A DNA stretch of 64,000 nt, taken from contig JAQXEH010000058.1 of assembly GCA_029250925.1 (NCBI GenBank), positions 1-64,000 on the forward strand, given 5' to 3'. The stretch's first letter is position 1, and each line of letters starts with the position of its first letter. Origin of the DNA: Hellea sp. Its GTDB lineage: Bacteria; Pseudomonadota; Alphaproteobacteria; Caulobacterales; Maricaulaceae. Under the pieces are notes generated by a model, which saw nothing but the letters and a program-made list of their open reading frames with translations, made no database searches and was not told the origin of the DNA. A program made the translations under genes and the position numbers. Positions 1 through 64,000 of this stretch are shown one piece after another.

Positions 1-260
1 AGTGCGCCGTCTAGCTCTAAACGCCAGCTATTGCCTAAATTATAACCAAGGCCAAGTGATATAGCAACATCACCTTTGCTGTTCAGACCAGTTGCGTCGC
101 CAGCAGTAGTATCAAGACCACCAGATAATTCAATATCAGTATGAACGCCATATCCAGCGTTACCTCTGAGGTACCAACCAGACTCATCATGAGCGGTTGC
201 AAGTGATGGAATAGCCATCAAAGCAGTTGTTGCTGCTGCTACAAGAAGCCGTGACTTCAT
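1..260 (-). CDS. Outer-membrane beta-barrel protein (OmpA/Omp25-like), 3' end cut by window edge
   Basis: My own translation from the ATG at 258-260 gives 86 codons with no stop before the window edge, so the C-terminus is missing. Residues 1-23 form a typical signal peptide (basic MKSRLL, a hydrophobic Ala-rich core, cleavage near LATAHD). The mature start has the aromatic/Gly alternation of porin-like barrels (WYLRGNAGYG, then LGLGYNLGNSWRLELDG), as in the small OmpA-type and Omp25/31 barrels of alphaproteobacteria. A strong GGAGG ribosome site lies 6-7 bases upstream. Predicted location is the outer membrane. Exact family cannot be fixed from the N-terminal quarter alone. Confidence 0.75.
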   Translation of the reverse strand, partial: MKSRLLVAAATTALMAIPSLATAHDESGWYLRGNAGYGVHTDIELSGGLDTTAGDATGLNSKGDVAISLGLGYNLGNSWRLELDGA

Positions 261-274
261 TTTATTTCCTCCGT

Positions 275-290
275 AATGGTATAAACCATT
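275..290 (-). repeat. Inverted repeat in the leader of the outer-membrane protein gene
   Basis: AATGGT-ATAA-ACCATT is a perfect 6-bp inverted repeat with a 4-base loop. It ends about four bases before the GGAGG ribosome site, so in the mRNA it would fold a short hairpin next to the site. It could stabilise the transcript or tune initiation; a chance match in an AT-rich leader is also possible. The rest of 291-497 holds no gene. A perfect minus-strand TATAAT occurs at 455-460 but without a good -35 box. Confidence 0.35.
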
Positions 291-497
291 TTCAAGTTGT
301 GCGCATTGTACGCGTAATTAGCGGTTGTTTTTCTATATTCCCACTATGGTTAATTTTCCATTACAATAACTTTTATATAATAGCTACCCTTGGATAGAAC
401 TAATCGACATTTTTTAAAAAGCTTTTTTATAACTAGTTGCTAAAATGCATCACAATTATAGTGTACCAATTTCTACAACAATTTAACTGGAGTGTAA

Positions 498-573
498 TGG
501 TACGCCCGCACAGACTTGAACTGTGGACATCCTCATTAAAAGTGAGGCGCTCTACCAACTGAGCTACGGGCGC
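498..573 (-). tRNA. tRNA-Lys (anticodon UUU)
   Basis: The minus strand folds into a complete cloverleaf of 76 bases. The acceptor stem is GCGCCCG/CGGGCGT, the D arm has GCTC-AGTTGGTA-GAGC, the anticodon arm is CCTCA-CTTTTAA-TGAGG with TTT in the loop, and the T arm is CACAG-TTCAAGT-CTGTG. The discriminator is A and the CCA end is encoded at 498-500. The outermost acceptor pair is G-U. It sits downstream of tgt on the same strand but has its own likely promoter. Confidence 0.95.
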
Positions 574-604
574 ACAATACGTACATTATGTATAATATTC
601 CCGG

Positions 605-633
605 TATCTAGGGGCGTGACTAACCATCGTCAA
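605..633 (-). promoter_or_regulatory. Probable sigma-70-type promoter for tRNA-Lys
   Basis: On the minus strand TTGACG (628-633) is followed after exactly 17 bases by TAGATA (605-610), and the tRNA 5' end lies about 32 bases further on. The spacer ends in a GC-rich block (GCCCC), and a CCGGG lies just after the -10 box, as in many stable-RNA promoters. The -10 box is a weak match, so this is a prediction from spacing and position. Confidence 0.45.
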
Positions 634-672
634 GTCCAAAATGTGTGGCAAAATAAAATTATTTAAAGGCTT

Positions 673-1800
673 TTAGGTTTGAGTGTAATTTAAACGAAAA
701 TTAGTTATGAAAGAATCAAACTCACCACTACTTATGGCTACTCGCATTCTCGACATTAAATCTTGATAATAAGCAATATTATGCCAACTTAAGATCATTG
801 AGCCTAGTAATTCACCCGAACGCACTAGATGGTGAATATAAGCTTTTGTATAGTTATTGCTTGCGGGACAATCAATTTTTTCATCCAGGGGCGCTTGGTC
901 CTCACAATATTCAGCTTTTTTAATATTATATGGGCCAGTATCAGTCCACACTTGTCCATGCCGGCCTGATCTGGTTGGAATAACGCAATCAAACATGTCT
1001 ACCCCTCGAGCGACAGCTTCCACAAGGTCTATCGGTTTGCCAACCCCCATCAAATATCTAGGGCGGTCCGAAGGTAGATTTGGAATGGTAAAGTCAAGTG
1101 TTTTGCACATATTTTCATGCCCTTCACCTACAGCCAAACCACCAATTGCAAAGCCACCATAACCACCATTGAGTGTTTCTTTAACACATTCCTCAGCACT
1201 AACTCGACGTAGATCTTCAAAATTTGAACCCTGTATTATTGCAAATAAATTTTGGGTTTCCCTCTTACCAAATTTCTCTAAGGATCGCCTGCCCCACCTT
1301 AGAGATAGTTCCATCGATTTCTTTGCTAACTCATGGGATATTGGATAATCTGTACACTCATCAAGCTGCATACATATATCAGCACTTAACAAATCAGCCT
1401 GAATTTCAATAGATCTCTCTGGTGAGAGTAAATGCTTTGAACCATCTAAGTGACTTTGAAATTCAACGCCCTTCTCTGTCATTTTTCTAAGTTTAGAAAG
1501 TGACCAAACTTGAAATCCACCTGAGTCAGTCAAAATAGGTCCACTCCAGCCAGAAAACTCATGTAATCCTCCTAATTTTTTTACTCTCTCAGCCCCAGGT
1601 CTAAGCATTAAGTGATAAGTGTTTCCCAATATTATATCCGAACCAGCACCAGCTACCTGGTCCATATATAGACCCTTAACTGTTCCAGCTGTTCCGACAG
1701 GCATAAAGGCAGGAGTCATAATATTACCACGAGATGTTTGAAGTACCCCTGATCTTGCGCCACCATCTTTAGATAAAATATCGAATGGAAATTTCGTCAT
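673..1800 (-). CDS. tgt: Queuine tRNA-ribosyltransferase (tRNA-guanine transglycosylase)
   Basis: Exchanges the wobble guanine of GUN-anticodon tRNAs for the queuosine precursor preQ1. The 375-residue product has the TIM-barrel hallmarks TDSGGFQVWSL (general acid/base Asp) and FDCVIPTRSGRHG (nucleophile Asp). I chose the ATG at 1798-1800 because it forms an ATGA overlap with the queA stop and gives the family-typical start MTKFPFDI; an ATG 21 bases upstream (1821) is also in frame. The structural zinc site is degenerate: aligned to the CxCxxC...H pattern of Zymomonas TGT, residues are I309, C311, S314 and H340, so two of three cysteines are gone. The rest of the fold is intact, so it may still be active. 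Last gene of the coaD-queA operon. Confidence 0.95.
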   Translation of the reverse strand: MTKFPFDILSKDGGARSGVLQTSRGNIMTPAFMPVGTAGTVKGLYMDQVAGAGSDIILGNTYHLMLRPGAERVKKLGGLHEFSGWSGPILTDSGGFQVWSLSKLRKMTEKGVEFQSHLDGSKHLLSPERSIEIQADLLSADICMQLDECTDYPISHELAKKSMELSLRWGRRSLEKFGKRETQNLFAIIQGSNFEDLRRVSAEECVKETLNGGYGGFAIGGLAVGEGHENMCKTLDFTIPNLPSDRPRYLMGVGKPIDLVEAVARGVDMFDCVIPTRSGRHGQVWTDTGPYNIKKAEYCEDQAPLDEKIDCPASNNYTKAYIHHLVRSGELLGSMILSWHNIAYYQDLMSRMRVAISSGEFDSFITNFRLNYTQT

Positions 1801-2867
1801 TTTAGCGTCTCTGATTTCCATAAAAGGCTTGTATCACCATAACTATAAAATCGGTATTTGTTTTTTATTGCATATAAATAAGCAAATTTCATATTTTTTA
1901 ATCCAGACAGAGCACTTACGAGCATAAATAAAGTAGATCTAGGTAAATGAAAATTTGTCATAAGTCCGTCTATTATCTCGAATTTAAAGCCAGGAGTTAT
2001 AAAAATATTTGTTTGGTCGGCAAGCTTTGTTACGATACCCTTTCTTGCAGAGGACTCCAGGGCTCGTAAAGTAGTGGTACCAACTGCTACTATCCGCCTG
2101 CCCTCGGATTTAGCAGAATTTATACGCTTTGCTGTATCAGGAGGTATCTCATACCACTCAGTGTGCATGTGATGGTCTTTAGTATCCTCAGTTTTTACAG
2201 GTAAGAATGTTCCAGCACTTACATGCAAAGTAAGTCGTTCGATTTGAATTCCTCTTAAATTTAATTCCTTGAATAATGTATCAGTAAAATGGAGTCCTGC
2301 AGTTGGAGCGGCAACAGAGCCGGAATTTTCGGAGGCATAAATAGTTTGATAGTCATTTACATCACTGTCGTCTACAGGTCTCTTACGTGAAATATATGGA
2401 GGTATAGGAGGTTTTCCAAACTTATCTATTGCTTTTGTCAGTGCAATGCCACTCATATTAAATCTTAGCCCTATGTCACCGTTTTGTAATTTATCATAAA
2501 CCACTGCATGAAAATCATCAGAAAAGTATACAATATCATCAACTTTCAGTCGTTTGGCTGGACGAATGAATGCACGCCATTCATTCTTAGATACTAATGT
2601 ATGAAGATTAATATTTAGATTAACATCCCCCCCTCCACCATAATCTCGTGCTTTTCTAGTTCCATTGAGGGCAGCATGAAGAACTCTAGTTTCATTTATT
2701 ACAAGCACGTCACCTCTTAGCAGCAACCCTGGTAAGTCTTTGACACAATAATCAAGCAGTTCACCTGCTCTCGAAACTTGTAATAGTTTTGCACTATCTT
2801 TTGGCGAAGCTGGCCTAAGAGCTATACGTTCTTCAGGTAAATCAAAATCAAAATCACAAACTTTCAT
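1797..2867 (-). CDS. queA: S-adenosylmethionine:tRNA ribosyltransferase-isomerase
   Basis: Transfers and isomerises the ribose of AdoMet onto preQ1 in tRNA, making epoxyqueuosine. The 356-residue protein matches the family end to end: N-terminal DFDFDLPEERIALRPASPKD, then PPYISR, the signature PTAGLHFT, HVSAGTFLPV, VGTTTLRALES and, near the C-terminus, NFHLPRSTLFMLVSA. Its stop overlaps the start of tgt (ATGA), which acts in the preceding step on the same tRNAs, so the two are translationally coupled. The next upstream gene, a cyclophilin, ends 48 bases away. Confidence 0.97.
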   Translation of the reverse strand: MKVCDFDFDLPEERIALRPASPKDSAKLLQVSRAGELLDYCVKDLPGLLLRGDVLVINETRVLHAALNGTRKARDYGGGGDVNLNINLHTLVSKNEWRAFIRPAKRLKVDDIVYFSDDFHAVVYDKLQNGDIGLRFNMSGIALTKAIDKFGKPPIPPYISRKRPVDDSDVNDYQTIYASENSGSVAAPTAGLHFTDTLFKELNLRGIQIERLTLHVSAGTFLPVKTEDTKDHHMHTEWYEIPPDTAKRINSAKSEGRRIVAVGTTTLRALESSARKGIVTKLADQTNIFITPGFKFEIIDGLMTNFHLPRSTLFMLVSALSGLKNMKFAYLYAIKNKYRFYSYGDTSLLWKSETLK

Positions 2868-2915
2868 ACTATTGATTTTTTCTTTGAATTATAAAATAGA
2901 GATAAAGTTAAGTAA

Positions 2916-3374
2916 TTAAAGGACGGTCGCCTTTGTTATTTTTCCTGGGTATCTAGGTGGCTCGCCTTTTGGAAGGGCATGAACAAGGTCCATTCCACTT
3001 TCAACTTCTCCCCAGACGGTATATTGCCCGTCCAAGAAAGTTGCATCATCCAAGCAGATAAAAAATTGACTAGACGCCGAATTTGGATTTTGTGACCTAG
3101 CCATTGAGCAAACACCTTCGATATGAGGGTGTTTCGAAAATTCAGCCGGTATATTATCTTTAGCTCCACCCATACCTGTTCCGTTAGGGCATCCACCTTG
3201 TGCCATAAAACCATTAATAACTCTATGAAATGTGAGACCGTCATAAAAACCTTCTCTAGCTAGTCTTGTGATCTGTTCGACATGCTTTGGAGCCAAATCA
3301 GGTCGTAATAAAATAGTTACTTCTCCATTTTTTCCATCATTGGCATCGATATTTAATATAAGTTTTTCAGTCAT
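2916..3374 (-). CDS. ppiB: Cytosolic cyclophilin-type peptidyl-prolyl cis-trans isomerase
   Basis: A compact 152-residue cyclophilin without a signal peptide, so probably cytosolic. Active-site signatures are FHRVI (49-53, catalytic R51), FMAQGG (56-61), SMARSQNPNSASSQFFI and the closing GQYTVWGEV. It catalyses proline isomerisation during folding. Its ATG overlaps the stop of the upstream, exported cyclophilin by four bases (ATGA), giving a tandem cyclophilin pair behind coaD, a common arrangement in alphaproteobacteria. The symbol is by similarity only. Confidence 0.93.
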   Translation of the reverse strand: MTEKLILNIDANDGKNGEVTILLRPDLAPKHVEQITRLAREGFYDGLTFHRVINGFMAQGGCPNGTGMGGAKDNIPAEFSKHPHIEGVCSMARSQNPNSASSQFFICLDDATFLDGQYTVWGEVESGMDLVHALPKGEPPRYPGKITKATVL

Positions 3375-4282
3375 TGTTTTTCCTGTTTTATACGGGTTGG
3401 AATTCGAATATCACAAACGTCTGGAGTTGATCCTTCAGTTTCTTTGAGCTTACTTAAATAATTTTTAAAAAATATGCTATTTGTTTTTAAAATTTGAAAA
3501 TTTACTCTTTCACTGTGGGGAACATCAGAAGCTAGGCGAACCTTTTTCATAATATCGGGAATAAAACTAGCATTATCACTTTTTGAACCCACCTTGATTT
3601 TTGTTAAATGCTCATGACCAATTAATGTATTGCCCCAAATTGAATATTTTGCGTTTAGATGGTCTGCAATATCACGCATCAAAAAAAACTGGCTGTTGGC
3701 AGTATTTGGCTCTGTGCTACGAGCCATAGATGTTACCCCCTTACAATGTAAACCATAAGCTGATACCATGCCATCTCTTGTAAACATGGCCTGAACAATA
3801 GGCTGAGTAGCTACAGGTAACGCCTTGTAAAACCCGACCGGTATTTTTTTTGAACCCAATTGCTTTGAACCAGTTAATGAAACGGGCATTAAATCTGATC
3901 TTCTAAAAGTAAATTCACCTATTAAGTCAGGCAAATCTGAACCACCCGTACCATCGCCCCTTGGGTCGCCAGTCTGGTTCATAAACCCTTCAACAACTCT
4001 GTGAAAGGCAATGTAATCATAAAAGTTCCGACGAGTTAACTCTTTGATGCGCGCTACATGGTTGGGTGCTATTTCTGGGTACAGCTCTATTATGACTCTA
4101 CCATACTCAAGATCTATATATAGTATGTTCTCTGGATTTGGGCTTCTCCATGCTTCATCGGGAATGTCTTCTTTATTAAAAATAACTGAAACTTCAGAAT
4201 TTTCTGTTATTGAATCAGTAGCGCCAGCTGCGGGATAAACAAAAATTAAAAATAAGAACAATAAACTTATGTATTTGGTCAT
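3371..4282 (-). CDS. Exported cyclophilin-type peptidyl-prolyl cis-trans isomerase
   Basis: This 303-residue protein starts with a signal peptide (MTKYISLLFLFLIFVYPAAGA, cleavage around residue 20) and then a linker. The cyclophilin domain shows FHRVV (93-97), FMNQTGD (100-106), GVTSMARS and NSQFFLMRD. Compared with the cytosolic neighbour it carries an insert of about 60 residues between FMNQTGD and GVTSMAR and a C-terminal extension of about 60 residues, a layout seen in periplasmic cyclophilins of this class. It overlaps coaD upstream and the second cyclophilin downstream by four bases each. It probably folds envelope proteins. Confidence 0.92.
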   Translation of the reverse strand: MTKYISLLFLFLIFVYPAAGATDSITENSEVSVIFNKEDIPDEAWRSPNPENILYIDLEYGRVIIELYPEIAPNHVARIKELTRRNFYDYIAFHRVVEGFMNQTGDPRGDGTGGSDLPDLIGEFTFRRSDLMPVSLTGSKQLGSKKIPVGFYKALPVATQPIVQAMFTRDGMVSAYGLHCKGVTSMARSTEPNTANSQFFLMRDIADHLNAKYSIWGNTLIGHEHLTKIKVGSKSDNASFIPDIMKKVRLASDVPHSERVNFQILKTNSIFFKNYLSKLKETEGSTPDVCDIRIPTRIKQEKQ

Positions 4283-4770
4283 GTAAACTTATCTTTCAGA
4301 CGGTATTCCACTTCTGGTGTTACAAACTGTGAAACATTTCCTCCAAGCCTAGCTATTTCTTTTACCAATCTAGAAGCAATCGTTTGGTATTGAGGGTCAG
4401 CCATTAAAAATACAGTTTCGATATTAGGATTTAAACGATCATTCATTCCTGCCATTTGAAATTCATATTCAAAATCAGATACAGCTCTTAAGCCCCGAAC
4501 TATCATTGTAGCACCCACTTGTTCAGTGTAATGAATTAATAAGCCCTCAAAAGGTTTTACCTCGACTTCTATTCTCTCGCGAAATGGCGATACTACATTT
4601 TCAACCATTTCAACACGCTCATCAAGAGAAAATAAAGGGTTTTTATTACGATTTATAGCAACAGCAACTACCAACTTATCACATAGTGTACTGGCCCTTT
4701 TTAGAATATCCAAGTGACCGAGTGTCATTGGATCAAAAGTTCCTGGATAAAGTGCTATTCTTTTTGTCAT
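4279..4770 (-). CDS. coaD: Phosphopantetheine adenylyltransferase
   Basis: Makes dephospho-CoA from 4'-phosphopantetheine and ATP, the penultimate step of CoA synthesis. The 163-residue sequence shows YPGTFDPMTLGH with the nucleotidyltransferase TxGH motif at 16-19, the substrate-contact segment VRGLRAVSDFEYEFQM, and the late IASRLVKEIA motif. Length and motifs are normal. It is the first gene of a tightly overlapping operon with two cyclophilins, queA and tgt, starting 64 bases after the gor stop. gyrA, often the upstream neighbour in this group, is not here. Confidence 0.97.
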   Translation of the reverse strand: MTKRIALYPGTFDPMTLGHLDILKRASTLCDKLVVAVAINRNKNPLFSLDERVEMVENVVSPFRERIEVEVKPFEGLLIHYTEQVGATMIVRGLRAVSDFEYEFQMAGMNDRLNPNIETVFLMADPQYQTIASRLVKEIARLGGNVSQFVTPEVEYRLKDKFT

Positions 4771-4834
4771 AAATATGAACTTACAGGTTAGATATATTAA
4801 AATCTAGATAGAATTAAAGCAAATCGGGCTAAAT

Positions 4835-6193
4835 TTAAACTCGTTGCCTTAAAGTTACTATTTCTTCTGCTAACGTTGGATGAACAGCACAGGTGTTATC
4901 AAAATCAGCCTTTGTTAAGCCTGCTTTTACACAAATACCTAAAATTTGAATAATTTCCGGACTATCATCGCCAATAATATGGACTCCAATAATTTTTCCC
5001 TTTGCTGATTCAGTTATTAATTTTATAAAACACTTATCTTCCTTTCCGCTAAGAATATTCTTCATCGGACGAAAGGTTGTTTCATAAACCATAATATTGT
5101 CACCATAGATCTCCCTGGCTTGAAGTTCATTCAAACCTACCACCCCAATGGGAGGACGTGTGAACACAGCACTTGCTATATTTCTGTGGTCATATTCTAC
5201 TGGCTTTGATCCATAAATAGTTTCGATAAATGCCTGTGCCTCTCGGATAGCCACTGGAGTTAAGTTTATTCGATTAGTAACGTCGCCAACTGCATATATA
5301 TTTTCAGCAGTAGTTTTAGAAAATTCATCTACAATAATGCTTCCTATGGTATCAGTTTGTACGCCTACCCTTTCGAGTCCTAACTTTGATGTGTAGGGCC
5401 GGCGTCCCGTCGCCATGAATACCAAGTCAGCGGTAATTATTGTACCATCATCAAAATGCGTATCGTAAGAATTACCATCTACATTAATTTTTATGGGTGA
5501 AATATTAAAGCGAACATCAATACCATTAGCTTTCTGATGAATACCTACATGAAGTCGAATATCTTCATCAAAACCATTTAGTAAATGTTTACCTCTATAT
5601 GCTTGGGTAGTTTTTACTCCAAGCCCAGAAAAAATACTAGCAAATTCCGAGGCTATATAACCACCACCAATTATTAAAATAGACGATGGTAATTTCTCAA
5701 GAACAAAGGCGTCATCAGAAATTATCGCATGTTCTACGCCTGATATATCAGGGGACCAAGGCCGACCACCAACAGCAATCAGTATTGTATCAGCGGAAAT
5801 TTTTTTCTTACTTGATGTTAATATCACTGTGTTTTTATCAATAAACTCTGCACGTTCATTATATACAACTGCACCATTTTTTTTCAAAATATTAGAATAG
5901 ATGTTTGATAAACGATCCACTTCTTTTTGAATGGAGTCTCTTAACTTTTTCCAGTTAAAATCTAAATTTTCATATGACCACCCATATTTTCTGCTTGATT
6001 CAATAGAAGAGCCATATTCTGCCCCGTAAACTAAATATTTTTTTGGTACACATCCTCTAACTACGCAGGTCCCTCCAGGTTTACTTTCTTCAGCTATAGC
6101 AACTTTTTTTCCCATTTGTGCAGCGAGCCTAGCCGCGCGTACACCACCAGACCCTGCACCTATTACAAAGAGATCATAATCAAATTTTGACAT
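4835..6193 (-). CDS. gor: Glutathione-disulfide reductase
   Basis: Reduces glutathione disulfide with NADPH. The 452-residue flavoprotein begins with the FAD dinucleotide motif VIGAGSGGVRAA, then the redox disulfide GTCVVRGCVPKK (C43, C48). The second nucleotide-binding motif GGGYIASEFASIF is followed by an Arg (AYRGKHL) of the kind that favours NADPH over NADH. The ATG motif (MATGRRP), the FAD motif YAVGDV and the C-terminal catalytic pair HPTLAEE (H438, E443) are all present. It follows rpiA by 14 bases, so glmU-rpiA-gor probably form one transcript. rpiA could help supply NADPH through the pentose phosphate pathway, but that link is only inferred. Confidence 0.94.
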   Translation of the reverse strand: MSKFDYDLFVIGAGSGGVRAARLAAQMGKKVAIAEESKPGGTCVVRGCVPKKYLVYGAEYGSSIESSRKYGWSYENLDFNWKKLRDSIQKEVDRLSNIYSNILKKNGAVVYNERAEFIDKNTVILTSSKKKISADTILIAVGGRPWSPDISGVEHAIISDDAFVLEKLPSSILIIGGGYIASEFASIFSGLGVKTTQAYRGKHLLNGFDEDIRLHVGIHQKANGIDVRFNISPIKINVDGNSYDTHFDDGTIITADLVFMATGRRPYTSKLGLERVGVQTDTIGSIIVDEFSKTTAENIYAVGDVTNRINLTPVAIREAQAFIETIYGSKPVEYDHRNIASAVFTRPPIGVVGLNELQAREIYGDNIMVYETTFRPMKNILSGKEDKCFIKLITESAKGKIIGVHIIGDDSPEIIQILGICVKAGLTKADFDNTCAVHPTLAEEIVTLRQRV

Positions 6194-6207
6194 TGATATT
6201 TTATTCC

Positions 6208-6906
6208 TTAGTTTTTTTCCATGACTTTGGCATGGTTTTCAAAGCCTACAATAATTATACTAGCTAGATCCACAAATAGGCCATGTTCCATTACACCAGG
6301 AATTTTTGATAATAGAAAAGCTGTTTCGGCAGGGTCTGGAATTTTTTTACAACTACAATCAAGTAAAAAGTGACCACCATCAGTTATTAACGGACCACCT
6401 CCATTTATTTTTTGTCTCAAGACAGTTACGGCACTTTCACAACCACTGTTAACTAATGCATTATATATTTTTTCAGCAGTGAGAGCTATTGCAAAGGGGT
6501 CTACTTCAATTGGCAATGGATATTCACCTAAAGTATCAACAATCTTACTATCATCTGCTATCACAATCATTTTATCAGAGGCATGAGCTATTATTTTTTC
6601 TCGAAGCAAACAAGCACCTCCGCCCTTGATAAGTGAAAACCCTGGGTCAACCTCATCAGCTCCATCAATTGTCAATTGAATACTACTTACTTTATCTGGT
6701 TCAATTAAAGGTACGCCATTTTCAATTGCTACAGCCTCCGTCCGTTTTGATGTTGGAACCCCTATAATTTCCATTCCATCGGCCACTAGCAATCCTAAAT
6801 GTTTTATAAATATCTCTGCCGTAGAACCCGATCCTAAGCCTAAGGTCATCCCATCTTCAATATACTCCAAGGCAGCAAGCGCAGCGTTTTCCTTAGTGAT
6901 TTGCAT
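6208..6906 (-). CDS. rpiA: Ribose-5-phosphate isomerase A
   Basis: Interconverts ribose-5-phosphate and ribulose-5-phosphate. The 232-residue protein carries the family motifs GLGSGSTAEIF (23-33), TIDGADEVD with the catalytic acidic residues, the phosphate loop KGGGACLLREK, and a C-terminal GVMEHGLFVDLA. The ATG overlaps the glmU stop by one base (TAATG), indicating coupled translation. All key residues are present and length is typical. Confidence 0.97.
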   Translation of the reverse strand: MQITKENAALAALEYIEDGMTLGLGSGSTAEIFIKHLGLLVADGMEIIGVPTSKRTEAVAIENGVPLIEPDKVSSIQLTIDGADEVDPGFSLIKGGGACLLREKIIAHASDKMIVIADDSKIVDTLGEYPLPIEVDPFAIALTAEKIYNALVNSGCESAVTVLRQKINGGGPLITDGGHFLLDCSCKKIPDPAETAFLLSKIPGVMEHGLFVDLASIIIVGFENHAKVMEKN

Positions 6907-8249
6907 TAGTTACTTTTCTTTCTTTTTATTTGGGCTTTCCGGAATCTATGCGCCCAATCTATTTTAATGACTTGCTTTGCCCTTGCTAAAGCTAGTGAAC
7001 CTGATGGTACATCGTCAGTTATTACACCTCCACTTCCTAAAAATGCCTGGTCACCAATTTTTATTGGCGCGACTAAAGATGAATTAGTACCAACAAAAAC
7101 ATTTTTTCCTATTATGGTTTTATACTTTTTGTAACCATCATAATTACATGTTATGGTTCCAGCACCTATATTACAGTTTTCACCAATTTCTGCATCACCT
7201 ATATATGACAAGTGGTTGACCTTAGTTCCCGCATGTATTTGAACATTCTTAGTTTCAACAAAATTTCCTACTTTGGTATTCTCACCCAAAACGGAACCTC
7301 GTCGAAGCCTTGCAAAGGGGCCTACTTTGGATCCTGTGGATATAAATGATCCTTCAATATCACAAAAAGGATAAATAATTGCTCCTGAGGAAATCTTAAC
7401 ATCGAGCCCAAATACAACGTTTGCAGCTATATCTGCATCTCTTTCAATAATTGTATCATAAGAGAAATAAACTGACGATGGGTCACGCAAAGTAACGCCT
7501 GCCTCCATTGCGTTATTTCTCATTCGAGCTTGGAAAGACTTTTCGGCCAAGGCTAGGTCTTTTCTGGAATTAACACCTAAAACCTCATGCTCAGGAGCCA
7601 TAACAAAAGTTGAGACCTTTCCCTCTTTAGACATAATTTTTATCATATCAGTAAGGTAATATTCACCCTTGGTATTCTCATTATCAATTTTTTTGAGGGT
7701 TTCGTGAAATTCCTCTGAAGAAAATGCTATAATGCCGCTATTACAGAGGCTTATTAAAAGTTGATCAGGGCGAGCCTCTTTAGCTTCAACAATCGCAGTT
7801 AACCTATCTCCCTCAGTTATTAACCTTCCATAACTATTCGGTTCACTTGTATTAAAACCTAAAACCACAGCTGAGGGTTTATCCTCGAGACTAGTAAAGA
7901 CTTTTTCTATTGTTTCTATTTGAATTAATGGAGTATCTGCATATAAAACCATAATATTACCAGAAAAATCTCCTAGTATTTCTTCAGCGGCCATAACAGC
8001 GTTTGCTGTTCCCAGTTGTTGTTGCTGAATTGCAATATCAAGACCAAGGTTTTTTGCAGCTTCTTTAACATCATCATTATCGCTGCCAACAACACATATT
8101 GCTCTTGAAACATTTGCTGCTCGAGCCAAAGATGCAGACCATGCAAGCATAGATTGACCTCCAACACAATGTAGGACCTTTGACTGCGAAGAGTTCATAC
8201 GTGATGATTTACCCGCAGCTAATATGATAGCAGCTCTTTTTTGGCCCAT
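6906..8249 (-). CDS. glmU: Bifunctional UDP-N-acetylglucosamine pyrophosphorylase / glucosamine-1-phosphate N-acetyltransferase
   Basis: Makes UDP-GlcNAc for peptidoglycan and lipid A. The N-terminal uridylyltransferase half has LAAGKSSRMNS (10-20), QQQLGTANAV, YADTPLI and the GEYYLTD segment. The C-terminal half is a left-handed beta-helix of hexapeptide repeats ending with HLSYIGDAEIGENCNIGAGT, NYDGYKK and FVGTNSSLVAP, the acetyl-CoA and acceptor sites. Total length 447 residues is normal. It is the first gene of glmU-rpiA-gor and is divergent from gph across 90 bases. Confidence 0.97.
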   Translation of the reverse strand: MGQKRAAIILAAGKSSRMNSSQSKVLHCVGGQSMLAWSASLARAANVSRAICVVGSDNDDVKEAAKNLGLDIAIQQQQLGTANAVMAAEEILGDFSGNIMVLYADTPLIQIETIEKVFTSLEDKPSAVVLGFNTSEPNSYGRLITEGDRLTAIVEAKEARPDQLLISLCNSGIIAFSSEEFHETLKKIDNENTKGEYYLTDMIKIMSKEGKVSTFVMAPEHEVLGVNSRKDLALAEKSFQARMRNNAMEAGVTLRDPSSVYFSYDTIIERDADIAANVVFGLDVKISSGAIIYPFCDIEGSFISTGSKVGPFARLRRGSVLGENTKVGNFVETKNVQIHAGTKVNHLSYIGDAEIGENCNIGAGTITCNYDGYKKYKTIIGKNVFVGTNSSLVAPIKIGDQAFLGSGGVITDDVPSGSLALARAKQVIKIDWAHRFRKAQIKRKKSN

Positions 8250-8339
8250 AAAGCACTCTCCCAGATGATTCGACGGCGTTGACTTATTTTAACATTAAAC
8301 CATGATAACTAAGAACGCGATTCTATTTATAGGAAATAT

Positions 8340-9014
8340 ATGAAAAATCTTCAAAATATTTCCATTTGCTTTGACCTTGATGGAACTCTTATAGATACCG
8401 CACCTGATCTTATCAGGGTTCTAAATGATGTTATAGCACTTGAAAACCTACCTAAAACAAACTTTAAAGAAGCACGCAAAAATGTTGGTTACGGTGCAAG
8501 GAAATTAATTATTGAGGCACTAAGGAGAGAGAAAAAAGAAGTAAATAGTTGCCGTTTGGATCAGTTACAGGAAATATTTATGCACTTGTATGCCAAGAAT
8601 ATGTGTTTATTGAGCAAGCCATACCCGGGAGTTAGAGGTGTTCTTAATAGTTTAAAACAAAAGGGAGCAGAACTATCAATATGCACTAATAAACCAGGCT
8701 ACTTAGCACGACCGTTGATTAAAGACTTATCGCTTTCAAAGTTTTTTATACGAATTGTTGGCTCAGATGACTTAATCAGGAATAAGCCATATCCAGATCA
8801 TATTTGGACCGCCGCCGGTCATAGGGGAACTAAAAAAAAGATTATAATGGTAGGTGATAGTTTACCAGATGTAATATCAGCTCATAAAGCAAGAGTTCCC
8901 TCTATAGTAATGCAATATGGCTATTCGACTATTCCCGCAAGAAGACTTGGAGGTGATTATGTATTACAACATTTTAAGGAGCTACCTTTAGCAATAAACA
9001 AATTAATATATTAA
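8340..9014 (+). CDS. gph: Phosphoglycolate phosphatase-like HAD hydrolase
   Basis: A 224-residue HAD hydrolase of the Gph/PGP subgroup. Motif I is FDLDGTLIDT with nucleophile D12 and acid D14, motif II lies in ICTNKPG, the lysine motif in RNKPYPDH and motif IV in MVGDSLPDVISA. The helical cap between motifs I and II is the usual size. Probable role is removal of 2-phosphoglycolate formed in DNA repair or oxygenation reactions; other small phosphates are possible. AGGAAA precedes the ATG, and a TTGACT (8279-8284) upstream could be its -35 box. It runs divergent from glmU and ends 4 bases from the end of the hydroxylase gene on the other strand. Confidence 0.85.
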   Translation: MKNLQNISICFDLDGTLIDTAPDLIRVLNDVIALENLPKTNFKEARKNVGYGARKLIIEALRREKKEVNSCRLDQLQEIFMHLYAKNMCLLSKPYPGVRGVLNSLKQKGAELSICTNKPGYLARPLIKDLSLSKFFIRIVGSDDLIRNKPYPDHIWTAAGHRGTKKKIIMVGDSLPDVISAHKARVPSIVMQYGYSTIPARRLGGDYVLQHFKELPLAINKLIY

Positions 9015-9018
9015 TTGC

Positions 9019-9828
9019 TTAAGATGCAGGATCACTCATTGCTTCAATATTTGCACCCGCTTTACGAATAGCATCCTCAAGTCTGTCTTCAGCTGACTTT
9101 AAGTTTTTCTTTGGGTCTTGGTAGAAAGCAGTGAATTTCATTACTTGAAGAAAAGTAGCATTTAGTAATCGACCCCAAAATTTCATAGGTCTATCAAAAT
9201 CAAATAAAAGAATAACTCGCTCTTGGTCTGTATCATTCCAAACTTCATGTTCATAGGTATCGTCAAATACAAAAATCTCGCCCTCTTTCCAAGGTGTAAT
9301 GGTATTATCAACACGAATACGACAATTCTCAAAGTCTGATGGAATTATCAATCCAATATGAGACCTCAGTATACCTTTTGTAACTCCACTGTGAGCCGGT
9401 ATATGATATCCTGGTGCTAAAATCGAAAACATAGCAGTCTGAAGGTTTGGAACAGCCTCAAGTAATTTTGATGTTTTTGGAGCAAGAGATGAATTTTTTG
9501 CTAATCTTTTGCCAAATCCAAACAAAACAAAAGTTTTCCAGTTATTTTCAGTTGCTAAGCGATATTGGTCTGGTGAAATATCTTGGAAACCAGGTATGAC
9601 CTCTTTGAATTTCATTACTTCCAATGCTTCCTCTTTAATATCCAGCCAATTGTCTGTGAAGCTTTTAAGGAATGGAAAATATTTATTGTCAATTTTCGGG
9701 CTATCTGGAACAATTGATTGGCTAGACTGAAAGCTTGCAATTTTTCTCACAAGCTTTTTACCATTCCTTTTTACAAAAGCCCTTCTGGGATTTTGTAAAT
9801 GTTTAGGCTTTTCAATTACTTTTTTCAT
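9019..9828 (-). CDS. Aspartyl/asparaginyl beta-hydroxylase-family dioxygenase (LpxO/OlsC-like)
   Basis: A 269-residue Fe(II)/2-oxoglutarate oxygenase of the AspH fold. Spacing of key residues matches the family: H146 (PAHSG) and H194 (TYEHEV) as iron ligands, H157 (RSHIGL) eleven residues after the first and R204 ten residues after the second for 2-oxoglutarate. Bacterial members hydroxylate lipid A acyl chains (LpxO) or ornithine lipids (OlsC). The N-terminus is strongly basic, with no membrane segment. It is the last gene of a seven-gene operon full of lipid/head-group enzymes (70 bases after the previous gene), which favours a lipid or head group as substrate over a protein. The true substrate is unknown. 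Confidence 0.8.
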   Translation of the reverse strand: MKKVIEKPKHLQNPRRAFVKRNGKKLVRKIASFQSSQSIVPDSPKIDNKYFPFLKSFTDNWLDIKEEALEVMKFKEVIPGFQDISPDQYRLATENNWKTFVLFGFGKRLAKNSSLAPKTSKLLEAVPNLQTAMFSILAPGYHIPAHSGVTKGILRSHIGLIIPSDFENCRIRVDNTITPWKEGEIFVFDDTYEHEVWNDTDQERVILLFDFDRPMKFWGRLLNATFLQVMKFTAFYQDPKKNLKSAEDRLEDAIRKAGANIEAMSDPAS

Positions 9829-9898
9829 AATTAATAATATCTACTATAATTTTATTTATTCATTTGGAATATATTAATCTCAATAATTGATTTAATAA

Positions 9899-10657
9899 CT
9901 ACTTAATAGCAGCAAGTCTTTTTCTTTGCATCTGACTTCCGCCAAATAAGTCCAAACAAATTTCATAATCTTCGGGCGTATCGAGTTCAGCCCAAGTTTC
10001 TCCCTTAATGTTGGTGGTATCAACTACCTTACCTGATAGCGCTAAACCATTTATTGCAGATAAAAACCAACTTTTAGTGCCCTCTTCCATTCTCATCAAA
10101 CGCTCTAACTCGTTCTTAAAAATACTTGGACCATTCTTCATAAAGCGCAACATACCAATAGATTCACCTTGAGTTTGTTGAGGTAGCAATGTTTTACCTA
10201 TCGCAGTAAGTTGATAACCACTCAATGAAACCTTCATGTCATCACCATCATAATGTTCCTTTTGGTCTATCGTTACTGATATATTTTTTGGTGGAGCGGC
10301 TAATACCTTTTTAAGTAATTCAAGGCTAAACAATGTGTCACCATTTATAAGTAGAAAGTCATTATTCATCTCTTGCCGTGCCATCCAACAAGAAGCTAAG
10401 TTATCTGCCAATTGATAGAAAGGGTTGTAAAGAGTACGTACTTTTTCTCCGTATCTAAGTGACAATACCTCTTCTTCAACTAGGTGAGAGTTAAATCCAG
10501 TTACAATCGTTATTTGTTCTATTCCTCGATTTAACAAAGTATCAATTTGCAGTGCAAGAACAGATGACAAACCAACAGGAAGCAAACATTTTGGCAAATC
10601 AGTTGTTAAAGGCAACAGCCTTGAACCACGCCCTGCAGAAAGTATTATAGCTTGCAT
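9899..10657 (-). CDS. LicC-like sugar/alcohol-phosphate nucleotidyltransferase
   Basis: A 252-residue NTP transferase. It shows the glycine-rich loop LSAGRGSRLLPLT (6-18), LPKCLLPVG with the conserved lysine (K23), a metal-binding INGDTLF (104-110) and a late TWAELDTPEDYE. Such enzymes activate phosphosugars or alcohol phosphates (phosphocholine, inositol phosphate) with CTP or UTP. I placed the start at the ATG 10655-10657; an in-frame TTG at 10690 would add 11 residues and overlap the upstream gene. Its position beside a CDP-alcohol phosphotransferase suggests it makes the CDP-alcohol donor. The activated compound cannot be read from sequence. Confidence 0.82.
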   Translation of the reverse strand: MQAIILSAGRGSRLLPLTTDLPKCLLPVGLSSVLALQIDTLLNRGIEQITIVTGFNSHLVEEEVLSLRYGEKVRTLYNPFYQLADNLASCWMARQEMNNDFLLINGDTLFSLELLKKVLAAPPKNISVTIDQKEHYDGDDMKVSLSGYQLTAIGKTLLPQQTQGESIGMLRFMKNGPSIFKNELERLMRMEEGTKSWFLSAINGLALSGKVVDTTNIKGETWAELDTPEDYEICLDLFGGSQMQRKRLAAIK

Positions 10658-10680
10658 TTCATTAAACCTATTATAAAAAT

Positions 10681-11349
10681 TTAGTTCCAATTAACCAATT
10701 CAAAATTTTCGTCAATAGCGACTTTAGCTAGCTTTCTATCTGGATTGACAGCAACCCCCGCATCACTAAACCTTAATATATCAATATCTGAAATACTATC
10801 AGTATACATTTTAATAAAGATTTCTTTCCTATTATATGCTAGAATATTATCTAATAGTTGCTTTACTCTTTCTAGTTTTTCGGAACCATAGCAATTTTTC
10901 GATGCAAATTCTTCACTTAAAAAGTTATTTGTCCATCTCATATTAGTCGCAACCCAATGATCAATTTTTAATAACTCTGCTACGGGCTTCACTATTAGGT
11001 CAACAGCTGCACTTGCTATAATTATTATGTCACCAGAAGATTTATGATGATTAAGTGCCTCAATAGCCCCTGGACGTAGACCATGAGAAACTTCCTTCTT
11101 TGCAAATTCATAAGCTAATCTTTTCATTTTAACTTTCGAATGGCCGACCATACTCCATTTCATCATACTCTGCTTAACAGATATTCTTGGGGTATAACCA
11201 GCTTTATAACGCCACTGCGCAAAACCTGCAGATAATATCAAAGGTAGCCATATCCAAGGCTTATACTTAACAGTATGAAGGACAAATCTCCCCCACGTAC
11301 CTTTCTTGGTCAATGTGTAGTCAAGATCAAATATTATAATGTTTTTCAT
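10681..11349 (-). CDS. HAD-superfamily phosphatase, PSPase-like (HAD-IB)
   Basis: 222 residues. Motif I IIFDLDYTLTKKGTW supplies D8 and D10, motif II is the SAA in IIIASAAVDL, and motif IV is YTDSISDIDILRFSD. The cap between residues 20 and 100 is the four-helix type seen in serine-phosphatase-like and CicA/HAD-IB enzymes. Its ATG touches the stop of the fusion gene upstream (1-base overlap, TAATG). In an operon with CDP-alcohol chemistry it may dephosphorylate a phospholipid or head-group phosphate, as PgpP-like HADs do for phosphatidylglycerol-phosphate. That role is inferred from neighbours. Confidence 0.8.
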   Translation of the reverse strand: MKNIIIFDLDYTLTKKGTWGRFVLHTVKYKPWIWLPLILSAGFAQWRYKAGYTPRISVKQSMMKWSMVGHSKVKMKRLAYEFAKKEVSHGLRPGAIEALNHHKSSGDIIIIASAAVDLIVKPVAELLKIDHWVATNMRWTNNFLSEEFASKNCYGSEKLERVKQLLDNILAYNRKEIFIKMYTDSISDIDILRFSDAGVAVNPDRKLAKVAIDENFELVNWN

Positions 11350-13847
11350 TATCCACTCATCCAGCTTTGTGCTGGCTTTGGCAAAAACATACTATAAAAT
11401 AATACAATTAGATTAAACAATATACATACCCAAGTCCAAATTCCAACTGCATAGAAACCCCATTTACCTGCATCAGGAAACAATGGTAAAAAACATATTC
11501 CTATCATGAACACAAACATATTTGGATTTCTGCGCGCAGTAATAAACCGCATGAAAGAATTAATAGGTTTCCATACATGAATGTGAAAACCATGCTTAGC
11601 TATAAAAATACCTTCGATAATTCTATCAATGACGTATCCGGCTAAAATAGCCACCAAGGTTAAACTCATGAGATCAGATTGAAGATTTTGCCAAGTAAAT
11701 ACACCGCCTAAACCAGCAAACCACGCCCAATACCAAAACGGTGGATGAATTAAATCTATGCCATGATCATAAATATTACCCCACCATGAATAAGTCATAG
11801 TAGTTCTTGCTAACTTGCCATCTACAGTATCCAAAAATGTCATGAGCCAGCCCGTCAGAAAACCTAAAGCCCACTCACCTACCCAAAAATAATACAAAGC
11901 AGCAAACATTAATACAAGGCCTATAGTAGTCACCATATTTGGTGAAAATCTTAATGCAGCAAACAAACGTGTGACATGAAATGCAGGGATAGGCCAAATC
12001 CACTTAGTTACAAAATCAGTTATGCCCTTATAGGAGCTCGCAAATTGTCGGCGCATAATTTCAGATGGTGGTGTTTTGTTAAGATCAAGGGCATAAGGTT
12101 GTTCTGTTTTTCTCAGCGCCTTGTTATAACCATTATCTAAATCCTCTGGTTTATACCCATCAATATTAGTTCCTATTAAAACATCAGAATTTTTTCCAAT
12201 TATTTTGAGTGCTGTCTCTTTTTCTATCCCATTAGTACCTATAATTTTATCACCAGAAATTAATGCCATTTTATTTCCCTTAGCAAAAGCTTTAGCAAGA
12301 CCTGACGATAAAACCCAATTTAATTGTAAATAAATAATCCCTGAATTAATATCTGATGCAGCCTTATTCATTGCACGCCGTTGCCATTTCACTAAAGGCA
12401 TACCCCACAACTTTAATTCGGAAACTCCTATGAAGTTTATCGATTTATCAACACGCACATCTAATTTTGATTTTTTACCCTCAATGACACTTCTTAATGT
12501 ACCTTGAGTTAAATAAACTAAGATTCCAACAGATGTAATATTGGCAAGAATTGCTGCCCAACCAGGGGCCATTTTTCCGATTAAGAAACTCAGAAATATA
12601 AAAGCGGCAATATAGACTACGACTCCCGTTCCGCGGGCGTAAATAGCTCTTTCAGGTTTATCTGCCGCATATAAAACTGGATATAATGGAGCAGCTATAC
12701 CTGTCACAGCCGCTGCAAAAATTAGGAGTGAGGCAAGTGGTGCAGCCATCGCATAGTCAACAGAGAAGACCATACTTAATAAATTTGGTCCTCCAACTTT
12801 TACTACAAATGCGATCACGAGCCCAAAACTCAATAATGATATCGCTGTCTTTTTAACTAATCCCCATATTTTTTCAGCTTCGCCGAGGCTTATCATTTTA
12901 GCAAGCTCAGGATAAATTACCTGGTCAAGGAGTTTAAAGCCTTCGGAGAGTAATTTGGCCGCTTCCTCAGCAATTCTATAAATAGCCACCCATGTAGAAC
13001 CAAACACTCCCATCACCATTAATGCCGGTAAATGTGTCGTTGAAGCAGATAGTGTAGAGTCAATATTGGATTTAATCATAAATTTCCATAATCCACTTCT
13101 TGCTTTCAAAAGCGGGGACTTTGTACGTATAACTAACATTAATAAACCACGAGACCTTAATTCTAATAGAGCCATTGCAGGCAGAAAGAAGTAGGCAGCC
13201 ATTGAACCTATGTACCAAGCAAGAAGAAATCCTGTGAAGCCTGCATCATTATTTACTGCTATTATAACACCTAAAAATCGCGTGATTGGCATAACAAGGC
13301 CGTGAATTGCCAATATATGAAATTTATCAAACAAACGAAAGACACCGACCCCAACTCCCCTTTGTCTTAATAAAATCAAAGAACAGTAAAAAACTGCAAA
13401 ATATTTAAGGTTATCCATCACATAAGGTAAGTCGGTGTTAAGTAAGCCAGGTATAGAGCTTGATAAGCTAACAACACCAAAAAAAATACTAATGGATATA
13501 AGGAAACCAAAAACTGCAGAAATAGCATCAATTTTTAATCCAAACTTTAATAACGCGGATATTCTGGTAGCATCATTATTTTTGAGGTCATCTGTGCCAT
13601 ATCTAATGAGCGACTGCCATGACTGGAAAGCAGTCACTTCAGAAAAGAAAAGCATGTAAGCATGTAAAAAAAGTATTATACCCAATTCAGAGGCGCTTAA
13701 ACTTTTCGTTGCCAGCAATATACTTCCCAAACCTAAAAAAACAGCTGTCGACTTTGATGCTACCATCAAACCTGTATTTGCAGCTATGCGCCTTCCCACG
13801 GTATGTTTGGATTGAACATTTAAATTAGGACGCATATTTTGGTCCAT
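11349..13847 (-). CDS. Fusion: polysaccharide-type flippase + degenerate nucleotidyltransferase-like linker + CDP-alcohol phosphotransferase
   Basis: An 832-residue protein of three parts. Residues about 20-450 form a polytopic MOP/Wzx-type flippase (some 12-14 hydrophobic segments, opening with VGRRIAANTGLMVASKSTA). Residues about 465-620 are soluble and resemble the region that precedes the transferase in IPCT/DIPPS-type proteins. Residues about 625-832 are a CDP-alcohol phosphotransferase with a perfect catalytic motif: D673, D676, G677, A680, R681, G690, D694, D698 (DTVDGKLAR, eight residues, then GNIYDHGID). The chain would couple transfer of an alcohol phosphate to a lipid acceptor with transbilayer movement. 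The ATG at 13847 has a GGTGGAAG site; an ATG at 13835 is the alternative. It overlaps the upstream nucleotidyltransferase gene by 23 bases. No frameshift is visible at the junctions. Confidence 0.85.
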   Translation of the reverse strand: MDQNMRPNLNVQSKHTVGRRIAANTGLMVASKSTAVFLGLGSILLATKSLSASELGIILFLHAYMLFFSEVTAFQSWQSLIRYGTDDLKNNDATRISALLKFGLKIDAISAVFGFLISISIFFGVVSLSSSIPGLLNTDLPYVMDNLKYFAVFYCSLILLRQRGVGVGVFRLFDKFHILAIHGLVMPITRFLGVIIAVNNDAGFTGFLLAWYIGSMAAYFFLPAMALLELRSRGLLMLVIRTKSPLLKARSGLWKFMIKSNIDSTLSASTTHLPALMVMGVFGSTWVAIYRIAEEAAKLLSEGFKLLDQVIYPELAKMISLGEAEKIWGLVKKTAISLLSFGLVIAFVVKVGGPNLLSMVFSVDYAMAAPLASLLIFAAAVTGIAAPLYPVLYAADKPERAIYARGTGVVVYIAAFIFLSFLIGKMAPGWAAILANITSVGILVYLTQGTLRSVIEGKKSKLDVRVDKSINFIGVSELKLWGMPLVKWQRRAMNKAASDINSGIIYLQLNWVLSSGLAKAFAKGNKMALISGDKIIGTNGIEKETALKIIGKNSDVLIGTNIDGYKPEDLDNGYNKALRKTEQPYALDLNKTPPSEIMRRQFASSYKGITDFVTKWIWPIPAFHVTRLFAALRFSPNMVTTIGLVLMFAALYYFWVGEWALGFLTGWLMTFLDTVDGKLARTTMTYSWWGNIYDHGIDLIHPPFWYWAWFAGLGGVFTWQNLQSDLMSLTLVAILAGYVIDRIIEGIFIAKHGFHIHVWKPINSFMRFITARRNPNMFVFMIGICFLPLFPDAGKWGFYAVGIWTWVCILFNLIVLFYSMFLPKPAQSWMSG

Positions 13848-14580
13848 TTAGTATTTCTTCCACCAAGTCTTTATCAGCTGGCTTATCGACATCAATAGCC
13901 GCCTCAGCTATTGGAATGATGACTGCTTTAGCCGATAAATTCAGTTTGATAGAAATATGGTTAAAAGCTTCTTTTAATTTTAAACTTCCTAATAAATATT
14001 TTATTAACAAGAACCATGAGATATTTATCGCCAATTTAATTGGGTTTTTCCTAAGGTGTTGTACTTTTTCCCAATACTGAAAAATTGCCAACCCTTTAGG
14101 GTTAGCAATATAAAACAAATTGCAACCAGAAACAGATATATCTGAAAAATTCCAATATGTTCTTTTTACGGTAGGATAGGAGTTTTGTATTACAGATTTT
14201 TCTGCAAATGCCATAGAAAAATCTGCTCCATTTCGTTGAGCCTTTTCAACAAAAATCTTTAACATGTCTGTAGATAAAAGTGGGTGATCACAGGTTGTTA
14301 AAAGACTTGGGAATTCATTTCTTTTCGTCAACGCTATCAGCGCACTTCCTGCCGGCCCGTCATCACTAGGTAGCTCCTCTAAGCATTTATGGTGACCCGC
14401 ATCAAATCCAGAAACACCAAATGGTTTGTTTAAATTTGATTTTAATAGTGTTTTAATTACAAAATCTATCATAGGTGTACCATTGATTGGAACAAGAGCT
14501 TTATGACTGACACCCGCATTTAAACAAAGAGAGTCTTTCACCCCTTTTCTTTGCCCAGCTAAGATAATAACATTAACCAT
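13825..14580 (-). CDS. NTP-transferase (MobA/nucleotidyltransferase-like)
   Basis: A 251-residue nucleotidyltransferase of the GT-A fold. It has IILAGQRKG at the N-terminus, HKALVPINGTPMIDF (25-39) with the conserved lysine, and TTCDHPLLS, where the Asp should bind metal. The glycine loop is shorter than in GlmU-type enzymes, closer to the MobA/CofC style. The C-terminal part has no recognisable second domain. It overlaps both neighbours (1 base with the GNAT gene, 23 with the fusion gene). It probably makes a nucleotide-activated precursor for the same pathway as the second nucleotidyltransferase at 9899; the substrate is unknown. Confidence 0.75.
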   Translation of the reverse strand: MVNVIILAGQRKGVKDSLCLNAGVSHKALVPINGTPMIDFVIKTLLKSNLNKPFGVSGFDAGHHKCLEELPSDDGPAGSALIALTKRNEFPSLLTTCDHPLLSTDMLKIFVEKAQRNGADFSMAFAEKSVIQNSYPTVKRTYWNFSDISVSGCNLFYIANPKGLAIFQYWEKVQHLRKNPIKLAINISWFLLIKYLLGSLKLKEAFNHISIKLNLSAKAVIIPIAEAAIDVDKPADKDLVEEILNGPKYAS

Positions 14581-15731
14581 TATATTTTCTTTTGGTACAT
14601 TCTATATTTTTTGTAAGGAACGGCACTTGCTTGTTCACATATTGATATCATCCCTGAATTATTCTCCAGTATCCAACTTAATTCACAGTGACTAAAGCCT
14701 TTTTTCCTACCCGCCTCAAAAACAGTCTCGCAAAGTTTGGCTACCAATGATAAACCTATTCTGGTATTATGAAATTCTTTACGCAGTCCCATTAAGGGAA
14801 TTCTTGCCTGTTTAACCCCTCTTATCTTTAAACGCCAAAATAATTTAACCCAGCCAAATGGTAGAATTGAACCATTTAAACCCTCTATAGCTTCGTTTAC
14901 ATCAGGTATCATCCAAATATAAGCTATGGGTTTCCCCTGATACTCCCCGATCCACAAGCCCTCTTTGAACATGATGGGCCTAATTTCGTTGGCCATGTGT
15001 TCTATTTTCGTGTCATCAAATGGCACAAAACCCCAATTCTCACTCCATGCATCGTTGAAAATATCCATTACAATATTTAATTCATCTCTAAATTTACCCG
15101 ATCGCATAGATCGAACTTTAATATCACTGTTGCGGTCTGCTGACTTTACCATCATTTGGGTTATTTTCGGCCTTGGGTAGCCAACCGATAATTCAGCTTG
15201 ATAAGCAAACATATCTATTGCCTTTGTATAGCCAAAGCCTTCAACAATTTCCTTATATTCCTCCTTACCATGTAGCATCATAACAACAGGCGGGGTATTA
15301 AAACCTGAAATTAAAAGGCCACACTCTTCATTTACACTCCAATTTGCAGGACCTATAATTTGCTCTACACCTCGGCCCTTTAACCAATTCTCAGCGCTTT
15401 CTAACAATAGCTGTCCAAGTAAATTATCTGCGAGACAATCAAAAAAACCAAAAAAACCATCATTTTTTTTAGAATGTTTATTATGGTCCTCATTGATAAA
15501 AGCAGCAATGCGACCGACATCCTCACCGTTTTTGGTTGCTATAAAAAGAACTCTGTTATCAAAACTGGGCGCACTAGGATTACTAATTGGATTTATCTGA
15601 GCCTTACGTTCAAATTTTAGTTGAGGCCTCCAGGAGCTTTCATCTTTATAAATTTTATCAGGTAAGGCTAAAAACCTAATAATCTGCTCTTTATTACTCA
15701 CAATTTCTATTTTTAACGAGGATAAAGGCAC
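14580..15731 (-). CDS. Double-GNAT-like acyltransferase, possible bacterial ceramide-synthase-type enzyme
   Basis: 383 residues without signal or membrane segments. The first half has DVGRIAAFINEDHN, FFGFFDC, IGPANWSVNEECGLLISGF and NTPPVVMM; the second half repeats a GNAT-like pattern (MFKEGLWIGEYQGKPIAYIW, then FHNTRIGLSLVAKLCE). This widespread family is often labelled GNAT acetyltransferase or 'dATP pyrophosphohydrolase'. As I recall, the bacterial ceramide synthase of Caulobacter is a GNAT-type protein of about this size. The neighbourhood of lipid enzymes would suit an N- or O-acyltransferase, but no serine palmitoyltransferase gene is in the window, so a ceramide role is only a hypothesis. 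It shares one base with the next gene. Confidence 0.7.
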   Translation of the reverse strand: MPLSSLKIEIVSNKEQIIRFLALPDKIYKDESSWRPQLKFERKAQINPISNPSAPSFDNRVLFIATKNGEDVGRIAAFINEDHNKHSKKNDGFFGFFDCLADNLLGQLLLESAENWLKGRGVEQIIGPANWSVNEECGLLISGFNTPPVVMMLHGKEEYKEIVEGFGYTKAIDMFAYQAELSVGYPRPKITQMMVKSADRNSDIKVRSMRSGKFRDELNIVMDIFNDAWSENWGFVPFDDTKIEHMANEIRPIMFKEGLWIGEYQGKPIAYIWMIPDVNEAIEGLNGSILPFGWVKLFWRLKIRGVKQARIPLMGLRKEFHNTRIGLSLVAKLCETVFEAGRKKGFSHCELSWILENNSGMISICEQASAVPYKKYRMYQKKI

Positions 15732-15787
15732 TTAGGCTCCGTAACAATAAGGATGCATCACTTAAACTAATAATATAATTCAAGCAA

Positions 15788-16357
15788 TTAGGGTTTTACT
15801 AAATTTATTACAACCTCAATACCCTCTTGCGGTACATAGAAACTTGCTTCAGTCCACCTTGGTAGTCGTAAGCTTTCTATTACCGGGTTATTCGACACCC
15901 CATAGGGTTCTTTGGGTTTCAAATTCCAAGCTTTTTTTAATTTTCTATTTCCATCCTTGTCATGATAACTAACTAAAGCATATTCTCCTGGCGCTGGTAC
16001 ATTTATACACAAGCTAATTCTATCACTATCTGCAGGAACACGAATTCTTCTTAACTTTCCCGATTTTTTCATAAAATTCTTTTTACCGAAGAGCTCAACC
16101 TTAACTATTCCAGACTTTGATAAATTGGTAATTAATGTTCTAATTTGAGTTGATTTATCTACGCAAGAGTCTGCTTCATCAAATTTGTATAGCTCTAAAT
16201 TATTCTCTAACCCTATTTCAGATATCTTACCCCGGGGACCCACCTCAGATCCTTTCAAGTATGATGTATCATTAGCATAACTATTATAAGAAAAGGCTAA
16301 AAAATATAAAACAAGCGACGAACTAAGAAAAAAATTGTTAATGAAGTTTGCATTCAC
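15788..16357 (-). CDS. DUF2141-family exported protein
   Basis: 189 residues with an N-terminal hydrophobic segment (about residues 8-28) ending in SYANDT, a plausible signal peptide. The C-terminal half matches the DUF2141 pattern: VPAPGEYALVSYHDKDGN, then the stretch KPKEPYGVSNN. The N-terminal 60 residues are variable. Function of the family is unknown; members are periplasmic beta-rich proteins. It is first in the minus-strand lipid/head-group operon, 56 bases before the GNAT gene, and diverges from lptF over 101 bases. Confidence 0.8.
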   Translation of the reverse strand: MNANFINNFFLSSSLVLYFLAFSYNSYANDTSYLKGSEVGPRGKISEIGLENNLELYKFDEADSCVDKSTQIRTLITNLSKSGIVKVELFGKKNFMKKSGKLRRIRVPADSDRISLCINVPAPGEYALVSYHDKDGNRKLKKAWNLKPKEPYGVSNNPVIESLRLPRWTEASFYVPQEGIEVVINLVKP

Positions 16358-16458
16358 GATTAAGCCTCTATAATGCGACCATTAATGTATTGGCCGTTTA
16401 TATAATTATATGATTTATAGCCATATGAAGTAAAGGTTTTTTAGTAGTTAAATAATAT
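16358..16458. promoter_or_regulatory. Divergent promoter region between the lipid/head-group operon and lptFG
   Basis: The 101-base AT-rich gap must drive both operons. On the plus strand TATAAT occurs at 16369-16374, with TTTGCA at 16347-16352 sixteen bases upstream. A second AT block containing ATATAATTATAT (a palindrome, around 16401-16412) offers TATAAT on both strands. The exact boxes are uncertain, but shared control of LPS export and the surface-lipid operon is plausible from this layout. Confidence 0.35.
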
Positions 16459-17667
16459 ATGGGAAAACTTAATGCATATCTAATGAAGAAGGCCTCCGTC
16501 ACAATCGGGGGGCTTATTATATTTGCTTGCTGCGTACTTTTGATGGAACGCTTGTTGCGAATATTTCAGGTAGTTGCCAATTCATCTAACCCGGCGAGTG
16601 ACACCTCACAAATGATTATTAATTTATTACCCTATTATCTAGGGATAGCCGTACCTATGGCACTTCTTTTAGGAGTCATAATAACTGTGGATCGGTTCAG
16701 TAAATCAAGTGAGCTTACAGCAGCTCTCGGGGCGGGGGTTTCATTGTTTCAGATGACAAAGCCTTTCCTGATACTAGGTTTATTTTTAGCAATAATAACA
16801 TTATTTATCGAAGGTTACATGCAACCCGTTGGGAGGTATAATTACCGACAAGTAGAACACTCCGTGAAACAACAATCATTTACAGCCGCCCTAAGAGAGG
16901 GCACATTTACTACTGTTGGCAATCGAACTTTTTTTGCAGGTACCGATTTACCCGGTGCTGCAATTGGCCCAATATTTATTTATGAAAAGAATAAGGACAA
17001 TAATGAACAGAACCAATTGAGACTTACCACGGCAAAACAAGGAAAACTAATTGTAAGGGAAAAAACACAAGAACCCGTATTGCAGCTTTCAAAGGGACAA
17101 ATTTATCAAGTTTTAGAAGAAAAACAGCTGGATGGAGATCTTAGTTTTGAAAGTAGCTCCATAGCTGGGGTAGCCAGTGAAATAAACTTCAGAATACGTG
17201 GTGATGATGAGAGGGAAATGACCTCATTAGAGCTATTAGGCAATAGAAAAGGTGATTACACAGAATTCAAGGTAACCCAAAACGTAAATAATGCAGCCTT
17301 ACACCTAAGATTATCCAAATCTATCTTATTATTAATACTACCATTTATTGCAGTTCCATTTGGCTTAAACTATGGACGCAACCCGTCTTCAGCAGGCATT
17401 GCCATAGGTGTTATATTTTTAATTTCACTCCAAAAAACTCTTGAATTTGGCCAAAGCCTTGGTGCGGCTGGGAAAATTCCTCCATGGACAGGGATATGGC
17501 CTACAATAGTTATTGTAGCATTATTTGCTTTTTGGCTATTTCGAAAGAGTGCATTTAAAATGGGGCAACCCCCTCTTACCGCAGTTTCACATTACATCAC
17601 TTACATGAAAGAAAAAGTAAGAGATAAAGTTGATGCTATTTTCTCAGCAAAAGAAAAGCTGAATTAA
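16459..17667 (+). CDS. lptF: LPS export system permease LptF
   Basis: 402 residues of the YjgP/YjgQ family. Predicted layout is three N-terminal membrane helices, a periplasmic beta-jellyroll of about 150 residues (with SFTAALREGTFT), and three C-terminal helices (ILLLILPFIAVPFG, then two more). With LptG and the ATPase LptB it pulls lipopolysaccharide out of the inner membrane. Its stop overlaps the ATG of lptG by one base (TAATG). The order lptF then lptG is standard. Assignment of F versus G rests on that order and the sequence layout. Confidence 0.92.
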   Translation: MGKLNAYLMKKASVTIGGLIIFACCVLLMERLLRIFQVVANSSNPASDTSQMIINLLPYYLGIAVPMALLLGVIITVDRFSKSSELTAALGAGVSLFQMTKPFLILGLFLAIITLFIEGYMQPVGRYNYRQVEHSVKQQSFTAALREGTFTTVGNRTFFAGTDLPGAAIGPIFIYEKNKDNNEQNQLRLTTAKQGKLIVREKTQEPVLQLSKGQIYQVLEEKQLDGDLSFESSSIAGVASEINFRIRGDDEREMTSLELLGNRKGDYTEFKVTQNVNNAALHLRLSKSILLLILPFIAVPFGLNYGRNPSSAGIAIGVIFLISLQKTLEFGQSLGAAGKIPPWTGIWPTIVIVALFAFWLFRKSAFKMGQPPLTAVSHYITYMKEKVRDKVDAIFSAKEKLN

Positions 17668-18749
17668 TGATTAAACTTCTCTCTTATTTATCAAAAACTT
17701 TCTTCGCCATCTGGGTCACAACTGTATTTGGTTTTTTGGTTTTAATTGGACTTCTAGATAGTCTTGCAAACGGCAGTGATATTCTTGCTGGTGGTGGAGG
17801 GTTCATTGATACTTTCAAATATATGGGCTTAAGAGCACCAGTTATTTTTGACAGAATATTTGTTTTTACAATAGTAGTAAGCGTTCTGCTCACTTATGTT
17901 AAACTGATTAGACAACATGAATTAGTTGCGTTACTGGGTTTTGGGATATCAGTTCCAAGACAATTATTATTGATGACGCCGGTCGTACTATTTACTGCTA
18001 CTTCTTCTATTACTATAATTGACCTTAGCATCGCTCCAGCAGTCCGTTCTCTTCAAGCATGGGGAATTGGAGAATACAAAGTGAAAAATATAACTCCTGA
18101 AAACCCCCTTTGGCTGGAAGATAATGGGAGGATTATAAAAGCTAATAAACGCTTAGACTACAACACCCTTGGTGATATTGAATTTTATAAAAGATCAGAA
18201 ATTGGCTCAGTAGACGAAATTTTATGGGCTGAAAAAGCAACTTACGAAGGAAAAAATTGGACTCTAGAGGGAATAGAACTGCTTACCACTAAAGAAGCAA
18301 ACGGTGAACCACGAAAAGCTGAGCAAGACATAAACCCACGACTTTGGGTTACGCGGCAAAATCCCAAGTCAATAGCTAGATTAGCTGCCGAACCTAGAGA
18401 TTTATCAATATCAGAAATGCGTAATTTTAGCAAAGAAGGCAACTCCGGCTCTAAACCAAGGTTTGCTTATACATTCTGGCATGCACATAGATTAACACGG
18501 CCTTTAGCTGCTTGGGTTTTACTTCTTGTTGCTGTACCTCTCATGCAAAGTACAGGAAGGCAAGATACTGGCGATAAAACATTAATAATTGGGCTTGGAG
18601 GAGGGTTTCTCTTTTTAATAATTGATGGTGCTATGGCGACATTTGCAGCATCAGGCGGAATGGCCGTGTCAACTGCTATTTGCTTACCAATAGCTGTATT
18701 TGGAATTTTAGGAACGTGGCTTTGCCTGAAAACGGAAAGCCTCAAATAG
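17667..18749 (+). CDS. lptG: LPS export system permease LptG
   Basis: 360 residues with the same six-helix plus jellyroll layout as LptF. The N-terminus IKLLSYLSKTFFAIWV, the cytosolic coupling loop RQHELVALLGFGISV between helices 2 and 3, and the C-terminal helices after FWHAHRLTRPLAAWVLLL are typical. It forms the LptFG heterodimer of the LPS transporter. The kinase gene starts directly after its stop (TAG then ATG), so two lipid genes follow in the same transcript. Confidence 0.92.
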   Translation: MIKLLSYLSKTFFAIWVTTVFGFLVLIGLLDSLANGSDILAGGGGFIDTFKYMGLRAPVIFDRIFVFTIVVSVLLTYVKLIRQHELVALLGFGISVPRQLLLMTPVVLFTATSSITIIDLSIAPAVRSLQAWGIGEYKVKNITPENPLWLEDNGRIIKANKRLDYNTLGDIEFYKRSEIGSVDEILWAEKATYEGKNWTLEGIELLTTKEANGEPRKAEQDINPRLWVTRQNPKSIARLAAEPRDLSISEMRNFSKEGNSGSKPRFAYTFWHAHRLTRPLAAWVLLLVAVPLMQSTGRQDTGDKTLIIGLGGGFLFLIIDGAMATFAASGGMAVSTAICLPIAVFGILGTWLCLKTESLK

Positions 18750-19673
18750 ATGGTTTCTGATAACTCGAAACTATATTTTATTTATAACCCTTATAGTGCG
18801 GGGGTTTTGAAAAGAGGTTCCTTTCTAAAAAAAAATTACCAAAGATTTAATGCGCAACTACATAGTTTAGAGAAATTCTCCGATGTAAAATTAATTGTCT
18901 GTAAAGCACTAAAAAATAATGCCTCTCACATTTGCATAGAAGGAGGGGATGGCACAATTCATGGTGTCATGACAGAGTTTTTAAAACAATCACCAAATTT
19001 AACTCTACCTTCTTTCATGTTGATACCCGGTGGAAATACAAACCAAATATCAAGAAATATTGGTATCAAATCAACCTCAATAAAAGCTTTAGAAAGGTCT
19101 TTTAAAATCGGCAGCACTATAAATTTTCCTATGTTATCAATTACCGATGATAAAAATAATAGCTATTATGGATTCTTATTTTCCAGCGGAGCACTGCCAC
19201 AGATGACGGAATATACAAAAAAAAGATTTCACCAGCGCGGAATTGGGGGGTCAGCAGCCGTACTGGGCGGTATGATAAAAGGGCTTAAGAAGAAGAACAA
19301 AATCGTACAACCAACTAAGATAAAAATTGATATTGAAACGCTAAAAAACCATACAATAGATAGTCTACATTTTGGCTCAATAATTACTACTTTACCGAGC
19401 TTAATTCTTAAGCTTGATCCATTTTGGGGTAAGGAAGAATTTCCGTTACGCTTTACTTATGCCTCCAGTAATTATAAAAGATTTTTCAAAAATGTGATTA
19501 GCTTGTGGCTAGGGGAAAAAAATAAATCCCGAAAAAAATATGGATTATTAAGCTGGAACGCCATTAAAATTAAATTCTATTATACCGGGCCATGCATGCT
19601 CGACGGAGAATTACTTAAATTGTCAGATAGATTTATTATATCATCAACAAAACCAATAAAGTTTATCAGATGA
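18750..19673 (+). CDS. Diacylglycerol-kinase-family lipid kinase (DAG or ceramide kinase-like)
   Basis: 307 residues with the DAGK catalytic fold: YNPYSAG near the N-terminus, the nucleotide loop IEGGDGTIHGVM (GGDGT at 65-69), IPGGNTNQISRNIG (92-105) and the C-terminal LDGELL that closes the lipid site. It should phosphorylate a lipid hydroxyl, either diacylglycerol to phosphatidate or ceramide to ceramide-1-phosphate; bacterial ceramide kinases share this fold. It starts one base after lptG ends and overlaps the Tam41-like gene by four bases, so all four genes are cotranscribed. Confidence 0.82.
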   Translation: MVSDNSKLYFIYNPYSAGVLKRGSFLKKNYQRFNAQLHSLEKFSDVKLIVCKALKNNASHICIEGGDGTIHGVMTEFLKQSPNLTLPSFMLIPGGNTNQISRNIGIKSTSIKALERSFKIGSTINFPMLSITDDKNNSYYGFLFSSGALPQMTEYTKKRFHQRGIGGSAAVLGGMIKGLKKKNKIVQPTKIKIDIETLKNHTIDSLHFGSIITTLPSLILKLDPFWGKEEFPLRFTYASSNYKRFFKNVISLWLGEKNKSRKKYGLLSWNAIKIKFYYTGPCMLDGELLKLSDRFIISSTKPIKFIR

Positions 19674-20587
19674 ACGAAACAATTATTGATATATTATCTG
19701 AGGAAAACATCTTAACTAATCCCCGTGTTTCAAAAATATGCGACACGATAGTCAAACGGCATTTAGGAAGAGTAAAAGCTGTAATATACTATGGTTCATC
19801 CTTGAGAGATTTAGACAAACCGGGCAAAATGCTCGATTTCTACGTACTTGTTGATAGTTATAGAAAGACACATAAAAACCTTGTCAGAGCTACTCTTAAT
19901 TACTTATTACCGCCTGCTGTTTACTACTATGAAAAATTAGATAAAAATAATATATTAAATACATGTAAGTACTCAATTATCTCGTTATCCGAGTTTGAGA
20001 AACTAAGTGGAGAAAAATCTTTATTATCCATGATATGGGGTCGATTTTGCCAGCCGTGCAGTATCCTTTATTCGGAAAGCTCAGCTGTAACTGAGCGTAT
20101 TCTCATTGCCCGAGAGAATTCAGTGAGACATATGGCCTCCCAAATAACCCCATTGCTTTCAGGCCCTATAAAATCCTCTCAATTCTGGGCAAAAGGGTTT
20201 TATGAAAGTTACAAAACAGAACTTCGCCCAGAAAGCTCGGAAAAAAGAGCGATAGAAATTGTTGAACGTTACGAAAATCGTTATAGCAGGATAACCACTG
20301 TTCTGTTTGGTAAACCTAATGAAGATGGTTATTATGTAATCCCACAAGAAACTAAAATTTACGCAAAAACTAAATGGTTTATCAGAAGACTAATAGGAAA
20401 GCCAATGACTGCAATTCGTGTTATAAATAGTGCGGCAACATTTGATGGGGGATTAGACTATATTTTAATGAAACTGAGAAATCATTCTGGTGTAACCATC
20501 TTACCAACTTCTTTCGAAAAAAGACATCCTGTAATATGCTCACCCATAATGGGTTGGAAACTATGGAGAAAAGGGGCATTCAAGTAA
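19670..20587 (+). CDS. Tam41-like nucleotidyltransferase (putative CDP-diacylglycerol-type synthase)
   Basis: A 305-residue soluble protein. The segment YYGSSLRDLDKPGKMLDF (40-57) followed by YVLVD gives the GS...D nucleotidyltransferase core in the spacing used by Tam41/Mmp37, the mitochondrial phosphatidate cytidylyltransferase; the second core acidic residue is replaced as in that family. The C-terminal region is conserved-looking (FDGGLDYILMKLRNHSG, then EKRHPVICSP). The upstream gene, overlapping by ATGA, is a lipid kinase, whose product (a lipid phosphate) would be the natural substrate for CTP-dependent activation. Homology is judged by eye from short motifs, so it needs a profile search. 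Confidence 0.6.
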   Translation: MNETIIDILSEENILTNPRVSKICDTIVKRHLGRVKAVIYYGSSLRDLDKPGKMLDFYVLVDSYRKTHKNLVRATLNYLLPPAVYYYEKLDKNNILNTCKYSIISLSEFEKLSGEKSLLSMIWGRFCQPCSILYSESSAVTERILIARENSVRHMASQITPLLSGPIKSSQFWAKGFYESYKTELRPESSEKRAIEIVERYENRYSRITTVLFGKPNEDGYYVIPQETKIYAKTKWFIRRLIGKPMTAIRVINSAATFDGGLDYILMKLRNHSGVTILPTSFEKRHPVICSPIMGWKLWRKGAFK

Positions 20588-20598
20588 ATAATTTCAAT

Positions 20599-21063
20599 CT
20601 AGGTTTTTTTAGCTTTTCTTCGTATTTGAAAAAAATTTTTCAAAATAATTGATGAATCATTTGCAAGAATTCCTGACTGAATTAAGGGTTTATGATTACA
20701 AAATTTTGTTTCAAAAAACCTAACTCCGCTCTCTAATGCTCCCCCTTTAACATCTGTAGCTCCATAAACTACTCTCTTTAAGCGAGCAGCGCTAATAGCA
20801 CCGGCACACATTGTGCAAGGTTCGAGCGTTACATATAGGCTACAATCTAATAACCTGTAATTTCCTAAAATTGTGGCTGCCTCACGAATTGCTAAAATTT
20901 CAGCATGCGCAGATGGATCCAGTAAACTAATTGGAGAATTCCCTGCGCGTGAAATAATATTACCCTTTGAATTGACAATAACTGCTCCAACGGGCACTTC
21001 GCCACGATCTGATGCCTCTTGCGCTTGTGCTATAGCTTCACGCATGTAGTATTCATCATTCAT
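20599..21063 (-). CDS. tadA: tRNA-specific adenosine deaminase
   Basis: Converts A34 to inosine in tRNA-Arg(ACG). 154 residues, zinc deaminase fold: HAE at 53-55 with the catalytic Glu, PCTMC at 82-86 with the two zinc cysteines, VPVGAVIV strand before. The C-terminal helix ends IRRKAKKT. Length is right for TadA rather than CMP deaminase. It is divergent from the pseudouridine synthase gene over 47 bases and convergent with the Tam41-like gene 11 bases away. Confidence 0.93.
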   Translation of the reverse strand: MNDEYYMREAIAQAQEASDRGEVPVGAVIVNSKGNIISRAGNSPISLLDPSAHAEILAIREAATILGNYRLLDCSLYVTLEPCTMCAGAISAARLKRVVYGATDVKGGALESGVRFFETKFCNHKPLIQSGILANDSSIILKNFFQIRRKAKKT

Positions 21064-21110
21064 TGTTCTATCTACTAGTGTAGAAAGCAGAAGGTCAAGA
21101 CAGGTAATTT

Positions 21111-22046
21111 ATGAAGCAAGGAAATAAACTGAATGAAAAATCCGAACGGATTGCTAAATTTCTAGCACGCTCCGGTGTTGCCTCAAGAAGAGAGAGCGAA
21201 AAACTAATTTTCGATGGCCGTATTAAGTTAAATGGAAAAATTTTAATGTCTCCAGCAATTAAAGTTACCCCAAAAGATGTAATCCTCTTTGATAATCAAC
21301 CTGTCGCAACTAAACAACCATTACGGTTATGGCGCTACCATAAACCAGATGGTTTAATAACCACCCATAAAGATGAAAGAAATAGAAGCACGGTGTTTGA
21401 CGAACTTCCTGAAGAGTTAGGGAGGGTAATTTCAATAGGACGCCTTGACCTAACATCAGAAGGTTTACTTTTGCTAACAAATGATGGGGAGCTTGCTAGG
21501 GCATTAGAATTACCTAGCACTGGATGGCAAAGAAAATATCGAGTACGGGCTTACGGAAAAGTCACTCAACATGATCTTGATAAACTCCAAAAAGGTATAA
21601 CTATAGATGGCATTAAAACCGGAGAGATTGTCGCTACACTAGAGCGCCAAAAGGGAGATAATGCATGGATATCTGTTACATTGAGAGAAGGCAAAAATAG
21701 AGAAGTGAGGAGAGCTTTAGATACGCTTGGCCTGCGAGTAAACCGCCTTATAAGAATTTCATATGGCCCTTTTCAACTTGGAAACTTAGAAAAAGGAACA
21801 GTTGAAGAAGTTAAATTGCGCATTTTAAAAGAACAAGTCGGGCATTTAATCGAAATTCCTGATATAAAAAACGTTAAAGAAAGTAAAACCTCTGATAATA
21901 AAAAATTTATATCAAATAAACGATCACAAAATCCGTCTTCAGTTAATCATAAATTTAAAAGAAAACATCCTGTTAGCAGAGAGAGATTACATAAGAGAGC
22001 TGAAACAAGCCACAGTAAAGCAAATAAAAATAGGAAAAAAAATTAG
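21111..22046 (+). CDS. rluB: rRNA pseudouridine synthase of the RsuA/RluB family
   Basis: 311 residues: an N-terminal S4 RNA-binding domain (RIAKFLARSGVASRRESEKLI, about 13-60), the catalytic core with GRLDLTSEGLLLLTNDG (catalytic D113), and a 60-residue, lysine/arginine-rich disordered tail. The family modifies uridines in 23S or 16S rRNA; the basic tail and S4 domain fit RluB better than RsuA. Its TAG stop shares a base with the GTG start of rsmD, pairing two rRNA-modifying enzymes. Confidence 0.85.
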   Translation: MKQGNKLNEKSERIAKFLARSGVASRRESEKLIFDGRIKLNGKILMSPAIKVTPKDVILFDNQPVATKQPLRLWRYHKPDGLITTHKDERNRSTVFDELPEELGRVISIGRLDLTSEGLLLLTNDGELARALELPSTGWQRKYRVRAYGKVTQHDLDKLQKGITIDGIKTGEIVATLERQKGDNAWISVTLREGKNREVRRALDTLGLRVNRLIRISYGPFQLGNLEKGTVEEVKLRILKEQVGHLIEIPDIKNVKESKTSDNKKFISNKRSQNPSSVNHKFKRKHPVSRERLHKRAETSHSKANKNRKKN

Positions 22047-22606
22047 TGCGAATTGTTTCAGGAAAGCTTAGGGGACGAAAAATTCATACCCCCCAGGGTA
22101 ATAATACTCGTCCGACTAGTGACCAAATACGCGAGTCTATTTTTAACATACTAACTCATGCAGATTGGTCACCTCAGCTTGAGGGTGCAATAGTCGCTGA
22201 TATTTTTGCAGGTACCGGAGCATTAGGTTTTGAGGCAATTTCCCGAGGTGCAAAGTTTTGCTTATTTGTAGAAACAGAACCAAATGCAAGAGGTGCTATT
22301 AGAAAAAATGCAGAAAATATGGATTTATTTGGATGTACAAGAGTTCATCGTCATGATGCCACTAAACTTAAAATAGCGCCAGGAAATCTGAGAGGGGCCT
22401 TTACGCATGTATTCATGGACCCCCCTTACAATAAAGGACTATGGAAACCTGTTATTAATAGATTGAAAGAATTTAATTTAATAGCAGAAGATGGGATTAT
22501 AATCCTAGAAGAAAGCAAAGATGTAGAAATTGATCGAAGTAAATTCACTATATTAGCAGATAAAGAATGGGGAGGCACAAGAGTTCTATTTTTGCGGCAT
22601 TACTAG
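22046..22606 (+). CDS. rsmD: 16S rRNA (guanine(966)-N2)-methyltransferase
   Basis: 186 residues starting with GTG at 22046-22048, directly overlapping the previous stop. Motifs are the family N-terminus RIVSGKLRGRKI, the RPTSDQIRESIFNIL helix, the AdoMet motif ADIFAGTGALGFEA (51-64) and the catalytic MDPPYNKG (DPPY at 125-128). It methylates G966 of 16S rRNA. All motifs are complete. Confidence 0.95.
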   Translation: MRIVSGKLRGRKIHTPQGNNTRPTSDQIRESIFNILTHADWSPQLEGAIVADIFAGTGALGFEAISRGAKFCLFVETEPNARGAIRKNAENMDLFGCTRVHRHDATKLKIAPGNLRGAFTHVFMDPPYNKGLWKPVINRLKEFNLIAEDGIIILEESKDVEIDRSKFTILADKEWGGTRVLFLRHY

Positions 22607-22614
22607 AGTGTATA

Positions 22615-24462
22615 TTAACGCCGTCCAAACAAACGCTCGACATCAGCTATTTTCAGCTCCACATATGTAGGCCTACCATGATTACATTGACCACTATGTG
22701 GCGTGCTTTCCATTTGCCTCAGCAAAGAATTCATTTCATTATTATTCAACACACGCCCAGCCCTGACACTTCCATGGCAAGCCATAGTCCCACAAACATG
22801 CTCAAATTTTTCCTTCAGGCTCAAAGCTTCATCATATTCACTTATATCATCTGCTAGATCTTGCATCAATTTTTGAATATTCATTTCTCCTAGAAGAGCT
22901 GGAGTTTCACTGACAGCTACTGCACCCACTCCAAATCCTTCAAACAAAAGTCCCATATCTTTTAACTCAGCTTTGCGTTCTAGCAGCCTTTGAACATCGC
23001 TATCACTGAGTTCAACAATTTCAGGTATAAGCAAGGTTTGCCTTTCAACTCCTTGACCTGCAAAGGAGGATTTCATCTTTTCGTAGACAAGTCTTTCATG
23101 GGCCGCATGTTGATCAACAATGACTATTCCATCTTGTGTTTGAGATATTATATATGTTTCATGAAGTTGTGCACGTGCAATACCTAATGGATATAAATCA
23201 TTATCTTGCTCTATTTCATCCTTTATATTATCTTCAAATTTAGCAGAAAAACCATAATTTTTTGGATATGAATTATCTTTTGATAAGTTGCTTTCAGCAT
23301 GAGTAGTATCATCAAACCGATAGGGTGGTTTATAGCCGAGGTTATTATAACTTCTTTGAAATGTATACTGGGTTTCTTCAGTTTGTATTTTTCCTAGAGC
23401 AAAATTCGATATTGTCGTGCTTGCTCTGTGTCCAGCTGCTGCAAGGCTGTGACGCAATGCAGAAACTATTAAACCTCTAACCAAGCCAGGATTTCGAAAT
23501 CTTACTTCATTTTTAGCGGGATGAACATTTACATCAACATGGTCATTGGGTAAATCGATGTAAAGAGCAACAATTGGGTGCCGATCCCTAGCTAGAAAGT
23601 CTTGATAGGCCCCCCTTACAGCTCCATGTAGAATTCGGTCGCGCACAGGTCGACCATTAACAAAAAGAAACTGATGCTGTGTATTTCCACGTGAAAACGT
23701 TGGCAAACCAGCATATCCACTTAAACTAATCTCATCTCTAGTTTTATCAATCAATATTGAGTTAGACTTAAAATCTTCACCTAATATTGATCCCAGACGG
23801 GACAACCTAGTCCCATGATTACTCTGATTATTCTGAACATTAAATATGGTACGTTTTGCATTGCTTAACTTAAAGCCAATGCTTGGGTTTGCCATGGCTA
23901 GACGCCTTACGTTATCTGAAATAGCTAAGCTTTCGCTTCGCTCTGATTTCATGAACTTTAATCGTGCAGGAGTTGCATAAAATAAATCTTTCACAGTTAC
24001 TCGAGTTCCGTGATGACCCAACCTTGGTGCAGGTGTAACTGAACTCTTCTGACCCCCATCAATAGCTATCTTCCAAGAATGAGAGGCATCCTTTAGTTGA
24101 GATAAAATCTGAAGCCGCGACACGGAAGCTATAGATGGTAAAGCTTCTCCTCGAAAACCCATGGTATTTATATTTAATAAATCCCAATTCCCCTCGGAGT
24201 CGGGAAGCAATTTAGATGTAGCATGACGTTTGATAGCCACAGATAAGCAATTTTTACTCATTCCGCTGCCATTATCAGTAACCGACACTAGTCCAAGCCC
24301 ACCTCCATCATAGACAATATCAATTTGAGATGCACCTGCATCAATCGCATTTTCAACTAATTCTTTTATCACGCTTGCGGGGCGCTCGACTACCTCACCT
24401 GCAGCAATGCGATTCACTGTTTCAATAGGCATTTCACGGATGACTGGTGGCATATTATTCAT
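22615..24462 (-). CDS. mutL: DNA mismatch repair protein MutL
   Basis: 615 residues. The N-terminal GHKL ATPase has IAAGEVVERPASVIKELVEN, ENAIDAGAS and GFRGEALPSIASVS; a linker of about 100 residues (roughly 350-430) leads to the dimerisation domain. The C-terminal domain holds DQHAAHERLVYE, the metal-binding endonuclease motif DQHAxxERxxYE, plus ACHGSVRAGR and CNHGRP. So this MutL should nick DNA itself, unlike the E. coli enzyme that depends on MutH. It is convergent with rsmD (8 bases apart) and follows the BamF-like gene. Confidence 0.97.
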   Translation of the reverse strand: MNNMPPVIREMPIETVNRIAAGEVVERPASVIKELVENAIDAGASQIDIVYDGGGLGLVSVTDNGSGMSKNCLSVAIKRHATSKLLPDSEGNWDLLNINTMGFRGEALPSIASVSRLQILSQLKDASHSWKIAIDGGQKSSVTPAPRLGHHGTRVTVKDLFYATPARLKFMKSERSESLAISDNVRRLAMANPSIGFKLSNAKRTIFNVQNNQSNHGTRLSRLGSILGEDFKSNSILIDKTRDEISLSGYAGLPTFSRGNTQHQFLFVNGRPVRDRILHGAVRGAYQDFLARDRHPIVALYIDLPNDHVDVNVHPAKNEVRFRNPGLVRGLIVSALRHSLAAAGHRASTTISNFALGKIQTEETQYTFQRSYNNLGYKPPYRFDDTTHAESNLSKDNSYPKNYGFSAKFEDNIKDEIEQDNDLYPLGIARAQLHETYIISQTQDGIVIVDQHAAHERLVYEKMKSSFAGQGVERQTLLIPEIVELSDSDVQRLLERKAELKDMGLLFEGFGVGAVAVSETPALLGEMNIQKLMQDLADDISEYDEALSLKEKFEHVCGTMACHGSVRAGRVLNNNEMNSLLRQMESTPHSGQCNHGRPTYVELKIADVERLFGRR

Positions 24463-24498
24463 ATGGTATTTCGAAGGTATATAGCCATATGAGTAAAT

Positions 24499-25029
24499 CT
24501 ATAGACCAGGTAATTTGGCAGCTCCTGGACGTTTAGTGATTTTAACATCTTTCCCACCGGTGGCGGCTATAATTGCCTCTAACCTTTTGGCCTCAACGTC
24601 AGAGTCCATAGGAGCGCTGTCCGAGGAGATGCTTCTCCCGTCCTTCCAAAACAGTACCTGATCTGAAAAGCCTTTGGATTTTCTTTCAACAGAATTAGAT
24701 CCATCAATTTCCATCCTAATTTCTGCATTAGCTGAGCCAACACCCGCTTTAGACATTAAAACAACTTCGCCGCGGGTAGGTTCCACCTCATCAATATTGC
24801 CTAATAATGCTTCCCTAGCAGATTCTTGACTGTAATTATTTTCAGACGAACTTGTTCCTATCTGAGGGGGTCTGAGGTTATATTCTGGAGGAACAACTAA
24901 TGGGGCTTTAGTTAAAATATTAAATTCATTTGGAGCATTTTTTTTAATGCCCAAAGCTTTGGTTGTTTGAGTGCAACCCAAAATTATCGAAGAAGCAAAT
25001 ATAGCCATTAAAATATTAGTGAATTTCAT
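24499..25029 (-). CDS. DUF3035 lipoprotein (BamF-like)
   Basis: 176 residues from the ATG at 25027-25029; a longer in-frame start at 25080 would add 17 residues before the signal peptide and is less likely. Residues 1-19 form a lipoprotein signal peptide ending in the lipobox IILGC (C19). The mature part holds PNEFNILTKAPLVVPPEY and LRPP, the DUF3035 hallmark. Members are alphaproteobacterial outer-membrane lipoproteins, linked to the Bam complex as BamF. It lies just downstream of lspA, whose product processes lipoproteins. Confidence 0.82.
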   Translation of the reverse strand: MKFTNILMAIFASSIILGCTQTTKALGIKKNAPNEFNILTKAPLVVPPEYNLRPPQIGTSSSENNYSQESAREALLGNIDEVEPTRGEVVLMSKAGVGSANAEIRMEIDGSNSVERKSKGFSDQVLFWKDGRSISSDSAPMDSDVEAKRLEAIIAATGGKDVKITKRPGAAKLPGL

Positions 25030-25097
25030 TATGTTTCTTTCTAAAATATAATTGCTCATACCTAAAAGGTATAAGTTCACTTAGCCAATATGCAAAG

Positions 25098-25619
25098 CTA
25101 TTTTTCTTCACATATAGTACATTTTTTCTCATTAATAAAGCTAGCAAGAATAAGCCCAATTACCCCACAAGTTATACTGGTGTCGGCTACGTTAAAAACC
25201 CAACGAAAACCAATTTCACTAAAGTCAATAAAATCCGTTACTGATCCGAATAAAAAACGGTCAATACCGTTTCCTATGGCACCACTAATGATTAATGAAA
25301 AAGAAATTTTCGATAAAAAATCTTCAGCTTTACTCAACATGTAAATTAAAACTCCACTCATAAGAAAAGCAAAAATTGTCAGAAGCCACCTTTTTAACTC
25401 ACTATCACCTTGTAAAAGCCCCCAACTTATTCCAGGGTTACAAACTAATGATATATCCATTGGTCCTGGTAAAGAATGATATTTTCCAGGAACCAAGTTC
25501 ATTTCGCAAATATTAACCGGAACATTAAAGAACTCGGTTACTGATAGCTTTGTCCACTGATCTAAAAATACTAGACCTAAGGGAATTAAAACAGAATATA
25601 AAAATAGCTTTTTTTTCAT
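25098..25619 (-). CDS. lspA: Lipoprotein signal peptidase (signal peptidase II)
   Basis: 173 residues with four membrane helices. The family signatures are VCNPGISWGLL, GAIGNGIDRF with the first catalytic Asp and FNVADTSITCGV with the second. It cleaves prolipoproteins after lipidation; the neighbouring BamF-like gene, the TPR protein and the PhoD-like protein of this window all have lipoboxes. Somewhat longer than average because of an extended first periplasmic loop. Divergent from the autotransporter gene over 203 bases. Confidence 0.95.
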   Translation of the reverse strand: MKKKLFLYSVLIPLGLVFLDQWTKLSVTEFFNVPVNICEMNLVPGKYHSLPGPMDISLVCNPGISWGLLQGDSELKRWLLTIFAFLMSGVLIYMLSKAEDFLSKISFSLIISGAIGNGIDRFLFGSVTDFIDFSEIGFRWVFNVADTSITCGVIGLILASFINEKKCTICEEK

Positions 25620-25822
25620 GTAATTACACTCTTGATGCTACCGTCTTAAAGTGACGATATAACTTGTTATGGAACAACATCAACTATTTAGTAAAATATT
25701 CAGTTTAAAACTATTATTATAGTTGATTTAAATGAATTTCTTTATCATTCTACCATTGGCGAGAGCATTTTTTATGCTAGAGAAACTAAATAATGCGCAA
25801 ACGAAATAGGTTAGTTCAGTAG

Positions 25823-28800
25823 ATGGCTATATTATCAAAACTACGCAACAATCGATTAGTGGCAAGTTCACTTGTGGTTTTATCAATTGCAATAGGCCTC
25901 AGCAGTCCAGCTCATGCCCAAATTATAGTTAATGATGACAGAACAGACCCGGTAGAAACTAATGGTGAAGACATTACGATCGAAAATGAAGGAACCATAA
26001 CGGTAGATACCGCGGGGCCAGCATTAGTCTTAAATTCCGACAATAACATAGTAAACTCCGGCTCTGTGACAATTGAGGATGTAAGTAATGCCGTTGGAGT
26101 AAGCCTTGAGGGTGGAGAAAATAGAAACTATACACAGAGTGGCTCTGTAAATGTAAACGAGACTTTTGAAGTGACAAGCTCTGATGCAGATCCCGCTTCA
26201 GATGGGCCATTTGCAGAGGGCACAGGAAGAACAGGAATTTTAATTTCAGGTTCTTCCCCCTTTGAAGGCAATGTTGAACTTACATCCACTTCAAGTATCA
26301 ATATTGAGGGAACTGATAGCTTTGGTATTAACTTATCAAATACTTCGATAAATCAAGAGGGCTTAATTGGTGACTTAACCACTGGTGGTGCAATTACAGT
26401 GCGTGGCGCGCGTAGTACTGCCATTAATATTTCTTCAGGAATAATAGGAGACTTTACAAATACAAGCACAATTAATGGTCAAGGCGACGGAACAAGAGGC
26501 ATGAATATTGAAGCAGATATTCAGGGTGGTTTTGTAAACTCAGGGGGTGTAAGTTTAACTGGGTACAGGTCTCTTGGACGTCCAACAATATCAGGAAACT
26601 TCAGTTCAAATAGTCGCGAGCAAATTACAGCAGAAGATATATTACAAGCTGGTTCAGCAATAACAATAAATGCAAATATTACCGAAGGCATTCATCTCGA
26701 TGACGGCATATCTGACGTGCTTGACGATAATGGGAATCAAACTTTTGATTCTAATGGTAATGTTATCCGCAGTTCGGGCACTCCTAGCACAGTAGTGCAA
26801 AATGGTTCAGCGCCTGCAATTTTAATAGGTAATTCAGTGAATTCAATTGTAATTGGCAATGTTGCTCAGATTACTGATCCAAACAATGTTCTTTATGAGT
26901 CAGACCTTCAATATGCATTTGTAAATCAAGGAGGAATTCAATCTAATGGTGTTTATGACGATATAGATGCAACAGCTCTTTCTATCAACAATACCTTACT
27001 GAACCAAGGAATAAATAATACTGGACAAATGACTGCCACTGCTTATGTGGCGCCGCAAGAGCTTACAGATGTTGATGGAAACTCAATCACTCCTGGTGAC
27101 GGACAAGCCATAGTAATTGCATTAAGTTCCAACTCAGAAGCAGATGTGCTGAATAATTCAGGTGTTATATTGGCATCCTCATCAGAAGCAATAGATCTAG
27201 TTTATAATGATCTAAGCAATGTCTTGCCTTCGCGTAATGTTTCCGCGACTGGAATAGATATAGACGGCTCTTCAATATTAAATGAAATTATTAATAGCGG
27301 GAGTATTAGTGCAGTTTTGGTGGGTAGACAAGGAACTGCATACGCAATCAGAGACCAATCGGGTAGCCTTTCAAGGATTTCCAACACCGGAACCATTGGT
27401 GCGATCGGAACAACTTCGGATCCAACAGGAAATGAAAATGTTAACTTTACTTTGGTAGCCATAGATGCATCACAAAATACAAATGGTTTCGTTCTTGAAC
27501 AAAACCGTGCAGTCGATAGTAATCCCGATGATGGCCTCACACCAGCAGATCCAAATATTTTTGGAGAGATTAAATTAGGTGTTGGTAATGACAGCATAAT
27601 TTCAACAGCTGGGAATATTAGAGGCAATATAGACTTTAATTTTGGGGATGATAATCTTAGCCTTTCTGGTAACTCTTTTTTTCAAGGTGCAATCTATAAC
27701 CAGAACGGACTAAATATATCAGTAACCGATAACAGCACTTTGGTATTAACGGAGGCTAGTACAATAGATACTACATCCGTAAATTTTGATGGAACATCTA
27801 CTTTTAGTCCATTGCTTGATGGCAATAATGGTACCGCCTCAACTCTTCAAGCAAGCAACAATATAAGTTTTGAAAGTGGCGCCACAATAGCACCAACGCT
27901 CACTAATGTAGTTGGCATAAATCAAACGGCCTTCACAGTTGCATCAGCTGGAGGGCAATTAACTGTAGGTGATCTTGCAGCATTATCTTCACCTGACACA
28001 CCCTTTTTGTTCAACACCAGCTATGATGTTATAGGGAATGACCTAGTCATAACCCTTCAGCTAAGAGACTCATCAGAGTTAGGCTTAGATCAAGTTCAAA
28101 GTTCAGCTTATGCACCAGCAATTCAAGCTTTACGCAATAATACTGAATTAGGTGACGCTTTCGCCAATATCACAACAGAGAGGGAATTTAATTCTGCTTT
28201 CAATCAGGTACTGCCTGAGTTCTCTGCAGCTGCACGTCAATTTGTTTTAGCAAATGTAGATGGTGCAGTTGGTGCAGTTGCTAATCACTTGGACTCTGTC
28301 CGCCGTTCACCTGATAAGCCCGGCGGTGCTTGGCTTCAGGAATTTGCATATTTTGCTGATCGAGAGCTGTCAGGTCTATCGGAGCAATATCGCGGAGCAG
28401 GATTTGGGATATCTGCTGGACTTGATACAGCACTGGGACCGTTCCATGCTGTTGGGTTGAATTTAGGGTTTTCTTCAACTGAAATTGAAGATGTCCTCGG
28501 TATTGATGAACCTCTTGATGTAATCACAATTCAGGCTGGGGCGTATGCTGGATGGGCCAGTGGTCCGTTAGGAATTGAAACATATCTAGGAGGTGGATTT
28601 AACGACTTTGAACAAAACCGCAGGGTAAGAATAAATAGTTACAGCGGTGAAGCTCAAGGAGATTGGTCTGGGGTTCATGTAAATAGTTCAGCTCGCATAG
28701 GTTATGATTTGGACATAGGGGATAAGTACTGGATACGCCCAACACTAAGTTTAGACTACTTACGGTTATCCGAAAAATCATATACCGAGACAGGCGATAA

Positions 28801-29176
28801 AGGAATAGCACTCGATGTAGATAAAAGAACAACATCATCAGGCTCTGCAACTGCTATGTTTAACTTAGGAGCCAAATTTCAAGGAAAAAGAACATGGATT
28901 AAGCCATCGATTCGCTTTGGTTATAGATATGAACTCATAAATAATCCGGTCAAGACTAGTTATCGTTATGCAAATCTGATTGACGGAACAGGACAAGCAT
29001 TTAATTCTGAAACAGCACAGTTGCAATCCTTACTATTTCCAGACAGCGGGTTCATTATTGGATTAAGCGTAGCCGCTGGCTCTGTTTACTCATCAATTGG
29101 GTTAGATCTTGATAGTGAGCTTCGTGAAGGGTTCATTCGTCATACAGGACGTGTGGTAGTAAGGCTATTATTTTAG
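25823..29176 (+). CDS. Large autotransporter with beta-barrel translocator domain
   Basis: 1117 residues. Residues 1-32 are a signal peptide (basic KLRNNRLVASS, hydrophobic core, SPAHAQ). The passenger, about 33-840, is acidic and rich in Asn, Ser, Thr and Gly with short repeats of the type 'I-x-N-x-G-x-I' (TIENEGTITV, NSGSVTIEDV, ISNTGTIGAIG), the pattern of a right-handed beta-helix. From about residue 845 the autotransporter barrel follows (GGAWLQEFAYF, alternating aromatic strands), ending in the C-terminal VRLLF with terminal Phe. A surface adhesin-like role is likely. No protease triad or subtilisin domain is visible. The 203-base upstream region holds a 25-codon ORF (25732-25809) of doubtful meaning. 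Confidence 0.9.
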   Translation: MAILSKLRNNRLVASSLVVLSIAIGLSSPAHAQIIVNDDRTDPVETNGEDITIENEGTITVDTAGPALVLNSDNNIVNSGSVTIEDVSNAVGVSLEGGENRNYTQSGSVNVNETFEVTSSDADPASDGPFAEGTGRTGILISGSSPFEGNVELTSTSSINIEGTDSFGINLSNTSINQEGLIGDLTTGGAITVRGARSTAINISSGIIGDFTNTSTINGQGDGTRGMNIEADIQGGFVNSGGVSLTGYRSLGRPTISGNFSSNSREQITAEDILQAGSAITINANITEGIHLDDGISDVLDDNGNQTFDSNGNVIRSSGTPSTVVQNGSAPAILIGNSVNSIVIGNVAQITDPNNVLYESDLQYAFVNQGGIQSNGVYDDIDATALSINNTLLNQGINNTGQMTATAYVAPQELTDVDGNSITPGDGQAIVIALSSNSEADVLNNSGVILASSSEAIDLVYNDLSNVLPSRNVSATGIDIDGSSILNEIINSGSISAVLVGRQGTAYAIRDQSGSLSRISNTGTIGAIGTTSDPTGNENVNFTLVAIDASQNTNGFVLEQNRAVDSNPDDGLTPADPNIFGEIKLGVGNDSIISTAGNIRGNIDFNFGDDNLSLSGNSFFQGAIYNQNGLNISVTDNSTLVLTEASTIDTTSVNFDGTSTFSPLLDGNNGTASTLQASNNISFESGATIAPTLTNVVGINQTAFTVASAGGQLTVGDLAALSSPDTPFLFNTSYDVIGNDLVITLQLRDSSELGLDQVQSSAYAPAIQALRNNTELGDAFANITTEREFNSAFNQVLPEFSAAARQFVLANVDGAVGAVANHLDSVRRSPDKPGGAWLQEFAYFADRELSGLSEQYRGAGFGISAGLDTALGPFHAVGLNLGFSSTEIEDVLGIDEPLDVITIQAGAYAGWASGPLGIETYLGGGFNDFEQNRRVRINSYSGEAQGDWSGVHVNSSARIGYDLDIGDKYWIRPTLSLDYLRLSEKSYTETGDKGIALDVDKRTTSSGSATAMFNLGAKFQGKRTWIKPSIRFGYRYELINNPVKTSYRYANLIDGTGQAFNSETAQLQSLLFPDSGFIIGLSVAAGSVYSSIGLDLDSELREGFIRHTGRVVVRLLF

Positions 29177-29340
29177 AAAATCATATAAAAGAAAAAATCT
29201 TACTTAGTGACTATCTTAAAGGTTTAGTCGAAATTTACGGTTACCCAAAGGCGGTTAAGGAAAATAATGCATTATTCCTTGTAAAAAATCTTAATCCTGA
29301 TCATCCTAATTTTACAGACAAACTACAAAGTTATAAAGAT

Positions 29341-31788
29341 ATGTTTGCCTTAGAGTGGAGCAAATTATTCTTTGAAAAAAAAATATCATTTAGTGAATTA
29401 GGAGCTAAACAAAGTCACTTTGCGGAAATCACTATCAATCTTGCATTACAAGCAGCATGGACTTCCGAGATAAATAAATTAAATCTAAAAAAATTACCCA
29501 AACGTCCTAATGGACTATTTTTACTCGGATTAGGTAAATTGGGAGGTTTAGATTTAAATTTTAGCTCTGATGTCGATCTAATTGCTTTTTATGATCCAAA
29601 TATACTCCCCATACCTGTAAGCATGGGCCAGACATACGTAGTAAACAAAGTTTTAAAAACACTTGGCCAAATTTTGAGTCCCAGAAATAAACCAAATTTC
29701 GTATGGCGCGTCGATTGGAGATTAAGACCTGAAAGTTCTGCGAGTCAACTTGTTATGTCCGTAGATATGGCTAGAGATTTTTATTTTTTCCGTGCCCTTC
29801 CGTGGCACAGATTAGCCCTTATGAAGGCAGGTATTATTGCTGGTGATTTGAGCGCTGGAAAAAAGTTCATGTCGGAAATTGAAACTTTTGTATGGAGAAA
29901 AAATTTAGACTTCCGTTCTTTGGATGATTTAGCTTACCTGAAATCACGAATTAATTTGGAGCACCCAGAGCTAGTACGTGAAGGAAAATTTAAAGATCAT
30001 GTAGACCTTGGAACAAATAACTTCAATGTAAAGCTAGGAAAAGGCGGGATTAGAGAAATTGAATTTATTGCAAATGCCTTGCAACTAATTTGGGGCGGCA
30101 AACAGCCACAACTTCGTACCACAAACACACTAAAGGCTCTTAATGAATTAACTAAATTGAATCATATTGAACATGATATATCTACTCAGTTATCTCGGTC
30201 CTACAAGCGACTTCGTACGATAGAAAATATAATTCAAATGCTAAATAATGAACAGGTCCATACACTCCCAAAAAATGATGTGAAAAAAGATAAAATTTTA
30301 AAAATATTAGGAATATCCGATTGGAAAAGTTTTGATAAGGAGATTATTGGGATCCGAAATTTCGTTCATTCTGAATTTAATAAATTATTCGCTCAGGATG
30401 ATTCAAATCAATTGATTGATAAAAAACAGAGTGCCAACTTGAGTGCTTTAAAACCAAACATTAGAGATATAGCTAATAATTGGCTAAATGGTTTCATTCC
30501 GATAACAAAAGATCCGGTAAAATTTCAACCTTTAGGTAGAGCACTATTAAATCAAATATTTTCATCATCAGTAAATGCAGATGAAGCTATATTTAGAGTA
30601 AATAATTTTCTTTCAGCGCTTTCTCGGTCTGAGCAATACTTAGACTTACTTTACCGCAACCAAAAGTTATTAGATGCACTGGTGCCCCCAATTATTCATT
30701 CTAGCCATATGACTTTACTTTTAGAGCAATCACCTCACATAATAGATATATTTTTATATCCAGAAAATGAAATGGATATTTCGCATTTATTTAACTCAAG
30801 CGATTATGGTTCAAGGCTGGAGAGCCTGAGGCGTTTCGTCAATGAACATCTATACTTATATTATACGAAATACTTAAGCAAAAGTGGGTGTGAGAAGTTA
30901 CTATTTAAAAACCTTACTAATCTTGCAGATACAACTATAAGGGCCGCCCTTATGATTGTGGCAGATGATTTAAAAATTAAAGAAATGCCTTTAACAGTAC
31001 TAGGGTTAGGAAAAATGGGGTACTCTAGGATGGCACCACTCTCAGATGTTGATCTCATATTCATATTTGATAATAAAACAGAGCATGAACTAGCTAATAA
31101 AATAGTTAGAAGGCTAAGAACTGTTTTGACAGCCAAATTAAACGAAGGGGTAGCATATGAATTAGATATGCGATTAAGGCCCTCAGGCAGATCAGGCCCG
31201 CCTGCAGTAAAATTTAGTAGTTTTAAGTCTCATCATCATAATAAAGCGCACAATTGGGAACATGTAGCTTTAGTAAATTCTCGAATAATCGCTGGCAATA
31301 AAAAATTAGGCATAGCTGTAAAACATCTATGTTCAGAGGTAATATCAAAGAAAAGAGACAGTCAACAATTTCTTCATGATACAAAATATATGTGGGAGTT
31401 AATCAAGAGCCAGAGGGTCCAGCATGTAACAGTAAAAAAATTCAACAGTAAACTGCGTGAGGGGGGTCTTATGCAGGCAGAGTATATCAATAACTGCCAT
31501 AACATAATAGGTGTTAAAAATTACGATTTAAAAAAAGCAATAACATTTTGGTCAAAAGTCCAAGTTTGGGAAAGATTGCTAAATTTAACAGGTAAATCAT
31601 CGAAAGACATACCTGAATTTTATAAAGGAAGGTTTTTAGATCAATTTTCCATAAATGAAATTAAAGATATAGAAATACTTAAGGTTAAATACGCAAATGT
31701 GGTTAAATCGGCATACTCAAACTTATTTAGAGATATTCAACTGGAAAAAAGCTACGAAATAAAACGTATTATTTGGAAGAGTACATAA
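29341..31788 (+). CDS. glnE: Bifunctional glutamine synthetase adenylyltransferase/deadenylase, N-terminus uncertain
   Basis: Adds or removes AMP on glutamine synthetase in response to PII. The first nucleotidyltransferase domain shows GLGKLGGLDLNFSSDVDL (deadenylase), the second GLGKMGYSRMAPLSDVDL (adenylyltransferase). From the first ATG the product is 815 residues, over 100 short of the usual length. The frame stays open upstream, with coding-like sequence, for 58 codons back to ATT codons at 29167 and 29170, and has no ATG, GTG or TTG there; an in-frame stop lies at 29125. So either translation begins at ATT, overlapping the autotransporter stop, or the N-terminus has been lost. The C-terminal half is intact. 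Confidence 0.88.
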   Translation: MFALEWSKLFFEKKISFSELGAKQSHFAEITINLALQAAWTSEINKLNLKKLPKRPNGLFLLGLGKLGGLDLNFSSDVDLIAFYDPNILPIPVSMGQTYVVNKVLKTLGQILSPRNKPNFVWRVDWRLRPESSASQLVMSVDMARDFYFFRALPWHRLALMKAGIIAGDLSAGKKFMSEIETFVWRKNLDFRSLDDLAYLKSRINLEHPELVREGKFKDHVDLGTNNFNVKLGKGGIREIEFIANALQLIWGGKQPQLRTTNTLKALNELTKLNHIEHDISTQLSRSYKRLRTIENIIQMLNNEQVHTLPKNDVKKDKILKILGISDWKSFDKEIIGIRNFVHSEFNKLFAQDDSNQLIDKKQSANLSALKPNIRDIANNWLNGFIPITKDPVKFQPLGRALLNQIFSSSVNADEAIFRVNNFLSALSRSEQYLDLLYRNQKLLDALVPPIIHSSHMTLLLEQSPHIIDIFLYPENEMDISHLFNSSDYGSRLESLRRFVNEHLYLYYTKYLSKSGCEKLLFKNLTNLADTTIRAALMIVADDLKIKEMPLTVLGLGKMGYSRMAPLSDVDLIFIFDNKTEHELANKIVRRLRTVLTAKLNEGVAYELDMRLRPSGRSGPPAVKFSSFKSHHHNKAHNWEHVALVNSRIIAGNKKLGIAVKHLCSEVISKKRDSQQFLHDTKYMWELIKSQRVQHVTVKKFNSKLREGGLMQAEYINNCHNIIGVKNYDLKKAITFWSKVQVWERLLNLTGKSSKDIPEFYKGRFLDQFSINEIKDIEILKVKYANVVKSAYSNLFRDIQLEKSYEIKRIIWKST

Positions 31789-31810
31789 AGTTCTTGCGCC
31801 TTCTGCAGTA

Positions 31811-31834
31811 TGATTCATATTGAATAATGAATCA
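31811..31834 (+). repeat. 8-bp inverted repeat between glnE and parE
   Basis: TGATTCAT and ATGAATCA are perfect reverse complements separated by 8 bases. The element lies 22 bases after the glnE stop and some 14 bases before the parE start, just upstream of the AAGGAT ribosome site. No T-run follows, so it is a poor intrinsic terminator. It could be an operator or an mRNA hairpin limiting readthrough into parE. Confidence 0.4.
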
Positions 31835-31848
31835 CTACAAAGGATAAT

Positions 31849-33849
31849 ATGCCCTCCAAAAACAAAAAAGACCTTTTTGGTAATGCAAAGATAGGAGACA
31901 ACTCCGAATACTCTGCTAAAGACATTCAAGTTTTAGAAGGACTAGAGCCTGTAAGATTGCGGCCTGGAATGTATATAGGCGGTACTGACGATAGGGCGTT
32001 GCATCACCTTTTCGCAGAAGTCATTGATAACTCAATGGATGAGGCTGTGGCAGGTCACGCCACAAGAATATCCATAGAGCTTGACGCACAAGGATTTCTA
32101 TCTGTATCAGATAATGGCAGAGGAATACCTGTAGATTCCCACCCTAAATACCCAGAAAAATCAGCACTTGAGGTGATATTCACAGAATTACATTCTGGTG
32201 GAAAATTCAAAGAAGGTGCCTACGAGACATCTGGGGGGCTTCACGGGGTTGGCATATCAGTAGTCAATGCACTCTCAGACCACCTAGAAGTAGAAGTGGC
32301 TAAAGATAAAAAATTATATAAAATGGATTTCAAACGAGGAAAGCCAACAGGCGGACTTGTTAATTTAGGAGTTATTAATAATCGAAGAGGAACTAAAGTA
32401 CGCTTCCATCCAGATCCTGATATATTTGGAGTAAAGGCAAAGTTTAAAGCTACAAGAATATTTCGAATGGCTCGAGCAAAAGCTTATTTACAGCCCGGTG
32501 TTGAAATAAGGTGGAAATGCGATCCAACAATAATTCAGGAAGTTGATACAATACCCGCTGAGGCAGTATTTCACTTTCCAGCAGGCCTTTCTGATTTTTT
32601 ATTAGAAATATTAGGCAAAAAATCTACCATTACCTCAGAAATTTTTTCTGGCCGTTCAAATCAAAGTGTGGGTCATGGTAGAGTAGAGTGGGCAATTAGT
32701 TGGTCCCCCGAGGGATTTGATGAGGCAGATAGTTTTGTAAGATCTTATTGTAATACTGTTCCAACAGCAGGAGGAGGAACGCATGAAGCAGGACTAAGGG
32801 CAGCAATTACAAAAGGTTTAAGGGCTTATGCTGAAATTGCAGGTATGGGAAAAAAAGTAGCTCACGTTACTCCAGATGATGTTATGTTTGGAGCGGGTGC
32901 CCTTGTGTCTTGTTTTATAAAAAATCCAGAATTTCAAGGGCAGACTAAAGACAGGTTATCCAATACTGAAGCAACGCGGATGGTAGAAAATGCGGTCAGA
33001 GATCCATTTGATCATTGGCTTGCAAGTTCTCCTAAAGATGCTTCTAAATTATTAGAGTGGGCTATTGAACGGGCTGACGAGCGAGTAAAAAGAAGAAAAG
33101 CAAGAGATGTCCGTCGTAAAACTGCTACAAAGAAATTGCGGCTACCAGGTAAACTAGCAGATTGTTCTCGCAAAGGATCAGAAGATACTGAAATTTTTAT
33201 TGTCGAAGGAGACTCTGCTGGCGGATCAGCAAAACAGGCAAGAAGTAGAGAAACACAAGCAATCTTACCGCTAAAAGGTAAAATTTTAAATGTCGAGTCT
33301 GCTACAATTTCAAAAATACAGGCTAACAATGAAATAAACGACTTATGCACTGCCTTAGGTGTTGGTATTGGTAAAAAATTTGAACTCGATGACCTTCGTT
33401 ATGAAAGAGTTATAATTATGACTGACGCTGATGTTGATGGGGCACATATTGCAGCTTTATTAATCACATTTTTTTATCGTTATACACCTGGGTTGATAAA
33501 CGCAGGAAGGCTCTATATGGCAATGCCCCCACTTTATAAGATGGTCCAAAAAAGTAGGACTGAATACGCCATAGATGATGCACATAGAGAAGAGCTCATG
33601 AAAACAATATTCAACAGCAATGCGAAAGTAGACATTAGCCGCTTTAAAGGTCTAGGAGAAATGAACCCTGCACAACTAAAATCTACAACCATGAGTCATA
33701 AATCTCGGCAACTAGCAAGAATTACGGTTGACCGAGAAGAAATAATGACAACGGAAAGCTTAGTAGAAACGCTGATGGGAAAACGCGCAGATTTACGTTT
33801 TGAATTTATTCAAGAACACGCAAAATTTTTGGATAAAGCCAATACCTAA
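31849..33849 (+). CDS. parE: DNA topoisomerase IV subunit B
   Basis: 666 residues of the GyrB/ParE family. The GHKL ATPase has VLEGLEPVRLRPGMYIGGTD, EVIDNSMDEAVAGHA and GGLHGVGISVVNALS; the TOPRIM domain has VEGDSAGGSAKQARSRETQA, PLKGKILNVE and DADVDGAHI. The size and the GTDDRALHH motif fit ParE, which decatenates chromosomes with ParC, better than GyrB (about 800 residues). AAGGAT precedes the ATG. parC is not in the window. Confidence 0.93.
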   Translation: MPSKNKKDLFGNAKIGDNSEYSAKDIQVLEGLEPVRLRPGMYIGGTDDRALHHLFAEVIDNSMDEAVAGHATRISIELDAQGFLSVSDNGRGIPVDSHPKYPEKSALEVIFTELHSGGKFKEGAYETSGGLHGVGISVVNALSDHLEVEVAKDKKLYKMDFKRGKPTGGLVNLGVINNRRGTKVRFHPDPDIFGVKAKFKATRIFRMARAKAYLQPGVEIRWKCDPTIIQEVDTIPAEAVFHFPAGLSDFLLEILGKKSTITSEIFSGRSNQSVGHGRVEWAISWSPEGFDEADSFVRSYCNTVPTAGGGTHEAGLRAAITKGLRAYAEIAGMGKKVAHVTPDDVMFGAGALVSCFIKNPEFQGQTKDRLSNTEATRMVENAVRDPFDHWLASSPKDASKLLEWAIERADERVKRRKARDVRRKTATKKLRLPGKLADCSRKGSEDTEIFIVEGDSAGGSAKQARSRETQAILPLKGKILNVESATISKIQANNEINDLCTALGVGIGKKFELDDLRYERVIIMTDADVDGAHIAALLITFFYRYTPGLINAGRLYMAMPPLYKMVQKSRTEYAIDDAHREELMKTIFNSNAKVDISRFKGLGEMNPAQLKSTTMSHKSRQLARITVDREEIMTTESLVETLMGKRADLRFEFIQEHAKFLDKANT

Positions 33850-33858
33850 ATTAAAAGC

Positions 33859-34248
33859 TTAATTGCAATCCAATACCCAGACATCATATACCGAATGGTC
33901 CAATGCGCTGATTGCTGGACTGCTTGATAACATCCAGCCTGAAAATACACGTTCCTGTTTGTCAGTTTCTCGCTCGCTATCAAGTGTTAAGTCATCAATT
34001 TGAATAAAAGCATAAGTTTCAGGAATTTCTTCCGGTGGAGTTTTTTGACAATTTTTCACAGAAATTGTGAGTGAACCATACCGAAGTTCATCGCCAACTG
34101 CTACTCTATAGTCTTCAGTTATAGCAGTAACTTTGTCCAATGTGCGCAGTATAACATGCTTTCCTTGCATGTTAGTTGAATAGGCAAATGGAGATAATAA
34201 CAATAAAGTATTAAATAATACAAAAATAAATAATACAACTCTAGTCAT
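33859..34248 (-). CDS. DUF2155-family exported protein
   Basis: 129 residues from the ATG at 34246-34248. The signal peptide is TRVVLFIFVLFNTLLLLSPFAYS. The mature domain has VILRTLDKVTA, ELRYGSLTISVKNC and ETYAFIQIDD, then FSGWMLSSSPAISALDHSVYDVW, a clear DUF2155 match. Function is unknown. The frame is open further upstream, but the long version would overlap the NDUFA12 gene by about 145 bases, and the signal peptide marks the true start. The 8-base overlap and pairing with NDUFA12 are standard in alphaproteobacteria. Confidence 0.87.
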   Translation of the reverse strand: MTRVVLFIFVLFNTLLLLSPFAYSTNMQGKHVILRTLDKVTAITEDYRVAVGDELRYGSLTISVKNCQKTPPEEIPETYAFIQIDDLTLDSERETDKQERVFSGWMLSSSPAISALDHSVYDVWVLDCN

Positions 34249-34636
34249 CGGGACTCCAAGATTCATAGTCTGATGCAGTTTTTGATCGCTTGCCGCCGCG
34301 GGCAAGTGAGCCTTTTGGTCTATAAGCATGAACAGTTCCTGTGAGGTTTGGCTGATGCTCTTTTTGCCAATCATGCATTTTTTCACTATTTGTTGGAGCT
34401 TTGTCCCTGGTATAGTTTAACCATCCCTGCCATTCTGGAGGAACTCTTGATGCATCAGCATAGCCTGTGTATGTAACCCAGCGGCGGAGTCGGCCGTCAT
34501 ATGCGTTAGCTTTTTGCTCAAAATACTTATTTCCATATTCGTCAGATCCTACTTCACGTGCTTTTCTTCGAATTTGTAAATTCGTACCTATAGTAGAACC
34601 GTTCCACCAAGTAAAAATTCGTTTCAAAAATGACAT
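34241..34636 (-). CDS. NDUFA12-family accessory subunit of NADH:ubiquinone oxidoreductase (complex I)
   Basis: 131 residues from the ATG at 34634-34636 (a TTG five codons upstream is the alternative); GGTAAGC precedes it. FTWWNGSTIGTNLQIRRKA is the family start, followed by VGSDEYGNKYFEQK and RRWVTYTGYADASRVPPEW. In alphaproteobacteria and mitochondria this small protein is an assembly or accessory subunit of complex I. The C-terminus is a charged, disordered tail. No other nuo gene lies nearby. Confidence 0.92.
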   Translation of the reverse strand: MSFLKRIFTWWNGSTIGTNLQIRRKAREVGSDEYGNKYFEQKANAYDGRLRRWVTYTGYADASRVPPEWQGWLNYTRDKAPTNSEKMHDWQKEHQPNLTGTVHAYRPKGSLARGGKRSKTASDYESWSPDD

Positions 34637-34741
34637 AAGCTTACCTAACAATTTGTTCTAACAATATTTATAAACATAACTGTAACTTCTAAATCACATA
34701 GAGGGCTTGATAGCAAAGCACAAGAAAGATATCTAGAACTT

Positions 34742-35509
34742 ATGCCAATTGCTAATTTAAATCGTTGCATTATTTCACTATCAGGAGATGGAGTTTCTGA
34801 ATGGCTGGAAAGCTTGATCACAAACAATTTATCTTCCGACATTTCATTCTCTGCACTATTAACACCTCAAGGGAAAATAATATCAGACTTTTTTATAACA
34901 AAGTCTCATGAAAAATTAATTATAGATGCACCCAAAAAAAATAAAGAAGTCTTAATTAAAAGATTAAATATATATAAGCTTCGCGCACCAGTAATAATTG
35001 AAGATATAACTGAAAGAATGAACGTATATGCTTTATGGGATATCAAAAATAGCCCTGGTTTGATAGACCCTCGTAAAGTTGCACTTGGCACAAGGTTATT
35101 AACTGCAGATTACCTAGAAACTGCCGGTGACTATGATACTCACAGGCTTTCACTAGGCATTGTTGATAGCGAGTGGGATTTTGAAACTGGAACAACATTT
35201 CCAGCAAATTCCAACATGGATCAAATGAATGGCATTGATTTTAAAAAGGGTTGTTTTGTCGGGCAAGAGGTTGTGAGTCGCATGAAGCGAATGACTGAAG
35301 TAAAAAAAAGAATGCGCAGCGTGGAATTAACTAAAGAAGCTACAGCTGGTGACAAAATTATATGTGAAGGTAGGGTGGTTGGTAATCTTGTTCATGTAAA
35401 TAAAAATTATGCTATGGCAGTCATAAGGTTTGACAGACTAAAAAATAGTGAAAAATTAATCACAGTAAATAATGAAAAAATCAATATTTTAGGGCGTTAT
35501 TTTGAATAG
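34742..35509 (+). CDS. ygfZ: YgfZ/GcvT-type folate-binding protein (Fe-S cluster maintenance)
   Basis: 255 residues. The aminomethyltransferase-like fold is recognised by SLITNNLSSD and LLTPQGKIISDF near the N-terminus and by the YgfZ signature KKGCFVGQEVVSRM with its conserved cysteine. YgfZ uses tetrahydrofolate and supports certain Fe-S enzymes such as MiaB. A TTG-start acetyltransferase gene overlaps its last 8 bases. Divergent from the NDUFA12 gene across about 105 bases. Confidence 0.88.
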   Translation: MPIANLNRCIISLSGDGVSEWLESLITNNLSSDISFSALLTPQGKIISDFFITKSHEKLIIDAPKKNKEVLIKRLNIYKLRAPVIIEDITERMNVYALWDIKNSPGLIDPRKVALGTRLLTADYLETAGDYDTHRLSLGIVDSEWDFETGTTFPANSNMDQMNGIDFKKGCFVGQEVVSRMKRMTEVKKRMRSVELTKEATAGDKIICEGRVVGNLVHVNKNYAMAVIRFDRLKNSEKLITVNNEKINILGRYFE

Positions 35510-35972
35510 TAACCTTATACAAATTCGTAGAAATGACCCTAAATCTCTTGATAGATTCGCAATGCTTAATGCGACATGGATAGAGGATATGCACTTCTTA
35601 GAAGAAAGTGATAAATTAATGATAGCTAAACCAGAAATATATATACAGAATGGAAATCACGTTTTTTCAGCACACCTTGGTCAGCTAATGATTGGAGCAG
35701 TCGCACTAAAGAAGCATAAAAATAACAAGTACGAACTCACGAAGATGGCAGTGGATGACAACTATCGTAAAAATGGAGTTGGTCAAAAATTAATTACCGA
35801 ACTTGAAAGATATGCAAAAGAAAATATGGGATTAAATTATCTTTTCTTGCTATCAAACACAAGAAATGAGTCAGCTCTGAGGCTTTACAAAAGAAATGGC
35901 TGGAAAGTTAATCACGAAGGCCCTCATTCAGTCTATTCGCGAGCTAATATTGGGATGGAAAAATTTCTCTAA
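35502..35972 (+). CDS. GNAT-family N-acetyltransferase
   Basis: 156 residues; the start is a TTG at 35502 overlapping the end of ygfZ. The acetyl-CoA loop is VDDNYRKNGVGQKLITELE (motif A, R/Q-x-x-G-x-G/A type) and LSNTRNESALRLYKRNGW is motif B. It should acetylate a small molecule or protein amine; the substrate cannot be predicted. The C-terminus SRANIGMEKFL is shared with small-molecule GNATs. If TTG is not used, the first ATG is 19 codons later and would remove part of the fold. Confidence 0.8.
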   Translation: MNSNLIQIRRNDPKSLDRFAMLNATWIEDMHFLEESDKLMIAKPEIYIQNGNHVFSAHLGQLMIGAVALKKHKNNKYELTKMAVDDNYRKNGVGQKLITELERYAKENMGLNYLFLLSNTRNESALRLYKRNGWKVNHEGPHSVYSRANIGMEKFL

Positions 35973-36000
35973 GTACACTACATAAAGTAAACTATTAGTT

Positions 36001-36600
36001 TTGACTTACACTAACACCCCTAATTTAATTAGATGTGACTGGGTCCCGTCAAATGATAAAATTTATACACATTATCATGATAAAGAATGGGGTCGTCCCA
36101 TTAAATGTGAGAAAGAGCTTTTCTCTAAACTTATACAAGAGGGGCAACAAGCGGGATTGTCATGGAGCACTGTGCTTCATAAACGACAGAACTTATTATT
36201 AGCTTATGATAATTTTGACCCCGATATTTTATCAGGGTATGACAGCTCTGATTATGAAAGACTTATGACAGATCCTAAAATTATAAGATCAAAGTTAAAA
36301 GTAAATGCAGCGGTTTTTAATGCTAAAGTTTTTATTCATATGCGAGATAAAGAGCAAATAAATTTTAGTGATTATCTTTGGAAATTTATAGACTACAAAC
36401 CCATCCAAAATAATTGGTATAGAAGCAGAGATATTCCAAGCTACAACAGTTTATCAATTTCAATTGCAGCTGACTTAAAAAAACGTGGTTTCAAGTTTGT
36501 TGGCCCAGTGATTATTTATGCTTTTATGCAAGCAGTTGGTATGATCAATGATCATACATTAAGTTGTTTTGCAAATGAAGTATGTAAAGATTTAAGTTAG
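36001..36600 (+). CDS. tag: DNA-3-methyladenine glycosylase I
   Basis: 199 residues starting at a TTG. It removes 3-methyladenine from alkylated DNA. Conserved parts are RCDWVPSND, YHDKEWGRP, QEGQQAGLSWSTVL with the catalytic Glu, KRGFKFVGPVI and MINDHTLSC. The zinc site C12, H26 and the H...C of NDHTLSC is complete. Follows the GNAT gene by 28 bases on the same strand. Confidence 0.93.
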   Translation: MTYTNTPNLIRCDWVPSNDKIYTHYHDKEWGRPIKCEKELFSKLIQEGQQAGLSWSTVLHKRQNLLLAYDNFDPDILSGYDSSDYERLMTDPKIIRSKLKVNAAVFNAKVFIHMRDKEQINFSDYLWKFIDYKPIQNNWYRSRDIPSYNSLSISIAADLKKRGFKFVGPVIIYAFMQAVGMINDHTLSCFANEVCKDLS

Positions 36601-36709
36601 CTGCACTTTTTATAATTTGATAATGTACAAATTAAAAAATCTTTAAACTTGAAAGGCTTTAATTTAATGTCATGTTCTATTTATATAAAAATAATTAAAA
36701 GGGTATCTA

Positions 36710-37855
36710 ATGAAAGCCGTTATTAGTTCAACAGGTCTATGGACCCCAGAAGAGTCCATAACAAATGAAGAGTTAGTTGAAAGTTTTAATGCTTATGTTG
36801 ATATATGGAACTCAAAAAACTCATCCTCTATCAGTAATGGAAAAAAACTAGAGTTAACTTATTCAAATGCCAGTTTTATTGAAAAAGCATCAGGGGTAAA
36901 ATCACGTTATACAATTTCTAAAAAATCAATCTTAGATCCAAATATAATGGCGCCAAGAATTCCAAAAAGAAAAAATTCTGAGCCCTCTATACTTGCAGAA
37001 ATTGGCTTTAAAGCTGCACAAAATGCTTTAGCTAAAATAAACCGTAATCCCAAGGATATTGATGCAATTATATGCGCATGTTCAAACCTTCAACGCGGTT
37101 ACCCAGCTGTCGCAGTTGAAATACAAAACTTACTTGGTGCCCAAGGGTTTGCATTTGATATGAATGTGGCATGCTCGTCTGCTACTTTTGGGATCGAAAC
37201 AGCAAGGTGTCTTATCAGCGGTGGACAAGCAAAGACAGTACTTGTAATAAATCCAGAAATTTGCACTGCCCATCTAAACTTTAAAGATAGAGATGCACAT
37301 TTCATTTTTGGGGACGTTGCCACGGCTACCCTAATTGAGTCAGATGAAGTTTGTGAAAAAGAACACTGGGAAATAATTAGTTCTAAGTTAATAACCGAAT
37401 TTTCTAATAATATCAGAAATAATTTTGGATTTCTAAATCATTGTGCCCCAGAGGACGATGGCATGATAGGAGAACGTGGAAAAAAAGGCTTAACAGACAA
37501 ACTTTTTGTACAAAATGGGCGTAGTGTTTTTAAAGAAGTAGTACCAATAGTTGCAGACATGATAATAAAAGAGTGTGATAAGAATAATCTCCAACCAGAC
37601 AACCTTAAAAGATTATGGCTTCATCAAGCAAACCTGTCGATGAATCAGCTAATTGCTAAGAAAGTATTAGGAAAAACATATGAAAAAGAAAAAACTCCCA
37701 TAGTTTTGGATGAATATGCTAATACCAGTTCTGCTGGATCAATAATTGCATTCCATAAATACAACTCCGATTTTAAAAATGGTGATATAGGTTTAATTTG
37801 TAGTTTTGGTGCTGGTTATTCAGCTGGTGCAATATTTGTTAGAAAAAATGGCTGA
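36710..37855 (+). CDS. 3-oxoacyl-ACP synthase III of the PA3286 (FabHB) type
   Basis: 381 residues, longer than classical FabH because of an inserted loop at 30-60 and the segment MAPRIPKRKNSEPS. The thiolase triad is C155 (DMNVACSSATFG), His in WLHQANLSMNQLIA and Asn in YANTSSAGS. The sequence closely follows the Pseudomonas PA3286 family, which condenses octanoyl-CoA from beta-oxidation with malonyl-ACP and so feeds degraded fatty acids back into synthesis. AAAAGGG precedes the ATG. The HD-hydrolase gene overlaps its last 8 bases. Confidence 0.87.
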   Translation: MKAVISSTGLWTPEESITNEELVESFNAYVDIWNSKNSSSISNGKKLELTYSNASFIEKASGVKSRYTISKKSILDPNIMAPRIPKRKNSEPSILAEIGFKAAQNALAKINRNPKDIDAIICACSNLQRGYPAVAVEIQNLLGAQGFAFDMNVACSSATFGIETARCLISGGQAKTVLVINPEICTAHLNFKDRDAHFIFGDVATATLIESDEVCEKEHWEIISSKLITEFSNNIRNNFGFLNHCAPEDDGMIGERGKKGLTDKLFVQNGRSVFKEVVPIVADMIIKECDKNNLQPDNLKRLWLHQANLSMNQLIAKKVLGKTYEKEKTPIVLDEYANTSSAGSIIAFHKYNSDFKNGDIGLICSFGAGYSAGAIFVRKNG

Positions 37856-38447
37856 AAATATCGGGTCAAAAAGGGCTTGGCAACGCATGCTATCTGGAAG
37901 GCGTTTGAACTTAATTGACCCTTCACCACTCGATATAGAGATTGAAGATATTGCAAGAGGTTTATCTCGTGTTGCAAGATGGAATGGTCAAACAGCTGGC
38001 ATACACGCCTTTAGCGTTGCAGAGCACAGCATATTGGTTGAAAAAATATTCAAAATAAACAACCCTAATTCAACTCCAAATGATCAGTTAGCGGCTCTAT
38101 TACATGATGCGGCTGAATATGTAATTGGCGATATGATTAGTCCGTTCAAAGCAGCACTGGGATTAAACTATAAATCTTTCGAAACCCGGTTGGAAGAAGC
38201 GATAAATATAAGATTCGGCCTTCCTTCAATTAAAAACACTGCATTGAAGAAAAAAATTAAACAATCTGATCTCTATTCAGCTTGGTTTGAAGCAACTCAA
38301 ATTGCTGGATTTACAGTACCTGAAGCTAATAAATTTTTTTTAAAGCCCGCCTTCTCAATAAATATAAAGATCAAACCTATTGCTGTTGAATTTGCGGAAA
38401 AAGCTTTTTTAAATCGTTTCAATGAACTAAATAAGATTAACGATTAA
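37848..38447 (+). CDS. HD-domain hydrolase (YfbR-like 5'-nucleotidase family)
   Basis: 199 residues from the ATG at 37848, which overlaps the KAS III gene by 8 bases; an upstream start at 37806 is in frame but unlikely. Signatures are AWQRMLSGRRLNLIDPSP, HAFSVAEHSILV and LLHDAAEYVIGDMISPFK, the H...HD...D metal pattern. It resembles YfbR-type dNMP phosphohydrolases, common ahead of nadA in alphaproteobacteria. The physiological substrate is not known from the sequence. Confidence 0.85.
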   Translation: MAENIGSKRAWQRMLSGRRLNLIDPSPLDIEIEDIARGLSRVARWNGQTAGIHAFSVAEHSILVEKIFKINNPNSTPNDQLAALLHDAAEYVIGDMISPFKAALGLNYKSFETRLEEAINIRFGLPSIKNTALKKKIKQSDLYSAWFEATQIAGFTVPEANKFFLKPAFSINIKIKPIAVEFAEKAFLNRFNELNKIND

Positions 38448-38521
38448 CAGTAATTATCTTATTAAAAGTTGGCTATAAATATTTATCACCTTTATAGGGC
38501 ATTAAGGAATGGGAGCATAAG

Positions 38522-39682
38522 ATGGAAAACAAACTCAACAACTGGGAAAATGGTCGTTGGATTGGCCAGACCCTAGAGGTTGAAAATGGGGTTTGTGCTT
38601 TACCTACTAACAAAGAATATAAACTAGATTACAATGATGAGGTAAAATTAGCTACTGACCATTTATATGCTAGTGTATCAAATTTTATTCCTAAATTTGA
38701 ATGGCCAGCATATGCTCCTCTAGTACACGCAATAAATACCCTAAAAAAAGATAAAAATGCAGTAATATTGGCACATAATTATATGACCCCAGACATCTTT
38801 GGACTTATAGGGGACTACACAGGTGATAGCTTAGGCCTCGCAGTAGAAGCGACGAAAACAAATGCTAGTATAATAGTTCAAGGTGGAGTTCATTTCATGG
38901 CTGAAACCTCTAAAATTTTATGTCCTGAAAAGCGAATACTTATACCCTCTTTAAGAGCAGGATGTTCTCTAGCGTCCTCTATCACAGGGGAGGATGTAAA
39001 ACTTATCAAAAAGAAATACCCAAATCTTCCAGTAGTAACTTACGTGAACACATCGGCAGACGTGAAGGCAGAATCTGATATATGCTGTACATCATCGAAC
39101 GCAGTAGCAATTGTTGAATATATCGCAAAAAAATGGAATGTCGATAAAGTTATAATGCTTCCGGATGAGTATTTAGCTAAAAATGTAGCTAAACAAACTC
39201 CTATAGAAGTTATAGCTTGGCATGGTCGCTGTGAAGTTCACGCAAGGTTTTCTTCTGGTGATGTTAAAGATATGCGAAAAGAAAACCCTGGTGTTGTTAT
39301 TTTAGCACATCCAGAGTGTCCTCCCGATGTGGTTTCGGAGTCAGATTTTACTGGTTCTACGAAAGCCATGAGCGACTTCGTATCCAAAAATAAACCAAAA
39401 AATGCTATACTACTTACTGAATGCTCAATGTCCGATAACGTTGCAATGCAGAATCCTGAAACTAAGTTTGTTAGACCATGTAATCTATGTCCTCATATGA
39501 AAAGAATTACATTAGAAAACATATATGAATGCCTTAAAAATGAAAAATATGAAATTATTTTACCTGAAGCCCAAAGAAAAAAAGCACATAAAGCAGTTAT
39601 GGATATGATAAATGTCAAGTTTGACCCTGTTAAGGGACACTTTGATCCCAGTTTGCCGGCAAGTAACGTCAAGGTTATTTAA
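38522..39682 (+). CDS. nadA: Quinolinate synthase
   Basis: 386 residues. Condenses iminoaspartate with dihydroxyacetone phosphate to quinolinate with a [4Fe-4S] cluster. Cluster cysteines are seen in LRAGCSLA (C148), HPECPPDV and RPCNLCPHMK; substrate motifs are ILAHNYM, IGDYTGDS and VQGGVHFMAETSKIL. GGGAG lies just before the ATG. First of the contiguous nadA-nadB-nadC set, which makes nicotinate mononucleotide de novo from aspartate. Confidence 0.97.
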   Translation: MENKLNNWENGRWIGQTLEVENGVCALPTNKEYKLDYNDEVKLATDHLYASVSNFIPKFEWPAYAPLVHAINTLKKDKNAVILAHNYMTPDIFGLIGDYTGDSLGLAVEATKTNASIIVQGGVHFMAETSKILCPEKRILIPSLRAGCSLASSITGEDVKLIKKKYPNLPVVTYVNTSADVKAESDICCTSSNAVAIVEYIAKKWNVDKVIMLPDEYLAKNVAKQTPIEVIAWHGRCEVHARFSSGDVKDMRKENPGVVILAHPECPPDVVSESDFTGSTKAMSDFVSKNKPKNAILLTECSMSDNVAMQNPETKFVRPCNLCPHMKRITLENIYECLKNEKYEIILPEAQRKKAHKAVMDMINVKFDPVKGHFDPSLPASNVKVI

Positions 39683-39685
39683 GAA

Positions 39686-41212
39686 ATGGAACGGGGTAGT
39701 TATGAGTCAAAGAAATTACCTAGTGGTTCTGTTTTAGTAATTGGTGCTGGTCTCGCTGGGCTATACTTAGCTCTAAAATTGTTCCCAAGAAAAGTTTATG
39801 TTCTAACCTCAAAACGCTCATCTAAAGGTGCAGCTTCTGCATGGGCCCAGGGAGGAATAGCTGCTGCTTTATCAAAAAATGACTCTATAGAACTCCATAA
39901 AAACGATACAATTAAAGCCGGTGATGGATTGGTTGATCCGGAAATAGCAAAGATACTTGCTTCAGAGGGACCTGGCTGCGTTCATGATTTAAGCGCCCTG
40001 GGAGTACCATTTGATAAAAACAGCCACGGAGAATTATCTCTTTCTTTGGAGGCAGCTCACTCAACAGCCCGAGTTGCAAGAGTTAAAGGTGATACAAGTG
40101 GAGCAGAAATCATCAAAGTAATGGTATCCCGCGCTCAAGAAGCAGAGCACATTACTGGAATTATTGGTTGGAGAGCAGAAAGCCTTCTAACTGATATCAA
40201 TGGTGGAGTAACGGGAACTTTAGCAAGAAGGGATGATGGCGCAATTCTTTGTATTGAGGCCGATATTACCGTTTTGGCGACAGGCGGTATTGGAGGACTA
40301 TTCTCAGTTACTACAAATCCAAGGACTGCTAGAGGAGATGCATTAGGCATGGCTGCAGTAGTTGGTGCACAAATGCGTGACTTAGAATTTGTTCAATTTC
40401 ACCCGACAGCTATTGACGTAGGTCGCGATCCCGCACCTCTAGCTACGGAGGCATTGAGAGGACAAGGGGCTATTTTAACTGATTCCAATGGTATTCGTTT
40501 TATGGATAAATATCATAAAAAAGGTGAGTTAGCACCTCGAGATGATGTAGCAAGGTCTATTTTTTTAGAAATAGAGTCTGGAAAACAAGCATTTTTAGAT
40601 TGTAGAAAAGCTATAGGTGATAAATTCCCAATAAATTTTCCGACTGTTTTCGACAGTTGTATGGATGCCGGAATAGATCCCCGAAATCAACTAATACCAA
40701 TTGCTCCTGCAGTTCACTATCACATGGGCGGTATAGCTACGGACAGTTACGGACAGACTAACCTCAATGGTCTTCTAGCCGTTGGAGAATGTAGCGCTGT
40801 GGGGGTTCATGGTGCCAATCGACTTGCAAGCAATTCCTTGCTTGAAGCAATCGTATTTGGAGATCGAGCAGCAAGATATATCAATGGAAAAAATTGGGAA
40901 AATAAACTCTCGCAAAAAATTAAAACGCAACCATGGCTATCTATGGGTAAAGAAGTAAGTCACTCCCTAAGAAAAGCCATGACATTAAATTGTGGTGTAC
41001 AGAGAAATGATAAAAAATTAAACATACTGATTAATCATATAAATTATTTAATAGAAAAAGTAGGGCCGGCTAACCCACTAGTCGCATCAAAGATGATAGC
41101 ATCATGTGCCTTAGCCAGAGAGGAATGTCGGGGTGCCCATTATCGAGATGATTTCAATTTTACAAAGAAAAATGCAAAATCAAGCTATATAACTTACGAC
41201 ATGTTGGATTAA
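39686..41212 (+). CDS. nadB: L-aspartate oxidase
   Basis: 508 residues of the succinate dehydrogenase-like flavoprotein family. FAD motif VIGAGLAGLYLAL, substrate motifs AWAQGGIAAAL and EAAHSTARVAR, and LEFVQFHPTA, HYHMGGI and GVHGANRLASNSLLEA are all present. It oxidises aspartate to iminoaspartate for NadA. Only three bases separate it from the nadA stop. Confidence 0.97.
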   Translation: MERGSYESKKLPSGSVLVIGAGLAGLYLALKLFPRKVYVLTSKRSSKGAASAWAQGGIAAALSKNDSIELHKNDTIKAGDGLVDPEIAKILASEGPGCVHDLSALGVPFDKNSHGELSLSLEAAHSTARVARVKGDTSGAEIIKVMVSRAQEAEHITGIIGWRAESLLTDINGGVTGTLARRDDGAILCIEADITVLATGGIGGLFSVTTNPRTARGDALGMAAVVGAQMRDLEFVQFHPTAIDVGRDPAPLATEALRGQGAILTDSNGIRFMDKYHKKGELAPRDDVARSIFLEIESGKQAFLDCRKAIGDKFPINFPTVFDSCMDAGIDPRNQLIPIAPAVHYHMGGIATDSYGQTNLNGLLAVGECSAVGVHGANRLASNSLLEAIVFGDRAARYINGKNWENKLSQKIKTQPWLSMGKEVSHSLRKAMTLNCGVQRNDKKLNILINHINYLIEKVGPANPLVASKMIASCALAREECRGAHYRDDFNFTKKNAKSSYITYDMLD

Positions 41213-41214
41213 AA

Positions 41215-42078
41215 ATGAAATATAACCTAGACATTCTCCCCTCAATAATTGAACCAATAGTACGCTTAGCGCTTAATGAAGACTTTGGTAATTATGGCGA
41301 TATTACATCATCATTGTTAGTACCAAAGTCAGCTCAAAATAAATTATACATAAGGTCACGCTCTGACGGTATTATTTCAGGCTTACAGCCTGCAAGGATG
41401 ACATATGAATTAATAGATAGCACAGTAAAGTTTACCCCTAGATTAAAAGATTCTGAATCTGTTAAAAAAGGTGATTTAATTGCAACTGTAGAGGGCTCAG
41501 CACTTTCTTTATTAGCAGGTGAAAGAATTGCATTAAACTTTATGGGTAGGTTGTCAGGAATAGCAACATTAACGGCTAAATATGTAGCCCTCGTAAAAGG
41601 TACAAATACAAGAATTGCGGCAACAAGAAAAACAACGCCTGGTTTAAGGGCTCTAGAAAAACAAGCAGTGTTAGCTGGTGGGGGCTTTACTCACCGCGGA
41701 AGCCTATCATCAAGTATAATGATCAAAGACAATCATGTAGCTTTTGCTGGTGGTATGGAAAATGCTTTAAATACCATAAATAAAAATGCAGACCATATGG
41801 CCCATGTCAATATTGAAGTGGATAATATAGATCAGCTTGATGTGGTGCTCAAATATAGCCCTGATGTCATTCTATTAGATAACATGAGTCCAGAAGATTT
41901 ATCTCATGCAGTAAAAATTATCAGATCATGCGATAGTTGCTCCCCGAAAATTGAAGCCTCAGGTAATGTTAGCTTAGGTAAAGTCGAGAGAATAAGCAAA
42001 ACGGGAGTTGATATAATTTCAATTGGCTCGCTTACGCATAGCTCTCAAAACTTTGATTTAGGAATGGATTCTAACTAA
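41215..42078 (+). CDS. nadC: Nicotinate-nucleotide pyrophosphorylase (carboxylating)
   Basis: 287 residues. LNEDFGNYGDITSSLL, GERIALNFMGRLSGIAT, the phosphate/substrate segment RKTTPGLRALEKQAVLAGG, IMIKDNHV and IEASGNV then ISIGSLTHS are the NadC hallmarks. It turns quinolinate plus PRPP into NaMN and CO2. Starts 2 bases after nadB. The last bases overlap the convergent PhoD-like gene by four. Confidence 0.97.
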   Translation: MKYNLDILPSIIEPIVRLALNEDFGNYGDITSSLLVPKSAQNKLYIRSRSDGIISGLQPARMTYELIDSTVKFTPRLKDSESVKKGDLIATVEGSALSLLAGERIALNFMGRLSGIATLTAKYVALVKGTNTRIAATRKTTPGLRALEKQAVLAGGGFTHRGSLSSSIMIKDNHVAFAGGMENALNTINKNADHMAHVNIEVDNIDQLDVVLKYSPDVILLDNMSPEDLSHAVKIIRSCDSCSPKIEASGNVSLGKVERISKTGVDIISIGSLTHSSQNFDLGMDSN

Positions 42079-43226
42079 AAGCTAATCTCCTTATCAAAGG
42101 TTGTATTTCCAGGACTGACAAGGCTCACGCGAGCTATCCGGGAATCCCAGTCGATGTCCATTAAGCCATAGTTAGGTTCATATTGCATCTGAGTAGTGCG
42201 GTACGGTCCTGCCTCTATACTCGTATCGTTATTTTTTGATCGCCAGTAACTTCCAGGCAAATTCAATGATGACGAGGTAACCTCATGAATTTTAAAAGGG
42301 GCTAAGTCTTCACGTTCATAGAATGCACCAGCATGTCGATCTCCCGAAAGAATAATTAAATTTTTTGCATTTGTGTCTTTGATTAATTTGTAAAGTTTAT
42401 TTCTTTCATACGGCATAGTCCTCCATGCTTCCCAACCATGGCCATCAGCAATTACTTGTATTGTACTCACAAGGATACGCAGGTCAGCAGGCTTTTCAAG
42501 CTGTTCCTTGAGCCATGACCATTGCTCTAACCCCAGTAATGTTCCTTTCTCTGATGTGGAGGGAATATATCTTTCTTTTCCTGGGGCATTATATTGATCC
42601 GTAGGCGTCAACTCTGTTCTGAAGCTTCTAGTATCAAGCATTATAATTTGAATTCTTTGTCCTTTTTGGCCTAAGATTTTTGAAGCATAAATACCTGGCC
42701 TTTGATAACGTACGTCTTCAGGAGGAATATCCCAGGCCTTTAAGAACAGGTTTTTTGACCTTTCCTTAAATTTATAAGATGCCCCACCATCATTTAATCC
42801 ATAGTCATGATCATCCCACGTTGGAATTACAGGAACTTGATCACGGAATTTTTTAAATTGCTTACTTTGCGCTAATTCATAATAGGCAGCCTGCATTTTA
42901 GGCATATTGGGGTCGTCAAAAATAGGGTCTTTATGGTAGGCATCACCGTAAATATTATCACCCATAAAAATAAAAGCGTCAGGTTTTTCAGCAGCAATAT
43001 TATTCCATATTGATTGGTCTTCTTTCTCTGATAGACACGACCCAAAACTTAAACGGGTTATATTTTCTGGGAGAGCCTTTGAGGACATAGAAATGATTTG
43101 CAAATCATTTCGTGCCAAGCTTACTTTGGCTTTTGAATTATTATCAATCCCGTTTTTACAGCCTTGCAAAACTGTACTAATTATAATTAATTTGATAAAA
43201 AATTTAAACGTTGGGAAAGCATTCAT
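42075..43226 (-). CDS. PhoD-like metallophosphatase lipoprotein
   Basis: 383 residues. The N-terminus is a lipoprotein signal with lipobox VLQGC (about residue 23). The metallophosphoesterase core has LSFGSCLS, FIFMGDNIYGDAYHKDP, VIPTWDDHDYGLNDGG, MLDTRSFR and ILSGDRHAGAFYE, the metal ligands of the alkaline phosphatase D family. It is predicted at the cell surface or periplasm, releasing phosphate from organic esters or polymers. No Pho box was identified. Confidence 0.85.
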   Translation of the reverse strand: MNAFPTFKFFIKLIIISTVLQGCKNGIDNNSKAKVSLARNDLQIISMSSKALPENITRLSFGSCLSEKEDQSIWNNIAAEKPDAFIFMGDNIYGDAYHKDPIFDDPNMPKMQAAYYELAQSKQFKKFRDQVPVIPTWDDHDYGLNDGGASYKFKERSKNLFLKAWDIPPEDVRYQRPGIYASKILGQKGQRIQIIMLDTRSFRTELTPTDQYNAPGKERYIPSTSEKGTLLGLEQWSWLKEQLEKPADLRILVSTIQVIADGHGWEAWRTMPYERNKLYKLIKDTNAKNLIILSGDRHAGAFYEREDLAPFKIHEVTSSSLNLPGSYWRSKNNDTSIEAGPYRTTQMQYEPNYGLMDIDWDSRIARVSLVSPGNTTFDKEISF

Positions 43227-43332
43227 AATATTGTTCTTTTAAATTTGTCTTGAGCTATTCAGGTATAACTAATTTAGTTTAACGTTGCAAAGTGTATAAG
43301 TTGAAAAACTAAACAAATTTACAGAGATTAGA

Positions 43333-43983
43333 CTAATCAGATATTTCGCGAAATTTAAAACGATAAAACAAATGACTGCCTATTTTCCTAGTTGGTCTGA
43401 GATCATTTATCCAAGGAGGGCTAATATCAACGGTATGATAATGTGTAGAATTTTCAGTAAATGGCCTAACGCCACCCACCATTATTAATTTAGCTATATT
43501 TTGTGATCTTTTCCAATTTTTTTCTTCAATTTCATCAGAAATTGAACCGTCACATGTAAAACTAAATTGACACCCCGTTTTACGATCTGACCCCTGAAAA
43601 ACAACTTCACATATTGTATCAGGAAAATGCTTAGATCTTCGTCTATTCAAAATAACTTCAGCAACAGCTTTTTGTCCAATTAAACTCTCTGATCTAGCCT
43701 CATAATATATTGCCTCCGATAAACACTGATGCTGTTCTATTGCTAATTTGTAATTATAAAAATAGTCTCTTTGAAAACTAGAATGAAGGTCTAGAATATT
43801 ACTTTTCTTGTACTTGTTATTCGAATAACTTTTATCTTGAAATGATTTCGCTTTTATCACCCAAAAGTTTTCGTCTCTTTTTTGAAGGGCATTTTTAGAT
43901 ATTATAGGGAAAGTAAAAAAAGCAACAGTAAAACAAATTATCAGGATAACCCAGGGAAGAAAGTTATAACTTTTTAAATTCAT
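43333..43983 (-). CDS. Cell-wall hydrolase, SleB/CwlJ type
   Basis: 216 residues with one N-terminal membrane helix (about 10-28). The Hydrolase_2 domain has LSEAIYYEARSESLIGQKAVAEVILNR split as EAIYYEARSE and GQKAVAEVILNR, then FSFTCDG and THYHTVDISPPW with the conserved histidines. Family members are lytic transglycosylase-like peptidoglycan hydrolases, here probably anchored in the inner membrane facing the periplasm. In non-sporulating alphaproteobacteria their job is wall remodelling. Single gene between PhoD-like and ppdK. Confidence 0.83.
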   Translation of the reverse strand: MNLKSYNFLPWVILIICFTVAFFTFPIISKNALQKRDENFWVIKAKSFQDKSYSNNKYKKSNILDLHSSFQRDYFYNYKLAIEQHQCLSEAIYYEARSESLIGQKAVAEVILNRRRSKHFPDTICEVVFQGSDRKTGCQFSFTCDGSISDEIEEKNWKRSQNIAKLIMVGGVRPFTENSTHYHTVDISPPWINDLRPTRKIGSHLFYRFKFREISD

Positions 43984-44040
43984 ATAGTTTCCTTAATGTC
44001 TACAGTAAGATCAAAATTAGAAATTTCTATAAAAATTAGT

Positions 44041-46695
44041 TCACGCTCTCTTGGATAATATAGCCGCTTGAGCAGCTGCTAACCTGGCGATCGGAACGCG
44101 ATAAGGCGAACAAGAGACATAATCTAAACCAAGATTATGACAAAACTCTATTGAAGAGGGGTCCCCTCCATGCTCGCCGCAAATACCTAACTTAATATCA
44201 CTTCTTGTTTTTCTTCCTTTTAAAACAGCAATATTGATTAATTGACCAACTCCATCTTGATCGAGTGTAACAAAAGGGTCTTTTTCAATAATACCCGCCC
44301 TTACATAATCTGGTAAGAATTTACCAGCGTCATCACGTGAAAGTCCATAAGTTGTTTGAGTAAGGTCATTTGTTCCAAAGCTGAAGAATTCCGCATGGTG
44401 AGCAATCTCCCCTGCAAGTAATGCCGCTCTGGGTAATTCAATCATTGTGCCTATTGAATAGTTTTTAGCGCCAATTTTATCTGCTAATTTTTTGATGGTA
44501 TTACATAATATTTCTAATTCTTCAGGTGAAGAAACTAACGGAATCATAATTTCAGCATTAGGTTTTTTTCCGATTTCACCCTCAACTATAATCTGAGCTT
44601 CAAATATTGCTCTAGCCTGCATTTCATAAATTTCAGGATATGATATACCGAGTCTACAGCCACGATGACCCAACATGGGATTAGTCTCTGCAAGTTCCCT
44701 TGAGCGCAACATAAGTTCTTTTTTCGGCAAACCTAAAGATTTGGCAACTGATGCAATATCGTCTTCTGTATGCGGTAAAAATTCATGCAAAGGAGGGTCC
44801 AATAATCGGATAGTACATGGACGGCCTTCCATTATTCTGAATATTGTAGCGAAATCTTCACGCTGTACTGGTAAGATTTTTTCCAGTGCGTCTTGTCTTC
44901 CGATTTTATTAGACGATAAGATCATTTCACGAAAATGGGCTAGCCGGTGCTCTTCAAAAAACATATGCTCAGTTCTACATAGTCCGATCCCCTCAGCACC
45001 AAAATCTTTGGCAGTTGTAACATCCAAGGGGGTTTCTGCATTAGCCCTTATCTTTAGAGTTCTTGCGGTATCAGCCCAGTTCATAATTTTTGAAAAATCC
45101 CCGGATAATTCAGGTTGCATCATATCAACCAAACCGAAGAATACTTGGCCTGTGGCTCCATCAATTGTTAAAGTGTCTCCTCTCTTGACAACCCGATTCA
45201 TCACTGAAAACTCTTTAGCTTCATAATCAATACGAATATCTCCAGCTCCAGAAACACATGGTCTACCCATACCCCTGGCAACAACTGCCGCATGAGATGT
45301 CATTCCACCTCTGGCAGTTATAATAGCTTCAGCAGCATGCATTCCGTGAATATCTTCTGGACTAGTTTCTGTTCGAACTAATATAACTTTTTTTCCAGCT
45401 TTTTTTAACTCTTCAGCTTCATCAGAGTCAAAAACCACTTCCCCAATGGCTGCACCTGGAGACGCAGGCAAACCCATTGTGAGTAGGTCCCTTTTTGCAT
45501 TTGGGTCAAGTGTTGGATGTAATAATTGGTCCAATGATAAGGGGTCAATGCGTAATAGCGCGTCATCACTGGAAATTTGTCCTGATAATGCCATATCAAC
45601 TGCTATTTTAAATGCTGCCTTCGCGGTTCTCTTACCTGAACGCGTCTGAAGTAGCCAAAGTTTTCCTCTCTCAACTGTGAATTCAATATCCTGCATATCT
45701 TTGTAATGATTTTCTAATGTCTCAAAGGTTTCGGAAAGCTCGGCAAACACCTCAGGAAAAGCCTCTTCCATAGACAGGCTTTCTTCCCCCATTTCTAAGC
45801 GGGCTACCTTAGTTAAAGATTGTGGGGTTCTTATTCCAGCTACAACATCTTCTCCCTGTGCGTTTATTAAATACTCACCATAATAACTTTTTTCTCCGTT
45901 AGATGGGTTCCGAGTAAATGCCACACCAGTTGCTGATGTATCACCCATATTTCCGAACACCATTGCCTGAACATTTACTGCAGTTCCCCAAGCAGCAGGT
46001 ATGCTATTAAGTCGACGATAAACAACAGCGCGTTCATTCATCCAACTTCCAAAAACAGCATCAATTGCCCCTTGAAGTTGCTTCATAGGGTCCTGTGGAA
46101 ATTGATAGCCTAATTCACGAGCCACAGCAGTTTTATATTTATCAATGATAATTGCCCAATCGTCAGCAGAAAGCTCTGTATCAAGATTGCAACCTTGGCT
46201 ATCTTTATAAATTTCTAATATATCTTCAAATGTGTGGTGATGTACACCTAATACAACATCAGAATACATAGTAATAAAGCGCCTGTAACTATCCAACGCA
46301 AAGCGTCTATCGCCTGAAAGTTTTGCTAAACCCTCAACAGTTTCGTCATTTAAACCAAGATTTAAAACTGTGTCCATCATACCAGGCATTGATGCACGCG
46401 CACCTGAACGCACAGATAATAATAATGGATTTGAGTTACTTCCGAATAACTTTCCTGTTATTTTTTCTATAGTTTTTAAGCCATCATTAGTTTGAGCAGA
46501 AAGTTTATCAGGGTATTTATTTCCATTATCATAAAAACTAGTACACACATCTGTAGATAAGGTAAAACCAGGGGGAACTGGCAATCCAAGGGATGCCATC
46601 TCCGCTAAGTTAGCACCTTTGCCTCCAAGTAAATTTTTCATCGCTGTATTCCCTTCAGCTTGCCCTCCGCCGAAAGAATAAACCCATTTTGTCAT
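44041..46695 (-). CDS. ppdK: Pyruvate, phosphate dikinase
   Basis: 884 residues. Interconverts pyruvate, ATP and phosphate with PEP, AMP and PPi. N-terminal nucleotide domain KNLLGGKGANLAEMASLGLP; phosphohistidine domain GGMTSHAAVVARGMGRPCVSG shown as GGMTSHAAVVA; PEP-binding barrel with GLCRTEHMF, GTNDLTQTTYGLSRDD and the C-terminal GICGEHGGDP. All catalytic parts are intact. It follows glyS by 20 bases, the usual glyQ-glyS-ppdK order. Confidence 0.97.
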   Translation of the reverse strand: MTKWVYSFGGGQAEGNTAMKNLLGGKGANLAEMASLGLPVPPGFTLSTDVCTSFYDNGNKYPDKLSAQTNDGLKTIEKITGKLFGSNSNPLLLSVRSGARASMPGMMDTVLNLGLNDETVEGLAKLSGDRRFALDSYRRFITMYSDVVLGVHHHTFEDILEIYKDSQGCNLDTELSADDWAIIIDKYKTAVARELGYQFPQDPMKQLQGAIDAVFGSWMNERAVVYRRLNSIPAAWGTAVNVQAMVFGNMGDTSATGVAFTRNPSNGEKSYYGEYLINAQGEDVVAGIRTPQSLTKVARLEMGEESLSMEEAFPEVFAELSETFETLENHYKDMQDIEFTVERGKLWLLQTRSGKRTAKAAFKIAVDMALSGQISSDDALLRIDPLSLDQLLHPTLDPNAKRDLLTMGLPASPGAAIGEVVFDSDEAEELKKAGKKVILVRTETSPEDIHGMHAAEAIITARGGMTSHAAVVARGMGRPCVSGAGDIRIDYEAKEFSVMNRVVKRGDTLTIDGATGQVFFGLVDMMQPELSGDFSKIMNWADTARTLKIRANAETPLDVTTAKDFGAEGIGLCRTEHMFFEEHRLAHFREMILSSNKIGRQDALEKILPVQREDFATIFRIMEGRPCTIRLLDPPLHEFLPHTEDDIASVAKSLGLPKKELMLRSRELAETNPMLGHRGCRLGISYPEIYEMQARAIFEAQIIVEGEIGKKPNAEIMIPLVSSPEELEILCNTIKKLADKIGAKNYSIGTMIELPRAALLAGEIAHHAEFFSFGTNDLTQTTYGLSRDDAGKFLPDYVRAGIIEKDPFVTLDQDGVGQLINIAVLKGRKTRSDIKLGICGEHGGDPSSIEFCHNLGLDYVSCSPYRVPIARLAAAQAAILSKRA

Positions 46696-46715
46696 TGAAC
46701 TATGATCCCTGTAGT

Positions 46716-48788
46716 TTAACCCGTAATAGCATCAAAATCAGCTATTTCTAGGGCAGTATCACGTAACATAATTAAAAGTCTAAGGTTGTTTGCCCGTATA
46801 TCTGGATTTTCATCATTTACCTTCACCTCATCAAAGAAAAGGTCTATTGGTTTCCGCAACTTAGACAGCGCTGTCATAGCCATAGAATATGACTCATTAC
46901 CCATTTCAAGAACTATACTTTTTCTCGCTTGAATTAATGCGTCTAATAACTCTTTTGCTCTTTTATGCGTCAATGTGTCAATATCACCGCTCGGTAATTC
47001 AGCCTTTTTCTCCTCTGCTTTAAGTATATTTCCAGAGCGCTTGCAAACAGAAAGCAAGTTTGTTCCTTCTTCCGTAGATAAAAATGCCTGCAAAGATTCA
47101 ACACGATTCGTAGCCGACAAAAGATCATCAACACCGCGTTTTAAAACAGCGTTAATAAGATCTTGCCTCATGTCATTATCACGAAGGTAAATTTTAAACC
47201 GCTCAATAATAAAAGATAGAAGACTATCAATAACTGAAACGTCCAATTCAGGTAAACAAGGTTTGGCGATGACCCTAGAAGTTACTGCCATTTCTAAAAT
47301 GTTTGAAATATTTAATTTTATCTTATTTTCCAGTATTATTCTTACTACCCCTAATGCCGCTCGCCTCAAGGCGAATGGGTCTTTAGATCCTGTCGGCTTT
47401 TCCTGTATCCCCCAAAAACAGAGTAATGTGTCAATTTTATCAGCTAGAGCTACCGCGATTGCTACAGAATTACTTGGGACATTATCACTGGGACCTTGTG
47501 GCTTATATTGATCTTCAATCGCCTTAATAATATTTTTATTTCCACCCTCTGCGGCGTAATACATAGCACCAATTTGGCCTTGCAAACTAGTGAATTCAAT
47601 AACCATATTTGTTACAAGGTCACATTTTGCTAACCGCGCAGCCTTTTTTACAAGTTCAGGATCTGCATCAAGATAAGGAGCCATTAAAGCCGCAAGCACT
47701 GCGACTCTTTCAGATTTGTCTCTAATAGAACCAAGTTTTTTATGAAAGACTATTGAGTTTAATTTGGAGTAATTTTCTTCTAAATCAAACTTCATATCCT
47801 CTTTTTGAAAAAATTTGGCGTCTGAAAGCCTTGCAGATAAAACCTTAGCATTACCCTTTGCAATTTCTGCTCCGCCATCGGGCGCAGTCTGATTTGAAAC
47901 TACAATAAAGTGTGGGGAGAGACTTCCAGTAGATGGGTCTCTCACTGCAAAATATTTTTGATGTGTTCGCATGGATAGCTTTATTACTTCAGAGGGTAAC
48001 TCTAAAAATAGAGGGTCCATATGACCTAATAAAACATTAGGCCACTCAACTAAACCTGATACTTCATCAATTAATGAAATATCATCAATTAATTCTAATC
48101 CATTTTCCTCACAAATATTTTTTGCATCATTATGGATTTTATTTTTCCTATCTTGATGGGAGATCATTACATGTCCCTCATTTTCAAGTTTATGGCAATA
48201 ATCAGAGAAGTTTTTTACAGTAAAAGGACCCTTCCCGTGCATTCGATGACCTTCGGTCATTCTACCTGCTTTTATATTATCGACTGTACAATCTATTAGT
48301 TTGCCATCGACCAAACAAATAATTCCTCTTAGGGGCCTTACCCAACGAAAACCAGACGTCCCTGATTTCATTGACTTAGGCCAAGGAAAATTATTCATAA
48401 CAGACACTAAAACTTCAGAAACTATTTGGTCACTATTAAGACCTTTTTTTTCAGTTTTAGTATAATAATAATCACCTTTTTTTTCATCAACCTTGATGCA
48501 AGCGTCAGACAAACTATTTAACCCCGCACTGCGAAGAAATCCTTCAATTGCTTTTTCCGGGGCATTAACCCTTGGTCCTTTTTTTTCTTCCGAAAGGTTT
48601 GGCGACTTGAGTGGAATATCAGCTTTAAATATTAGCCTTCTGGGGCCTGTATGATATATTATTTTTTCACATAATAACCCTTCTTTTTTTAGTCCAGATA
48701 CCATGAGTTTTGAAAAATTTTCTCCTGCTTTTAATTGCATTCTAGCAGGAATTTCTTCACTAAAAATTTCAATAAAAAGTTCTGCCAT
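46716..48788 (-). CDS. glyS: Glycine--tRNA ligase beta subunit
   Basis: 690 residues from the ATG at 48786-48788, two bases after the glyQ stop; an ATG at 48803 would overlap glyQ. GGAAAA precedes the chosen start. Signatures are AELFIEIFSEEIPARMQ, TGPRRL, KSMKSGTSGFRWVRPLR and FFQKEDMKFDL. The C-terminal part is the tRNA-binding region. It works as an alpha2-beta2 tetramer with GlyQ. Confidence 0.97.
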   Translation of the reverse strand: MAELFIEIFSEEIPARMQLKAGENFSKLMVSGLKKEGLLCEKIIYHTGPRRLIFKADIPLKSPNLSEEKKGPRVNAPEKAIEGFLRSAGLNSLSDACIKVDEKKGDYYYTKTEKKGLNSDQIVSEVLVSVMNNFPWPKSMKSGTSGFRWVRPLRGIICLVDGKLIDCTVDNIKAGRMTEGHRMHGKGPFTVKNFSDYCHKLENEGHVMISHQDRKNKIHNDAKNICEENGLELIDDISLIDEVSGLVEWPNVLLGHMDPLFLELPSEVIKLSMRTHQKYFAVRDPSTGSLSPHFIVVSNQTAPDGGAEIAKGNAKVLSARLSDAKFFQKEDMKFDLEENYSKLNSIVFHKKLGSIRDKSERVAVLAALMAPYLDADPELVKKAARLAKCDLVTNMVIEFTSLQGQIGAMYYAAEGGNKNIIKAIEDQYKPQGPSDNVPSNSVAIAVALADKIDTLLCFWGIQEKPTGSKDPFALRRAALGVVRIILENKIKLNISNILEMAVTSRVIAKPCLPELDVSVIDSLLSFIIERFKIYLRDNDMRQDLINAVLKRGVDDLLSATNRVESLQAFLSTEEGTNLLSVCKRSGNILKAEEKKAELPSGDIDTLTHKRAKELLDALIQARKSIVLEMGNESYSMAMTALSKLRKPIDLFFDEVKVNDENPDIRANNLRLLIMLRDTALEIADFDAITG

Positions 48789-48790
48789 TT

Positions 48791-49720
48791 TTAATTTTTC
48801 CATGCTTTTTCTTTAATGTTATTTTCTTTGTTTACATAAGAATTAGCGCAAGCTTTAGTGAGATCTCTAACACGTTTTATATACTCTTGCCTCTGTGTTG
48901 GTGAAACAACGCCCCTGGCATCAAGCAAATTAAACAGATGCGATGCCTTCAAAGCATGCTCATATGCAGGCAAAGGAAGAGCAATATCAAGTTCAAGGAG
49001 CGCCATGCATTCCTCTTCAGCAAATTTGAATTTCTCTAAGATTTTATATGTATCAGCGTATTCAAAATTATAAGCAGATTGTTGCACTTCATTTTGATGA
49101 AATATATCACCATATAAGACTTCTGGAGTACCATTACTTTTATTTTCTTCTGTGAAGACAAGGTCATAAACATTATCAACCCCCTGAACATACATAGCTA
49201 GACGCTCTAATCCATAAGTTAGTTCACCTGAAACAATATCAAGCTCGATTCCTCCTACCTGTTGGAAATACGTGTACTGACTCACCTCCATGCCATCACA
49301 CCAAACTTCCCAACCCAAACCCCAAGCACCAACAGTGGGGTTTTCCCAGTCATCTTCAACAAAACGAATGTCATGCAAATCCATATCAATCCCTATAGCA
49401 GCTAAGCTACCAAGGTATAATTCTTGAAAATTAACGGGATTAGGCTTCATTATTACTTGGAATTGATAATAATGTTGTAACCTATTAGGATTTTCACCAT
49501 ATCTACCATCTGCAGGTCTTCTTGAGGGCTGAACATAAGCAACGTTCCAAGGCTTTTTACCTAGGGACCTCAAAACTGTTGCAGGGTGCAATGTTCCCGC
49601 TCCTACCTCCGTATCAAAAGGCTGTAAAATTACACAGCCCTGACTCGCCCAATAGTTTTGTAAAGTAAGGATCAACCCCTGAAAGGACTGCACTGATTTA
49701 ATTTTATTTTTCATTTTCAT
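48791..49720 (-). CDS. glyQ: Glycine--tRNA ligase alpha subunit
   Basis: 309 residues. [60 protein letters not shown] and the active-site [21 protein letters not shown] identify the catalytic class II subunit. Length and motifs are typical. In many relatives a methyltransferase and an S49 peptidase sit between DUF2007 and glyQ; here they are absent and DUF2007 is only 62 bases away. Confidence 0.97.
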
Positions 49721-49782
49721 ACTATAGGGTTCTGACGTTTAAGTTGAGACAAACCTAGTTAAAAACCCATAAATTTCAACCC

Positions 49783-50007
49783 TTAAGGTTGGTGTATTTG
49801 ATTTGACAGTCCCGCATATTTAAACACATCAACCGCATCTGCAAAATCATCATCTAAAACCATCAAACGCCTCGGTATAATACCAATTGAACCCTCTATT
49901 ATACTAACATTTTCATCCATCGTAAAAAACGGAATGTCAGCTTCCTTCAAAATAGCCTGCGCATAATTTAAAGTGGCCAAGTTTACAGTTTTTAATATTG
50001 GGGTCAT
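49783..50007 (-). CDS. DUF2007-family small protein
   Basis: 74 residues from the ATG at 50005-50007; a TTG four codons upstream is the alternative. TPILKTVNLATLNYAQAILKEADIPF and RRLMVLDDDFADAVDVF carry the DUF2007 pattern, a beta-alpha-beta-beta domain often called putative signal-transducing protein. Function unknown. It is divergent from the polyprenyl synthase gene and precedes glyQ-glyS, as in other alphaproteobacteria. Confidence 0.83.
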   Translation of the reverse strand: MTPILKTVNLATLNYAQAILKEADIPFFTMDENVSIIEGSIGIIPRRLMVLDDDFADAVDVFKYAGLSNQIHQP

Positions 50008-50110
50008 TATAAAACTCAATTTATGCCCTGCGACAGCAAAAGCTCTTGTGGGTTAGTTTTTAAAACACTAGTGATATTAATCAATCTTAGAAACCCTTAA
50101 AGGGGAATAT

Positions 50111-51124
50111 GTGAACGCTCAACCACAACTAATTAATAAAGTAGACCGTAGTCCCGCTGAAAAACTATGGAAAATGGCTGCTAGTGATATGGCATCTGTT
50201 GACCAATTGATATTAGAAAGAATGCAAAGTCCGGTAGGTTTAATTCCAGATCTCGCAAAACATTTAATTAGCGCAGGTGGAAAACGATTGAGACCCCTAC
50301 TGACTGTAGCAACATCTCAAATGTGTGGATATAAAGGAGATAAGCACCACAAACTTGCAGCTGCTGTTGAGTTTATACACTCAGCTACACTCCTACATGA
50401 TGATGTAGTAGATGACAGTACGCTGAGAAGAGGTAAAAAACCAGCCAATCTAGTATGGGGAAATAGCCCTTCAATTCTAGTTGGTGATTTTTTATTTGCA
50501 CGGGCTTTTAACTTAATGGTTGAAACTAATTCGTTGGAAGCACTTAACATTTTAGCAAATGCATCTTCTGTAATAGCAGAGGGAGAGGTAAGACAGCTAG
50601 CAGCTTTAGGAAACATGCAGATGGATGAAGTATCTTATATGCAAGTTATATCAGCAAAAACTGCTGCATTGTTCGCAGCCTCCACTGAAGTGTCAGCTGT
50701 TATTACATTTCAATCTGAAGAAAAAAGAAAAGCACTCCATGGTTATGGCTTAAAAATTGGCCTCGCATTTCAACTTGTCGATGATGCACTTGATTATAGT
50801 GGATTTGAAAGCAAATTAGGTAAATCAGTAGGGGATGATTTCAGAGAGGGAAAAATGACCCTACCAGTTATTCGTGCCATTGAGTTTTCTAAGCATGAAA
50901 ATCATAGTTTTTGGCACAGAGTAATAGTTGAAAGAAAACAAAATAATGAAGACTTTAAAAAAGCAGTGCTGTTAATACAGAGCTCAAAATCTATCGAAAG
51001 TACAATGGAATTAGCTCGGCAATATTCACTGGAAGCAAAAGAGCTGCTTAATGTTTTTGATCCTAGCCCATGGAGAACTACACTAGAAGAATTGGCTAGT
51101 TATATTGTTGATAGAGCAAGCTGA
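50111..51124 (+). CDS. ispB: Polyprenyl (octa-/decaprenyl) diphosphate synthase
   Basis: 337 residues starting at GTG with AGGGG upstream. First Asp-rich motif LLHDDVVDDSTLRRG (D97, D98, D101), GGKRLRP for the IPP site and second motif FQLVDDALDYSG. It makes the long side chain of ubiquinone. The large residues ahead of the first Asp-rich motif would be needed to judge chain length; octa or deca cannot be told apart here. Ends 4 bases before the end of the convergent WecA-like gene. Confidence 0.9.
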   Translation: MNAQPQLINKVDRSPAEKLWKMAASDMASVDQLILERMQSPVGLIPDLAKHLISAGGKRLRPLLTVATSQMCGYKGDKHHKLAAAVEFIHSATLLHDDVVDDSTLRRGKKPANLVWGNSPSILVGDFLFARAFNLMVETNSLEALNILANASSVIAEGEVRQLAALGNMQMDEVSYMQVISAKTAALFAASTEVSAVITFQSEEKRKALHGYGLKIGLAFQLVDDALDYSGFESKLGKSVGDDFREGKMTLPVIRAIEFSKHENHSFWHRVIVERKQNNEDFKKAVLLIQSSKSIESTMELARQYSLEAKELLNVFDPSPWRTTLEELASYIVDRAS

Positions 51125-51127
51125 AAA

Positions 51128-52186
51128 TTATGCCTTCCGGCTTTTACCTTTTTGTTTCAATACTATATCTCTCTTAATAAAATACCTAACAGATGCAGCT
51201 GTTGTAATTGAAATTAAGAGTACCCACATAGAAATCCTAATTTCTTTAATCACACAAAAAATAGTTAAAGATGAAATAAACATACCTGTAGCTAAGTATG
51301 CTATAGATACTCTAGTGTGGCTTACATTTTGAGCAATTAACACTTGGTACAAGTGATCTTTATGCGCCGAGAAAAAGGAACCTCTAAGCCGTACTCTTCC
51401 CAGCATAGTTATAAAAATATCAGATAAAAATGGAAGAATTAAGAGCGGACCCACATAAAGAAGATCATGATTATCTGTCTCTTTTACCAAAAGCAATGCA
51501 GAGAAAGAGAAAATAAAACCCGTTAATAAAGAACCAGTATCTCCCGCAAATATTTTGGAATTATTACCAAAATTAAAAGGTAATAATCCTAGTAAGCCAA
51601 AACATAATGTAAGTCCTATAATCATTGTAGTTACGGCCCCTGATATAAATGCAATTATAGATAATGAAAAAGTAGCCAGAAACATAAAACTAGCCATTAG
51701 GCCATTAGCGCCATCCATAAAATTAATTCCATTTATACAAACAAATATCCATAGGACTGAACCAGTTAACCCAACTAAATAAGGCAAGTTAATTGTGCTA
51801 TAAAATCCTGGCAATGAAGTAGCTGGTCCAATAAGAATTACAGCAACAATTGAAATAAAAATTATTATCGTAAATTTATGTATGGCTCTTATTTCAAAAA
51901 TATCATCAAGCACTCCCAAAAAAGAGATCATTATTGCGCAAACTAAAAAATAAGGTAAATCTTTAGATAAAGACACTTCAGGAATAAAAGTATTTATTAA
52001 AATTAGTGAAAACCCGAGCGCTGCTATAATCCCTAAACCACCACCAGTGGGGTTTGTTTTATTATGGATAGAACGATAATTAGGACTATCACTCAAATTT
52101 ACTAATACCATAAGCTTACAAATTACAAATGACACAATGAAACATCCAAGCCCAACATAAAAAATATCTGAATTCAAAGTTATCAT
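51128..52186 (-). CDS. WecA/MraY-family undecaprenyl-phosphate sugar-phosphate transferase
   Basis: 352 residues with about 11 membrane helices. Cytosolic motifs are GGGLGII, the catalytic FLGVLDDIFEIRA, NGINFMDGANGL, IFAGDTGSLL and AHKDHLYQVL. It should attach a sugar-1-phosphate (GlcNAc or similar) to undecaprenyl phosphate, the first step of O-antigen or capsule-type glycans. The HKDH loop and the lack of murein neighbours argue for WecA/WbpL rather than MraY. Starts directly after the ispE stop; last gene of the ETF-QO operon. Confidence 0.85.
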   Translation of the reverse strand: MITLNSDIFYVGLGCFIVSFVICKLMVLVNLSDSPNYRSIHNKTNPTGGGLGIIAALGFSLILINTFIPEVSLSKDLPYFLVCAIMISFLGVLDDIFEIRAIHKFTIIIFISIVAVILIGPATSLPGFYSTINLPYLVGLTGSVLWIFVCINGINFMDGANGLMASFMFLATFSLSIIAFISGAVTTMIIGLTLCFGLLGLLPFNFGNNSKIFAGDTGSLLTGFIFSFSALLLVKETDNHDLLYVGPLLILPFLSDIFITMLGRVRLRGSFFSAHKDHLYQVLIAQNVSHTRVSIAYLATGMFISSLTIFCVIKEIRISMWVLLISITTAASVRYFIKRDIVLKQKGKSRKA

Positions 52187-53026
52187 TTATTTATCGCCTA
52201 ATATGGTAGTCTCGCACCACCAATCAGGCGCTATAGATCTGATTGCATTAGCCGCCTTTAAAGATGCCCCTGCATCTTTAAAAAGGCCATAACATGTGGG
52301 GCCTGAACCAGACATTCGTGCAAGACAGCATCCAGTCTGGTTATTAATGATGCTCAATACATCCCCTATGATAGGCTCCAGTGATATAGCCGCAGCTTCG
52401 AGGTCATTTCTTCCATTTATTGCTCTGATAAGCAAAGATCCTTCAGTTGTAGTTGGTAATATTGAACCACCTTTAACAAACATGTCATCAAAAGCTTTAA
52501 ATACCTTTGCAGTTGAAACACTCACCCTGGGGTTAACAAGTACTGCATTTACTTGTCCCAAGCCAGGAAGAAAGAATAAGTTTTCTCCGATTCCACTCAT
52601 TTGTGCAGTTTTTGAAAACAAACAAACGGGTACGTCAGCACCAAGAGACATGGCTACCTGAATGCTCTCACTATTAAAAATACGCATTACTGCAGCAGCA
52701 TTTGCACTACCTCCCCCAATACCTGCAGATACAGGTAAGTTTTTTAATAATTTAATATGTCGCGGACTACGGTCTATTGCTTTCAACGCTTGTATTGTTG
52801 AGTTAGACTCGTTTGCATTAAGCATATATCCAAATGGACCCGTAATTGATATCTTATTTTCTTTTGAAGGCACAATTAAGACTTCATCTGCAATATCGGA
52901 AAAAACAACAAGACTATTTAATGGATGATAACCATATTGAGAATGGGAAATATCATTAATTTTAGAGCCCACATGGAGCGTTAAGTTAATTTTAGCTTTC
53001 GCTCGCTCTTGGTATTCATAAGTCAC
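52187..53026 (-). CDS. ispE: 4-diphosphocytidyl-2-C-methyl-D-erythritol kinase
   Basis: 279 residues, GHMP kinase of the MEP isoprenoid pathway. Start is GTG at 53024-53026, overlapping the TPR gene stop by one base (TAGTG). AKAKINLTLHVG near the N-terminus, the ATP loop LPVSAGIGGGSANAAAVMR and the late MSGSGPTCYGLF are diagnostic. It feeds the prenyl precursors used by the polyprenyl synthase on the other strand. Confidence 0.94.
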   Translation of the reverse strand: MTYEYQERAKAKINLTLHVGSKINDISHSQYGYHPLNSLVVFSDIADEVLIVPSKENKISITGPFGYMLNANESNSTIQALKAIDRSPRHIKLLKNLPVSAGIGGGSANAAAVMRIFNSESIQVAMSLGADVPVCLFSKTAQMSGIGENLFFLPGLGQVNAVLVNPRVSVSTAKVFKAFDDMFVKGGSILPTTTEGSLLIRAINGRNDLEAAAISLEPIIGDVLSIINNQTGCCLARMSGSGPTCYGLFKDAGASLKAANAIRSIAPDWWCETTILGDK

Positions 53027-54729
53027 TATGATTGAGATCCAATATGTTGGTGCTGATAAACAAACTGACCATCTAGTTTTTCAACTATATAATCCTTTTC
53101 TTTCGCAGTAGGATTATAATCTAAAGCTCGTTTCCATTGATACATTGCCTCTTTTTTTCTTCCTATCACCCAATAAATATCTCCTAAATGATCAATTATT
53201 GTTGCAGAAGTTGGAGATAGTTCTACAGCTGCTTCTAAATTAAGCTTGGCTTTTTTTAAATTCCCTAACTTGTAATGGGCCCAACCTAAGCTATCAGTTA
53301 TTGCACCGCTATTAGGGCTCAATTCTACTGCTTTTTGTATCATCTCAAGAGATGTTGATAAATATTCTCCTCTGTCTATCCATGTATAACCTAAATAATT
53401 TAATGCATCAGCATGATTGGGGTCTATAGACAAAACTTTTTTAAAGTCAGCTTCCGCTTTATCCCATTTACCAATTCTCTCGTAGCAAATCCCTCTAAAA
53501 TATAATGCTTGAGGATTAGTTTTTAATTCTTGGTCAGTCATTTTATAAATTAAGTCATCATAGACAGGTAAGGCATTAATATAATCTTCACGAATAATAT
53601 ATGCCCTTCCCAAAGCCTCCTGCGTGACTACCGTTGGCTTATCAATATTAAGTTTATGTAAAATATTAAATGCTTTTTGATCAGACTTTTTATTTAAATA
53701 TAGATTTGCAGCGGATAGTTTAGCGGTAATATTATAGCTCGATTTATCTGAGACACTTAGGTAAAGACCCAAAGCTTCTGATGGTCGTTTAGTATTCTCA
53801 AGTAATTCCCCAAGCCATATAGTTGCTTTATCATGATCTGGGTCAAGGTCTAATGCCAACCGTAATAAAATCTCGCCTGCATCGCTTGAACGATTAGCAA
53901 CAAAAAACCAATAGGAAGGCTCTGTTAGTGCTCTAGCTGCCTCTTGTATCGCTGTTTTCTCAATATTTTTAGTTGTTTCAGACTTAAGTAGCTTTATGTA
54001 TCTTTCAATTGGACCTCCCCCTCGGAGATTATTTTCTTTTGAATAGTGTTCGAGTTCAAGCAAAGCATCCTTATTTCTATCTCTTGAGTTTAAGAAGCGT
54101 GCTTTTGATAAATAATACTCTGTTCTTAGTTGCCCACTATTCTCAACAAGTTTAAATGCCTCTAATGCTCGGTCCGTGTCTCCAATTAAGCCCTCAGCCT
54201 TTGCAATTTGTAATTGCCCTAAGTTTTGGAAATAAACACCACCTTCGAGGGATAAAAACTCATCGCGAGCTTTATCAATGTCCCCTAAAGCTACAAAGTT
54301 CCAGCCAGCTAATAAACCCTTCATAATACTAATTGTGACCTCATCAGTTCCATGACTTAAATACTGATTTGCTGTTTCATGAAGTCCTTGAGATAAAGCC
54401 CGGTATCCTAACAAAAAATTACTTAAAGGATCATTTTTGTCTTTTTTATTGATAACTTCAGCATGCTGATGTGCTAGAGCTAAATTATTCGCCACTATAG
54501 CAGAACTAATAGCTTTCTGCCCAAGAGAAACTTTAAAATCAGAATATTCAAAAGCAGTAGTTAAGTAATCAGATCTAAATTGTGACTCCTTAATTCTACT
54601 CGCGTAACTTCCAGCCAGAAAGCTACTAAAGACTTTAGTTTCAGACTGAATGGGCTGAAGGCGGGCTGTCGTACAGGATGCCAATATTAGAAACGACACG
54701 AACGAAGCATAAATTTGTAGTTTAAACAA
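53026..54729 (-). CDS. TPR-repeat lipoprotein
   Basis: 567 residues. The signal peptide ends in the lipobox LILASC (C at about 19). The rest is a helical solenoid of tetratricopeptide repeats, clearest in the last third: ALYFRGICYERIGKWDKAEADFKKV, and ALNYLGYTWIDRGEY, and ITDSLGWAHYKLGNLKKAKLNLEAA (shown in parts: RGICYERIGKWDKAEADF, LGWAHYKLGNLKKAKLNL). Such proteins are common between ETF-QO and ispE in this class and probably scaffold envelope complexes. No enzymatic domain is visible. Confidence 0.85.
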   Translation of the reverse strand: MFKLQIYASFVSFLILASCTTARLQPIQSETKVFSSFLAGSYASRIKESQFRSDYLTTAFEYSDFKVSLGQKAISSAIVANNLALAHQHAEVINKKDKNDPLSNFLLGYRALSQGLHETANQYLSHGTDEVTISIMKGLLAGWNFVALGDIDKARDEFLSLEGGVYFQNLGQLQIAKAEGLIGDTDRALEAFKLVENSGQLRTEYYLSKARFLNSRDRNKDALLELEHYSKENNLRGGGPIERYIKLLKSETTKNIEKTAIQEAARALTEPSYWFFVANRSSDAGEILLRLALDLDPDHDKATIWLGELLENTKRPSEALGLYLSVSDKSSYNITAKLSAANLYLNKKSDQKAFNILHKLNIDKPTVVTQEALGRAYIIREDYINALPVYDDLIYKMTDQELKTNPQALYFRGICYERIGKWDKAEADFKKVLSIDPNHADALNYLGYTWIDRGEYLSTSLEMIQKAVELSPNSGAITDSLGWAHYKLGNLKKAKLNLEAAVELSPTSATIIDHLGDIYWVIGRKKEAMYQWKRALDYNPTAKEKDYIVEKLDGQFVYQHQHIGSQS

Positions 54730-54750
54730 AACAACTTCCTAGTTTTAATG

Positions 54751-56469
54751 TTACATATTAGGGTAGTTTGGCCCACCCCCACCTTCAGGAACTGACCATA
54801 TAATATTTCTACTTGGGTCTTTAATATCGCATGTTTTACAGTGTACGCAGTTTTGAGAGTTAACTTGAAAACGAGGGTTTGAACCATCCTCTTCTCTTAA
54901 AACCTCATAAACACCCGCAGGGCAATACCTCTGTGCTGGCTCATCAAAATTAGGTAAGTTAAAGTCAATTGGAACCGTGGGCTTAACTAATTTGAGATGA
55001 CTAGGTTGTTCTTCGCCGTGATTTGTGGCTGAAAAAGATACATTTGTTAATCGATCAAATGATAATATACCATCCGGTTTAGGGTAATCTATTTTTTTAA
55101 ATCGATCTGCCTTCCCTGTTGATGCAGCGTCGTCTTTGCCATGAGATAAAGTCATTGTTCTTCTGCGCGAAAATAGCTTGGTGACATTCATTATTGCACC
55201 AATTAAATTAAACTTGGCAATAGTAGCAGACCACATATCAATCCCACCAAATAACATTCCACCAAGAAAGGGACCAAACCTTGCATTTAAAGGTGCAACA
55301 TTTCTTACTGGTCTCAAATCTCGGCCAACAGGGCCATTCCTTAAAGCTTCATCATAAGATAACAATTCCGTTCTTTCTGAACCAAGCAGCAAAGCGGCGT
55401 GGGCAGCCTCTGCAGCATCAACACCAGAGTGCATAGCATTATGATTTCCTTTTATTCTGGGCAAATTAACTAGTCCTACTGAACAACCGAGCAAAAGCCC
55501 TCCAGGGAAACAAGCTTTAGGAATAGACTGAATTCCACCCTTTGTGACAACTCGGGCACCATAAGCAACACGTTTGCCTCCATCTAAAACTTGAGATATT
55601 TCTGGGTGATGCTTCCAACGTTGCATTTCAGCGTAAGGGTATAAGTGCGGGTTTTTATAATTTAAATCAATAATATACCCGAGATAAACTTGATTGTTCT
55701 CAGCATGATACAAAAATGAACCACCCCCAGCTTTCCAACCTAACGGCCACCCAGCCGTATGCACTACCAAACCCTCTTGATGGTTTTCAGGTTTGACATC
55801 CCAAATTTCTTTCATTCCTAGGCCAAATTTGGGGCAATCAGATAGTTCATCTAAAGAGAATTTACTTATAGCCTGTTTTGCAAGTGAACCCCGGGCGCCT
55901 TCAGCTATAAAGATATATTTGCCATGAAGCTCCATACCTGGCTCATACCCATCACCTTTTGTCCCATCCTTGGAAATTCCAAACTCGCCAGCGACTACAC
56001 CTTTAACTGCTCCAGACTGATCATAAACTAATTCTGAGCATGACATCCCAGGAAATATTTCAACACCCAAAGCCTCAGCTTGCTCTGCTAGCCATCGACA
56101 CGTGTTAGCCATAGAAACTATATAATTACCGTGGTTGTTCATCAAAGGAGGCATTAGGAAATTAGGGACCTTAAATGATCCGCTTGGTCCAAGTATAATG
56201 AGTTTATCATCCTTTACCTTAACCTTAATTGGAGACCCTTTAGTCTCCCAATCTGGCATTAAGCGGGTCAGGCCACTCGGATCTAGCACTGCACCTGATA
56301 AGATGTGTGCCCCAACTTCAGATCCTTTTTCAAGAACGACCACATTGTAGTTTTCATTCAACTGCTTTAATTTTATGGCAGCTGATAGCCCTGCGGGTCC
56401 AGCACCCACAATGACAACATCATACTCCATGCTTTCACGTTCAAAATGACTTTCTTTATTTTCATCCAT
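54751..56469 (-). CDS. Electron-transfer flavoprotein:ubiquinone oxidoreductase
   Basis: 572 residues. Passes electrons from acyl-CoA and other dehydrogenases through ETF to ubiquinone. FAD motif VIVGAGPAGLSAAIKLKQL; the monotopic membrane/quinone region mid-protein (GLLLGCSVGLVNLPRIKG); C-terminal [4Fe-4S] cluster CVHCKTCDIKDP with the upstream YCPAGVYE cysteine. It implies fatty-acid beta-oxidation, in keeping with the PA3286-type KAS III. First gene of the operon ETF-QO, TPR, ispE, WecA-like; divergent from the RimK-like gene over 122 bases. Confidence 0.96.
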   Translation of the reverse strand: MDENKESHFERESMEYDVVIVGAGPAGLSAAIKLKQLNENYNVVVLEKGSEVGAHILSGAVLDPSGLTRLMPDWETKGSPIKVKVKDDKLIILGPSGSFKVPNFLMPPLMNNHGNYIVSMANTCRWLAEQAEALGVEIFPGMSCSELVYDQSGAVKGVVAGEFGISKDGTKGDGYEPGMELHGKYIFIAEGARGSLAKQAISKFSLDELSDCPKFGLGMKEIWDVKPENHQEGLVVHTAGWPLGWKAGGGSFLYHAENNQVYLGYIIDLNYKNPHLYPYAEMQRWKHHPEISQVLDGGKRVAYGARVVTKGGIQSIPKACFPGGLLLGCSVGLVNLPRIKGNHNAMHSGVDAAEAAHAALLLGSERTELLSYDEALRNGPVGRDLRPVRNVAPLNARFGPFLGGMLFGGIDMWSATIAKFNLIGAIMNVTKLFSRRRTMTLSHGKDDAASTGKADRFKKIDYPKPDGILSFDRLTNVSFSATNHGEEQPSHLKLVKPTVPIDFNLPNFDEPAQRYCPAGVYEVLREEDGSNPRFQVNSQNCVHCKTCDIKDPSRNIIWSVPEGGGGPNYPNM

Positions 56470-56591
56470 TTATAGACTCGCATTTATAAAAATATTACAT
56501 AGGCAATATACAGAATAGGTTAGCAAAACAAGCATTCGCTTTGCCGCAGATGCCTCAATAGTAATTTTTGTGAAAAAGAGACTTAAAATCG

Positions 56592-57467
56592 ATGCTAAAC
56601 ATAGCAATTTTAACAGCGGATCCGGCCAATTACTCAAACAAGAGAATGATTAGTGCCGGAAAGAGTCTAGGACATAATGTTTACACTTTACTTACGCATG
56701 AGCAGGTCATTCCATCGCATGATCATATATACTTATCAGGGCTCAACCCAACCCCTGATGCAGTCATCCCTCGCATAGGGGTATCACTCTCCGATTTTGG
56801 TCAGAAACTCATAAATATTTTTGAAAACGCCAATATTCCAACGACTGTTTCCTCATACGGGTTTATAAATTCTCGTGATAAATTTTTAGCTGGCCAGCTA
56901 CTAAGCAGAGTCGGATTAGCCATACCCAAAACTACATTATTTACAAATATGGATAAGTTAAATGAGGCTATTGAAAGCATCGGAGGATATCCATTTATAT
57001 TTAAAGCAGTAAAAGGAACGCAAGGTGATGCTGTTTTTTTAATCAATGATATTAATACTGCTAGAAAAATAATTTCAGAATATATTTACGAACGTCGGCC
57101 TTTTTTGATACAAGAATTTATCAGTGACAGTGCGGGTTCAGATATAAGATGTTTTGTTATAGAAAAAGAAGTCGTTGCTGTCATGAAACGCACTGCTAAG
57201 TTTGGAGACTTTAGGTCGAACATACATGCTGGAGGCCTCGGATCTATAACTAAAATTACTCACGAAGAAAGAAAAATGGCAATTGATGCTGCTAACTTCT
57301 TAAACTTACCAATTGCTGGGGTCGATATACTGAGATCAAATAACGGGCCCAAATTACTTGAAGTTAATTCATCATCTGGCCTTGAAGAAATAGAGAGGGT
57401 AACAAGTATAAATATTGCTCTTAAAATTATAAAGTTAGTAGAAAAAATGGTGTATAAAAATGGATAA
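56592..57467 (+). CDS. RimK-like ATP-grasp ligase
   Basis: 291 residues. The ATP-grasp core shows PFIFKAVKGTQGDAVFLI, LIQEFISDSAGSDIRCFV, FRSNIHAGG and the metal-binding LLEVNSSSGLE, the RimK/alpha-L-glutamate-ligase layout with a short N-terminal pre-ATP domain. Such enzymes add glutamate or similar to ribosomal protein S6, cofactors or small peptides. No rpsF neighbour gives a hint. It overlaps the UDG gene by 8 bases. Confidence 0.83.
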   Translation: MLNIAILTADPANYSNKRMISAGKSLGHNVYTLLTHEQVIPSHDHIYLSGLNPTPDAVIPRIGVSLSDFGQKLINIFENANIPTTVSSYGFINSRDKFLAGQLLSRVGLAIPKTTLFTNMDKLNEAIESIGGYPFIFKAVKGTQGDAVFLINDINTARKIISEYIYERRPFLIQEFISDSAGSDIRCFVIEKEVVAVMKRTAKFGDFRSNIHAGGLGSITKITHEERKMAIDAANFLNLPIAGVDILRSNNGPKLLEVNSSSGLEEIERVTSINIALKIIKLVEKMVYKNG

Positions 57468-58215
57468 AGCATTAAAATCTGCTCTCGATTGGTGGTCCCA
57501 AGTTGGTGTTGAAACACCGGAATTAAATTTACCTCATACTCGAGAAAGTTCAATTATACAGACTGAAACCGAAAAAAAAGTAGCGATACATAAAAAGCCC
57601 ATAAAAATAAATGATAGGCATCATAAAGACTTAAAAAAAATAAAACACCTCAATGATTTAAAGACTTATATGAGAGATTTTGAAAGTGCAGCCCTTACTG
57701 ATAATGCAAGACAATGTGTGTTTTCGAGAGGAAATCCAAAAGCTAACTTAATGGTCATAGGGGACAGTCCAAGTAACCATGATGATAAAACTGGTCAACC
57801 ATTTGTAGGGCCTGAAGGACAATTACTTGACAAAATGCTTGCCTCGATAAACCAAACTGAAGACAATACTTACATAACAACTGCTATTAACTGGAAATTA
57901 TCCACTCACAAGAAACCTTCGGATGAAGAACTTAATATTTGTATTCCATTCTTGAAACGCCATATTGAATTAGTATCTCCAGATATATTACTTTTAGTGG
58001 GAGGCGTTTCACTCCAAGCCCTTACAGGACTTACCACAATTATGAAGAATAGAGGGCAATGGCAAAAAATTACTCTTTCTGATAAAGAAATAATTGCATT
58101 ACCAATTTACCATCCAACTTTATTAATAAAACAACCTTTACTTAAAAGAGAGGCATGGAGAGATTTGTGCACTCTTAAGGAAAAGTTAATCAACTTCAGT
58201 AATCAAACAATTTAA
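57460..58215 (+). CDS. Family-4/5-like uracil-DNA glycosylase
   Basis: 251 residues. Recognised by VIGDSPSNHDDKTGQPFVGPEG (shown in part: KTGQPFVGPEG), the QLLDKML helix, YITTAINWK, CIPFLKRHIELVSPDILLL and YHPTLLIKQ. Classical family 4 has GEAPG; here it is GDSPS. The N-terminal CxxC that binds the Fe-S cluster is missing, and C86 plus the CIPF cysteine are the only candidates, so the cluster is probably lost. It likely excises uracil from DNA. A divergent N-terminal 60-residue linker precedes the domain. Confidence 0.82.
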   Translation: MDKALKSALDWWSQVGVETPELNLPHTRESSIIQTETEKKVAIHKKPIKINDRHHKDLKKIKHLNDLKTYMRDFESAALTDNARQCVFSRGNPKANLMVIGDSPSNHDDKTGQPFVGPEGQLLDKMLASINQTEDNTYITTAINWKLSTHKKPSDEELNICIPFLKRHIELVSPDILLLVGGVSLQALTGLTTIMKNRGQWQKITLSDKEIIALPIYHPTLLIKQPLLKREAWRDLCTLKEKLINFSNQTI

Positions 58216-58288
58216 AACATGACTTGAACAAGTTACCGACTGAGTATACATGCGCTCATCACAATAAAAATAACTTGGAAGCACTGTC

Positions 58289-59926
58289 TTGATCCGCTCT
58301 ACACTATCCACATTTGCTAACAAAATCTCTATACCAGCTAGGCGACGTAATGGCCCGCTCACATTTGATTTTAATCGAACAAAAGTTGAAGTCTTATCTG
58401 GATTAACAGTAGCTCTAGCACTTGTTCCTGAAGCAGTAGCTTTTGCGATTGTTGCTGGAGTTGAACCATTAGTGGGTTTATATGCAGCATTTATTGTTGG
58501 CCTTATTACAGCATGTATCGGCGGAAGACCTGGTATGATATCCGGCGCAACAGGAGCTTTAGCTGTTGTAATGGTTGCCTTAGTTGCTCAGCATGGGGTC
58601 GAATATTTATTCATAACTGTAGTTTTAATGGGTATCATGCAAATAATCGCAGGTATTTTAAGGCTTGGTAAATTTATTAGGCTAGTTCCACACCCAGTAA
58701 TGCTAGGTTTTGTAAATGGACTTGCTATTGTGATTTTCTTGGCACAACTCACTCAATTTCAAACGATACCCGCTCCTGCAGGTGAAACACATGGACCATT
58801 TAATATGCTCCACGGAACTTGGATGAGCGGTACAACTCTTTACTTAATGTTGGGCTTGGTAGCTCTCACAATGTTTATAATTTGGCTTACACCAAAAATT
58901 ACTAACTTTATACCGGCACCATTAGCAGGCATCGGTATAGTTGCCGCTATAGTAATCACATTTGGAATCGATGTTCCTCGTGTTGGAGACATGTCATCTA
59001 TAGAGGGAGGGTTACCAATCTTTCATATTCCTGATGTGCCCTTCAATTTAGATACTCTTAAAATTATACTGCCTTACTCATTAATACTTGCCTCAATAGG
59101 ACTTATAGAAAGTTTGCTGACATTGAATTTAGTAGGGGAGATAAAAGAAGAACGTGGAGGGGCATCACAAGAGTGCGTTGCCCAAGGCATAAGTAATACT
59201 GTAACTGGGTTTTTCGGAGGCATGGGTGGCTGCGCAATGATTGGCCAATCTATGATAAATGTGAAGTCTGGTGGCAGAACTAGACTTTCAGGTATATCAG
59301 CATCATTGTTTTTGTTATTTTTCATATTGTTTGGATCACACATTATTGAAGAAATACCACTTGCTGCTCTTGTTGGGGTAATGTTTATGGTGGTAATAGG
59401 TACATTTGCTTGGCAATCTTTTTCAATTATGCGCCGCATCCCAACTATTGATGCTCTTGTGATCATCTTAGTAACAATTGTAACTGTCTGGCACGATTTA
59501 GCGATTGCAGTAATTGTAGGAGTGATAGTATCAGCTTTAGCATATGCATGGAATGCAGCTCGACGCATTAATGTTAATACTCAAATTAACGAAGAGACTA
59601 AGATTTACATGCTAGAAGGCCCTTTATTTTTTGGCTCAGTTGATGTTTTTAGTTCATTATTCACAATAAAAGATGATCCAAATATAGTGATAGTTGATTT
59701 TAAAAATAGCCGTGTCGTTGATCAATCAGCTCTTCAAGCAATTGAGGTACTTGCAGCTAAATATACACAATCGGGAAAAGAAATTCGATTAAGACATCTT
59801 ACGCGCGACTGTCATAAGCTACTCAAGCGAGCAGGCCAATTAATGATAGATTCTGATGATGACCCAGAATATGGTGTCGCTGTAGACTATAAGGTTAGGT
59901 TAGGCCGCTTGGGTGGTGGGCACTAA
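58289..59926 (+). CDS. SulP-family anion transporter with STAS domain
   Basis: 545 residues; start is TTG at 58289 with GGAAG about 10 bases upstream. The SLC26/SulP core has ALALVPEAVAFAIVAGVEPLVGLYAAF in parts (LVPEAVAFAIVAGVEPL, GLYAAFIVG), GGRPGMISGATGALAV and MGGCAMIGQSMINVKSGGRTR in parts. About 12 membrane helices to residue 425, then a STAS domain with VIVDFKNSRVVDQSALQAIE shown as DFKNSRVVDQSA. Substrate may be sulfate, bicarbonate or a C4 acid; the sequence does not decide. Confidence 0.88.
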   Translation: MIRSTLSTFANKISIPARRRNGPLTFDFNRTKVEVLSGLTVALALVPEAVAFAIVAGVEPLVGLYAAFIVGLITACIGGRPGMISGATGALAVVMVALVAQHGVEYLFITVVLMGIMQIIAGILRLGKFIRLVPHPVMLGFVNGLAIVIFLAQLTQFQTIPAPAGETHGPFNMLHGTWMSGTTLYLMLGLVALTMFIIWLTPKITNFIPAPLAGIGIVAAIVITFGIDVPRVGDMSSIEGGLPIFHIPDVPFNLDTLKIILPYSLILASIGLIESLLTLNLVGEIKEERGGASQECVAQGISNTVTGFFGGMGGCAMIGQSMINVKSGGRTRLSGISASLFLLFFILFGSHIIEEIPLAALVGVMFMVVIGTFAWQSFSIMRRIPTIDALVIILVTIVTVWHDLAIAVIVGVIVSALAYAWNAARRINVNTQINEETKIYMLEGPLFFGSVDVFSSLFTIKDDPNIVIVDFKNSRVVDQSALQAIEVLAAKYTQSGKEIRLRHLTRDCHKLLKRAGQLMIDSDDDPEYGVAVDYKVRLGRLGGGH

Positions 59927-59927
59927 T

Positions 59928-60065
59928 TTATAGATTTTTTCGATCTATTTTAAGTTTTAGTCTATTCTTCTTTTCTCTATATTTTTTATTTTGCTTATTA
60001 GAAAATAACCAAAGTATAAAAAATATAAACAATAAAACTAATGTAATTTCAATATAGTAATTCAT
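59928..60065 (-). CDS. Small membrane protein coupled to mnmA (45 residues)
   Basis: Found by translating the gap behind mnmA. The ATG at 60063-60065 overlaps the mnmA TGA in an ATGA configuration. The 45-residue product has one membrane helix (about 5-22, [15 protein letters not shown]) followed by a strongly basic tail ([19 protein letters not shown]), so it would sit N-out/C-in by the positive-inside rule. A GGAGG lies 19 bases before the start inside mnmA. Coupling and composition support a real gene, but no family is recognised and an accidental ORF remains possible. Confidence 0.5.
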
Positions 60066-61216
60066 TTTGTTTTAACTATCCACCCTCCACCGAGAGTTCT
60101 TTTAGCAGAAATTTCTGAACTGTAAAATACGCAAGCTTGGCCAGGCGATAGTCCTTCATCCGGCTGATCTAGCTCGACTATAATTTCATCACCCTCAAGC
60201 AAAAAGGTAGCAAGCACTGGTGAACGCGTAGACCTTACTTTTACTCGAAGTTGGAAACCGTCAAGGTTTTTATTATATTCCCCCTTACCGAGCCAATTAA
60301 TGTCTTCAAGCCATATTTTTTTGCGCTTTAAAGCTTCTCTTGGGCCAACAATAACTTGATTTGTGTTCTGATCTATTTTTATCACAAAAAGGGGGTCTTC
60401 CCCTGAACCGTCGGGCAAACCAAGGCCGCGGCGTTGACCTATCGTGTAATACATTATGCCCCTATGTTTACCTAATACTTGACCATTAAGATGAACAATA
60501 TTACCGGCTATGCCAGATAGAGGGCGTATTTTTTCTATTACATCCGTGTACTTACCTGTTGGAACAAAACAAATATCTTGGCTGTCAGGTTTACTCGCAA
60601 CATTAAGACCAAACTTAACAGCTAAAGATCTTGTTTCAGACTTACTAAAACTTCCTAATGGAAATCTCAAATAGTCAAGCTGCTCGCGCGTAGTTGAGAA
60701 CAAGAAGTAGCTTTGGTCTTTTCCGTGATCATGGGCTCTGTGAAGTTCCGCACCCTCAGGGCCCATTATTCTTTTGATGTAATGTCCAGTAGCCATACAA
60801 TCCGCACCTAAATCTTTGGCAACTGCTAAAAGGTCGTGGAATTTTACTGTTTGATTACAACGCACACAAGGAATTGGTGTGGAGCCAGCAAGATAAGTAT
60901 CCGCAAAATTCTCTATGACTTTTTCGCGAAAATTATCTTCATAATCTAGAACGTAATGAGGAAAATTCATCATTTCGGCCACACGTTTAGCATCATAAAT
61001 ATCTTGTCCGGCACAACATGCTTTAGCTTTTTTAATTGCTTCTCCATGGTCATATAATTGAAGAGTTACACCGATTACATCATATCCCTCACTAGCCAAC
61101 AAAGCGGCACATACAGAACTGTCAACGCCGCCGCTCATTGCAACAACGACACGTGTATCAGAATTTGCTTTAGCAAACCCCAGAGAGTTTAAAGATGTAT
61201 TTTTTGATCCGCTCAT
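60062..61216 (-). CDS. mnmA: tRNA-specific 2-thiouridylase
   Basis: 384 residues. Makes 2-thiouridine at the wobble position of Lys, Glu and Gln tRNAs. PP-loop [17 protein letters not shown], catalytic cysteines in [15 protein letters not shown] and [20 protein letters not shown], and the C-terminal barrel with GQRRGLGL and [10 protein letters not shown]. The tRNA-Lys(UUU) of this window is one of its substrates. Its stop overlaps the start of a small ORF. Confidence 0.96.
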
Positions 61217-61330
61217 TTTATAAGGTTCGTTATAAATTACTTAATATTAAAGGAAACATAAAACTCTATAAATAATCTTGCAAGAGCAGGCTTAATTCAT
61301 AGACAAATAGTTGCCTAATTCGGTTGCACG

Positions 61331-61810
61331 CTAGGCTGCTGTAGCGCTACGATCTTCAGCCAGTATTGTTAACAAACTTTCCTCATTTGGAGCAGCCCTT
61401 AACCTCTGGCGCATATCTGGCTTGCGTAATGTTCTAGAAACTTTTGCTAAAGCTCGCAAATGGGCTCCCCCAGCATTTTTTGGAGCTAACAAAAGTGTTA
61501 CTAAGTCAACAGGTCTCTCATCAATTGAGTCGTACTCAATGGGTGTTTCAAGCCTGGCAAATATTGCGTGGACTTCAGTTATTCCTTCAATTCTTGCATG
61601 TGGTAGGGCAACACCAGAACCAACACCAGTTGAACCAAGTCGCTCTCTCTCCATAGCAGCTAAGACTATATCACGGCAGGCAATATTAGCATTAGTCAAT
61701 TTTCTTGACTCAAGAAGCTTAGTGGCCATTTCCTGTAATAACTGTTTCTTACTGGTAACGCTCAAGTCACAGAGTATATTGCTTCCATGAAATAAATTAT
61801 CATTACTCAT
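61331..61810 (-). CDS. ptsN: PTS IIA-like nitrogen regulatory protein
   Basis: 159 residues, EIIA-Ntr. The phosphorylation site is H71 in GSGVALPHARIEGI, with ERERLGSTGVG before it and FARLETPIEYDSIDERPVDLV in parts (EYDSIDERPVDLV) after. Controls metabolism and potassium uptake through phosphorylation by Ntr-PTS. Follows hpf on the same strand with 152 bases between. rpoN, which precedes this pair in many relatives, is not here. Confidence 0.93.
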   Translation of the reverse strand: MSNDNLFHGSNILCDLSVTSKKQLLQEMATKLLESRKLTNANIACRDIVLAAMERERLGSTGVGSGVALPHARIEGITEVHAIFARLETPIEYDSIDERPVDLVTLLLAPKNAGGAHLRALAKVSRTLRKPDMRQRLRAAPNEESLLTILAEDRSATAA

Positions 61811-61939
61811 TATTTAAGTTCGCATTCTTTCAATTGATTATAAAGGCATCAACCAGCTTTAAAGCTAGAGCCGCCCATTAAACCCAAAGTAATGCGAGGT
61901 CAACACAAACAAAATATAACTATCTCATTATATAGTAAT

Positions 61940-61959
61940 AAAAAATAAGGTTATTTTTT
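61940..61959 (-). terminator. Possible AT-rich hairpin after hpf
   Basis: AAAAAATAA and TTATTTTTT are reverse complements, separated by two bases, starting three bases past the hpf stop. On the minus strand the 3' arm gives a run of U. A purely AT stem is weak, so termination is possible but partial; ptsN probably also receives readthrough. Confidence 0.3.
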
Positions 61960-61962
61960 CTA

Positions 61963-62544
61963 TTATCCAATATTGTCAATTGATGGGTCAATCCATCCAA
62001 TATTTCCATCTGAACGCTTGAAAACTACATTTAATCCGCCATGTCTTGCGTTGTTAAAGACTACTACGCCATTATCCGCTAATCCTAGTTCAAAGGCGGC
62101 CATTCCAGGCGTAAGTGTTCTTATTTTGCTTGATTTCTCAGCTATTACTAGAGGCTCAGTATTTCCATCATACTCCGTATCATCTTCAGAGTTGTCAGTT
62201 ATTGGATTTTCCAAAACAAACATTGTACCATTTTTAGCTTTAGCTTGCTTACTGTGGTCTTTTAAGCGTCGTTTATACCTTCGCAAGCGTTTCTCGACAT
62301 GTTCAAGTGATTCATTTGCTGCAGCATAAGCATCTGAAGCCACTCCTTGCCCCTCCATCGTTGCACCTGAGGGTAAATGTATAGAACAAACCGTCTTAAA
62401 CCCAGAACCTTCTTTACTAACTGAAACTTGGGCCTCGCCCTCACGGTGAATATATTTATCAATCATCTCCTCTAGTCTTCCCGTGATACGTTCACGGAGT
62501 GGTGTTGAAACATCTATACCTTTAGAGAAAATTTGAATTTGCAT
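61963..62544 (-). CDS. hpf: Ribosome hibernation promoting factor, long form
   Basis: 193 residues from the ATG at 62542-62544, chosen for the family start MQIQIFSKGIDVSTPLRERI in part (MQIQIFSKGIDV) and the AGGA site before it; a GTG 11 codons upstream is in frame. The N-terminal domain (to about 110) binds the ribosome and the C-terminal domain (about 135-193, PGMAAFELGLADNGVVVFNN) makes the long-form dimer that yields 100S ribosomes. Linker is charged. Upstream of ptsN as in most alphaproteobacteria. Confidence 0.94.
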   Translation of the reverse strand: MQIQIFSKGIDVSTPLRERITGRLEEMIDKYIHREGEAQVSVSKEGSGFKTVCSIHLPSGATMEGQGVASDAYAAANESLEHVEKRLRRYKRRLKDHSKQAKAKNGTMFVLENPITDNSEDDTEYDGNTEPLVIAEKSSKIRTLTPGMAAFELGLADNGVVVFNNARHGGLNVVFKRSDGNIGWIDPSIDNIG

Positions 62545-62668
62545 GAAAGTCCTTTCAAGTTTAAAATACAATAGCACTACTAATCTAGAAATGTCCCTTT
62601 ATTTTTATAGAAAATAGAAATTTTTTTCTAATTTGCCCCCTTTTCAAATTTGCTTCGTAATATATGTT

Positions 62669-63502
62669 ATGAAGATCTTAGATTTAGATAAGTTAAGGCA
62701 ATGGTTAAATATACTAACCGCACCTCTAATGTGGGCCTTATCATCAATTCCTCAAATTTCTAATTATGGTAGAACAGCAAAAGAGTTCTCTGAAGTCAAC
62801 GATAGTCTTTTAGTGCCATATGGTATTGCGTTTTCAATATGGCTTCCAATTTTCATAGGGTGCATAGGGTATTCAATTGTCCAAGGCTTCAAGGTCAATC
62901 GTAAAAGGAAGATTTATCGCAAAATTGGATGGTATACAGGCATCGGTTTTTTAGGTGTCTGTATGTGGTCAATTTTTTCAGCATGGGGGTCTCCAAGGGT
63001 TTCTCTGTTGGGAACAGCCGTAATCTTCATTCCAACAGTCTATTGTCTCACAAAATCTATGATTATATTATCTGATAACTCAACATCCCTAGATACATCC
63101 GAAAAGTTTTGGGTTTTCATTCCTGTCAGTCTAATCGCGGGATGGACCTCACTAGCAATTTTTTTAAATTGGGCACCGATAGTTAGCATAGCCTTTGGTA
63201 CATCACTTTATGACATAACAACTAATATGTTTGTGCTTGTGTTAGCGTTAGCCTGGGCAGCAAATATTACATATAAATCATATGGAAATCTTGCATTTAG
63301 CTTTGCAATACTTTGGGGCCTCTCATGGCTCATAGTAGATTTTACCAATAGTAATAACCTCAACACTTCTCTGAGTTACACAACAATATTTGGTATTTTT
63401 CTGATAATTTTCACTACATATGTTACTCGTAATTCAACAAAAAAATTCGAAGAAAAAGAAACCAAAAATTTTAAAATAAATTATTCAATTAGCTCAAGAT
63501 AA
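62669..63502 (+). CDS. Trp-rich multi-pass membrane protein, TspO-like
   Basis: 277 residues from the ATG at 62669 (a TTG 12 codons upstream is the alternative). About eight hydrophobic segments. PYGIAFSIWLPIFIGCIGYS and the tryptophans at helix ends (GWTSLAIFLNW, WAANITYKSYG, WGLSWLIVD) resemble the TspO/MBR-type proteins labelled tryptophan-rich sensory protein. Members bind porphyrins or are of unknown use. Divergent from hpf. Similarity is by motif reading, so the family call is moderate. Confidence 0.55.
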   Translation: MKILDLDKLRQWLNILTAPLMWALSSIPQISNYGRTAKEFSEVNDSLLVPYGIAFSIWLPIFIGCIGYSIVQGFKVNRKRKIYRKIGWYTGIGFLGVCMWSIFSAWGSPRVSLLGTAVIFIPTVYCLTKSMIILSDNSTSLDTSEKFWVFIPVSLIAGWTSLAIFLNWAPIVSIAFGTSLYDITTNMFVLVLALAWAANITYKSYGNLAFSFAILWGLSWLIVDFTNSNNLNTSLSYTTIFGIFLIIFTTYVTRNSTKKFEEKETKNFKINYSISSR

Positions 63503-63506
63503 TCGG

Positions 63507-64000
63507 CTACATTCTTTCATATATTTGAGTAATGCTAATTTCGCCTTCGGTATGTGTTTGCTGGAGAGTATTATCGTCAATTAACTCGATTTTTACTTTG
63601 TTCACAGAGCCTTCATAATCAGACATGGAACTCACCATAGCTGTTTCAATAGCAATTCCTGACTCATCAACATCAAATGAACCAAACCCAAAATTTTGAG
63701 ATTTTTCACTCTCAAACCTAACATTATTCAGCCATATAAAGTGACCACCACCAATCATCTTAGTTTCATTATACACGGCAGAGTCAGCAGTTCCAGATAT
63801 TGCAGGTAACCGACTTTTAAGTTTCCAAAGTCCGTCGTACTCTGATATGTCCACAGAAACAGTATCCCACTGCTCTACCATATCAAGAACACGGCCATCC
63901 TCGTATTTCATACCAATGATAGTTTGATCAAAACCATTTACAGTTTGTTCAATATCTACATCAAAACTATAACCTGAAACTGGACCATCGTGATTTACCC
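63507..64000 (-). CDS. Unidentified protein, N-terminus cut by window edge
   Basis: The frame is open from 64000 to the TAG/TAA-type stop at 63507 (164 codons visible), so the gene begins outside the window; an internal ATG at 63911 is not needed as a start. The sequence is acidic and looks like beta strands: DGPVSGYSFDVDIEQTVNGF, EYDGLWKLKSRLP, GGGHFIWLNNVRF. No family was recognised. It ends 4 bases past the Trp-rich protein gene on the other strand. Confidence 0.65.
   Translation of the reverse strand, partial: VNHDGPVSGYSFDVDIEQTVNGFDQTIIGMKYEDGRVLDMVEQWDTVSVDISEYDGLWKLKSRLPAISGTADSAVYNETKMIGGGHFIWLNNVRFESEKSQNFGFGSFDVDESGIAIETAMVSSMSDYEGSVNKVKIELIDDNTLQQTHTEGEISITQIYERM

Follow-up and report, generated by a model that had tools for sequence, protein, structure and literature searches.

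Analysis of a 64,000-nt window (the whole stretch of DNA analysed) from Hellea sp., contig JAQXEH010000058.1, revealed a locus that, judged by sequence, is orthologous to cluster CC_1168-CC_1152, the genes that direct ceramide (di)phosphoglycerate synthesis in Caulobacter crescentus (PMC11324152, PMC12275187). We conclude that the Hellea locus probably serves to produce and export an anionic phosphosphingolipid, of ceramide (di)phosphoglycerate type, an explanation supported through sequence and comparison by the gene identities, a gene fusion and co-inheritance. The pathway is already largely known in Caulobacter, where the ceramide genes, CpgB, CpgD and the CPG and CPG2 products were established by others (PMC11324152, PMC12275187), and the locus in itself is no novelty. 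New are an in-frame fusion of a flippase to CpgA and a link between an OlsC/LpxO-like hydroxylase and ceramide synthase.

Organization of the locus and comparison with Caulobacter

All 11 ORFs of an earlier sequence-only reading were found in place, as were its two divergent operons, separated by a gap of 101 bases (16358-16458), and the overlapping or tightly packed genes of the minus strand. The features are:

9019..9828, minus strand: AspH-fold hydroxylase, proposed sphingolipid N-acyl hydroxylase (PF05118, E 7e-51)
9899..10690, minus strand: CpgD orthologue (CTP:phosphoglycerate cytidylyltransferase; CDP-glycerate synthase), from its NTP_transferase domain and similarity
10681..11349, minus strand: HAD-IB phosphatase, proposed head-group phosphatase (TIGR01490, 110.7 bits against a cut-off of 98.3; DxDxT motif)
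11349..12482, minus strand: C-terminal part of the fusion (aa 456-832), CpgA orthologue, with a degenerate nucleotidyltransferase-like domain and a CDP-alcohol phosphotransferase domain (CDP-OH_P, PF01066)
12483..13847, minus strand: N-terminal part of the fusion (aa 1-455), MOP-superfamily flippase by fold, corresponding to CC_1166
13825..14580, minus strand: MobA/CofC-like nucleotidyltransferase, CC_1153 orthologue (PF12804, NTP_transf_3, E 1e-11)
14580..15731, minus strand: bacterial ceramide synthase (bCerS/CerS, CC_1154 orthologue), from similarity to Root343
15788..16357, minus strand: DUF2141 protein with a hydrophobic N-terminus (PF09912, E 7e-21)
16459..17667, plus strand: LptF2, sphingolipid-associated LptF paralogue, from its LptF family domain and paralogue comparison
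17667..18749, plus strand: LptG2, from paralogue comparison
18750..19673, plus strand: ceramide kinase CpgB orthologue (PF00781, DAGK_cat, E 1e-11; GGDGT motif)
19670..20587, plus strand: CpgC orthologue, Tam41-type cytidylyltransferase and proposed CDP-ceramide synthase, from fold and 28% identity

Profile matches upheld the earlier domain calls (AspH, NTP_transferase, HAD-IB, CDP-OH_P, GNAT, DUF2141, DAGK_cat and LptF). The same gene content and order recurred across the genus and family, indicating that the arrangement is not due to chance.

The gene order in Caulobacter sp. Root343 (L117), aasR cerR acpR spt CpgC CpgB CpgA MPE DUF2141 HIT lptF2 lptG2 cerS CC_1153 CpgD, agrees with that published for CC_1165-CC_1152 (PMC11324152), and the window orthologues of all five of cpgA, cpgB, cpgC, cpgD and CC_1153 matched the Root343 genes at the corresponding positions. 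Shared between the Caulobacter CPG2 cluster and the window locus are cerS, CC_1153, cpgD, cpgA, cpgB, cpgC, lptF2, lptG2, the DUF2141 gene and the flippase gene. In contrast to Caulobacter, the flippase and CpgA form one ORF in Hellea, the locus has a HAD-IB phosphatase and not the metallophosphoesterase CC_1158, an OlsC-like hydroxylase lies inside the locus, the ceramide-base operon is on a separate contig, and the gene order differs.

Ceramide backbone and head-group enzymes

The product of the locus was previously read as an unusual outer-membrane phospholipid that is phosphorylated, decorated, hydroxylated and flipped; that reading holds for a surface-lipid locus that phosphorylates, activates, decorates, hydroxylates and probably flips a phospholipid bound for the outer membrane, but the lipid, which it did not name, is identified here as a sphingolipid. 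The gene taken for a decorating "double GNAT" acyltransferase had just one significant GNAT domain match and instead encodes the backbone-forming ceramide synthase, with 37% identity over 383 aa (E 2e-85) to the Root343 gene at the CC_1154 position; a PDB sequence search with this protein gave no decisive match. In many records bCerS is linked to spt/acpR/cerR/aasR, and in relatives spt/acpR/cerR lie immediately past the Tam41-like gene. The Hellea genome carries an aasR-cerR-acpR-spt operon on contig C66, in which Spt scored 542 bits against a curated cut-off of 500 and cerR, acpR and aasR were assigned by similarity to linked relatives.

The enzyme formerly described as DAG/ceramide-kinase-like corresponds to the ceramide kinase CpgB, showing 24% identity to Caulobacter CC_1160 and a matching position between CpgA and CpgC; its search against PDB sequences was likewise not decisive. 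The Tam41-like CpgC orthologue is 28% identical to the Caulobacter gene adjoining spt. Neither Pfam nor NCBIfam matched this protein, Pfam returned nothing useful for its 12 relatives, and a profile of the family gave only chance matches among PDB sequences. Since the flippase half of the fusion also lacks a Pfam match, fold prediction was needed for both. The AlphaFold model of CpgC bore out the Tam41-like call, with 7ecd as its best match (Z 15.8 over 226 residues; best unrelated Z 9.8). It thus shares the fold of Tam41, the mitochondrial and bacterial CDP-DAG synthase, but unlike Tam41 it has no Pfam-level sequence match and sits in sphingolipid loci, suggesting that its substrate is probably ceramide-1-phosphate.

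The generic family annotations DAGK_cat, Tam41 fold and CDP-OH_P would also suit a diacylglycerol-based glycerophospholipid head-group locus, comprising a DAG kinase, a Tam41-type CDP-DAG synthase and a CDP-alcohol phosphotransferase. This reading is highly improbable, however, given the ceramide synthase in the locus and its tie to spt/acpR/cerR/aasR, a separate canonical CdsA and a second CDP-alcohol phosphotransferase (contig C37) elsewhere in the genome, and a kinase whose Caulobacter orthologue is a proven ceramide kinase (PMC12275187).

For CpgD, identity to the gene at the CpgD position of Root343 reached 49%. The CTP/glycerate contacts R16, K26, N90, N110 and D112 are kept and T93 is replaced by S, while the published residues M147, K161, S170 and W201 correspond to invariant M152, K166, S177 and W208, with a one-residue offset; no CpgD structure was found in the PDB copy searched. 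The gene, earlier called LicC, had been assigned a TTG start, but the ATG at 10657, 11 codons further inside, is the probable true start; most relatives begin there. The CC_1153 orthologue is 33% identical to the Caulobacter gene immediately 3' of cerS. The HAD-IB gene was present in the locus across the whole family, whereas the locus of Caulobacter lacks it and contains a metallophosphoesterase. No counterpart of that metallophosphoesterase, CC_1158, was found within the window locus, and published orthologue clusters likewise lack it (PMC11324152); the HAD-IB phosphatase possibly substitutes for it.

The CpgA half shares 39% identity with the Root343 gene at the CC_1159 position, and its CDP-alcohol phosphotransferase motif, D-x2-DG-x2-AR-x8-G-x3-D-x3-D, is invariant (10/10). 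Foldseek matched this half to the archaeal IPCT-DIPPS structure 4mnd and to PIPS, whereas the top VIA-align matches listed for the fusion all concerned its MOP half. The two-part build of 4mnd, a nucleotidyltransferase-like domain followed by a CDP-alcohol phosphotransferase, is shared with the CpgA half. The fold match and weak matches to IPCT/DIPPS and PIP synthase models raise the prospect of an inositol-phosphate lipid locus, given the resemblance of the LicC-like and CDP-alcohol enzymes to the IPCT/DIPPS pair and to the enzymes of bacterial inositol lipids. We consider this very unlikely, as every IPCT/DIPPS and PIP synthase score fell far under its cut-off and the nucleotidyltransferase is a CpgD orthologue that retains the glycerate contacts. 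Unlike 4mnd, the CpgA half has no catalytic GxG..R..K motif in its nucleotidyltransferase-like domain, is accompanied by a separate CpgD and carries a flippase at its N-terminal side.

Second copies of LptF and LptG, a hydroxylase and a DUF2141 protein

Assembly together with LPS, as the sequence-only reading had it, was not borne out for the LptF and LptG proteins of the window. A second lptFG pair lies on contig C37 in the usual lptF-lptG-surA-pdxA-ksgA setting. Window LptF matched Caulobacter LptF2 best (E 2e-46, compared to E 3e-6 for the C37 LptF), and window LptG matched Caulobacter LptG2 at E 1e-19 compared to E 1e-4 for the C37 LptG. By these comparisons, the window genes are second copies tied to sphingolipid loci rather than the LPS pair. 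An LPS assembly or export locus, which the LptF/LptG families and the LpxO/OlsC-like hydroxylase might otherwise suggest, is therefore scarcely probable; moreover, close homologues of the hydroxylase occurred only alongside ceramide synthase. That the GNAT gene encodes a ceramide synthase and that these LptF and LptG are second copies had both been overlooked before. The diacylglycerol-based, inositol-lipid and LPS readings were each considered and rejected on the evidence against them.

The closest curated family of the hydroxylase is OlsC, the ornithine-lipid acyl 2-hydroxylase. It shares the AspH-type family with the OlsC and LpxO acyl hydroxylases but scored only moderately, below both equivalog cut-offs (NF052565 OlsC, 212 bits against 450; LpxO, 135 bits), and differs from them in being co-inherited with ceramide synthase: the 19 genomes of the order with close homologues (E<1e-70) all contained ceramide synthase (19/19), and homologues also adjoin cerS loci in L101 and L133. 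The enzyme is thus probably the acyl hydroxylase of the sphingolipid. Hydroxylation in Caulobacter is reportedly carried out by an unrelated DesA-type enzyme, CC_0202 (PMC11324152). The DUF2141 protein, probably periplasmic, is kept in sphingolipid loci, including that of Caulobacter, with a homologue between CpgA and lptF2 in L117 and L052.

A flippase fused to CpgA

The AlphaFold model of the flippase half (aa 7-458) adopts the MATE/MurJ/WzxE fold (Z 20-29 over 380-440 residues), in agreement with the earlier assignment to the MOP superfamily, and in L052 its orthologue lies immediately upstream of aasR, the CC_1166 position. Besides the window genome, the genus it belongs to and three more genera of its family carry the two genes fused in a single ORF. 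In some other families the flippase and CpgA genes lie side by side in one direction, and a class sample of 337 genomes yielded no fused ORF outside the family.

The neighbours proved to be conserved together in related genomes, as the earlier reading required. In 219 genomes of the order (raw counts, uncorrected for shared ancestry), all 35 with CpgA had both bCerS (35/35) and the flippase (35/35), and all 34 with CpgD had CpgA (34/34); genome G010 had CpgA and lacked CpgD. The flippase occurred in 54 genomes, 53 of them with bCerS, while 16 ceramide-synthase genomes lacked this flippase. Its retention in genomes without CpgA indicates that its role is not confined to CPG2.

The fusion points to flipping that coincides with, or follows, completion of the head group. 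We tentatively propose, at somewhat less than even confidence, that the MOP domain of the fusion is the inner-membrane flippase so far missing for sphingolipids, that bacterial phosphosphingolipids are handed over directly within one protein and flipped no earlier than the final head-group step, and that any periplasmic reduction by CerR follows head-group assembly. CerR has been reported to be periplasmic (PMC11087976), a location hard to reconcile with the addition of head groups in the cytoplasm to a ceramide already fully reduced. This location, together with the flippases kept without CpgA, favors a rival in which the locus still makes a phosphosphingolipid but the MOP domain flips an earlier intermediate, such as oxidised ceramide for CerR, or another cargo, and the fusion is simply two neighbours minus a stop codon. 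Indeed, the two genes of G010 share one reading frame and are divided by nothing more than TAA-ATG, so that the fused and split states are a single base apart. We regard this alternative as rather unlikely, since the flippase was present in every CpgA genome and adjacent to CpgA, codirectionally, in several families, and the fusion has been maintained across the genus and three other genera.

Proposed pathway and significance

In the pathway that we propose, AasR, AcpR and Spt, encoded on contig C66, would form the sphingoid base, and bCerS would attach the N-acyl chain, which would be hydroxylated by the OlsC-like enzyme. CpgB would phosphorylate the ceramide and the Tam41-type CpgC would convert the product to CDP-ceramide; we infer the head-group chemistry beyond CpgB and CpgD, in which the CofC-like enzyme and the HAD-IB phosphatase may help to build the first phosphoglycerate. 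CpgD would supply CDP-glycerate, the donor from which the CpgA half would transfer phosphoglycerate on the cytoplasmic side. Once complete, the lipid would be handed to the MOP flippase of the same polypeptide and moved into the outer leaflet of the inner membrane, from where LptF2/G2 may carry it towards the outer membrane.

In Caulobacter, these lipids can stand in for part of the LPS of the outer membrane and influence polymyxin sensitivity, making their route to the surface worth knowing. A 2024 study of the Caulobacter enzymes noted that bacterial sphingolipids still had no identified flippase or transporter (PMC11087976), and CC_1166 had been proposed merely as a potential flippase (PMC11324152). 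The natural CpgA-MOP flippase fusion and the close co-inheritance provide independent evidence for a role in sphingolipid flipping, and allow a direct test of whether head-group completion precedes flipping. In addition, the locus provides a candidate acyl hydroxylase unlike that proposed in Caulobacter.

Gene content and correspondence with Caulobacter

The 11 ORFs described in the sequence-only reading are real and lie where it placed them, in two operons separated by a gap of 101 bases:

9019-16357, minus strand, operon of seven genes
16459-20587, plus strand, operon of four genes

Domain searches bore out the gene families it had named; Pfam gave no match for the last plus-strand gene (Tam41-like) or for the N-terminal half of the flippase-CDP-alcohol phosphotransferase fusion (11349-13847, minus strand), both of which were named by fold. 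As that reading required, the neighbors are conserved together: the same gene set recurs around the fusion gene in all 20 regions compared from related genomes. After the Tam41-like gene, many of these regions carry the set known for the ceramide base in 'Rhodobacteria', encoding a serine-palmitoyltransferase-like protein, an acyl carrier protein, a CerR-like reductase and an acyl-ACP synthetase. The window's genome has all four as one operon on a separate contig, C66, and its Spt exceeds the curated NF047599 cut-off. Together, these arrangements suggested a counterpart in Caulobacter crescentus, the phosphosphingolipid cluster CC_1168-CC_1152 (PMC11324152).

When named genomes were searched with the family of the GNAT protein, uncultured Hellea came out closest; the hits also included a Caulobacter sp. 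Root343 record, whose gene order (aasR> cerR> acpR> spt> Tam41-like< DAGK< CDP-OH_P< metallophosphoesterase> DUF2141< HIT> lptF> lptG> GNAT> MobA-like> LicC-like<) is that published for CC_1165 to CC_1152. This agreement identifies the window genes: GNAT as ceramide synthase (CC_1154), MobA-like as CC_1153, LicC-like as CpgD, CDP-OH_P as CpgA, DAGK as the ceramide kinase CpgB and Tam41-like as CpgC. A relative's stretch with the same order (L052, genome G054) has the flippase directly upstream of aasR, the CC_1166 position. The outline of a surface-lipid locus stood, but the sequence-only reading missed that the lipid is a sphingolipid and that the GNAT protein is ceramide synthase.

The core constant among relatives comprises ceramide synthase, the CC_1153-like protein, flippase, HAD-IB, hydroxylase, CpgB, CpgC and LptF2/G2. 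Relatives' sphingolipid operons recurrently include a GMC-type oxidoreductase and a cyclopropane-fatty-acid synthase-like methyltransferase (L038:12129-13703, L037:12039-13253), absent from the window. Ceramide synthase also adjoins spt-acpR-cerR-aasR in records labelled Escherichia, Erwinia, Pantoea and Tatumella (L089, L093, L094, L096, L099, L106). Downstream of the locus, 25823-29176 (plus strand) encodes an unrelated 1117-residue autotransporter-type protein with a PF03797 beta domain.

LptF2 and LptG2

Export together with LPS, as first proposed, is not supported. The window's genome carries a second lptFG pair on contig C37, and the window LptF is far nearer Caulobacter LptF2 (E 2e-46) than the C37 LptF (3e-6); LptG shows the same pattern more weakly. 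The window pair is thus assigned by similarity as LptF2/LptG2, for which export of sphingolipid rather than LPS has been proposed (PMC11324152). On C37, lptF-lptG is directly followed by surA-pdxA-ksgA (L143 = G000:C37:64001-76106, 4785-10197). The usual place of lptD is between lptG and surA, and it is not found there at this locus.

Structure and conserved residues

For the fusion, AlphaFold gave a model with mean pLDDT 84 and a pTM of 0.59, the latter leaving the placement of the halves relative to each other unfixed. Residues 7-458 match MOP transporters (MATE, MurJ, WzxE; Z 20-29), and for the CpgA half Foldseek found archaeal IPCT-DIPPS (4mnd, E 3e-5) as well as PIP synthase. Judged from its sequence, the region preceding the CDP-alcohol domain is nucleotidyltransferase-like but lacks the catalytic motif, which fits a separate supply of CDP-glycerate by CpgD. 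The residues through which CpgD binds CTP and glycerate are published (PMC13228409), and the window protein conserves them: R16, K26, N90, N110 and D112 are identical, T93 is serine, and M147, K161, S170 and W201 correspond, once the Root343 sequence is shifted by one residue, to its invariant M152, K166, S177 and W208.

The Tam41-like model matched Tam41 structures with Z 14-16 and every other structure below 10. The genome also has a canonical CdsA, on contig C35, as another candidate for CDP-DAG synthase besides the Tam41-like gene.

Co-inheritance and the flippase-CpgA fusion

Counted as strong matches among 219 genomes of the order, ceramide synthase occurs in 69, the flippase in 54 (53 with ceramide synthase), CpgA in 35 (all with ceramide synthase and all with the flippase) and CpgD in 34 (34/34 with CpgA). 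The AspH-type hydroxylase has close homologues (E<1e-70) in 19 genomes, 19/19 with ceramide synthase (p 4e-11, kinship ignored). These tests ignore ancestry; nonetheless, losses are scattered over several families. In G220, a second flippase-CpgA-CpgD cluster lies on a separate contig while the main locus lacks CpgA (C22:17676-21108, C40:30748-36788), as if the head-group module could move as a unit.

Every genus member for which the data suffice encodes flippase and CpgA as a single ORF, as do three further genera of the family (G028; G027; G061 and G121). They are separate, adjacent genes in G014, and in G010 (L044, 10334) share a frame with only TAA-ATG between; G010 keeps CpgA and lacks CpgD. 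Other families have the two genes on one strand, separated by some 70-550 bases or more, and no fused ORF was found outside the window's family among 337 genomes of the class. Fusions of this kind generally join partners acting successively on the same molecule, suggesting that flippase and CpgA do so. Since CDP-alcohol transferases work at the cytoplasmic face, the simplest reading is that the head group is finished before flipping.

Pathway and head-group variation

The backbone steps and the activities of CpgB and CpgD are known in Caulobacter (PMC11324152, PMC11087976, PMC12275187). CpgC has been suggested to form activated ceramide (PMC11324152), which the Tam41 fold supports, short of proof. 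By reasoning only, the HAD-IB protein could take the role of the Caulobacter metallophosphoesterase. CerR is reported to be periplasmic (PMC11087976), a location difficult to reconcile with adding the head group on the cytoplasmic side unless reduction is the final step, an order favored, though not proven, by the fusion. Where CpgA and CpgD are missing, G017 has a CDP-glycerol glycerophosphotransferase-like gene (L049:7562-8770) and G033 an ATP-grasp protein with a second MobA-like nucleotidyltransferase (L046:11219-13035), possibly providing alternative sphingolipid head groups.

In sum, the pathway is already known and the locus is a variant of it; what makes it valuable is the naturally occurring fusion of flippase and CpgA, together with the link between the hydroxylase and ceramide synthase.
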